Below are positions 1-37,308 of a stretch of 37,308 bases of DNA, piece by piece (the first letter of the stretch is position 1; each line of letters begins with the position of its first letter). Source of the stretch: Rhodospirillaceae bacterium (GTDB lineage: Bacteria; Pseudomonadota; Alphaproteobacteria; CACIAM-22H2); the NCBI GenBank assembly GCA_022843945.1, contig JALHMR010000045.1:1-37308 (forward strand), read 5' to 3'. The notes below the pieces were generated by a model, which was not told the DNA's origin, did no database searches, and saw only the letters and a program-made list of their open reading frames with translations. The position numbers and the translations under genes were made by a program.

Positions 1-786
1 CCCACGGCGCCGCCCCAGGTCGCCGCGGCCGTGGTGCCGCCCGTGCCAACCGGACCGCCGCAGACCTGGCAGCGCTTCGCCCGGCCGTTCGAAGCCGGCG
101 ATGCGCGCCCGCGCGTCGCCGTCATCATTGTCGAGCTTGGCCTGTCGAGTGCCGCGACCGAGGCGGCGATCCAGCACCTGCCCGGCCCGGTGACGCTCGC
201 CTTCAGCCCCTATGCCGACGGGTTGGAACAGTGGCTGAGCCTGGCGCGCGCCGCCGGCCACGAGGCAATGCTGGGCCTGCCCATGGAGCCGGCCAATTTC
301 CCGTTGCGCGATCCCGGCCCCCGCACGCTGCTGACCAGCCTGACGCCGCAGCAGAACCTGGAGCGCCTCGACTGGGTGCTCGGCCGCGCCTCGGGTATCG
401 TCGGCGTCACCAACCACATGGGCTCGCGCTTCACCGCCTCCACCGACGCGCTCCGGCCGGTGATGCTGCGGCTGCGCGACCGCGGCCTGATGTTCGTCGA
501 TGCGCGCACCACGCCGCGCAGCGTCGCGGCGGGCCTGGCCACCAATCTCGGCCTGGCGCGGGCGATCAACGATCGGCTGATCGACGAGCAGGCCTCGCGC
601 GCCGCCATCGATGCCATGCTCCAGGATGTCGAGCGCGTGGCCAAGGAGACCGGCAACGCCGTGGCTCTGGGCCAGCCCTATCCCGTGACCTTCGAGCGGC
701 TGAACGCCTGGCTGCCGACGCTGGAGGGCAAGGGCATCGCGTTGGCGCCGATCACCGCGCTGGTGAATCGCCAACCTGATCGATGA
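1..786 (+). CDS. Divergent polysaccharide deacetylase family protein (YibQ/DUF610 type), 5'-truncated
   Basis: The reading frame is open to base 1, so the N-terminus (normally a membrane anchor or signal peptide plus a proline/alanine-rich linker) lies outside the window. The visible linker is Pro/Ala/Val-rich, and the domain begins around the residues PRVAVIIVELG. The NHMGSRFT segment, the later LMFVDART strand and the end motif IALAPITALV match the divergent polysaccharide deacetylase family (a NodB-like barrel), which is probably periplasmic and linked to the cell envelope. Family members usually have two acidic residues (IDDLG) at the first strand. Here the same place reads IVELG, so one Asp is replaced by Val and the other by Glu. 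Stop TGA is at 784-786, and rppH follows 19 bases later on the same strand. The GTG at 31 is only an internal codon. The family call is good; the substrate is unknown. Confidence 0.85.
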   Translation, partial: PTAPPQVAAAVVPPVPTGPPQTWQRFARPFEAGDARPRVAVIIVELGLSSAATEAAIQHLPGPVTLAFSPYADGLEQWLSLARAAGHEAMLGLPMEPANFPLRDPGPRTLLTSLTPQQNLERLDWVLGRASGIVGVTNHMGSRFTASTDALRPVMLRLRDRGLMFVDARTTPRSVAAGLATNLGLARAINDRLIDEQASRAAIDAMLQDVERVAKETGNAVALGQPYPVTFERLNAWLPTLEGKGIALAPITALVNRQPDR

Positions 787-805
787 CGGGCGGATCGCTG
801 ACCCC

Positions 806-1327
806 ATGATGCGCAGCGACGGGTCCGAGCCGGACAGCCATTTCTATCGCCCCAATGTGGGCGCCATGCTGTTCAACCGGCAGGGCCTGGTCTTCGTCGG
901 CCAGCGCAACGACCTCAACGACATCGAGAAGGACTCCGGCTCGTGGCAGATGCCGCAGGGCGGTATCGACGAGGGCGAGGATCCGCGCAATGCAGTCCTG
1001 CGCGAGCTCAAGGAGGAGACCGGCACCGACAAGGCCGAGGTCGTGGCCGAGACAAAAGGCTGGTTCCGCTACGACATCCCCTCGATCGTCACCGGCAAGC
1101 TCTGGCACGGCAAGTACAAGGGCCAGCGCCAGAAGTGGTTCGCCCTGCGCTTCCTCGGCACGGATGCCGACATCGACATCGCTTCCCACAACCCGGAGTT
1201 CTCGGCCTGGAAATGGGCGCCGCTCGAAGACCTGCCGGCGCTGATCATCCCCTTCAAGCGCGAGGTCTACACGGCGGTGGTAGCCGAGCTGGGGCCGGCG
1301 GTACGCGCCGCGGCCAAGCGCGTTTAG
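806..1327 (+). CDS. rppH: RNA pyrophosphohydrolase (Nudix hydrolase) RppH
   Basis: 173-aa cytosolic Nudix hydrolase. RppH removes pyrophosphate from 5'-triphosphorylated RNA, which opens mRNA to RNase E-type decay; plant and alphaproteobacterial relatives also cleave dinucleoside polyphosphates. The N-terminal YRPNVGAMLFN strand is diagnostic of the RppH/IalA group. The Nudix box runs over about residues 52-74 (G52, E58, R66-E67, E70-E71, G73) and contains the metal-binding REL-EE core. WQMPQGGI before the box and FKREVY near the end are further family signatures. ATG codons stand at 806 and 809; the ribosome-binding site is weak (GGGCGG about 10 bases upstream), so the exact start is uncertain. 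It follows the deacetylase closely, an arrangement common in Alphaproteobacteria. Its stop overlaps the end of the opposite-strand gene by four bases. Confidence 0.95.
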   Translation: MMRSDGSEPDSHFYRPNVGAMLFNRQGLVFVGQRNDLNDIEKDSGSWQMPQGGIDEGEDPRNAVLRELKEETGTDKAEVVAETKGWFRYDIPSIVTGKLWHGKYKGQRQKWFALRFLGTDADIDIASHNPEFSAWKWAPLEDLPALIIPFKREVYTAVVAELGPAVRAAAKRV

Positions 1328-1740
1328 TCGTACTGCGGAATCCGCACTGCGACGTTTTTCCCGGATTCCACGCACAGCGTCTCCTCCGGTGCCGCCGGCC
1401 GGTTGCCGCGGAAGCAGACCTCGAAGTCGCCATGCAGCACGGCGGTCGGATTGGCGCGCAGGCTGTAGAACAGCGCCGACGGCATGGCGCGCTGGCCGGT
1501 GACCGGCCACCAGCGGGCGGTCGAGGAATACTCGGTGGAGAAGGCCAGGGTGCCGTCGAGGGTCCTCACATAGACCACCGCGTCATCGAAGACGCGGCAT
1601 TCGCGGATTTCGGGGGCGCCTTTGCAGACGGGTTCGGCTGTTGCGGTGCTGCTCACGGCCAACAGCGCGATGGCGGCCACCCCCCACCCTAGCCCTCCCC
1701 CACGAGGGGGGAGGGGATAAGAGAAGGAAGCGCGCCTCAT
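1324..1740 (-). CDS. Small secreted protein of unknown function
   Basis: I do not recognise a family. From ATG 1740 the product is about 138 residues: a basic start (MRRASF), a Pro/Gly-rich stretch, then a hydrophobic segment (VAAIALLAV) and a small-residue cleavage region (SSTATA). This reads as a signal peptide, so a periplasmic product of about 100 residues is expected. The mature part has four Cys (in VCKG, IRECR, EVCFR and TLCVES), possibly forming disulfides. In-frame ATGs also occur at 1746 and 1752; the one at 1746 overlaps the TGA of the upstream 71-aa gene (ATGA), which suggests translational coupling. The Pro/Gly-rich stretch is encoded by a palindromic intergenic-type repeat, which appears to have inserted into the gene start. 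The 3' end is convergent with rppH. Existence as a gene is likely; function unknown. Confidence 0.6.
   Translation of the reverse strand: MRRASFSYPLPPRGGGLGWGVAAIALLAVSSTATAEPVCKGAPEIRECRVFDDAVVYVRTLDGTLAFSTEYSSTARWWPVTGQRAMPSALFYSLRANPTAVLHGDFEVCFRGNRPAAPEETLCVESGKNVAVRIPQYD
1680..1720. repeat. G/C-run palindromic repeat inside the signal-peptide coding region
   Basis: Contains an 8-bp stem, CCCTCCCC at 1693-1700 pairing with GGGGAGGG at 1708-1715, flanked by CCCCACCCTAG. Read on the minus strand it encodes the peptide SYPLPPRGGGLGWG, a typical translation product of this dispersed alphaproteobacterial repeat type. It differs in sequence from the longer repeats at 34086 and 34480. Confidence 0.7.
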
Positions 1741-1742
1741 AA

Positions 1743-1958
1743 TCATTGCCATTCAATGAGCCACCCTGCCTCTCGAAAAAATTTCTCGAGTTCAGGTGCA
1801 TCTTTTACCCAGTTATCGTGTCCGGGACTCATCGAGCGGTTTTTCGATGTCAAGATCAAGAACCCGCCAGTGTCTTCCGATTTCACAACTTTGACGAATG
1901 TTCCAGATCCATCGCCGGCTAGAACCAACCCAATTTCATTTAGTGGAATTGTTCCCAC
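1743..1958 (-). CDS. Small hypothetical protein, 71 aa
   Basis: GTG-initiated frame ending in TGA at 1743-1745. The translation has ordinary protein composition (IGLVLAGDGSG, FLILTSKNRS, LEKFFREAGWLIEW), unlike the Arg/Ala/Pro-rich shadow frames nearby. It also sits in a locally AT-richer patch (about 1740-1965), suggesting different ancestry from its flanks. It begins 8 bases after the stop of the ferritin-like gene and its stop overlaps an ATG of the next gene, so the three minus-strand genes could be co-transcribed. There is no signal peptide or membrane segment. It could also be the remnant of a longer gene, because its start has no good ribosome-binding site. I do not recognise the family. 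Confidence 0.5.
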   Translation of the reverse strand: MGTIPLNEIGLVLAGDGSGTFVKVVKSEDTGGFLILTSKNRSMSPGHDNWVKDAPELEKFFREAGWLIEWQ

Positions 1959-1966
1959 GTCACTTT

Positions 1967-2782
1967 TCAGGCGCCGGCCTTGGCGAGGCTGGCGACGCGG
2001 GCGCGCATGATCCAGCCGACGGCGCGCGACAGCCAGCCGTGCAGGCGGCCCTGCGGCGACAGGCCGACGGCCTTCATCGCCATGGCGATGCCGCGCTCGA
2101 CATGGTGCGGGCGGTAGACGCTGTAGGCCCGCCTGGCATAGGCGCGGCTGTTAGGCTTGCGCACATAAGCCTCGCGGCTGCCATTGGCCGCCCAGTAGGC
2201 GCAGGCCAGCTCGTCATCCTCGGATTCGAGGATGCGCCCCAGACCGGTGCGCAGCCGCCCCCAGAAGCCGAGCTTCTCGACGCCGAGGTAGCGTTCCATG
2301 TGGCCGTAGAAGAGCTTGTAATGACGCAGCTCGTCAGCGGCGATCTTGCGGCAGACCTGCTGCAGCACCGGCTCGGCGCTCGCCTCGGCGAGCGCCGTGT
2401 AATAGGAGCTCGTCCCCGTCTCGACGATGCAGCGCGCGATCAGCTCGGCACAGCGCGAGCCGCGCACAGAGTCCGTCGCGTCGAGCGGCAGCTTGAAGGT
2501 CTCAGTGAAGCGCCTGAAGCTGGCCTCGAAATCCCAGGCGGGATCGGCCAGCTGGGCCCAGCGCTTGAGCGCCTGGCCGTGCTGCACCTCTTCCAGGGCC
2601 CAGGCATCGGCGGCGCGCTGGAACTCGCGATCACCGGCGAAGACGTTATTGAGATAGACGGCGTAGTCGGCACCGTTCTGCTCGACCATCGAGGCCGCCT
2701 TGACGATGCACAACAGCTCCGGATCGACCTTCGCAGGCTCGAACCGGTCCCAGGCGATGTCGTCGAGGGTCCAGTGTTTCAT
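1967..2782 (-). CDS. Ferritin-like diiron domain protein
   Basis: 271-aa soluble, mostly helical protein. A complete set of class I diiron ligands can be picked out: E34, E64 or E65 with H68 (EEVQH), E121 (ETGTSSYY), then E151 with H154 (DELRH). This two-fold E...ExxH pattern is that of the ferritin/ribonucleotide-reductase-like superfamily, including acyl-ACP desaturase relatives. The reaction is not determined; oxidation, hydroxylation or iron handling are all possible. The C-terminal 100 residues are basic and may form an extra helical domain. It starts with ATG at 2782, 86 bases downstream of atpC on the same strand. I see no convincing terminator between them, so read-through from the atp operon is possible. 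Its stop is followed after 8 bases by the 71-aa gene. Confidence 0.8.
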   Translation of the reverse strand: MKHWTLDDIAWDRFEPAKVDPELLCIVKAASMVEQNGADYAVYLNNVFAGDREFQRAADAWALEEVQHGQALKRWAQLADPAWDFEASFRRFTETFKLPLDATDSVRGSRCAELIARCIVETGTSSYYTALAEASAEPVLQQVCRKIAADELRHYKLFYGHMERYLGVEKLGFWGRLRTGLGRILESEDDELACAYWAANGSREAYVRKPNSRAYARRAYSVYRPHHVERGIAMAMKAVGLSPQGRLHGWLSRAVGWIMRARVASLAKAGA

Positions 2783-2868
2783 CGGGTAAGGCCTTACAGT
2801 ACCACGATGATATGGCGCCTAACCCCGTCGGGATTCAAGCCTGAAGGGTTAAGCAGCGGGCCCCGGCC

Positions 2869-3270
2869 TCAGGCCGCGGCGGCGAGCTTGGCTTCGAGGA
2901 CCTCGACCCGGGCCGCGAGCTTCTCGCGGGCCGCGTCGTCATTGGCGGCGGCCATCTCGGTGCGCACGGCATCGAGCTGCGACTGCACGGCGCCCTTGTC
3001 GATCTCCTTGACCGGCGTCGCCTCGTCGGCGAGCACGGTGCAGCGCTCGCCGGTCACCTCGGCGAAACCGCCGGCGACGAAGATCTGCTCGACGACCTGG
3101 CCGCCCTCGTGGATCTCGATGGTGCCCGGGCGCACGGTAGAGATCATCGGCGCGTGATCCGGCAGCACGCCGAAATCACCTTCGGAACCCGGCACGACGA
3201 CCATCTCGACCGCGCGGCTGACGAGCAACCGCTCGGGCGAAACCAGTTCGAACTGCACCTTGTCGGCCAT
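2869..3270 (-). CDS. atpC: ATP synthase F1 subunit epsilon
   Basis: 133 aa, the usual length. The N-terminal beta-sandwich carries family signatures: VQFELVSPERLL, then VVVPGSEGDFGVLPDHAPMIS and FVAGGFAEV. The C-terminal part is a helical hairpin rich in Ala/Lys/Glu (AREKLAARVEVLEAKLAA). Epsilon connects the rotor shaft (gamma) to the c-ring and can inhibit ATP hydrolysis. It is the last gene of atpHAGDC and follows atpD by 25 bases. The product works at the cytosolic face of the inner membrane as part of F1. Confidence 0.97.
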   Translation of the reverse strand: MADKVQFELVSPERLLVSRAVEMVVVPGSEGDFGVLPDHAPMISTVRPGTIEIHEGGQVVEQIFVAGGFAEVTGERCTVLADEATPVKEIDKGAVQSQLDAVRTEMAAANDDAAREKLAARVEVLEAKLAAAA

Positions 3271-3295
3271 CGGCGTACCCTAACCTTCTGTCTGC

Positions 3296-4750
<1,455 letters not shown>

Positions 4751-5635
4751 CTAGATCGCTTCCGCGCCGGAGATGATCTCGATCAGCTCCTTGGTAATCG
4801 TGGCCTGGCGGGTGCGGTTGTACTGGAGGGTCAGTCGCTTGATCATGTCGCCGGCGTTGCGCGTGGCGTTGTCCATCGCGCTCATCCGGGCGCCCTGCTC
4901 GGACGCCGAGTTCTCGAGCAGCGCGCGATAGACCTGGATGGCCAGGTTGCGCGGCAGCAATTCGCTCAGGATGTCGCCCTCGTCGGGCTCGAACTCGTAG
5001 ATGGCGCCGCTCTCGTTGGCGGCGGCAGGCTCAGCGCCCACTTCGACCGGGAACGGAATGAGCTGCTGCTTGGTCGGGATCTGGCTGATCGCCGACTTGA
5101 AGCGGTTGTAGAACAGGGTCGCGACGTCGAACTCGCCGGCGGCGAAGAGCGCCAGGATGCGGTCGGCGACGCGCTGGGCGTCGGCGAAGGACAGCCGCTT
5201 CTTGCCCACCTCGTCGATCGTCTCGGTGATGTTCTTGGCGAAGTCGCGGCGCAGCTGGTCGCGGCCCTTCCGGCCGACGCACAGGATCTTGACCGTCTTG
5301 CCCTCGGTGAGCAGCTGGCGGATGAACCCCCGCGCCGCGCGCACGATCGAGGAGTTGAAGGCGCCGCACAGGCCGCGATCCGAGGTGGCGACGATGACCA
5401 GGTGCACCTTGTCGGCACCCGTGCCCCCGAGAAGCGTCGGGCCGTCGCTGCTGGTGGCGCCGCCGGCGAGCGAGCCGAGCATGCGGCTCATCCGCTCGGC
5501 GTAGGGCCGGGCGGCGACCGCCTGTTCCTGGGCGCGGCGGAACTTGGCCGCGGCGACCATCTTCATCGCGGACGTGATCTTCTGCGTCGACTTGACGCTG
5601 GCGATCCGGACGCGGAACGTCTTAAGGCTGGGCAT
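4751..5635 (-). CDS. atpG: ATP synthase F1 subunit gamma
   Basis: 294 aa, normal length. Gamma is the central rotor stalk inside the alpha3-beta3 head. Both ends, which form the coiled-coil shaft, are well conserved: [20 protein letters not shown] followed by [16 protein letters not shown] at the N-terminus, and [20 protein letters not shown] with [20 protein letters not shown] at the C-terminus. The middle Rossmann-like part has [12 protein letters not shown]. It lies between atpA (38 bases upstream) and atpD (18 bases downstream) in the same operon. Confidence 0.98.
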
Positions 5636-5673
5636 GGGGCTTGGGCCGCCCTTTTCTCGTTACGCGGGCCGGA

Positions 5674-7203
<1,530 letters not shown>

Positions 7204-7206
7204 TGA

Positions 7207-7764
7207 TCAGACGCCCTTCATCGCGAGTTGTAGCCGTTGCAGTTTGGAGGCGAGCGAGGCGTCGATCAGGCGCGAGCCGACCTTCACCTTGAGCCCGCCG
7301 AGAAGCCGGGGATCGACGTTGAGCTGCACCGAGACCTTCTTGCCGACCGCGGCGCGCAGCGCGTTGCCGACGGCGTCGGCCTGCGGCGTCGAGAGCTGCT
7401 TGGCCGAGGTCACCTCGGCGATGATCTCGCCGCGATGGGCGGCGAGCAGGGCCGTGAAGCCGTCGATGATCGAGGTGAGGCTGGCCAGGCGGCGGTTGCG
7501 CGCCACCATGCCGACGAAGCGCCGGGTGAGATCGGAGAGACCCGCCTTCTCGACCAGCGCCAGCACGGCCTTGGACTGCTGGTCGCGCGGGATCAGCGGC
7601 GAGGTGATCAGGCGGCGCAGGTCGGCACTGTCGGCAACCAGCGCCTTGAGGGTCTTGAGATCGGCGGCCACGGCATCGAGGGCTTTCGCCTCGTCCGCCA
7701 GCTCATAGAGCGCGGTCGCGTAGCGGCCGGCGAGGCCGGTCAGGTGGTGAGACTCAGAAGCCAC
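7207..7764 (-). CDS. atpH: ATP synthase F1 subunit delta
   Basis: 185 aa, usual length. Delta (the mitochondrial OSCP equivalent) caps F1 and joins it to the peripheral stalk. The N-terminal helical bundle has LAGRYATALYELADEAKALD; the C-terminal segment has the family signature VDPRLLGGLKVKVGSRLIDASL. The start is a GTG at 7764 with a GAGGA ribosome-binding-like sequence about 11 bases upstream. It is the first gene of atpHAGDC, and the F0 genes (a, c, b, b') are absent from the window, as is normal for Alphaproteobacteria, where they form a separate operon. Confidence 0.97.
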   Translation of the reverse strand: MASESHHLTGLAGRYATALYELADEAKALDAVAADLKTLKALVADSADLRRLITSPLIPRDQQSKAVLALVEKAGLSDLTRRFVGMVARNRRLASLTSIIDGFTALLAAHRGEIIAEVTSAKQLSTPQADAVGNALRAAVGKKVSVQLNVDPRLLGGLKVKVGSRLIDASLASKLQRLQLAMKGV

Positions 7765-7875
7765 GATGGGACGCGGTCCTCAGGCAGCGGGCCGGAGAGC
7801 AGGAGCTCTGAAACCCTTGATGAAACAAACAAAACCTCGCGCCGCGGAGCGTGGCCCCCGGCTAAGGACGGCGGA

Positions 7876-7904
7876 TTGCTACCACAGCGAATTGGGCGAT
7901 GCAA
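7876..7904 (-). promoter_or_regulatory. Candidate promoter of the atp operon
   Basis: In the 172-base gap between priA and atpH, the minus strand reads TTGCAT, 17 bases, then TAGCAA. The -35 is a fair sigma70 match and the spacing is ideal, but the -10 is poor. It lies about 110 bases upstream of the atpH GTG. A small 5-bp hairpin (AGAGC/GCTCT, 7797-7810) lies in the leader. Inferred by eye only. Confidence 0.3.
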
Positions 7905-7936
7905 CACGCCGGCACGCGCCGAAAAGCGCAGCAGAA

Positions 7937-10183
7937 TCAAAGGAAAGAATAGGGGTCGATATCCACCTGTAGGCGCACGTTCGACGGCACGCGAATCCCG
8001 CTCAGCCACGAGTCGATGGCGGCCTGGAGGTTCGCCTCGCGCGACGCCTTGACCAGCAGCCGGCGGCGGTGCCGGCCGCGCAGGATCGACAGCGGCGCCG
8101 GCGCCGGTCCCAGGGTTTCGATGCCGTTTCCCGAGGGGGCCGAGCGGCCGAGATCGCGGGCCACGCGGTCGACCACGGCCACGTCCGGTCCCGCTACCAC
8201 GATGGCGGCGAGCCGGCCGAAAGGCGGCCAGCCGTGGCGCCGGCGCTCCTCCGCCTCGGTCTGCAGGAAACGGTCGCGGGCCTCCGGGGCGCGGGACAGG
8301 GCGACCAGCGCCTGCATCACCGGATGCTCGGGCATATAGGTCTGCAGCAGAGCCCGGCCCGGGCGCTCGGCCCGCCCCGCCCGGCCCGCCACCTGGTGCA
8401 GGAGCTGATAGGTGCGCTCCGCCGCCCGCAGGTCGCCGCCGGCCAGGCCTAAGTCGGCATCGACCACGCCGACCAGGGTGAGGCGCGGGAAATGGTGGCC
8501 CTTGGCCACGATCTGGGTGCCGACCAGGAGATCGATCTCGCTGCCGGCCATGCGGCTGAGGAAATCCTCGGCCGCGCGCGGGCCGGTCATGGTGTCGCTG
8601 GTGACGATGGCGGTGCGGGCCTGCGGGAACAGCGCCACCGCCTCCTCCGCCACACGCTCCACCCCCGGCCCACAGGGCACGAAACTGTCGTCGTCCCCGC
8701 ACGAGGGGCAGGCGCGCGGCACGGGGGCGGTATAGCCACAATGATGGCATTGCAGCTTGCCGGTGCGCCGGTGCTCGACCAGCCAGGCCGTGCAGGCGGG
8801 GCAGTTCAGCCGGTGGCCGCAGGTCCGGCACAAAGTGAGCGGGGCGTAGCCGCGGCGATTGAGAAAGAGCATCGCCTGCTCGCCGCGCGCGAGCGTCTCG
8901 GCCACCGCCTCGCGCAGCTTCGGTGAGAGGAAGGTGTTGCGCGGCGGCGGCGCCTTGCGCAGGTCGATGGTCTGGATCTCCGGCAGGGAGGCACCGGCAT
9001 GGCGGTCGGCCAGATGCACCGATGTGTAGCGCCCGCGCTCAACATTGATCACCGTCTCGAGTGAGGGCGTCGCCGAGACCAGCACCGCCGGCACCGCGGC
9101 GTGGCGCGCCCGCACCACCGCCATGTCGCGCGCGTGATAGATGACGCCGTCCTCCTGCTTGAAGGCCGCCTCGTGCTCCTCGTCGACCACGATAAGACCC
9201 AGCTTGGCGAAGGGCAGGAACAGCGCCGAGCGGGCGCCGACGATCACCGGCAGCGTGCCCTCGGCAACTTCGCGCCAGGTGCGCCGGCGCTGGGCCAGCG
9301 AAATCTCCGAATGCCAGACCGCCGGCGGGGCGCCGAAGCGCTGCTCGAAACGGGACAGCCACTGAGCACCGAGCGCGATTTCCGGCAGGAGGACCAGCGA
9401 CTGCTTGCCGGCACGGATATTGGCGGCGATCGCCTCGAAATAGACTTCCGTCTTGCCGGAGCCGGTGACGCCGTCCACCAGAGTCACGGAAAATCCCTGC
9501 CCCAGCCGGCCGACCAGCGCCTCGGCGGCGGCGCGCTGCTCGGCGGAGAGGTCCGGGCCCTTCTGCGCGCCGTCGGGCCAGAGCGCGCGCGGCTTCGCCA
9601 CCTCGACCATCTCGATCCAGCCCATATCGACCAGGCCGCGCACCACGCCGGGACCGACAGCGGCGGCGAGCGCCAGCTCGGCCAGCGGTCGCGGCGGTCC
9701 GGTGCCCAGCTCGCGCAGCACGCGGCGGCGCGCCGCCGTCAGGCGCAGCTCGCCGGGATCGGTCGTGTCGGGATGCGGCGCCGCCTCCGACAGGCGGCAG
9801 GCGAGCACCGGGCGCGGCAGGTCGAACGCCTCGGGCACGCTCATGGCCATGCGCAGCACCGCGCCGGGTGGCGAGAGCGTATAGGCCGACACCCAGTCGA
9901 TGAAGCGCCGCATCTCCGCCGGCAGCGGCGGCACGGCACGCCGTCCGATGACATCGCGGAGCTTGGCCTCGGCGACCGGCTCTCCTGCCTTCTTCTCCGG
10001 ATCCCAGACCACGCCGATCGCCCGGCGGCGGCCCAGCGGCACGTCGACGAAATCCCCGGGCTTCAGCCCGAGCTCGGGATCGGCGCGGTAGTCGTAGGCC
10101 CCGGCCAGCGGCAAGGGCAGCAAAACACGCAGGCGCAAAGCGCTGCTTTCGCCGGGCGGTTTGCTGGTTTCGGGGGTAGGCAT
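7937..10183 (-). CDS. priA: Primosomal replication restart helicase PriA
   Basis: 748 aa, normal length. PriA recognises stalled forks and D-loops, unwinds the lagging arm 3' to 5' and reloads the replicative helicase. The N-terminal DNA-binding domain includes [15 protein letters not shown]. The helicase core has the P-loop GVTGSGKTE (about 238-246) and the DEEH box (334-337). Eight zinc-ligand cysteines are present (C452, C455, C461, C464, C479, C482, C492, C495), followed by [12 protein letters not shown] and the AGRAGR motif. ATG at 10183. It sits 172 bases upstream of atpH on the same strand and is divergent from fsa, with 90 bases between their starts. Confidence 0.98.
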
Positions 10184-10273
10184 CGGCTACACTAAATACC
10201 GACTCGGGGTTGCGGTCACGATCAGGTCGCCGCCCATCTCTACCCTCCTGAGACGAACCGCAAGCACCGCGTC

Positions 10274-10936
10274 ATGAAATTCTTCATCGATACCGCCGAC
10301 GTCGCCGAGATCCGCGATCTTGCCGCAACCGGCCTGGTCGACGGCGTGACCACCAACCCGTCGCTGATCGCCAAATCGGGACGCAAGTTCCTCGACGTGG
10401 TGCAGGAGATCTGCAGCATCGTTCCCGGCCCGATCAGCGCCGAGGTGGCGGCGACCGACTACAAGACGATGCTCGCCGAAGGCCACAAGCTGGCGAAGCT
10501 AGCCAAGAACGTCACGGTGAAAGTGCCGCTCACACCCGACGGGCTCAAGACCTGCAAGGCGCTGTCCTCCGAAGGCACGATGGTCAACGTCACCCTGTGC
10601 TTCTCCGCGGCCCAGGCCATCCTCGCGGCCAAGGCGGGGGCGTCGTTCATCTCGCCCTTCGTCGGCCGGCTCGACGATATCGGCAGCGACGGCATGATCC
10701 TGATCCGCGACATCTGCGCGATCTACAAGCAGTACCCGGCCTTCAAGACCGAGGTGCTGGTCGCCTCGGTACGCCACCCGATCCACATCGTAGAGTCGGC
10801 CAAGATGGGCGCGCATGTCGCGACCATGCCGCCCAACGTCCTGCGCCAGATGTTCCAGCACCCGCTGACCGACAAGGGACTCGCCGCCTTCCTCGCCGAT
10901 TGGAAGAAGACCGGCCAGTCCATCCTGGAGGGCTGA
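10274..10936 (+). CDS. fsa: Transaldolase / fructose-6-phosphate aldolase family protein
   Basis: 220-aa single-domain TIM barrel of the short transaldolase class. These enzymes form a Schiff base between a lysine and a ketose phosphate, acting either as transaldolase in the pentose phosphate pathway or as fructose-6-phosphate aldolase. The Schiff-base lysine is K83 in NVTVKVPLT. Family signatures are [42 protein letters not shown], and [11 protein letters not shown]. Which of the two activities dominates cannot be told from the sequence read by eye; many alphaproteobacterial copies are annotated as transaldolase (tal). The start ATG lies in a 90-base divergent gap with priA. DUF484 follows after 7 bases. 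Confidence 0.93.
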
Positions 10937-10943
10937 CACAGCG

Positions 10944-11651
10944 ATGGCCGACCGCGAACCCGCCCGCCGCAACGTCGGCCCGACCCCCGACGAGGTCGAG
11001 CTCTATCTTCGCGCCCATCCCGAGTTCCTGGTCGAGCATCCCGACCTGATCCATCTGCTGGTGCCGCCGGAAGCCAAGCGCGGTGACGGCGTCATCGACA
11101 TGCAGCGCTTCATGCTGGAGCGCGTGCGCGCCGACATGGTCAAGCTGCAGACCGAACAGAACGATATCCTGGCGACCTCGCGCAGCAACCTCACCTCGCA
11201 GGGGCGCATCCATGGCTCCATCCTGCGCATGCTCGAGGCGCGCACGCTCGAGGAGCTGATCGAGATCATCACCACCGACATGGCGGCGAAGCTCGATGTC
11301 GACACGGTGGCGCTGGCCTTCGAGGCGCTCGACCGCCTGCCGCCGGGCGGCAACCGCGGCACACTCAAGATCGTGGCCCGCGGGACCATCGACCGCTTCA
11401 TGGGCGGCACCAAGGAAATCGTCCTGCTGCCCGACGCCGCGGGCGATCCGGCCCTGTTCGGCGGGGCCGCGACGCTGGTGCGCTCGCAAGCACTCCTGCG
11501 GCTGCAGCTGCGCCGCGATGCGCCGCTCGGCCTACTCGCCTTCGGCTCCCGCACCGCCGGCAAGTTCCACTCCGGCCAGGGCACCGAGCTGCTCGGCTTC
11601 CTCGCCAAGGCCGTGGAACTGTGCATCCGCGGATGGCTGGACCGCGGCTGA
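10944..11651 (+). CDS. DUF484 family protein (GAF-like)
   Basis: 235-aa cytosolic protein. The N-terminal LRAHPEFLVEHPDLIHLLVPP segment is the signature of DUF484. A helical linker (RFMLERVRADMVKLQTEQND) precedes a GAF-like domain ending in LLAFGSRTAGKFHSGQGTEL and LLGFLAKAVELCIRGWL. DUF484 genes are typically found directly before xerC, as here, and their biochemical role is not established. The gene starts 7 bases after the stop of fsa and its 3' end overlaps xerC by 19 bases, so the three genes are likely one transcription unit. Confidence 0.9.
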   Translation: MADREPARRNVGPTPDEVELYLRAHPEFLVEHPDLIHLLVPPEAKRGDGVIDMQRFMLERVRADMVKLQTEQNDILATSRSNLTSQGRIHGSILRMLEARTLEELIEIITTDMAAKLDVDTVALAFEALDRLPPGGNRGTLKIVARGTIDRFMGGTKEIVLLPDAAGDPALFGGAATLVRSQALLRLQLRRDAPLGLLAFGSRTAGKFHSGQGTELLGFLAKAVELCIRGWLDRG

Positions 11652-12598
11652 CCCTGCCTGCGGTGCCGCCGCCGCCCGCCCAGGGTGACGCGGCCGACGC
11701 CTTCGACGCCTGGCGCCTCTGGCTCGCGACCGAGAAACGCGCCTCGCGCCACACGCTATCCTCCTATTCCCGCGACGTCGGCGCGTTCTTCGTCTTCCTC
11801 GCTTCTCACCTCGGCGAGCCGCCCGCCTTGCGCGATCTCGCGGCGCTCCGGCCCACGGACTTTCGCGCCTGGCTGGCGGCACGGCGCGGGGACGACCTCA
11901 GCGCCATCTCCAATGCCCGCGCCATCTCCAGCCTGCGCGGCTTCTTCGGCTGGCTCGACCGGCGCGGCCTGGGCCACAACCCGCACGTGGCAGGCCTGCG
12001 CAGCCCCAAGCTGCCGCGCGCCCTGCCCAAGCCGCTGGTGATTGCCGACGCCGAGCGCATCGTCGCCGATGTCGGCGATTTCCACGACGAGCCGTGGATC
12101 GGCATGCGGGACGTCGCGGTCCTCACCCTGCTCTACGGCGGCGGCCTGCGCATCGACGAGGCGCTGTCGCTGAACCGCGACGTGCTGCCGCTGGGCGACA
12201 CGCTGACCGTCACCGGCAAGGGCCGCAAGCAGCGCATCGTGCCGCTGCTGCCGGCGGTGCGCGAGGCCATCGACAGTTACGTCGCGCGCTGCCCGTTCCA
12301 GCCCGGCACGGACGGCCCGCTGTTCCTGGGGGCGCGCGGCAAGCGCCTGCGGGCCGGCATCATCCAGGCGCAGATGCGCAAGGCCCGCGCCGCACTCGGC
12401 CTGCCGGAGACCGCCACGCCCCACGCCCTGCGCCACAGCTTCGCCACGCACCTGTTGGGAAACGGCGGCGACCTGCGGGCTATCCAGGAGCTGCTCGGGC
12501 ACGCTTCGCTGTCGACCACCCAGCGCTACACCGAGGTCGACGCCGAGCGCCTGCTCAAGGTCTACGACCTGGCGCACCCCCGCGCCCGCGAAGGTTAA
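11633..12598 (+). CDS. xerC: Tyrosine recombinase XerC
   Basis: 321 aa from ATG 11633 (a GTG at 11621 is also in frame but extends further into DUF484). XerC works with XerD at dif sites to resolve chromosome dimers. The N-terminal SAM-like core-binding domain has SSYSRDVGAFFVFL and ARAISSLRGFFGWL. The catalytic residues are all present: R173 (GGLRIDEAL), K196 (TGKGRKQR), H264 and R267 (HALRHSFATHLL), H290 (LLGHASLSTTQ) and nucleophile Y299. It overlaps DUF484 by 19 bases. With no integrase-like cargo nearby and this conserved context, it is the housekeeping recombinase rather than an element integrase. Confidence 0.95.
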   Translation: MAGPRLTLPAVPPPPAQGDAADAFDAWRLWLATEKRASRHTLSSYSRDVGAFFVFLASHLGEPPALRDLAALRPTDFRAWLAARRGDDLSAISNARAISSLRGFFGWLDRRGLGHNPHVAGLRSPKLPRALPKPLVIADAERIVADVGDFHDEPWIGMRDVAVLTLLYGGGLRIDEALSLNRDVLPLGDTLTVTGKGRKQRIVPLLPAVREAIDSYVARCPFQPGTDGPLFLGARGKRLRAGIIQAQMRKARAALGLPETATPHALRHSFATHLLGNGGDLRAIQELLGHASLSTTQRYTEVDAERLLKVYDLAHPRAREG

Positions 12599-12665
12599 CG
12601 CCAGCCCCAAATCTTGCGACCGGTTTCACTTGTATGCGGACCACCGGACCGGCATACCGTCTGGC

Positions 12666-13295
12666 ATGTACGAGATCTCGCAAGCCACCCGCAAAATCTC
12701 CGAAATCCTGGCCGACCTCGCCGCCAATGCGGGCGAGCGAGTGCGGCTGCGCGACCTGGTCAACGCGCTGGGAGACCGGGCCTTCGGCCTTCTGATCCTG
12801 ATCTTCGCCCTGCCCAACGCCGTCGGCCTGGGTACCATCCCCGGCCTGTCGACGGTGTTCGGCGTGCCGCAGATGTTCATCGCCGCCCAGATGGCGCTGG
12901 GCTGGCACAAGCCGTGGCTGCCCGACTGGGTGCTCGACAAGTCGCTCGCCCGCGGCGATTTCCTCACCATGGTCAACAAGTCGACGCCCTATCTGCAGCG
13001 CGCGGAACGGATGCTGAAGCCGCGCTGGGGTTTCATGTCGTCCTACTTCGCCGAGCGGCTTCTGGGCCTCGTCTTCCTGGTGATGGCCACCATCGTGTCG
13101 ATGCCGATCCCGGGCGGCAACTGGCCGCCGGCGGTCGCCATGGCTTTCATCTCGATCGGCCTGGTGGAGCGCGACGGCCTCTATATCATCGTCGGCCTCG
13201 GCGTCGCGGTGATCGCCGTGCTGATTGCCGGTGCGGTGATCGGTGCCGCCGCTGCCGCCGTCTATTTTGCAGTCACCCATCTGTTCGGGGGTTGA
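12666..13295 (+). CDS. exoD: ExoD family exopolysaccharide synthesis membrane protein
   Basis: 209 aa from ATG 12666. The family is named after Sinorhizobium ExoD, which affects exopolysaccharide production and alkali tolerance; its molecular activity is not known. Visible signatures are GERVRLRDLVNALGDRAFGL, a hydrophobic segment with LPNAVGLGTIPGLS and VFGVPQMFIAAQM, then GNWPPAVAMAFISIGLVERD and a long C-terminal membrane segment (VGLGVAVIAVLIAGAVIGAA). About four membrane spans are expected. An upstream ATG at 12630 would add twelve residues, but the MYEISQATRKI start fits the family better. GST follows after two bases. Confidence 0.88.
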   Translation: MYEISQATRKISEILADLAANAGERVRLRDLVNALGDRAFGLLILIFALPNAVGLGTIPGLSTVFGVPQMFIAAQMALGWHKPWLPDWVLDKSLARGDFLTMVNKSTPYLQRAERMLKPRWGFMSSYFAERLLGLVFLVMATIVSMPIPGGNWPPAVAMAFISIGLVERDGLYIIVGLGVAVIAVLIAGAVIGAAAAAVYFAVTHLFGG

Positions 13296-13297
13296 TC

Positions 13298-13939
13298 ATG
13301 TACACGCTGTTCTGGGCGCCGGGCACCGCTGCCATGGCGCCGCACGCCGCGCTGGAGGAGATCGGCGCGCCGCACAGACTGGTGAAGGTCGACCTCAAGG
13401 GCGGCGAGCATCGCAAGCCCGAGTACCTGAAGCTCAACCCGAAGGGCCGCGTGCCGGTGCTGGTGGAAGGCGATTCGCCGCTGACCGAGTCAGCCGCCAT
13501 CCTGATGCATCTCGCCGACCGCCATCCCGAGGCGAAGCTGGCGCCCGCCCCCGGCACGCCGGAACGGGCGCGCTATTACCAGTGGCTGCTCTATCTCTCC
13601 AACACCGTCCAGGCGGCGATGATCGAGTATTTCCATCCCGACTGGTGGTTCGCTGAGCCCGCGCAGCAGGCCGCCCTCAAGGCCAGCGCCGAGAAGCGCA
13701 TCGGCGCCATGTTCGCCTATATCGACGACGAGCTGGGTAAGGCAGGCCCGTACCTGACCGGCAAGCAGTTTTACGCCTGCGACCTGTTCCTGCACATGAT
13801 CACCCGCTGGAGCCGCTACTTCGCCAAGCCGGGCTACCAGCGCCCGAACGTCAAGCGGCTGACCGACCTGGTCAAAGCGCGCCCCGCCGTGCAGCGCATG
13901 ATGGCCGCGCAGGGCATCACGGAGCAGGAGAAGATTTGA
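13298..13939 (+). CDS. Glutathione S-transferase family protein
   Basis: 213 aa, usual length. The N-terminal thioredoxin-like domain has MYTLFWAPGTAAMAPHAALE, LNPKGRVPVLV and the glutathione-binding LTESAAILMHLADRHP turn (the E-S pair). The C-terminal helical domain includes FYACDLFLHMITRW, where GST proteins carry a conserved Asp. It probably conjugates or reduces small electrophiles with glutathione, but the substrate cannot be read from sequence. The start ATG lies two bases after the stop of exoD, so they are likely co-expressed. The stop is followed directly by a palindromic repeat. Confidence 0.9.
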   Translation: MYTLFWAPGTAAMAPHAALEEIGAPHRLVKVDLKGGEHRKPEYLKLNPKGRVPVLVEGDSPLTESAAILMHLADRHPEAKLAPAPGTPERARYYQWLLYLSNTVQAAMIEYFHPDWWFAEPAQQAALKASAEKRIGAMFAYIDDELGKAGPYLTGKQFYACDLFLHMITRWSRYFAKPGYQRPNVKRLTDLVKARPAVQRMMAAQGITEQEKI

Positions 13940-13945
13940 TTTCTT

Positions 13946-14020
13946 GTCACCCGCGGGCTTGACCCGCGAGACCATGCTGCCGCGTGCGAGATGGATGCCC
14001 GGGTCGAGCCCGGGCATGAC
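13946..14020 (+). repeat. Two-hairpin intergenic repeat, copy 1 (GTCACCC...GGGCATGAC family)
   Basis: 75 bases. The first hairpin is CGCGGG-CTTGA-CCCGCG; the second is a perfect 9-bp stem, ATGCCCGGG (13995-14003), loop TCGAG, CCCGGGCAT (14009-14017). It aligns end to end with the copy at 36005-36090 in opposite orientation. Between the GST gene and the small membrane protein gene it may also act as a transcript-end structure. Confidence 0.85.
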
Positions 14021-14034
14021 GATTAGGAGGTCAG

Positions 14035-14271
14035 ATGGGATTTAAATACGACCACGAGGAGGCCCGTCGAAAAAGTGTGGACCTGATGTTTCGCTTGAGG
14101 GGGCCTGCACTCTTCTTTCACGTATTCCTAGTTGGGGCATTTTTCGTCTATCTGTACTTGCAGGATCCCACTTTCATACGGGTCGGGATCATCTACATCG
14201 TGATTTTTGCAATTTCGCTCTACCGCGAAGTGAAAATTCAACGCGCCATCAATGAAGCGAAGAGCCGATAG
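14035..14271 (+). CDS. Small two-span membrane protein, hypothetical
   Basis: 78 aa. It is preceded by a strong ribosome-binding site (AGGAGGT four bases before ATG). A basic N-terminus (EEARRKSVDLMFRLRG) is followed by two hydrophobic segments, about residues 25-42 (FFHVFLVGAFFVYLYL) and 48-63 (VGIIYIVIFAISLY), then a charged C-terminus. It is most likely an inner membrane protein with both ends in the cytosol. The gene is AT-richer than its neighbours, which together with its place directly after a repeat suggests recent arrival. It converges on lpdA with three bases between them. No family recognised. Confidence 0.7.
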   Translation: MGFKYDHEEARRKSVDLMFRLRGPALFFHVFLVGAFFVYLYLQDPTFIRVGIIYIVIFAISLYREVKIQRAINEAKSR

Positions 14272-14274
14272 CGC

Positions 14275-15684
<1,410 letters not shown>

Positions 15685-15836
15685 GTTGAAATCCCTCGCA
15701 AAAAACGCGCCGAGACCTTGCCTCAATCGCGGCGCCGGCACAAGCCGAGGGCCCCGCTGTGTTGCCCGTCACTGCCGATGCGTCGGCGCTACGCTATTAT
15801 TCAGGGCGTAACATCAGGCAATGAAAGCGGGGGCCG

Positions 15837-16961
15837 ATGGCGGGACGTTTATCTCGTGCGCACGCATTCCTCGTCGTCGCGCTTCTCGCCGGGCCAGTCA
15901 TACCGGCGGGCGCACAGGGCCTCGAGACCGTCGAAGCCGCCTTCCAGGAATGGTTAACGCAGCACAAGATCAGCCGCGGGGTCCTTGCGGTGTCCCGTGG
16001 GCGCAAGCTGGTGCTGGCCCGCGCCCATGGCGGTGCCGAGCCGGGCGCACCCGTGCTCCTCGCCAGCCTGTCGAAGGCGGTCACCGGAGCCTGCGTCGGC
16101 ACGCTCGTCGATGCCGGCAAGCTTGCCTTCGACACCACGGCGGGCACCGCCCTGGCTCCGTTTTTCCAGCGTCACGGCGAGCCGGCCGATCCGCGGATCA
16201 AGGAGGCGACGATCGCTGCCCTGCTGGCTCACCGCGCCGGCTTCGACCGCAGCGGCGGCGACCCCGCGACGGGGGCGGCGCTCGGCGAACACCTGCGTAC
16301 GGCCTCTGTGCGCGACTATGCGATGACTCCGCTCCTGGTGCGCACACTGCGCCAGAAGCTCGCCGAACCGCCGGGGCGCGCCTACTACTACACCAACGCC
16401 ACCTATCTGATGCTCGGCGCCATCATCGAGACCGTGTCGGGGCGCCCTTACGAGGAGTACTGCCGCGAAGCGGTTCTCCAGCCGCTGGGCATCAACGAGG
16501 CGCGGCTCGATCCGCAATGGGGCGGCGTGCTGTCGTCCTTCGGTGGCTGGCGGATGACGGGGCCGCAATATCTGCGCTTCCTCGAGGCTTTCGCCGGCAA
16601 CTCCAAGGTGCTCGGCCCCAAGTCGCTCGCCTTCATGGCCAGCGGCGATGACAAATGGACCAGCGACCGCCGGGAGACCTACTACGCCCTCGGCACAAAT
16701 GTGCGCCCCGCCAGCGGGGGCCGGAACATCTGGCATGCGGGCTCGTGGAGCTTCAACTTCAACAACGCGGTCAACCGGGACTTGCGCGAGAGCACCGGCA
16801 CCTTCGCGGTGTCGCAGGCGCGTGGCGTCTCGTGGTTCGCCTATTACACGCCCAAGCCGGGCGATGGCGCGGTCAACGAGCTGGACCGCGGGATCAGCCG
16901 GGCGCTCAGCGCGGTGAAGGACTGGCCGGACGTCGACCTCAACCCGCGTTTCGGGCTTTGA
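15837..16961 (+). CDS. Serine beta-lactamase-like hydrolase, copy 1 (class C/esterase type), exported
   Basis: 374 aa with a clear signal peptide (AFLVVALLAGPVIPAGA, cleavage after about residue 26). The penicillin-binding-protein fold residues are all present: S77-L-S-K80 nucleophile motif, Y185-T-N187 second motif and H300-A-G302 third motif. This is the beta-lactamase (PF00144-type) family, which includes class C beta-lactamases, DD-peptidases, esterases and D-amino-acid hydrolases. HAG rather than KTG in the third motif leans towards esterase or peptidase use, though this is not decisive. It ends with VKDWPDVDLNPRFGL, a tail shared with copy 2, and its TGA overlaps the ATG of copy 2 by one base. 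The two genes sit between lpdA and sucB on the opposite strand. Confidence 0.85.
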   Translation: MAGRLSRAHAFLVVALLAGPVIPAGAQGLETVEAAFQEWLTQHKISRGVLAVSRGRKLVLARAHGGAEPGAPVLLASLSKAVTGACVGTLVDAGKLAFDTTAGTALAPFFQRHGEPADPRIKEATIAALLAHRAGFDRSGGDPATGAALGEHLRTASVRDYAMTPLLVRTLRQKLAEPPGRAYYYTNATYLMLGAIIETVSGRPYEEYCREAVLQPLGINEARLDPQWGGVLSSFGGWRMTGPQYLRFLEAFAGNSKVLGPKSLAFMASGDDKWTSDRRETYYALGTNVRPASGGRNIWHAGSWSFNFNNAVNRDLRESTGTFAVSQARGVSWFAYYTPKPGDGAVNELDRGISRALSAVKDWPDVDLNPRFGL

Positions 16962-18091
16962 TGCGAGGCGGCCCGCGGCGATGGTCGATTGCCGTCGCCG
17001 TCTGCGTCGCGCTCTGCGCCCTGGCGGCGGCGCAGCCGACCCTGCCGGAGACGGTCGACGCCTTCGATGCCGTGTACCGCCCCTGGCTGGAGAAGCACCG
17101 TGCATCCCAGGCGGTGCTGGCCGTCAGCTATCGTGGCCGCCTGGTGCTCGCCCGGGGCTACGGCGGCGCCGCGCCCGAGACGCGCATGCATATCGGCAGC
17201 CTGTCGAAGGCCATCACCGCGGCCTGTGTCGCGACCCTGATCCAGGGCGGCAAACTCGATTTCAGCACGACCCTGGACCAGGTGCTGGCCGGTTATTTCC
17301 GCGACTACGGCGAGCCCCGCGACGCACGCATCCGCACCATCACCATCGAGCAGTTGCTGATCCACCGCGGCGGCTTCGGCACGCCGACCAACCGCGATCC
17401 GTTCAGCCGCTCGCTCGACGACCAGCTCAAATACCGGCAACGCTCGGCCATCACCATGGCAGGAACGCTGCAAGGGATCATGCGCGTCGAGCTGGGCAGC
17501 GCGCCGGGTGAAATCCATCGCTACGCCAATGCCGGCTATCACACGCTCGGCACGATCATCGAGATCGTCTCGGGCCAGACCTACTCCCGATACTGCGCCG
17601 ACAGCGTGCTGGCACCGGCCGGCATCCGGGGTGCCGGGCTCAGCGCCACCAACTTCCTGCGCGGCGCCAGCGGCGGATGGGTTCTCTCGGGACCCGAATA
17701 TCTGGGGTTCTACAAGCTCTTCGAGCCAGGCAACGATACCGTGCTTTCGGCGGCGACCAAGACCTGGATGTTCGCCGCCGACGGCAAATGGATCGACGAG
17801 CCGCGCGGCACGTTCTATTCGCTGGGTGTGTTCATCCGGCCGACCAAGGAGGGGCGCTTCGTCATGGCCCATACCGGCGGCTATACCGCGACCTCGAACG
17901 AAGGTCCGGCGCATTACCCCTACGGCGCCGTGGTCACGCGCAACGAGAACGGTCTCACCTGGTTCGCGGCCCACGTGCCGCTGCTCTCGAGCGAGGCCCG
18001 GCGCGAGCTCGGCGCCGAGCTGCGCCGCGCCGCCGCCGCGGTCAAGGACTGGCCAGCGACCGACCAGTTCCCCGCTTTCGGGCTGAAGTAG
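16961..18091 (+). CDS. Serine beta-lactamase-like hydrolase, copy 2, exported
   Basis: 376 aa starting at an ATG that shares its A with the stop of copy 1. A signal peptide is evident (SIAVAVCVALCALAAA). The three catalytic motifs are S80-L-S-K83, Y188-A-N190 and H304-T-G306. Overall layout, the WLEKHRASQAVLAVS region and the terminal VKDWPATDQFPAFGL match copy 1, so the pair arose by tandem duplication followed by clear divergence. Substrate unknown: peptidoglycan peptide, ester or beta-lactam are all possible. Its 3' end is three bases from the end of sucB, transcribed convergently. Confidence 0.85.
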   Translation: MRGGPRRWSIAVAVCVALCALAAAQPTLPETVDAFDAVYRPWLEKHRASQAVLAVSYRGRLVLARGYGGAAPETRMHIGSLSKAITAACVATLIQGGKLDFSTTLDQVLAGYFRDYGEPRDARIRTITIEQLLIHRGGFGTPTNRDPFSRSLDDQLKYRQRSAITMAGTLQGIMRVELGSAPGEIHRYANAGYHTLGTIIEIVSGQTYSRYCADSVLAPAGIRGAGLSATNFLRGASGGWVLSGPEYLGFYKLFEPGNDTVLSAATKTWMFAADGKWIDEPRGTFYSLGVFIRPTKEGRFVMAHTGGYTATSNEGPAHYPYGAVVTRNENGLTWFAAHVPLLSSEARRELGAELRRAAAAVKDWPATDQFPAFGLK

Positions 18092-18094
18092 CGC

Positions 18095-19291
18095 TTACAT
18101 CTCGAGGATGAAGCGCGCCGGATCCTCGAGGCATTCCTTGATCCGCACCAGGAAGGTCACGGCCTCGCGGCCGTCGACGATGCGGTGGTCATAGGACAGG
18201 GCGATGTACATCATCGGCCGAAGCTCGATCTTGTCGCCGACCGCCACCGGCCGCGGCTGGATCTTGTGCATGCCGAGGATGCCGGATTGCGGCGGGTTGA
18301 GGATCGGCGTCGACATCAGCGAGCCGAAGATGCCGCCGTTGGTGATGGTGAAGGTGCCGCCAGTCATCTCCTCGACCGAGAGCTTGCCGTCGCGCGCCCG
18401 GCGGCCGAGATCGGCGATGGTCTTCTCGATGTCGGCGAAGCTCTTGTGGTCGGCGTCGCGCACCACCGGGACGACCAGGCCCTGCGGCGTCGAGACGGCG
18501 ACCGAGATGTCGTAGTGGTTCTTGTAGATGATGTCCTCGCCGTCGATCTCGGCGTTGACGCCGGGCAGCTCCTTGAGCCCCACGATGCACGCCTTGACGA
18601 ACAGCGACATGAAACCGAGCTTGATGCCGTGCTTCTTCTCGAAGCCCTCGTTGTACTTCGAGCGCAGCGCCATGACCGCGCTCATATCCACCTCGTTGAA
18701 GGTGGTGAGCATGGCGGCGGTGTTCTGCGCCTGCTTCAGGCGCTCGGCCACCCGCTTGCGCAGGCGGGTCATCTTGACGCGCTCCTCGCGCGGCCCGAGG
18801 TCGCGCGGCGCCGAAGGGGCCGGCGCCGGGCGAGCCGCCGCGGTCTGCACGTCACTCTTGGTCACCCGACCGTCCTTGCCGGAGCCCTGGATCGAGGCGG
18901 GATTGACGCCGGTCTCGGCCAGCGCCTTGCGCGCCGCCGGGCCCGGATCCTTGGCGGCAGCAGGAGCCGCGGCGGGTGCGGGGGCCGGCGCAGCCTTGGC
19001 TGCAGCAGGAGCAGCGGCGGCGGCGGGTTTCGCAGCGCCTTTCGCCGGACCGGTGCCCGGCGCCACGCTGCCGAGAATGGCGCCGACATTCACCGTCTGG
19101 CCGGCCTGGACCTTGATGCCTTCGAGCGTGCCGGCCGTGGGCGACGGCACTTCGACCGTGACCTTGTCGGTCTCCAGCTCCACCAGCGGCTCGTCGGCGG
19201 CGATCGCATCGCCGACATTCTTGAACCACTTGCCAACCGTCGCCTCGGTGACGGATTCGCCGAGGGTCGGCACCTTGATATCCACGCCCAT
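18095..19291 (-). CDS. sucB: 2-oxoglutarate dehydrogenase E2, dihydrolipoyl succinyltransferase
   Basis: 398 aa. E2 forms the core of the complex and transfers the succinyl group to CoA. Domains in order: an N-terminal lipoyl domain with lipoylated K43 ([10 protein letters not shown]); an Ala/Pro-rich swinging linker (about 88-112); a peripheral-subunit-binding domain ([24 protein letters not shown]); and the C-terminal catalytic domain with [12 protein letters not shown] (H369 and D373). Also called odhB. It is the last gene of mdh-sucC-sucD-sucA-sucB and follows sucA by 46 bases, a gap that carries a direct repeat. Confidence 0.97.
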
Positions 19292-19306
19292 TCTGATCCC
19301 CTGTTT

Positions 19307-19327
19307 CTAACCGCCCGTCTCTAACCG
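19307..19327. repeat. Direct repeat CTAACCG in the sucA-sucB gap
   Basis: CTAACCG at 19307-19313 and again at 19321-19327, exactly 14 bases apart, just upstream of the sucB start. The longer forms read TCTAACCG and TCTCTAACCG. A comparable pair with the same 14-base period lies upstream of mdh. Function unknown. Confidence 0.45.
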
Positions 19328-19337
19328 GCAGTGCCGC

Positions 19338-22226
19338 TCAATCCGAGAGCGCCTGATCAACGAGTTTCGCCTGCTCGGCGTTATGACGCTTGTAGCTGCC
19401 GGTCGCCGTCGCGGCGTATTCCGGCCGGCCGACATAGCGCGGCCGACCGATCTTGAGCTTCGCCGTCGCCAGCGTCTCCTCGAGGCGCGGCTCGACGAAC
19501 TGCCAATAGCCGAGATTCTTGGGCTCTTCCTGGCACCACACCACACTCTTCACGTTCTTGTAGCGCACCATTTCCTTGGCCAGCGCATTGAACGGGAACG
19601 GGTAGAGCTGCTCGACCCGCATGATGATCGTGTCCTTGAGGCCGCGCTTCTCGCGCTCCTCGAACAGGTCGAAATAGACCTTGCCGGTGCACAGGACGAT
19701 CTTCTTGATCTTGTCGTCGGCGGCCGGCGGCTTGTCGTCCCACAGCACGCGGTGGAACGTGGTGTTCGGGCCCATCTCCTCGAGCTTCGACACCGCCAGC
19801 TTGTGACGCAGCAGCGACTTGGGCGTGAAGATGATCAGCGGCTTGCGGAAGGGCCGGTGCAGCTGGCGCCGCAGGACGTGGAAGTAGTTCGACGGCGTCG
19901 TCAGGTTGCAGACCTGCATGTTGTCCTCGGCGCAGAGCGCCAGGAAGCGCTCGGGATGGGCCGAGGAATGCTCGGGGCCCTGCCCTTCGTAGCCGTGCGG
20001 CAGCAGCATCACCAGGCCCGACATGCGCAGCCACTTCGATTCGCCGGAGCTGATGAACTGGTCGATGATGGTCTGGGCGCCGTTGACGAAATCACCGAAC
20101 TGCGCCTCCCACAGGGTCAGCGCCTTGGGCTCGGCCAGCGAGAAGCCGTAATCGAAGCCGAGCACGGCGAACTCGGAGAGCGGGCTGTCGATCACCTCGA
20201 ACGGCGCCTGGCCGTCCTTGATGTGATTGAGCGGGACGTACTTCGCCTCGCTTTCCTGGTCGGTGAACACGGCATGACGCTGGGAGAACGTGCCGCGGCC
20301 GGAATCCTGGCCGGACAGCCGGACCGGCGCGCCCTCGGCGAGCAGCGTGCCGAAGGCCAGCGCCTCGGCCGTCGCCCAGTCGAGGCCGGACCCGGCCTCG
20401 ATCGCCTTGCGCTTGTTCTCGAGCACGCGCTTGAGCGTCTTGTGAATGTTGAAATCGGACGGGTACGAGGTGAGTGCTTTACCCACTTCGCGCAGGCGCT
20501 CCATCGGCACGTCGGTCTTGCCGCGGCGGTCCTCGCCCGAGGCGATCTCCAGGCCGCTCCAGCTGCCTTCCAGCCAATCGGCCTTGTTGGGCTTGTAACC
20601 GCCCTTGGCGGCCTCGAACTGGCTTTCGAGATGGGCGGTGAAGTCGGCGACCATCTTCTCCGGCTCGCCCGGCGGCAGCGTGCCTTCCTCGACCAGCTTG
20701 CGACCGTAGATCTCGCGCGCCGTCGGGTGGCTGGCGATCGCCTTGTACATCAGCGGCTGGGTGAAGGACGGCTCGTCGGACTCGTTGTGCCCGTGACGCC
20801 GGTAGCAGAACATGTCGATGACGACGTCCTTGAGGAAGCGCTGGCGAAACTCCGTGGCGATGCGCGCCACGTGCACCACGGCTTCCGGGTCGTCGCCGTT
20901 GACGTGGAAGATCGGCGCCTGGATCGTCTTGGCCACGTCGGTCGGGTACGGCGACGAGCGCGAATACTGCGGCGAGGTGGTGAAGCCGATCTGGTTGTTG
21001 ACGATGAAGTGGATGGTGCCGCCGGTGCGGTAGCCACGCAGCTCCGACAGCATCATGGTCTCGGCGACGATGCCCTGGCCGGCGAAGGCCGCATCGCCGT
21101 GCAGCAGCAGGCCCATGCACTGGACCATCTGCTCCTCGCGGCTCAGGCTCTTGCGCTGCATCTGCTTGGCGCGAACCTTACCGAGAGCAACAGGATTCAC
21201 GCATTCGAGATGCGACGGGTTGGCGGTCAGCGACAGGTGGACCTTCTGGCCGTCGAAGTCGCGGTCGGACGAGGTGCCGAGATGGTACTTCACGTCGCCC
21301 GAGCCCTGGACGTCTTCCGGCTGGGCGGCGTTGCCCTGGAATTCCGAGAAGATCGCCGCGAACGGCTTGCCCATGAAGTTGGCGAGAATGTTGAGCCGGC
21401 CGCGATGCGGCATGCCGATGACGATCTCGCCCACGCCGAGCTGGCCGCCGCGCTTGATGATCTGCTCGAGGGCCGGGACGGCCGATTCGCCGCCGTCGAG
21501 ACCGAAGCGCTTGGTGCCGGTGTACTTCTTGTCGAGGAACTTCTCGAAGACCTCGGCGGCGGTCAGGCGCTCGAGGATCGCCCGCTTGCCCTTGGGCGAG
21601 AAATCGGTGTGGTTGCGCGCACCTTCGATGCGCTCCTGGATCCAGCTCTTCTGCGCCGGATCGCTCATATGCATGAACTCGACGCCGATCGTGCCGCTGT
21701 AGGTGTCGCGCAGGATCGAGACGATCTCGCGCAGGGTCGCGGTCTCGCGGCCCAGCACGCCGTCGATGAAGATCGGCCGGTCGTAGTCGGCCTCGGTGAA
21801 GCCGTAGCTCGCCGGCTCGAGCTCGGGATGCGGCTCGCGCTTCTCCAGGCCCAGCGGATCGAGCCGCGCCGCCAGATGGCCGCGGATGCGGTAGGCGCGG
21901 ATCAGCATGAGCGCGCGAACGGAATCGAGAGTCGCGGCGCGGACCTGATCGATACTGACCGAGGCCGTCGCCGCGCCGTTGGCGCCATTGCCCTTCTTCT
22001 TGGCTGGCGCGTCGTCCGTCTCGATCGGCAGGCTGGTGCGCGGCGCCCACGAGGCGCCCCGCAGATCGGCATCGATCGCCGCCGGGTCGTCGCGCAGCTC
22101 GGCGAAGAACTGCTGCCAGCTCGCATCGACCGAGCCGGGGTTCTGGAGATACCGGTGGTAGAGCTCGGCGATGAACGGCGCGTTGGTGCCGCTCAGGAGG
22201 GTCGAAAGATCAGGTTGGCTGGCCAT
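19338..22226 (-). CDS. sucA: 2-oxoglutarate dehydrogenase E1
   Basis: 962 aa from ATG 22226 (a TTG at 22235 is also in frame). E1 is the thiamine-diphosphate enzyme that decarboxylates 2-oxoglutarate and reductively succinylates the E2 lipoyl group. Signatures: N-terminal E2-binding LLSGTNAPFIAELYHRYLQN, then GMPHRGRLNILANFMGKP, the thiamine-binding region GDAAFAGQGIVAETMMLSEL with HFIVNNQIGFTT, and CYRRHGHNESDEPSFTQP. The C-terminal transketolase-like part has VMLLPHGYEGQGPEHSSAHP. No lesion seen. It is preceded by a 92-base gap from sucD containing a hairpin and a perfect TATAAT, so it may have its own promoter. The 953-residue open frame antisense to it is a composition shadow. Confidence 0.98.
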   Translation of the reverse strand: MASQPDLSTLLSGTNAPFIAELYHRYLQNPGSVDASWQQFFAELRDDPAAIDADLRGASWAPRTSLPIETDDAPAKKKGNGANGAATASVSIDQVRAATLDSVRALMLIRAYRIRGHLAARLDPLGLEKREPHPELEPASYGFTEADYDRPIFIDGVLGRETATLREIVSILRDTYSGTIGVEFMHMSDPAQKSWIQERIEGARNHTDFSPKGKRAILERLTAAEVFEKFLDKKYTGTKRFGLDGGESAVPALEQIIKRGGQLGVGEIVIGMPHRGRLNILANFMGKPFAAIFSEFQGNAAQPEDVQGSGDVKYHLGTSSDRDFDGQKVHLSLTANPSHLECVNPVALGKVRAKQMQRKSLSREEQMVQCMGLLLHGDAAFAGQGIVAETMMLSELRGYRTGGTIHFIVNNQIGFTTSPQYSRSSPYPTDVAKTIQAPIFHVNGDDPEAVVHVARIATEFRQRFLKDVVIDMFCYRRHGHNESDEPSFTQPLMYKAIASHPTAREIYGRKLVEEGTLPPGEPEKMVADFTAHLESQFEAAKGGYKPNKADWLEGSWSGLEIASGEDRRGKTDVPMERLREVGKALTSYPSDFNIHKTLKRVLENKRKAIEAGSGLDWATAEALAFGTLLAEGAPVRLSGQDSGRGTFSQRHAVFTDQESEAKYVPLNHIKDGQAPFEVIDSPLSEFAVLGFDYGFSLAEPKALTLWEAQFGDFVNGAQTIIDQFISSGESKWLRMSGLVMLLPHGYEGQGPEHSSAHPERFLALCAEDNMQVCNLTTPSNYFHVLRRQLHRPFRKPLIIFTPKSLLRHKLAVSKLEEMGPNTTFHRVLWDDKPPAADDKIKKIVLCTGKVYFDLFEEREKRGLKDTIIMRVEQLYPFPFNALAKEMVRYKNVKSVVWCQEEPKNLGYWQFVEPRLEETLATAKLKIGRPRYVGRPEYAATATGSYKRHNAEQAKLVDQALSD

Positions 22227-22258
22227 CGCGCTCAAGGTCCCTGACAGTCATGGGGTAT

Positions 22259-22280
22259 CCGGCCCCCGGAAGGGAGCCGG
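22259..22280 (-). other. Leader hairpin upstream of sucA
   Basis: On the minus-strand RNA, CCGGCUCCC, loop UUCC, GGGGGCCGG form a 9-bp stem with one G-U pair, ending 32 bases before the sucA ATG. There is no T-run after it, so it is not a classic terminator. An mRNA-stability or processing element between sucD and sucA is possible. Confidence 0.5.
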
Positions 22281-22300
22281 CCAAAGACGGTTAAGAACCC

Positions 22301-22306
22301 ATTATA
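22301..22306 (-). promoter_or_regulatory. Candidate -10 element for sucA
   Basis: The minus strand reads a perfect TATAAT here, 13 bases past the sucD stop codon and about 75 bases before the sucA start codon. No good -35 lies at 16-18 bases, so an internal promoter is possible but unproven. Confidence 0.3.
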
Positions 22307-22318
22307 GGCAGCCGTGGG

Positions 22319-23194
22319 CTAACCTTTCATTACTTTCAACATGGTACTGCCCAGGCTGGCGGGCGAGTCGGCGATGGCAAACCCCGCCGCCTTGAGGGCC
22401 GCGAACTTCGAGGGGGCATCGCCCTTACCGCCTGAGATGATGGCGCCGGCATGGCCCATGCGCCGTCCCGGGGGGGCGGTGGAGCCGGCGATGAAGCCGA
22501 CCATGGGCTTCTTGACCTTGGAGCGGCGCACGAACTCGGCCGCGTCCTCCTCGGCCGAGCCGCCGATCTCGCCGATCATGATGATGCCTTGCGTCTCCGG
22601 GTCGGCCAGGAACAGCTCCAGGCAATCGATAAAATTGGTGCCATTCACCGGGTCGCCGCCGATGCCGATGCAGGTGGTCTGGCCGAGCCCGGCCGCCGTG
22701 GTCTGGGCCACCGCCTCATACGTCAGGGTGCCCGAGCGCGAGACGATGCCGATCTTGCCCCGGCTGTGGATGTGCCCCGGCATGATGCCGATCTTGCACT
22801 CCCCGGGCGTGATGATGCCCGGGCAGTTGGGGCCGATCAGCCGGCTCTGGGAGCCCTGCATGGCCCGCTTGACCCGCACCATGTCCAGAACCGGGATGCC
22901 CTCGGTGATGCACACCACTAGCGGGATCCCGGCATCCACCGCCTCCAGGATGGCGTCCGCGGCGAAGGGCGGCGGCACGTAGATCACCGAGGCATTGGCA
23001 CCCGTCTTCTCCACCGCCTGGGACACGGTGTCGAACACCGGCAGGTTGAGGTGCTGGGTGCCGCCCTTACCGGGGGTGACACCGCCGACCATCTTGGTGC
23101 CGTAGGCGATGGCCTGTTCCGAATGGAATGTGCCCTGGGCGCCCGTGAAGCCCTGGCAGATGACCTTGGTGTCTTTGTTGACGAGGACGGCCAT
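22319..23194 (-). CDS. sucD: Succinyl-CoA synthetase alpha subunit
   Basis: 291 aa, usual length. With SucC it converts succinyl-CoA, ADP and phosphate to succinate, CoA and ATP. The N-terminal CoA-binding fold has [22 protein letters not shown] cores (QGFTG) and [29 protein letters not shown] is diagnostic. The phosphorylated histidine lies in the [10 protein letters not shown] segment near residue 247. [11 protein letters not shown] is also conserved. It starts one base after the stop of sucC, as expected for the coupled pair. Confidence 0.98.
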
Positions 23195-23195
23195 G

Positions 23196-24392
23196 TTACG
23201 CGGCCTCCTTCACGGCCTTGACTATCTTTTGGGCAGCATCGGCGAGGTTGTCCGCCGAGACGATCTTCAGCCCGGACTGCTTGAGGATCTTCTTGCCCAG
23301 CTCGACATTCGTCCCTTCCAGCCGCACCACCAGCGGCACTTCCAGGCCGATCTCCTTGGCCGCCGCCACCACGCCCTCGGCGATGATGTCGCAGCGCATG
23401 ATGCCACCGAAGATGTTGACCAGGATGCCCTCGACCTTGGGGTCGGAGAGGATCAGCTTGAAGGCCGTGGTCACCCGCTCCTTGGTGGCGCCGCCGCCGA
23501 CATCGAGGAAGTTCGCCGGCTCGCCGCCGTAGAGCTTGATGATGTCCATGGTGGCCATGGCCAAGCCGGCGCCGTTGACCATGCAGCCGATGCTGCCGTC
23601 GAGCTTGACGTAGTTGAGCTCGTGCTTGGCCGCCTCGCGTTCCGTCGGATCTTCCTCATCCGCGTCGCGCATCTCCTCGATATCCTTGTGCCGGAACAGC
23701 GCGTTATCGTCGAAGTTCATCTTGGCATCGAGGGCGATGACCTCGCCGCCGCCGGTGATGACCAGCGGGTTGATCTCGACCGTGGAAGCATCGAGCTTGG
23801 TGAAGGCCTCGTACATGGCCGAGAGGAACTTGACCCCCGCCCCGACCTGCTTGCCCTCCAGGCCCAGCCCGAAGGCGATCTTGCGGGCGTAGAAGGGCTG
23901 CAGGCCGGCGACCGGGTCGATCGCCACCTTGATGATCTTCTCCGGGTGCTTGGCCGCCACTTCCTCGATATCCATGCCGCCTTCGGTCGAGGCCATGGCC
24001 GTGATCCGGCTGGTCGCCCGGTCGAGCAGCATGCCGAGGTAGATCTCGCGCTTGATGTCCAGGCCGGCCTCGACATAGACCCGCTTGACCTCTTTGCCCT
24101 TCGGGCCGGTCTGCTTGGTGACCAGGACCTTGCCCAGCATCGCCGCGGCCTGCGCCTTGGCGTCGGCCGGGTTCTTGGCGATGCGCACCCCGCCCTTGCC
24201 GTTCGGGTCGTCCTTGAAGCGGCCGGCACCGCGGCCGCCGGCATGGATCTGCGCCTTCACCGCAACAATCCCGCCACCCAGATCGGTCGCGATCTTCTCC
24301 GCTTCCTCGGGCGTGAACGCCACGCCGCCCTTGGGAACGGCGACGCCGTATTTCGCCAGCAACGATTTAGCCTGGTACTCGTGAATGTTCAT
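23196..24392 (-). CDS. sucC: Succinyl-CoA synthetase beta subunit
   Basis: 398 aa, usual length. Beta carries the ATP-grasp nucleotide-binding domain and the succinate-binding site. Signatures: [17 protein letters not shown] at the start, [12 protein letters not shown]-like [36 protein letters not shown], and [21 protein letters not shown] followed by FLDVGGGA and [20 protein letters not shown]. It sits between mdh (25 bases upstream) and sucD (one base downstream) in the TCA operon. Confidence 0.98.
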
Positions 24393-24417
24393 GCTGAAGC
24401 CTCCCCGATCGCGACGC

Positions 24418-25435
<1,018 letters not shown>

Positions 25436-25606
25436 CCGTCACGATGAGGAGGGCGTCCGCCGGCCGGATTTTTTCGGCCTCGCGAACCTGCCGCCGCAAT
25501 CTTTCGCGGCTGCACAAAGATGCTGTTAGGTAACGCGAATCCGGGCGCGAGGGCAAGGGCCAGCCCCCGTCATCGCGGATCGCCGGTTAATAAATGCCGC
25601 AGATGC

Positions 25607-25649
25607 AAAAAAGCGGCGCGCGGGCGACCCCTGGGGCCCCCCGCGCGCC
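25607..25649 (-). terminator. Rho-independent terminator of the binding-protein gene
   Basis: On the minus strand a perfect 10-bp GC stem (GGCGCGCGGG at 25649-25640 with CCCGCGCGCC at 25624-25615) is followed by GC and TTTTTT (25612-25607). It begins 28 bases after the stop of the gene at 25677 and ends its transcript before mdh. Confidence 0.85.
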
Positions 25650-25676
25650 GGTCGGCTCGGTGCTGGAACGGCCGAG

Positions 25677-26717
25677 TTACTTCGGTGCCGCCTTGCCCTC
25701 GTAGCGCTTGGACCATTCGGCCAGGATCCGGTCGCGCTGGGTGGCCATGAAGTTGAAGTCCATCTTGGTCATCGCGGCGGGTGCGGTGGGCGGATAGCCG
25801 GCTGGCAGCCCGCTCAGGTCCTTATGCGCCACGACGGCGTAGTACTTGATGTACATCTCGCTCGCCTTCTTGGTGACGCTCCAGTCGACGAGGCGCTGCG
25901 CGGCGGCGAGATTCTTCGTGCCCTTGACGATCGCCGTGGCTTCGAGATCCCACGCCAGGCCTTCCTTGGGCACGATGAGCTCGAGCGGAGCGCCTTGCGC
26001 CTTCTCGCGCACGCCGCGCATGTCGAGGCCGATGCCCACCATGCGCTCGCCGCGCGCCGCCTGAACGCAAGGGGCGGAGCCCGAATGCAGGTAGTTGGCG
26101 ATGTTCTCGTGCAGCCTGTCCATGAAGGCCCAGGCTTGCGCCTCGCCCATCGCCTGGATCCAGCTCACCACCTGCATGTAGCCGGTGCCGGAGGAGGCCG
26201 GATGCGGCATGACGATGCTGTTCTTGAATTTGGGATCGGTCAGATCCTGCCACGAGGCGGGTGTGGGCGCGCCGGCCTTCTTCTGCTCCACCGTGTTGAG
26301 GCAGACGAGCGCCAGGAAGGCCTCGACCGCGGTGTAGTTCATCGGCTCCGTCGCGGCCTTGAGCTGCGGCTTGATGTCGGCCGCGCCCTTGGGCGTGTAG
26401 CGATGCACGATGCCGGCATTGTCGAAGATCAGGATGCTGGTGGCCGCAAGGCCCCAGATGATGTCGGCGCGGGGGTTGTCCTTCTCGGCCAGCACGCGGG
26501 CGGTGATGACGCCCGTGGAATCGCGCACCCAGGCGATCTCGACATCGGGGTTGTCCGCCTCGAAGGCCTGCTTGTAGGGCTGGAGCTGGTCGTTCTCCAG
26601 CGCCGTGTAGACCGTCAGGCGCGTCTTCTGCGCCTGCGCCTCGCCTGCCCCACCGATCGTCAGGGCCGCCGCCATCGCCAGCGCTCCGGCCGTCCAGCTC
26701 AATTGCCGCCTGTTCAT
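25677..26717 (-). CDS. Periplasmic ABC-transporter binding protein, 2-aminoethylphosphonate-type family
   Basis: 346 aa from ATG 26717, with AGGGG eight bases upstream. Signal peptide: MNRRQLSWTAG then AMAAALTIGGAGEAQA. The mature protein starts TRLTVYTALENDQL and has RDSTGVITARVLAEKDNPRA, DIIWGLAATS, MPHPASSGTGYMQV, ANYLHSGSAPCVQAARGE and WDLEATAIVKGTKN. From memory these match the family called putative 2-aminoethylphosphonate binding protein (PhnS2/AepX-like, within the iron/polyamine-type group); the true ligand is untested. It is an orphan: no permease or ATPase gene is in the window and a strong terminator follows. It is divergent from the TIM-barrel/G1P dehydrogenase/DeoR genes and shares their palindromic promoter region, which suggests common regulation and a phosphorylated or phosphonate ligand. 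Confidence 0.8.
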   Translation of the reverse strand: MNRRQLSWTAGALAMAAALTIGGAGEAQAQKTRLTVYTALENDQLQPYKQAFEADNPDVEIAWVRDSTGVITARVLAEKDNPRADIIWGLAATSILIFDNAGIVHRYTPKGAADIKPQLKAATEPMNYTAVEAFLALVCLNTVEQKKAGAPTPASWQDLTDPKFKNSIVMPHPASSGTGYMQVVSWIQAMGEAQAWAFMDRLHENIANYLHSGSAPCVQAARGERMVGIGLDMRGVREKAQGAPLELIVPKEGLAWDLEATAIVKGTKNLAAAQRLVDWSVTKKASEMYIKYYAVVAHKDLSGLPAGYPPTAPAAMTKMDFNFMATQRDRILAEWSKRYEGKAAPK

Positions 26718-26795
26718 GGATTTTCCCCTTTCGCCGTCCGCCCGGGCCCCGTCCCGCTGACGAGGCCGCCGGAAACCCCGGCCTTGGAGAAATAG

Positions 26796-26821
26796 TTTGC
26801 ATATGCAAAATAGATTTTGCA
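26796..26821. promoter_or_regulatory. Overlapping palindromic operator, candidate DeoR site
   Basis: Two perfect inverted repeats overlap: TTTGCATATGCAAA at 26796-26809, and TGCAAAA-TAGA-TTTTGCA at 26804-26821. Together they give three TTTGCA/TGCAAA half-sites in a divergent promoter otherwise made of GC-rich DNA. The right part covers the -35 of the rightward promoter, the position expected for a repressor site. The DeoR protein encoded at 28934 is the obvious candidate; this link is inferred from location. Confidence 0.7.
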
Positions 26822-26845
26822 ACTCCAACATTGGCTTTTTATACT
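26817..26845 (+). promoter_or_regulatory. Sigma70-type promoter for the TIM-barrel/G1PDH/deoR operon
   Basis: TTGCAA (26817-26822), exactly 17 bases, then TATACT (26840-26845). The start codon of the first gene is about 50 bases downstream at 26897. The -35 lies inside the right-hand palindrome. Confidence 0.6.
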
Positions 26846-26896
26846 CGGAATGGGACGCCGGCGCCCGGGTTAAGGCGCGGGACCCGGGGAGACGCC

Positions 26897-27583
26897 ATGG
26901 ACTTCATCTTCATGCTGACCCGCGATGATCGCACGATCGAGGACGCGCTTGCCGTGCTCGACGACGCGGTGGCGGTGGGCCTGCGCCATATCGGCTTCAA
27001 GGACATCGGCGCGACACCCGAGACCTTGCGCGAGCTCACCAGGCGCATTCGCGAGGCCGGCGCCACCAGCTACATGGAGGTGGTCAGCACCAGCCGCGCC
27101 GCGGCGCTGCATTCGGCGGCCATCGCGGCCGAGATCGGCGTCGACCGCCTGCTCGGCGGCACCGAGGTCGAGGCCACCCTGCAGGTGCTCGACGGCACCC
27201 GCACCGACTACTTCCCCTTCCCCGGCTTTCCCGAGGGACACCCGACCAAGCTCGGCGGCTCGGCGCTGGAGATCGCCGCTCACTGCACCTCCTATCTGGG
27301 CAAGGGCTGCCGCGGCGTCGACCTGCTCGCCTACCGGGCCACGGCCGCCGATCCGCTGGAGCTGGTGCGCGCCGCGCGCAACGCCCTCGGCCAGCGCGGC
27401 GAGCTCATCGTCGCCGGCAGCGTCAATTCCTTCGAGCGTATCGAGGCCCTGCGCGCCGCCGGCGCCGATGCCTTCACCATCGGTTCGGCGATCTTCGACG
27501 GCTCGCTATCCCCGCGCGCCGGCACACTGCGCGCCCGGCTCGAAGCCGTGGTCGCCGCCTGCGAAGGCCGCGCGGCGGCCTGA
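26897..27583 (+). CDS. TIM-barrel protein with phosphate-binding-type C-terminal loops, unknown reaction
   Basis: 228 aa from ATG 26897 (GGGGAG six bases upstream); an open extension to 26831 would run across the promoter. The pattern of alternating strands and helices is that of a (beta/alpha)8 barrel. Residues worth note: K35 and D36 (FKDIGATPE), E61 (YMEVVSTS), the GGTEVEATLQVL turn, and two late loops, VAGSVNS (172-178) and IGSAIF (195-200), placed like the phosphate-gripping loops of HisA/TrpF/NanE-type and glyceryl-phosphate synthase barrels. I do not recognise a named family. Five bases separate it from the G1P dehydrogenase gene, so its substrate is probably the same metabolite or the next one. 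A synthase for prenylglyceryl phosphate, an aldolase or an epimerase are all conceivable. Confidence 0.8.
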   Translation: MDFIFMLTRDDRTIEDALAVLDDAVAVGLRHIGFKDIGATPETLRELTRRIREAGATSYMEVVSTSRAAALHSAAIAAEIGVDRLLGGTEVEATLQVLDGTRTDYFPFPGFPEGHPTKLGGSALEIAAHCTSYLGKGCRGVDLLAYRATAADPLELVRAARNALGQRGELIVAGSVNSFERIEALRAAGADAFTIGSAIFDGSLSPRAGTLRARLEAVVAACEGRAAA

Positions 27584-27588
27584 TCATC

Positions 27589-28893
27589 ATGACCAAAGGC
27601 GATGACACGCTGAGCCGGGTGCTGGCCGGCCGCTTCCCCGATCCCGACTCCGCGGGCATGCTGCAGGTCGCCACGCGCCACGTGGTCATCGGCCCGTCAC
27701 TCGCCGCCCGCGCGCCCGACCTGCTGCGCGCTTCAGGCCTCACCGGCCAGCGGCTGGCCGTGGTCAGCGATCCCGAGACCCAGCGCGTGCTCGGCGCGCG
27801 GGTCGAGCTGGCGCTCGCCGGCCAGACGCGTATCGACCGGATCGTGCTCGGCTCGAACCCGCATCCCGACGAGGCCAGCGTCGAGCGCGTGCGCACCGCC
27901 GCGGCAGCCTGCGATGCGCTGGTCGCCGTCGGCTCTGGCACGGTCAACGACATCGTCAAGCTGGCCGCCTTCCAGCTCGGCAAGCCCTACGCCGTGTTCG
28001 GCACCGCGCCCTCGATGAACGGCTACACCTCGCCGACCGCGGCGATCACCGTGCACGGCCACAAGAAGTCGCTGCCGGCGGCGGCGGCGCTGGGCGTGTT
28101 CCTCGACACGGGCGTGCTGGCCGCGGCACCGGCGCGCATGATCCGCGCCGGACTGGGCGACAGCCTGTGCCGCTGCACCGCGCAAGCCGACTGGCTGCTC
28201 GCCCACCTGCTGCGCGGCGAGCCCTACCGCGAGGCGCCGTTCACCCTGCTCAAGGAGGACGAGGACGCGCTGCTCGCCGCCCCCGAGGCGCTGCTGAACG
28301 GCGACCGCGCGGCGATGGAGCGGCTGGCGCGCACGCTCATCCTCTCGGGCTTCGGCATGGCGATCTGCGGCAACAGCAAGCCGGCGAGCCAGGGCGAGCA
28401 CCTGATCAGCCACTATGCCGACATGCTGGCGCGCCCGGACTGGCAGCAGAACTTGCACGGCGAGCAGATCGCGGTGACCACCCTGACCATGGCGCGGCTG
28501 CAGCAGCGGGCGCTGACCGAGCCCGCCCCCCAGCTGCGGCCCGCCCCGGCCAAGGCCGAGGAGTTCCGCGCCCATTTCGGCGCCGAGCTCGGCGACACCT
28601 GCTACGCCGAGTTCACCCGCAAGCAGCCCGACGCGGCTGCCACCGAGGCGATCAACCGGCGCCTGGCCGCCGACTGGCCGGCGATCCAGGCGCGCATCGC
28701 CGCCATCAGCCGCCCCGCCCAGCAGCTCCACGACATCCTGCGCCGGGCCGGCGCCCCGACCACGCCGGCCGATCTCGGCTGGCCCGACCGTTTCTACCGC
28801 GACGCGGTGCGCCACGCCCGCGAGATCCGCGACCGCTGGACCTTCCTCGATTTCGCCGCCGACATCGGCACCCTCGCCAAGGCGGCGGCCTGA
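27589..28893 (+). CDS. sn-Glycerol-1-phosphate dehydrogenase-like protein (iron-ADH superfamily)
   Basis: 434 aa. The family interconverts dihydroxyacetone phosphate and sn-glycerol-1-phosphate; archaea use it to make lipids and Bacillus AraM is a bacterial member. The nucleotide site is GSGTVNDIVK (115-124), then TAPSMNGYTSP (139-149). Three metal ligands are in place: D191 (AGLGDSL), H271 (PASQGEHLISHYADM) and H290 (NLHGEQIAV). It is longer than AraM by about 40 residues, with a distinct C-terminal part (last 120 residues). No PcrB/heptaprenylglyceryl phosphate synthase gene is nearby, and the DeoR partner and binding protein favour catabolism of glycerol-1-phosphate or a similar phosphorylated polyol over lipid synthesis. 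It starts five bases after the TIM-barrel gene and lacks a clear ribosome-binding site, so coupling is likely. Confidence 0.85.
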   Translation: MTKGDDTLSRVLAGRFPDPDSAGMLQVATRHVVIGPSLAARAPDLLRASGLTGQRLAVVSDPETQRVLGARVELALAGQTRIDRIVLGSNPHPDEASVERVRTAAAACDALVAVGSGTVNDIVKLAAFQLGKPYAVFGTAPSMNGYTSPTAAITVHGHKKSLPAAAALGVFLDTGVLAAAPARMIRAGLGDSLCRCTAQADWLLAHLLRGEPYREAPFTLLKEDEDALLAAPEALLNGDRAAMERLARTLILSGFGMAICGNSKPASQGEHLISHYADMLARPDWQQNLHGEQIAVTTLTMARLQQRALTEPAPQLRPAPAKAEEFRAHFGAELGDTCYAEFTRKQPDAAATEAINRRLAADWPAIQARIAAISRPAQQLHDILRRAGAPTTPADLGWPDRFYRDAVRHAREIRDRWTFLDFAADIGTLAKAAA

Positions 28894-28933
28894 TCGGTTC
28901 ATCCGGGTCCGGCAATGGCGTAAGGTCCCCGGC

Positions 28934-29731
28934 ATGAAGGCCCCCGCCAAGACTGGGACGATTCGCCTGTCGGCCGACGAGCGCCACGCCCGCATCCTGC
29001 GGGATCTCAGGCTCAACCCGGCGCTGCGCGTCGCGCACCTGGCCAAGGCCTTCGGCGTCACCACCGAGACCATCCGCCGCGACCTCGATGCGCTGGGCGC
29101 CGACGGCAGGCTGGCCCGTACCTATGGCGGCGCCGCCGCCGCTCCCGGCGAGCGCGAGCCGGCGCTGCACGAACGCCAGCACCTTCGTGTCGCGGAACGC
29201 AACCGCATCGGGGGGCGTGCCGCCGCGTTGATCAAACCGGGCGACGTCCTGATGATCGATTCGGGCTCGACGACTCTCCATTTCGCCCGCCACCTCGCAT
29301 CCCGGCTCAAGAACCTGACGGTGATCACCAACTCACCCGCCATCGCCGCGACGCTCGGCGTCAACGGCACCATGAAGATCATCCTCTGCCCGGGCGAATA
29401 CGATACCTTCGAGGGTGGCGTATTCGGGGTCCATACGGTGGAGTTCCTCAAGCAGTGGCACGCCGATCGCACGCTCATCGGGGCGAGCGGCATGAGCATC
29501 GGGGGCCCGAGCGAGGCGATTTCAGACGCCGTTCACATCAAGCGCGCCATGATGGCCCAGGCCAAGCGGTCGACGCTGCTGGCCGATGCGACGAAGTTCG
29601 ACCAGCGGCACCTCGAGCTCATCCACCCATGGCACTTGGTCGACGAGGTCGTGGTCGATCAGAAGCCGCCTCCACCCCTGGCGGAGGCGCTGCGTGAAGC
29701 CGACGTGAAAGTTCTTGTCGCGCCGGCGTGA
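28934..29731 (+). CDS. DeoR/GlpR family transcriptional regulator
   Basis: 265 aa. DeoR-type winged helix: RHARILRDLRLNPALRVAHL, then AFGVTTETIRRDLDALGADG and RTYGGA. The sensor domain has GDVLMIDSGSTTLHFARHL, NLTVITNSPAIAATL and DRTLIGASGMS, the fold that binds sugar or polyol phosphates. A ribosome-binding site AAGGT is seven bases before ATG. It is the third gene after the G1P dehydrogenase (40-base gap) and most likely represses the divergent promoter at 26796-26845 until a phosphorylated inducer binds. The final residues VKVLVAPA complete the domain; nothing is truncated. Confidence 0.93.
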   Translation: MKAPAKTGTIRLSADERHARILRDLRLNPALRVAHLAKAFGVTTETIRRDLDALGADGRLARTYGGAAAAPGEREPALHERQHLRVAERNRIGGRAAALIKPGDVLMIDSGSTTLHFARHLASRLKNLTVITNSPAIAATLGVNGTMKIILCPGEYDTFEGGVFGVHTVEFLKQWHADRTLIGASGMSIGGPSEAISDAVHIKRAMMAQAKRSTLLADATKFDQRHLELIHPWHLVDEVVVDQKPPPPLAEALREADVKVLVAPA

Positions 29732-29892
29732 GGGCCGCTTGACGAGTGCCGGCAGCGCCTGCACATCGGGGCAAAATAAGTCCGAGGAGAATTTGCATTA
29801 ATACCTGTGCTGACACAGCTTTCAGGGTCGTTGTTGCTTAGCACAACCTATGATAGGAACCGGCAGAAGTTATTCAGCCGAAGGGGCAGCGA

Positions 29893-30705
29893 ATGGCGTC
29901 AGCGGCGATTCGACTGCGGCTCAAGTTCGAGCCGGAGGTTGGCCAATTTCCCGGCCTTGACCACTACCATGGCGCCAAGACGCAGCTAGGCTACGCGAAG
30001 CTTCTTCGCATCCTAATTAACTTCATTTTGAAACAAGAGATCAGAAAGAAAGCAACCGCCGTCGACGGATTCGAGATTCGGTTTGGCCTGTCGAGACATG
30101 GAAGCCTCGTACAAGATCTCTACCTCTACGCTACACAACCAGAAATCCAAGAGGCGTTAAGAGCCTTAGGTCAAAATGCACTTTACGATCTTTTAAAATG
30201 GGGATTTGGCGGCCTAGTAGCGGGAGCAACCGCAGTTATTACAAAAAATCGTCAAGCGAATAAGAAAATCGCTGCCTTGTCACGCGATGTCGCCGAATTA
30301 AAGAAAGTCCTAGAGCCAGCCCTGAAGGAAGCTCATTCATCGGTTCGCGAGCAGGGCATCAAATCATCCCTCTACCTAAAAAGCCGAAAGCTTTATGAGT
30401 TCAACCAAATCTCACTTCGTCGGATCGAAGGCGTGCGGCCCGAGCCGAATACAGAAGTTGTCGAGGTCCATATCAGCAAGCTCAACGGCCGGACAGGTAC
30501 GGGCCGATTAGTCTTTGAGCCCCAAGGCCGGTCGTATTCCTTTTATCCGGCCACAGAACTTACTGGTGAAGAGATGGCTATTTTAGCCGACAACCTCAAT
30601 AAGTACGTAAACGAGACATTTGTGAAAGTAAAATTGAAGGTACGTAAGTTCACCACGGCCGCCGGCAAGCTTGCATTCTATGATCTGTATAGCGTCAGCC
30701 GGTGA
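29893..30705 (+). CDS. Unrecognised protein with hydrophobic segment and coiled coil (accessory island)
   Basis: 270 aa with AGGGG six bases before ATG. N-terminal domain (1-80): strands IRLRLKFEP and GFEIRFGLSRHGSLVQDLYL around a helix. Then a short hydrophobic glycine-rich segment (LLKWGFGGLVAGATAVI, about 100-116), a likely coiled coil (ANKKIAALSRDVAELKKVLEPA, about 122-145) and a beta-rich C-terminal domain (ISKLNGRTGTGRLVFE, VKVKLKVRKF). The general shape recalls uncharacterised DUF7946-type proteins, from memory and not verified. Codon use and base composition are clearly more AT-rich than the flanks. It converges on the SIR2 gene with 27 bases between stops. The 161 bases upstream are also AT-richer and contain a TATGAT (29849-29854) but no clear -35. 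Function unknown; a membrane-associated sensor or effector is a guess. Confidence 0.7.
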   Translation: MASAAIRLRLKFEPEVGQFPGLDHYHGAKTQLGYAKLLRILINFILKQEIRKKATAVDGFEIRFGLSRHGSLVQDLYLYATQPEIQEALRALGQNALYDLLKWGFGGLVAGATAVITKNRQANKKIAALSRDVAELKKVLEPALKEAHSSVREQGIKSSLYLKSRKLYEFNQISLRRIEGVRPEPNTEVVEVHISKLNGRTGTGRLVFEPQGRSYSFYPATELTGEEMAILADNLNKYVNETFVKVKLKVRKFTTAAGKLAFYDLYSVSR

Positions 30706-30732
30706 TCACACAGATATTCTCGGCGATCTAGC

Positions 30733-31803
30733 CTAGCGAACGTACGCCGAAAGGCCTCCTGCTGTTATCGTTACGCTTCGCGCGCCAAATAGCGCCTTGT
30801 ACCGATCAGCTGCGGGACCCGCACCCTTAACGATGACTTCAATCTTCTTTTTTTCATGTCCCCTTTGGTCGAGCTTCAACTGGCACGACTTCAATAGATG
30901 CTTAAATTCGTAGTCTGCTTCCGGCAGCGAGTATCCGACAAATATCCAGTCCTTTGCAGATGACAGCATCTGCTCTGCAGCAAGCCATGCGTTGCTGAAA
31001 GCGTGCGTCCGAAACGACTTCTTAAAGCTGAATGTAGCTATGTGAGGACCAACGGCCGAACTACAGATCGGACAATCTCGTTCCCCCGGCGCGATCCCAA
31101 GGGCACGATTGAATTCCGCACCTCGAAAATCTGCTTCAAATAGCCGGAAGTCAGATCGAATCAAGCCAGCCTGGATATTCAGTGATAGCTTCTTATACCG
31201 GTCAAAGAAGACAGCCCGACAGTTATCACAGTAGACCCAGTTACTTGACCCATGAACTTTCGCGATCTTGATGGCACTAGCTTCGTCGTCAAACAAAGCT
31301 GAACTGCGCCAGATGTAACTCGAAACGCAGTAGCTAACGGGACGACTCGGCGCAAGCTCTTCCAAGTGTCGCTCTAGAACGATGTCCCAATTGAGGACGA
31401 TGAAACCAACCGGGCTGGGAGAGTCGCATACGCCGACCTTGTGAAGAAATTTCTTTATGTCCGAAGAAACGTGAAAGCGAGCATCGAGGATCTGAAAGGT
31501 GCGGAAGATTAACATCCGCCTCAGAGCACGCAGTTTCTTGGGAGTAAATGTTAGACCGAAATTGTGCCCGCTTCCCGCAGACAAATCGATCATTGTGAAC
31601 ATGTCTTCCAATGAAGGTAGGGCATCCCCTTCTTTCCAATGAAAACATTGAGCGAGATATTCCCGAATTGCTTTCGTGATCCGCTGATCTATGGCGCTGA
31701 CAAAGTTTGTGCCTAGCAATTGAGATGAGAACTCTGCCTGGGTGGGTAAGCCGGCATTCACAGAGAACCCGGCGCCGAGAACAATTGCTGTCTTAACCGA
31801 CAT
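30733..31803 (-). CDS. SIR2-family protein with zinc-ribbon cysteines
   Basis: 356 aa from ATG 31803 (GAGGG six bases upstream; a TTG at 31824 is also open). NAD-binding GAGFS is at residues 10-14 with the N-A-G-L-P continuation; LNWDIVLE (N138, D140) and the catalytic-type histidine H184 in KVHGSSNW follow. Four cysteines, C192/C195 (YCDNC) and C244/C247 (CPIC), form a likely zinc site. IFVGYSLPEADYEF (288-300) is the closing Rossmann motif of the SIR2_2-like group. These proteins are sirtuin-fold NAD-consuming enzymes; several are NADase effectors of phage defence (Thoeris ThsA, DSR, SIR2-Argonaute). No Argonaute, HerA or TIR partner is nearby; only the convergent 270-aa gene. AT-rich codon use marks it as foreign. 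Confidence 0.85.
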   Translation of the reverse strand: MSVKTAIVLGAGFSVNAGLPTQAEFSSQLLGTNFVSAIDQRITKAIREYLAQCFHWKEGDALPSLEDMFTMIDLSAGSGHNFGLTFTPKKLRALRRMLIFRTFQILDARFHVSSDIKKFLHKVGVCDSPSPVGFIVLNWDIVLERHLEELAPSRPVSYCVSSYIWRSSALFDDEASAIKIAKVHGSSNWVYCDNCRAVFFDRYKKLSLNIQAGLIRSDFRLFEADFRGAEFNRALGIAPGERDCPICSSAVGPHIATFSFKKSFRTHAFSNAWLAAEQMLSSAKDWIFVGYSLPEADYEFKHLLKSCQLKLDQRGHEKKKIEVIVKGAGPAADRYKALFGARSVTITAGGLSAYVR

Positions 31804-31880
31804 TCCCCACCCTCTTGTGCGCAATCTAACAGTCGAGCCTCGCGGAAAGGATACTTTCGGCCGTCAGTTGCTTGGCCGGA

Positions 31881-33044
31881 TCAGGTCAGGTGCGGGCTCT
31901 TGATATAGGCGTCGCTCTGCATCTCAGCGAGGCGCGAGGCGGTGCGCTGGAACTCCTTGGCATGATCGCCCGCGCCGCACAGCCGGTCGGCCGGCACCGA
32001 AGCGGCGCAGATCAGGTTCACACGATGCTCGTAGAGCTCGTCGATCAGCGTCACGAAGCGCCGCGTGGCATCGCGCATGTCGGGCTTGAGCTCCGGGATG
32101 CCGTCGAGCACCAGGGTATGGAACTGCGTGGCGATGGCGGCATAGTCCGCCGGCCCGAGCGGCTTCTCGCAGAGCTCCGCGAAGGTCGCCATGGCGGCGC
32201 GGTTGGCCACGCGCGGCAGGCGCAACATACGCCCGAGCACCAGCACGTCCTCCGGCCCCGGCGTCTCGTCCCCGGCCAGATCGGTGAAGGCTGACTCCAG
32301 CGCCGCCGTCGCCGCGGCGCCCAGCGGCGTATGGTAGACCGTCATCCCGGCCGCGCGGTTGAGGCGGTAGTCGGTCGCCGATTCGAGCTCGAGCACGTCC
32401 ATCTTCTGCTTGAGGATCTCGATCGCCGGCAGGAACAGCTCGCGCTGCAGCCCGCCCTTGTAGAGATCGTCGGGCAGCGTGTTCGAGGTGCCGACCACGA
32501 CCACGCCCTTGTCGAACAGCGCCCCGAACAGCCGGCCGAGGATCACCGCATCGGCGATGTTGGTGACCTGGAACTCGTCGAAGCACAGCAGCCAGGCCTC
32601 GGCCGACAGCCGTTCGGCGAGCGGCGGGATGGGATCGGCATCGCCGGATTTCTTCGCCAGGGTCTGGCGCCACTCGTGGATGCGCTTATGGACCTCGAGC
32701 ATGAACTCGTGGAAATGCACGCGCCGCTTCTTGGGCACCGACGAGGCGGCAAAGAACAGGTCCATGAGCATGGACTTGCCGCGCCCGACCTGGCCGACGA
32801 GGTACAACCCCATGGGCGGGGCACCCGCACCACCGAGGCCGAGGCCACGCGCGAAGCCGAGATTGGCGCGCCAGAAGCCCGGGCCGGCCTTGGGCTCGTA
32901 GTCGAGGAGCGCCCCGTGCAGGGTTTCGAGCTTTTCGGCCGCCAGCGCCTGGGCTGGATCGGGACGAAGCTCACCCGCCGCCAGCTTCGCGCGGTAGGCG
33001 GCCAGCGGCGACAAACGTTGGGGTTCGGGTGTGGCGTCAGGCAT
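31881..33044 (-). CDS. zapE: Cell division protein ZapE (AFG1-like ATPase)
   Basis: 387 aa. AAA+ ATPase of the AFG1/LACE1 family; in Escherichia coli ZapE associates with the Z ring under low oxygen or heat, and the mitochondrial relative helps respiratory protein turnover. Walker A is GQVGRGKS (84-91); Walker B is LLCFDEFQV with D156-E157; FHEFMLEVHKRIHEWR and TSNTLPDDLYKGGLQRELFLPAI are family signatures, followed by the sensor region VTLIDELYEHRVNLICAA. ATG at 33044. In many Alphaproteobacteria zapE stands next to mdh-sucCDAB; here it is the far border of the accessory block. Confidence 0.95.
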   Translation of the reverse strand: MPDATPEPQRLSPLAAYRAKLAAGELRPDPAQALAAEKLETLHGALLDYEPKAGPGFWRANLGFARGLGLGGAGAPPMGLYLVGQVGRGKSMLMDLFFAASSVPKKRRVHFHEFMLEVHKRIHEWRQTLAKKSGDADPIPPLAERLSAEAWLLCFDEFQVTNIADAVILGRLFGALFDKGVVVVGTSNTLPDDLYKGGLQRELFLPAIEILKQKMDVLELESATDYRLNRAAGMTVYHTPLGAAATAALESAFTDLAGDETPGPEDVLVLGRMLRLPRVANRAAMATFAELCEKPLGPADYAAIATQFHTLVLDGIPELKPDMRDATRRFVTLIDELYEHRVNLICAASVPADRLCGAGDHAKEFQRTASRLAEMQSDAYIKSPHLT

Positions 33045-33089
33045 CGCGAATCTGTTTCGCGCCGCCGGATTTGTCCGGCGACGGGGCCA

Positions 33090-34064
33090 TTATAGGCGGG
33101 AGGCTTGCGCCCGTGCCAGTGCCGCCTCGGCCTCGGCCACGAGGCGTGCGACGATGGCCGCGGCGGGCTCGACTTTCTTAACCAGGTCGACCCCCTCCCC
33201 GGCCCAGACGACCATGGTCCCGGTATCGCCCTTGTCGGCCGCGGCGAAATACCGCGGGCGTTCGCTATCCAGCCCGTCACGCAACGCCGCCTCATTGCCG
33301 TGCCAGCGCGCCGAGAAGTCGTTGGCCAGCGCCCGGCCGGTGTACTGCTCCGGCCAGTCGATGGCCCGGCCGATATCGAAGACGCGCGTGCGCAAGGTCT
33401 CGTCGCCGCCTGCCATGGCGATGCGCTGTTTGACATTGGGATGCGACAGCGACTCCTCGGCGGCAATGAAGCGCGTCCCGACCAGCACGCCCGCTGCCCC
33501 CAGGGCCAGGGCGGCGGCCAACCCCCGCCCGTCGGCGATCCCGCCCGCCGCCAGAACCGGAACGGGGTGAACCGCATCGACCACGGCCGGGACCAACGGC
33601 AGCGTCGAGCGCCCGCTGTTCGGATCGCCGCCATGGCCGCCGGCTTCGAGACCCTGGGCGATGATCGCGTCCGCACCCAGCCGCGCCACCTCACGGGCCA
33701 TGGCCAGGGTCTGCACCTGCATGATGAGCCGGGCGCCCGCCTTCTTGATCTTGCCCGCAAAGGGAGCGGCATCGCCGAAGGACAGCATCACGGCGCGTGG
33801 GCGGCGCGCCAGCGCGGTGTCGAGGCGCTGCGGCGCCTTGGCCAGATCCCAGGTGATGAAGCCGATGCCGACCGGCTGGTTGCCCGCCGCGTCGAACTCG
33901 CGCTCGATGAAGGCGTCATCGGCGTAGCCCACGCCGATCAGGCCGAGCCCGCCCGCGCGCGTCACCGCCGCCGCCAGCCTGCCGCCGGCGGTGGCACCCA
34001 TCGGCGCCAGCACGATCGGGTGCTGGATACCGAACAGATCCGTCAGTGCGGTTCGGAACGCCAT
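33090..34064 (-). CDS. Nitronate monooxygenase-family flavoprotein
   Basis: 324 aa from ATG 34064, with GAGGT nine bases upstream; the GTG at 34079 lies within that region. FMN-dependent TIM barrel of the nitronate monooxygenase / 2-nitropropane dioxygenase family, which oxidises nitronates such as propionate 3-nitronate with O2. Signatures: IQHPIVLAPMGATAGG, GLGLIGVGY, AIIAQGLEAGGHGGD (catalytic His region) and AGGIADGRGLAAALALGA followed by GVLVGTRFIAAEES. The length and the motifs fit class I or related enzymes; the actual substrate is open. It lies between zapE (45 bases downstream) and a palindromic repeat. Confidence 0.87.
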   Translation of the reverse strand: MAFRTALTDLFGIQHPIVLAPMGATAGGRLAAAVTRAGGLGLIGVGYADDAFIEREFDAAGNQPVGIGFITWDLAKAPQRLDTALARRPRAVMLSFGDAAPFAGKIKKAGARLIMQVQTLAMAREVARLGADAIIAQGLEAGGHGGDPNSGRSTLPLVPAVVDAVHPVPVLAAGGIADGRGLAAALALGAAGVLVGTRFIAAEESLSHPNVKQRIAMAGGDETLRTRVFDIGRAIDWPEQYTGRALANDFSARWHGNEAALRDGLDSERPRYFAAADKGDTGTMVVWAGEGVDLVKKVEPAAAIVARLVAEAEAALARAQASRL

Positions 34065-34085
34065 CGTGATGTACCTCACTCAATG

Positions 34086-34232
34086 CCCCTCTCCGCGCGA
34101 AGCGGGGAGAGGGAGGGACCCACGGCTGCAAGCCGTGGGAGGGTGAGGTGTCCTATTTGTTGAACGACGAGGAGCCCACCTCACCCGCTCGCTGCGCTCG
34201 CACCCTCTCCCCCCGTTCCGGGCGGAGAGGGT
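34086..34232. repeat. Composite palindromic repeat, copy A
   Basis: 147 bases. Left half: CCCTCTCC...GGAGAGGG hairpin, then a perfect 9-bp stem CCCACGGCT/AGCCGTGGG with loop GCA, then AGGGTGAGGTG. After about 25 unique bases the right half starts with CACCTCACCC, complementary to the end of the left half, and continues GCTCGCTGCGCTCGCACCC to GGCGGAGAGGGT. The whole folds as one long interrupted hairpin. It fills the gap between the tautomerase and nitronate monooxygenase genes. Confidence 0.85.
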
Positions 34233-34235
34233 TAG

Positions 34236-34448
34236 TTACTTCGCGGCCGCCTTCTTGCGCTGGCGATAGACCGTGGTGCTGACGCCCGCCACACCCCAGT
34301 TGCCGGGCTCGACCTCGTCGATCAGCACGAACGTCTTCTCGGGGTCCTTGCCCAGCGTCCTGACCAGCAGCTCGGTCACGCCGGCGATCAGCGTGTCCTT
34401 CTGCTCCTGGGTGACGCCAGAGGTGAGCTTGATATTGACGTAGGGCAT
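34236..34448 (-). CDS. 4-Oxalocrotonate tautomerase family protein
   Basis: 70 aa from ATG 34448. The catalytic base of this family is the N-terminal proline exposed after Met removal, and it is present (MPYVNIKLTSGVT). The rest, EQKDTLIAGVTELLVRTLGKDPEKT and FVLIDEVEPGNWGVAGVS, is typical of the small homohexameric tautomerases that move double bonds in 2-hydroxymuconate-like acids. An in-frame extension to 34517 exists, but it is translated repeat sequence and would hide the proline, so 34448 is firm. It is flanked on both sides by copies of the same palindromic repeat. Confidence 0.93.
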   Translation of the reverse strand: MPYVNIKLTSGVTQEQKDTLIAGVTELLVRTLGKDPEKTFVLIDEVEPGNWGVAGVSTTVYRQRKKAAAK

Positions 34449-34479
34449 GCGGGCTCCGGGAATGAGAGCCGCGATCTTA

Positions 34480-34615
34480 CCCCTCTCCGCGCGAAGCGGG
34501 GAGAGGGAGGGGCCCAACGCGGAGCGTTGGGAGGGTGAGGTGTATTGCGGAACGGACCCACCTCACCCGCTCGCTGCGCTCGCACCCTCTCCCCCCGAGG
34601 ACGGGCGGAGAGGGT
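34480..34615. repeat. Composite palindromic repeat, copy B
   Basis: 136 bases, same orientation and architecture as copy A. Here the central stem is CCCAACGC/GCGTTGGG with loop GGA: the bases differ from copy A on both arms, but pairing is kept. Unique spacer between the halves is TATTGCGGAACGGACC-like. It lies between the SAF-domain oxidoreductase and tautomerase genes. Confidence 0.85.
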
Positions 34616-34620
34616 AAGTG

Positions 34621-35982
34621 CTACTCCGCCGCCGCTCGTGCCGTGCCGCGGAACATTGTCTCCATCTCGCGGCGCAGGCGCACGGCGTCGAGCGTCTCGT
34701 CGGCCTGCACGTCGGCCCAGCGCACCGGCTGGCCGGCCTTCACGGGGTTGAGCAGCTTGACCTTGTGGGCGAGGCCGAGCGGCAAGGCGCCGATGCGCAA
34801 GGACTCCGCCGCCGGCAGCAGCTTGCCGACCACGGTGTAGCCGCCCTCGCCGTCGAGCATCTCGCCGGCTTTGAGGTCGCGCTTGGCGCTGGCCACCGCG
34901 TCGGCGCGGAAGCCGTCGGCGCAGCCGGTCGGCTCGCCCCGGATGCCGACCGAGGCGACCGAGACGCCGAGTTCCAGCCCGATCAGGTGCCAACGCTTGT
35001 ACATGGCGGCGTAGCGGCCCGACGGATCGGTCACCAGCCCGTACTCGCTGAAGCAGCGGCGCACATATTCGGTGTCGCCTTCGAAACAGACGAACACGCC
35101 CCAGCGGATGTTGTGCGGGATCGGCCGACCGTCGCGCTCGAGCGACGAGAGCACCTCGACCTGGCCCTTGCTGTGGAGCTGGCCGCCTTCGGATTTCGGC
35201 CGGCAGACGAAGGGGATGTCCTCGAGGCTGGCGGGCGGATATTCGAGGCCGTTGGGCGGCGGCACCAGGCCGGCGGCATTGCACACCGCCGTGCTCTCGA
35301 TCGCCGGCTTCGAGCCGTCGAGAAACGAATTGAACATCTGCGGATTGAGGCCGCCAAGCTTCGCCTGCTCGGCCGACAGCCCCCAGTGGTTCCACACCGT
35401 CTCCGGTGTGGACTGCGCGTAATGCGGCAGCCATTTATGGCCACGACCCGCACTCACCACGTCGAAGCCGGCGGCGCGCGCCCAGTCGACCAGGTCGCAG
35501 ATCAGCGCCGGCTGATCGCCGTAAGCCAGCGAATAGACCACGCCAGCTTCCGCTGCCTTGCGCGCCAGCACCGGGCCGCAGAAGGCATCGGCCTCCACCG
35601 TCACCATGACCACGTGCTTCTTGGCGGCGAAGGCCCACAGCGCGTGGGTGACGGCGGCCGGCGGATGACCGGTGACTTCGACAATGATCTCCACGGCCGG
35701 ATGCTTGATCAGCGCTTCGGCGTTGTCGGTGATGTGGGTGCCGCCGCTCTTGGCCGCGTCGTCCAGCGACTTGGCCCCGATGCGCGCCGCATCCCAGCCG
35801 GTCTTGGCGAGCGCCTCGCGCGCCCGGTCCGGCGAAAGATCGGCCAGGCCGACGAGATGGATGCCCGGCGTGCGGCGCGCTTGCGCCAGGTACATGGTGC
35901 CGAATTTGCCCGCCCCGATGATGCCGATGCGCAACGGCTTGCCGGCGGCCTGGCGCTCGAGGAGTTTGCGATGAAGGTTCAT
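34621..35982 (-). CDS. NAD(P)-dependent oxidoreductase with C-terminal SAF domain
   Basis: 453 aa. An N-terminal Rossmann domain (LRIGIIGAGKFGTMYLAQ, residues 18-35; LVGLADLSPDRAREAL) resembles homoserine dehydrogenase. A middle catalytic part has EVTGHPPAA, VTVEADAFCGPVLARKA and the DLVDWARAAGFDVVSAGRG turn. A C-terminal SAF-like part (about 365-430: KAGEMLDGEGGYTVVG, LPLGLAHKVKLLNPVKAGQP) follows. Relatives act in carbohydrate-acid or branched sugar catabolism, but the substrate is unknown here. AGAAGG ribosome-binding site seven bases before ATG. Its neighbours, a PhyH dioxygenase, tautomerase and GntR regulator, suggest oxidation of a small carbon source. Confidence 0.82.
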   Translation of the reverse strand: MNLHRKLLERQAAGKPLRIGIIGAGKFGTMYLAQARRTPGIHLVGLADLSPDRAREALAKTGWDAARIGAKSLDDAAKSGGTHITDNAEALIKHPAVEIIVEVTGHPPAAVTHALWAFAAKKHVVMVTVEADAFCGPVLARKAAEAGVVYSLAYGDQPALICDLVDWARAAGFDVVSAGRGHKWLPHYAQSTPETVWNHWGLSAEQAKLGGLNPQMFNSFLDGSKPAIESTAVCNAAGLVPPPNGLEYPPASLEDIPFVCRPKSEGGQLHSKGQVEVLSSLERDGRPIPHNIRWGVFVCFEGDTEYVRRCFSEYGLVTDPSGRYAAMYKRWHLIGLELGVSVASVGIRGEPTGCADGFRADAVASAKRDLKAGEMLDGEGGYTVVGKLLPAAESLRIGALPLGLAHKVKLLNPVKAGQPVRWADVQADETLDAVRLRREMETMFRGTARAAAE

Positions 35983-36004
35983 GAGCGTCGCCTTCTCTCA
36001 TTTT

Positions 36005-36090
36005 GTCATGCCCGGGCGAAGCGCAGCGCAGACCCGGGCATCCATCGCACCGTCGGCACAATGGACCCCCGGGTCAAGCCCGGGGGTGAC
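36005..36090 (-). repeat. Two-hairpin intergenic repeat, copy 2 (GTCACCC...GGGCATGAC family)
   Basis: 86 bases, read on the minus strand. The first hairpin is CCCCGGG-CTTGA-CCCGGGG and the second ATGCCCGGGTC...CGCCCGGGCAT, with a longer loop than copy 1 at 13946. Shared blocks include GGGCTTGACCC, GATGGATGCCCGGGTC and CCCGGGCATGAC. It fills the PhyH-oxidoreductase gap. Confidence 0.85.
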
Positions 36091-36108
36091 ACATTAAATA
36101 CTGTCGGT

Positions 36109-36912
36109 TCACTCCGCCGCGCTCTGCCGGCGCGCTCCGGTCAGCAGGCAGTCGTCGGGCAGCATGTCGATCGGCGTGAAGTCGTGGTTGGCGATCCAGG
36201 TCGGCCGCTTGAAGCGGCGGATGGCGTTGTCGCAGCGGTTGAGCGACAGGTAGACGATCCAGCGCGACCACGGCGTCAGGTTCGAGCCCGAGGCGTGGAC
36301 CAGGGTGCCGTGGAACAGCAGCACCGACCCGGGCGGACCCTTGGGCGCCACGATGCCCCCTTCCTTCACCAGCCGCGTGATGGTCTCGTTGTCGATGGTC
36401 CATAGCGGATAGCTGGTGGTGGTGACGTCATGCCCGGCCTGCAATCGGCCGCGGCGATGGCTCTTGGGAATGAACATCAGCGGACCGTTGAACTCGTTGG
36501 CCTCGGCGAGGAACAAAGCGATGTTCATGGCCCGCGGGGTCGGCATCTGGTCGTCCTCGAACCAGGTGCCGTAATCCTGATGCCACTGCCACACCGCGCC
36601 GTCGAAGGCCGCCTTGGCGTTGATCTTGAACTGATGCATGTAGAGCTTGTCGGAGCCGAGGATCTGCATGCCCGGCTCGACCAGGCGCGGATGGCGCGCC
36701 AGGCGCTCGTAGACCGGGTTCCAGGTCTGGACGTAGAAAGCCGAGCGCGGCGCGTCGGTGCCCTTTTCGCGGATCACCTCCTCGCGCTTGGTGGCCAGGA
36801 TACCCGGCACCTCGGCGTTGAGGATGTCCATCTCCTGCGGCGAAAAGACATTGGGCAGGAACAGGTAGCCCTGCTCCTCGAATTCACGCAGCTGGTCGGC
36901 GGTGAGTTTCAT
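36109..36912 (-). CDS. Phytanoyl-CoA dioxygenase (PhyH) family protein
   Basis: 267 aa, ATG 36912 with GAGGGAGA upstream. Non-heme iron(II) and 2-oxoglutarate-dependent hydroxylase fold. The iron ligands can be assigned: H111 and D113 in WQWHQDYGTW, and H206 in LVHASGSNLTP; R217 (PWSRW) would hold 2-oxoglutarate. N-terminal FEEQGYLFLPNVFSPQEMD is the usual family start, and the length is typical. The substrate is unknown; bacterial relatives hydroxylate ectoine, amino acids and many small molecules. The gene starts 12 bases after the stop of the GntR regulator, so it is probably regulated by it and co-transcribed with it. Confidence 0.88.
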   Translation of the reverse strand: MKLTADQLREFEEQGYLFLPNVFSPQEMDILNAEVPGILATKREEVIREKGTDAPRSAFYVQTWNPVYERLARHPRLVEPGMQILGSDKLYMHQFKINAKAAFDGAVWQWHQDYGTWFEDDQMPTPRAMNIALFLAEANEFNGPLMFIPKSHRRGRLQAGHDVTTTSYPLWTIDNETITRLVKEGGIVAPKGPPGSVLLFHGTLVHASGSNLTPWSRWIVYLSLNRCDNAIRRFKRPTWIANHDFTPIDMLPDDCLLTGARRQSAAE

Positions 36913-36924
36913 CAGCGTTCTCCC

Positions 36925-37308
36925 TCAGGCGTACTTTTTAGCGTCATCCGGCGCTTGTTTCGCAAGTTGCGTAGCCAGCATCTTCGATGCCGCCTCGGCA
37001 TGAGCGCGCGCACGGCTCTCGGCCAGCTCCCCCTTGCCGGCGACGATGGCCTCGAGAATGGCTGAATGTTCGTCCCAGATACGCGTGGCGCGGTCGGACT
37101 GCAGCACGCCGCCCATGACCCGGCGGATGTGCTGCCAGTGCAGCGAGGCCGCCTCGGCGATCAGCGGATTGCCGGAGAGGTCGTAGACGAAGCGGTGGAA
37201 GTCGATGTCGGCGGCGATCATCCGGCCAACATCGCGGGCCTTCGCCGCCTCGCGGCCGGCGGCGATCAGCGCCGCGCAGCGCCCGGCAGCGTCGGGAGCA
37301 CGCTGCGC
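36925..37308 (-). CDS. GntR-family regulator, FCD ligand-binding domain, N-terminus beyond window
   Basis: The frame is open to the last base, so the winged-helix DNA-binding domain and the start lie outside; about 127 residues are visible. The visible part is the all-helical FCD domain: IAADIDFHRFVYDLSGNPLI with the metal-ligand Asp and His, then HWQHIRRVMGG, and WDEHSAILEAIVAGKGELAE with the second His, and RARAHAEAASK with the third. These His/Asp residues bind a divalent metal and a carboxylate effector in the family. TGA at 36925-36927. It is the likely regulator of the downstream PhyH gene and perhaps the oxidoreductase and tautomerase genes. Confidence 0.88.
   Translation of the reverse strand, partial: AQRAPDAAGRCAALIAAGREAAKARDVGRMIAADIDFHRFVYDLSGNPLIAEAASLHWQHIRRVMGGVLQSDRATRIWDEHSAILEAIVAGKGELAESRARAHAEAASKMLATQLAKQAPDDAKKYA

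Follow-up and report, generated by a model that had tools for sequence, protein, structure and literature searches.

The locus described here raises the question of what a cell gains from encoding a dehydrogenase resembling those specific for sn-glycerol-1-phosphate (G1P) between an enzyme of no named family and a DeoR-type repressor, with a gene for a PhnS2-type binding protein reading away from all three. The window, by which we mean the whole stretch of DNA that was analysed, comprises 37,308 nt from a Rhodospirillaceae bacterium (assembly GCA_022843945.1, contig JALHMR010000045.1), and the part studied here is 25677-29731. The four open reading frames that a first-pass annotation had described there are all present, and the gaps of 5 and 40 bases that it gave between the operon genes are correct. 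The barrel, dehydrogenase and DeoR genes form one operon, divergent from the gene for the binding protein, and the features are as follows.

25677..26717, minus strand: PhnS2-family periplasmic substrate-binding protein, putative 2-aminoethylphosphonate type (TIGR03261, 441.7 bits)
26796..26821, no strand assigned: two overlapping palindromes, TTTGCATATGCAAA and TGCAAAATAGATTTTGCA, a candidate DeoR operator (palindrome scan)
26817..26845, plus strand: promoter-like site TTGCAA-17-TATACT for the operon (promoter scan, 2 overlapping hits against 0.2 expected)
26897..27583, plus strand: TIM-barrel enzyme (228 aa) that belongs to no named family, with a standard phosphate-binding beta7/beta8 motif (AlphaFold fold, 75 relatives)
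27589..28893, plus strand: sn-glycerol-1-phosphate dehydrogenase-like protein (Fe-ADH_2) with metal residues D191, H271 and H290 intact (PF13685, PDB matches)
28934..29731, plus strand: DeoR/GlpR-type repressor (HTH_DeoR and DeoRC)

The barrel gene starts at ATG 26897 and not at TTG 26831 further upstream, as the N-terminal sequence MDFIFMLT is shared by the barrel's relatives. For the binding protein the most likely start is ATG 26717, giving 346 aa instead of the 384-aa open reading frame, and the N-terminus from this position resembles a signal peptide.

The dehydrogenase matches Fe-ADH_2 (PF13685) with 116 bits. Against the NCBIfam model for archaeal NAD(P)-dependent G1P dehydrogenase it reaches 196.1 bits where the cut-off is 413, and we therefore file it only as a related dehydrogenase and not as an archaeal EgsA; this shortfall (196 against 413 bits) counts against G1P as its substrate. 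Its best matches in the PDB are G1P dehydrogenases (9h4x, E 3e-42; 4rgq, 7e-30), while glycerol dehydrogenases begin at 2e-10 with the exception of 3ce9 (3e-26), an entry that is labelled 'glycerol dehydrogenase' yet falls inside the G1P dehydrogenase-like group. In sequence the protein is nearer to G1P dehydrogenase than to glycerol dehydrogenase. Residues D191, H271 and H290 are among the positions identical in at least 31 of 32 family sequences, and they align with the metal residues of 4rgq and 9h4x. Family, metal triad and best PDB matches are thus shared with AraM and archaeal EgsA (4rgq, 9h4x), whereas the score below the archaeal equivalog cut-off, the lack of a PcrB partner and the setting in a catabolic, DeoR-linked cluster distinguish the protein from them.

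The barrel, dehydrogenase and DeoR genes had been expected to occur together elsewhere, and a neighbourhood search finds the set recurring. In 32 of the 75 barrel loci analysed the dehydrogenase lies near the barrel, usually with DeoR; these 32 loci include 22 with DeoR, 20 with an FGGY kinase and 15 with a HAD-IIB protein. A close dehydrogenase is present in nine of 289 alphaproteobacterial genomes and all nine also have the barrel, a co-occurrence with a chance probability of about 4e-11 if the genomes are independent. Within the window's own family the barrel is found in 5/5 genomes with the dehydrogenase and in 0/4 tested without it. The conservation of the barrel with the dehydrogenase is well beyond chance.

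The barrel itself matches no Pfam or NCBIfam family over the cut-off. Its AlphaFold model is a TIM barrel (pLDDT 95.6), but HPS, PdxJ, Rpe, KDPGal aldolase and OMPDC score alike as fold neighbours (Z 18-21) and sequence profiles match it solely at the shared phosphate-binding motif, so that fold alone does not tell which reaction the barrel catalyses. It was rejected as a PcrB/GGGP synthase (16.4 bits against 113.25 for TIGR01768, and 16.8 against 247 for PRK04169); as the first-pass annotation had noted, no PcrB partner is found in the window. It was likewise rejected as a triosephosphate isomerase (TPI), having no PF00121 match in a genome with one separate TPI (at C17), and as a replacement for a missing TPI, as the canonical enzyme is present in 10/10 genomes tested, 8 of them barrel-bearing. 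Since the genome has a normal TPI, a further isomerase of dihydroxyacetone phosphate (DHAP) would be redundant, which counts against the reading of the module proposed below.

The partners of the barrel are more instructive. The family is spread through Proteobacteria, Actinomycetota and others, and the position of the window's barrel in the tree is weakly supported, a further point against the proposed reading. GlpD, which converts G3P to DHAP, stands alongside the dehydrogenase or replaces it in five loci (L006, L008, L036, L043, L074). Other barrels of the same strongly supported clade (100*) have as partners a D-threonate-kinase-like protein and PdxA2, and the product of the DUF1537 kinase-PdxA2 pathway is likewise DHAP; PdxA2 and the dehydrogenase never co-occur among barrel loci. 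DHAP-forming partners are exchanged, and because these alternatives all form DHAP, we infer that the barrel's substrate is DHAP or a ketone phosphate resembling it, for a step that the first-pass annotation had left open.

The regulator matches DeoRC and HTH_DeoR in a domain profile search, and relatives that are mostly 41-49% identical are present in most dehydrogenase-linked barrel clusters. In the divergent region, TTTGCATATGCAAA lies at 26796-26809 (with up to 2 mismatches allowed, 0 would be expected by chance) and is overlapped by TGCAAAATAGATTTTGCA at 26804-26821. The palindromes overlap the -35 box of the plus-strand site, the sole promoter-like site that the promoter scan returned for this region; it found no minus-strand promoter for the binding protein. 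Palindromes occur in several clusters, among which one common motif, as for a shared DeoR operator, was not found.

We propose, tentatively and as a reading that falls somewhat short of probable, that the module serves the DeoR-controlled catabolism of G1P or a very similar phosphoester. We infer its substrate and chemistry as follows. In the periplasm the PhnS2-type protein would capture a phosphorylated small molecule and pass it to the PhnT2-U2 ABC transporter encoded elsewhere in the genome. The Fe-ADH_2 enzyme, judging from its family and intact metal site, would oxidise G1P to DHAP with NAD(P), and the barrel, judging from its partners, would then convert this DHAP-type ketone phosphate by enediolate chemistry, whether as isomerase, epimerase or aldolase. 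The DeoR protein would sit on the palindromes over the -35 box and keep the operon repressed until it binds a phosphorylated intermediate. The G1P may be scavenged, for example from membrane lipids, and the product would feed central metabolism.

How far the binding protein belongs to this module is a separate matter. It exceeds the TIGR03261 phnS2 cut-off of 392.75 bits and is 64% identical to the PhnS2 of its own genome (G000:C7) and 66% identical to the PhnS2 of relatives; it is a paralogue of the binding protein of the resident PhnS2-T2-U2 transporter, detached from the transporter genes. The first-pass annotation had called it an orphan, which is right in that no ABC transporter partner genes adjoin it in the window, but a full phnS2-T2-U2 set is present elsewhere in the genome (G000:C7), and the detached protein could use the resident ATPase and permease. 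It may instead be a neighbour only, the functional unit being barrel, dehydrogenase and DeoR, which we regard as somewhat unlikely. Its nearest relatives are ordinary PhnS2 proteins encoded in phnS2-T2-U2-HAD operons of the same bacterial family, it has no transporter of its own, and most barrel-dehydrogenase clusters use transporters other than the PhnS2 type. Against this, the genes diverge around one operator region both here and in L046, and in four other genomes the barrel-dehydrogenase pair is linked to PhnS2-like proteins that form a sister clade of their own. Besides the window, PhnS2-type binding proteins or a PhnU2 permease adjoin the pair in L028, L033, L046, L048 and L053; PhnS2-type transporters have joined barrel-dehydrogenase modules at least twice.

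Slightly less likely is that the dehydrogenase oxidises a larger (C4-C6) polyol phosphate at C2 to a ketose 1-phosphate, the substrate for epimerisation or cleavage by the barrel, G1P being a mere side substrate. Xylulokinase-like FGGY kinases in 20/32 dehydrogenase-linked loci and FucA-type class II aldolases in L002, L019, L028 and L123 point to larger polyols or to ketoses as substrates of some clusters, which weighs against G1P there, and the sugar-type ABC transporters of several clusters and the presence of Rpe, HPS and KDPGal aldolase among the barrel's nearest folds fit the same idea. However, the window has neither kinase nor aldolase, the FGGY proteins of its genome are GlpK and another that shares just 26% identity with the kinase of the clusters, several clusters contain GlpD, an indication of glycerol phosphate itself, and the PdxA2 partners also make DHAP. 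The FGGY kinase occurs in 1/5 Phn-linked and 19/27 other dehydrogenase-linked loci (Fisher p 0.053), which is no more than suggestive of a link between transporter type and kinase.

That the ligand is phosphorylated, as had been supposed, is supported by the PhnS2-type transporters, by the GlpD genes of sister clusters and by PehA/PMH-type phosphoester hydrolases near the barrel or the dehydrogenase in L002, L042 and L123. The supposition that a phosphonate might be imported fared less well. Import and degradation of 2-aminoethylphosphonate or glyceryl phosphonate would suit the PhnS2 equivalog match and the PhnS2-type transporters or permease of five other barrel loci, but it is improbable: a search of the genome for PhnJ and PhnX found no PhnJ, and no PhnX scoring above cut-off, the last gene of the resident phnS2-T2-U2 operon is a HAD-IA phosphatase-like gene and not a phosphonatase, and the linked clusters hold no recognised C-P bond-cleaving enzyme. 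Given that search for PhnJ and PhnX, a glycerol-phosphate ester is the likelier ligand. Synthesis of G1P from DHAP for archaeal-type ether lipids, in the manner of AraM and PcrB, accords with the dehydrogenase family but is very improbable given the barrel's low scores on GGGP-synthase models (16.4 bits, cut-off 113.25; 16.8, cut-off 247), the lack of PcrB in the window, and cluster importers, kinases, phosphatases and repressors that fit catabolism.

The catabolic G1P reading that we favour has partial counterparts among known systems. A 2025 study shows that marine bacteria take up G1P and grow on it, and the known binding proteins for G1P, GpxB and UgpB, are assigned to the PhnT (3.A.1.9) and CUT1 families (PMC12718374). 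The GpxBCD and UgpBACE importers perform the uptake proposed for the window module, whereas the binding protein here, a PhnS2/SBP_bac_6 protein, is set apart from GpxB and UgpB by that family description, which counts against the G1P reading; in the text of the study that was consulted we found no enzyme of G1P breakdown named. Rhizobial clusters of FGGY, SorC-type regulator, G1P dehydrogenase, HAD-IIB and GlpD, which are annotated and for which we found no characterisation in the literature, share GlpD, a related dehydrogenase (39-42% identical) and a HAD-IIB protein 54-59% identical to that of barrel clusters, but have no barrel gene at these loci and a 'sugar-binding transcriptional regulator' in place of DeoR. 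The D-threonate/D-erythronate pathway of the DUF1537 kinase and PdxA2 can include a barrel relative as third gene, with an acid-sugar kinase and oxidative decarboxylase rather than a G1P dehydrogenase. The putative 2-aminoethylphosphonate transporter PhnS2-PhnT2-PhnU2 resembles the window's binding protein in passing the phnS2 cut-off, while that protein is detached from ATPase and permease in a genome where neither PhnJ nor an above-cut-off PhnX was found. In open-licence papers we found no description of the module or of the DUF1537-PdxA2-barrel set.

A broader proposal, which we consider doubtful, is that these loci represent a widespread and undescribed bacterial breakdown of G1P, the enantiomer typical of archaeal lipids, in which the nameless enzyme family would perform a new step on DHAP or an analogue, fed by G1P dehydrogenase, by GlpD or by a four-carbon-acid kinase and PdxA2. 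Bacterial uptake of G1P was shown only in 2025 (PMC12718374), and the operon is a conserved candidate for its breakdown. It would link G1P derived from archaea or from phosphatidylglycerol to central carbon flow. As the partners of the barrel family narrow its substrate, one series of assays could assign the family everywhere.

The barrel, dehydrogenase and DeoR genes form a real and conserved catabolic module that is apparently undescribed. The four open reading frames lie where the first-pass annotation placed them, and the gaps within the operon are 5 and 40 bases as it had reported:

25677-26717, minus strand: PhnS2-type periplasmic binding protein (putative 2-aminoethylphosphonate, 2-AEP, family)
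26897-27583, plus strand: barrel, a 228-aa TIM-barrel protein
27589-28893, plus strand: dehydrogenase, sn-glycerol-1-phosphate (G1P) dehydrogenase-like
28934-29731, plus strand: DeoR protein, with both DeoR domains present

The barrel begins at ATG 26897, because the N-terminus MDFIFMLT is conserved in relatives; this motif was one of six patterns in the locus search, so part of its invariance among those loci reflects how they were chosen. For the binding protein, 26717 is the probable start. Between the divergent genes, two overlapping palindromes cover the -35 box of the one site there that resembles a promoter. Elsewhere in the window, a 270-aa protein with no Pfam match adjoins a convergent SIR2-like protein (29893-31824; weak PADLOC SIR2 matches only), possibly a defence pair, and at 34621-36912 (minus strand) a DRL_cat/SAF-domain oxidoreductase adjoins a PhyH-type dioxygenase, possibly a small catabolic operon.

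A pattern scan over 84,980 species genomes gave at least 76 barrel loci, a sample, of which 75 were analysed. Among the matches listed, a dehydrogenase lies within 6 kb of the barrel in 32 of the 75, and near these 32 are DeoR (22), FGGY kinase (20), HAD-IIB phosphatase (15) and GlpD (3). In a second, independent set of 289 alphaproteobacterial genomes, 24 carry the barrel (full-length match above 200 bits) and nine a close dehydrogenase (>50% identity); all nine also carry the barrel, and in six of them the two genes share a contig and are no more than about 3 kb apart. The hypergeometric P is 3.8e-11 (4.6e-10 without the window's genome), both values being too small owing to genome relatedness, yet the pattern also holds within the window's own family, where the barrel occurs in 5/5 genomes with the dehydrogenase and 0/4 tested without it, the two genes being sometimes unlinked. 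The first-pass annotation would have given up the module had the trio not been conserved together; it is conserved elsewhere, as the recurrence of the barrel-dehydrogenase pair across loci and genomes attests.

The dehydrogenase belongs to Fe-ADH_2 and its top PDB matches are G1P dehydrogenases; Asp191, His271 and His290 are conserved across its 32-sequence family, and in profile searches it does not pass the archaeal G1P dehydrogenase equivalog model. We tentatively regard G1P catabolism as the best-supported purpose of the module; its chief rival, a larger polyol phosphate as the substrate, is less likely. A recent study (PMC12718374; PNAS, December 2025) reports G1P uptake via GpxB and UgpB and growth of Phaeobacter on G1P; for catabolic and dehydrogenase terms, its main text returned no description of G1P breakdown enzymes. 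Searches of open-licence papers turned up no published account of the module.

The binding protein passes the TIGR03261 phnS2 cut-off (441.7 versus 392.75 bits), and its closest PDB matches are 4r72 (an iron-type binding protein entry, the hexose-phosphate binder AfuA), 8x1a and 6wce (PLP-binding P5PA). It shares 64% identity with the PhnS2 encoded in a complete phnS2-T2-U2 operon on contig C7 of the same genome and 66% with PhnS2 of relatives; a third PhnS2 lies on contig C55. The last gene of the C7 operon (G000:C7:41861-46473, locus L083) is HAD-IA phosphatase-like and not phosphonatase, a layout common to relatives G297 and G305, and the 2-AEP name of the transporter family may be wrong for this operon. 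PhnS2-like proteins that form a sister clade (349-367 bits) adjoin barrel and dehydrogenase in loci L028, L046, L048 and L053, a link independent of the window's binding protein; L046 shares the window's divergent layout, and PhnU2 stands beside the pair in L033. Among the dehydrogenase-linked loci listed, FGGY kinase occurs in 1/5 clusters with a PhnS2-type transporter versus 19/27 others, a suggestive difference (p 0.053) that would fit a substrate imported in phosphorylated form. Hydrolases of the PehA/PMH type, which are related to phosphonate monoester hydrolases and phosphodiesterases, are encoded close to the pair in L002 and L042 and, in L123, close to the dehydrogenase. The phosphonate substrate offered as an option by the first-pass annotation is disfavoured, since a search of the window's genome found no PhnJ and no PhnX above cut-off.

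In profile searches no Pfam or NCBIfam model scores the barrel above its cut-off, and the protein's likeness to known barrels is confined to the phosphate-binding C-terminal third. AlphaFold predicts a complete TIM barrel (mean pLDDT 95.6), whose nearest folds, with Z values that differ little, are 3-hexulose-6-phosphate synthase, PdxJ, ribulose-phosphate 3-epimerase, KDPGal aldolase and OMPDC. Invariant residues in the alignment of relatives include D2, T8, D11, T13, K35, E61, D142, R147 and the phosphate-site glycines G174 and G196; H115 is nearly so.

Other partners of the barrel bear on its substrate. Its clade (support 100*) includes actinobacterial barrels encoded directly after PdxA2, which in most cases is itself preceded by a D-threonate-kinase-like protein; more distant barrels are the third gene of a kinase-PdxA2-barrel set on rhizobial, Gemmobacter and Roseateles plasmids, and one follows PdxA alone on a Gluconobacter plasmid. 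PdxA2 and the dehydrogenase never occur together among the barrel loci listed, and L006 and L036 have GlpD with no dehydrogenase near the barrel. By their established reactions, G1P dehydrogenase and GlpD, the PdxA2-kinase pair and class II aldolases such as FucA each form dihydroxyacetone phosphate (DHAP) or a ketone 1-phosphate. Most simply, the barrel would act on this shared product. It is no mere TPI replacement, as canonical TPI is present.

Several loci add further genes. The Mesorhizobium barrel gene is annotated as one ~354-aa cupin-domain protein, an apparent fusion, and the Gluconobacter barrel gene is followed by a cupin gene of its own, both in PdxA2 clusters:

L091:7995-9059 and L089:7989-9044: cupin-associated barrel loci, Mesorhizobium / Gluconobacter, PdxA2 clusters

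On a Staphylococcus warneri plasmid (L095:7992-8654) a distant barrel relative (30%) is divergent from a gene annotated as YqeG-type HAD phosphatase / VanW-like. A conserved PotABCD-like transporter, SDR and isochorismatase-family hydrolase are divergent from the barrel-dehydrogenase pair in L055, L057, L047 and L020 (around 600-8000), which suggests an amide-containing substrate in that branch.

On rhizobial and Acidiphilium plasmids, clusters that lack the barrel combine a related dehydrogenase (39-42% identity) with GlpD, FGGY kinase, a HAD-IIB that shares 54-59% identity with its counterpart in barrel clusters, a sugar-binding (SorC-type) regulator, a sugar ABC transporter and, in some, SDR and aldolase genes:

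L137-L141 (Shinella, Acidiphilium, Agrobacterium, Rhizobium plasmids): FGGY - SorC-type regulator - G1PDH - HAD-IIB - GlpD - sugar ABC transporter

Dehydrogenase, HAD-IIB and GlpD, being shared by these clusters, are therefore a recurrent set of their own, which the barrel joins in one branch only, and L137-L141 look like a further plasmid-borne pathway for polyols or glycerol phosphates, likewise undescribed. Within the module, it is the barrel family that holds the greatest interest.
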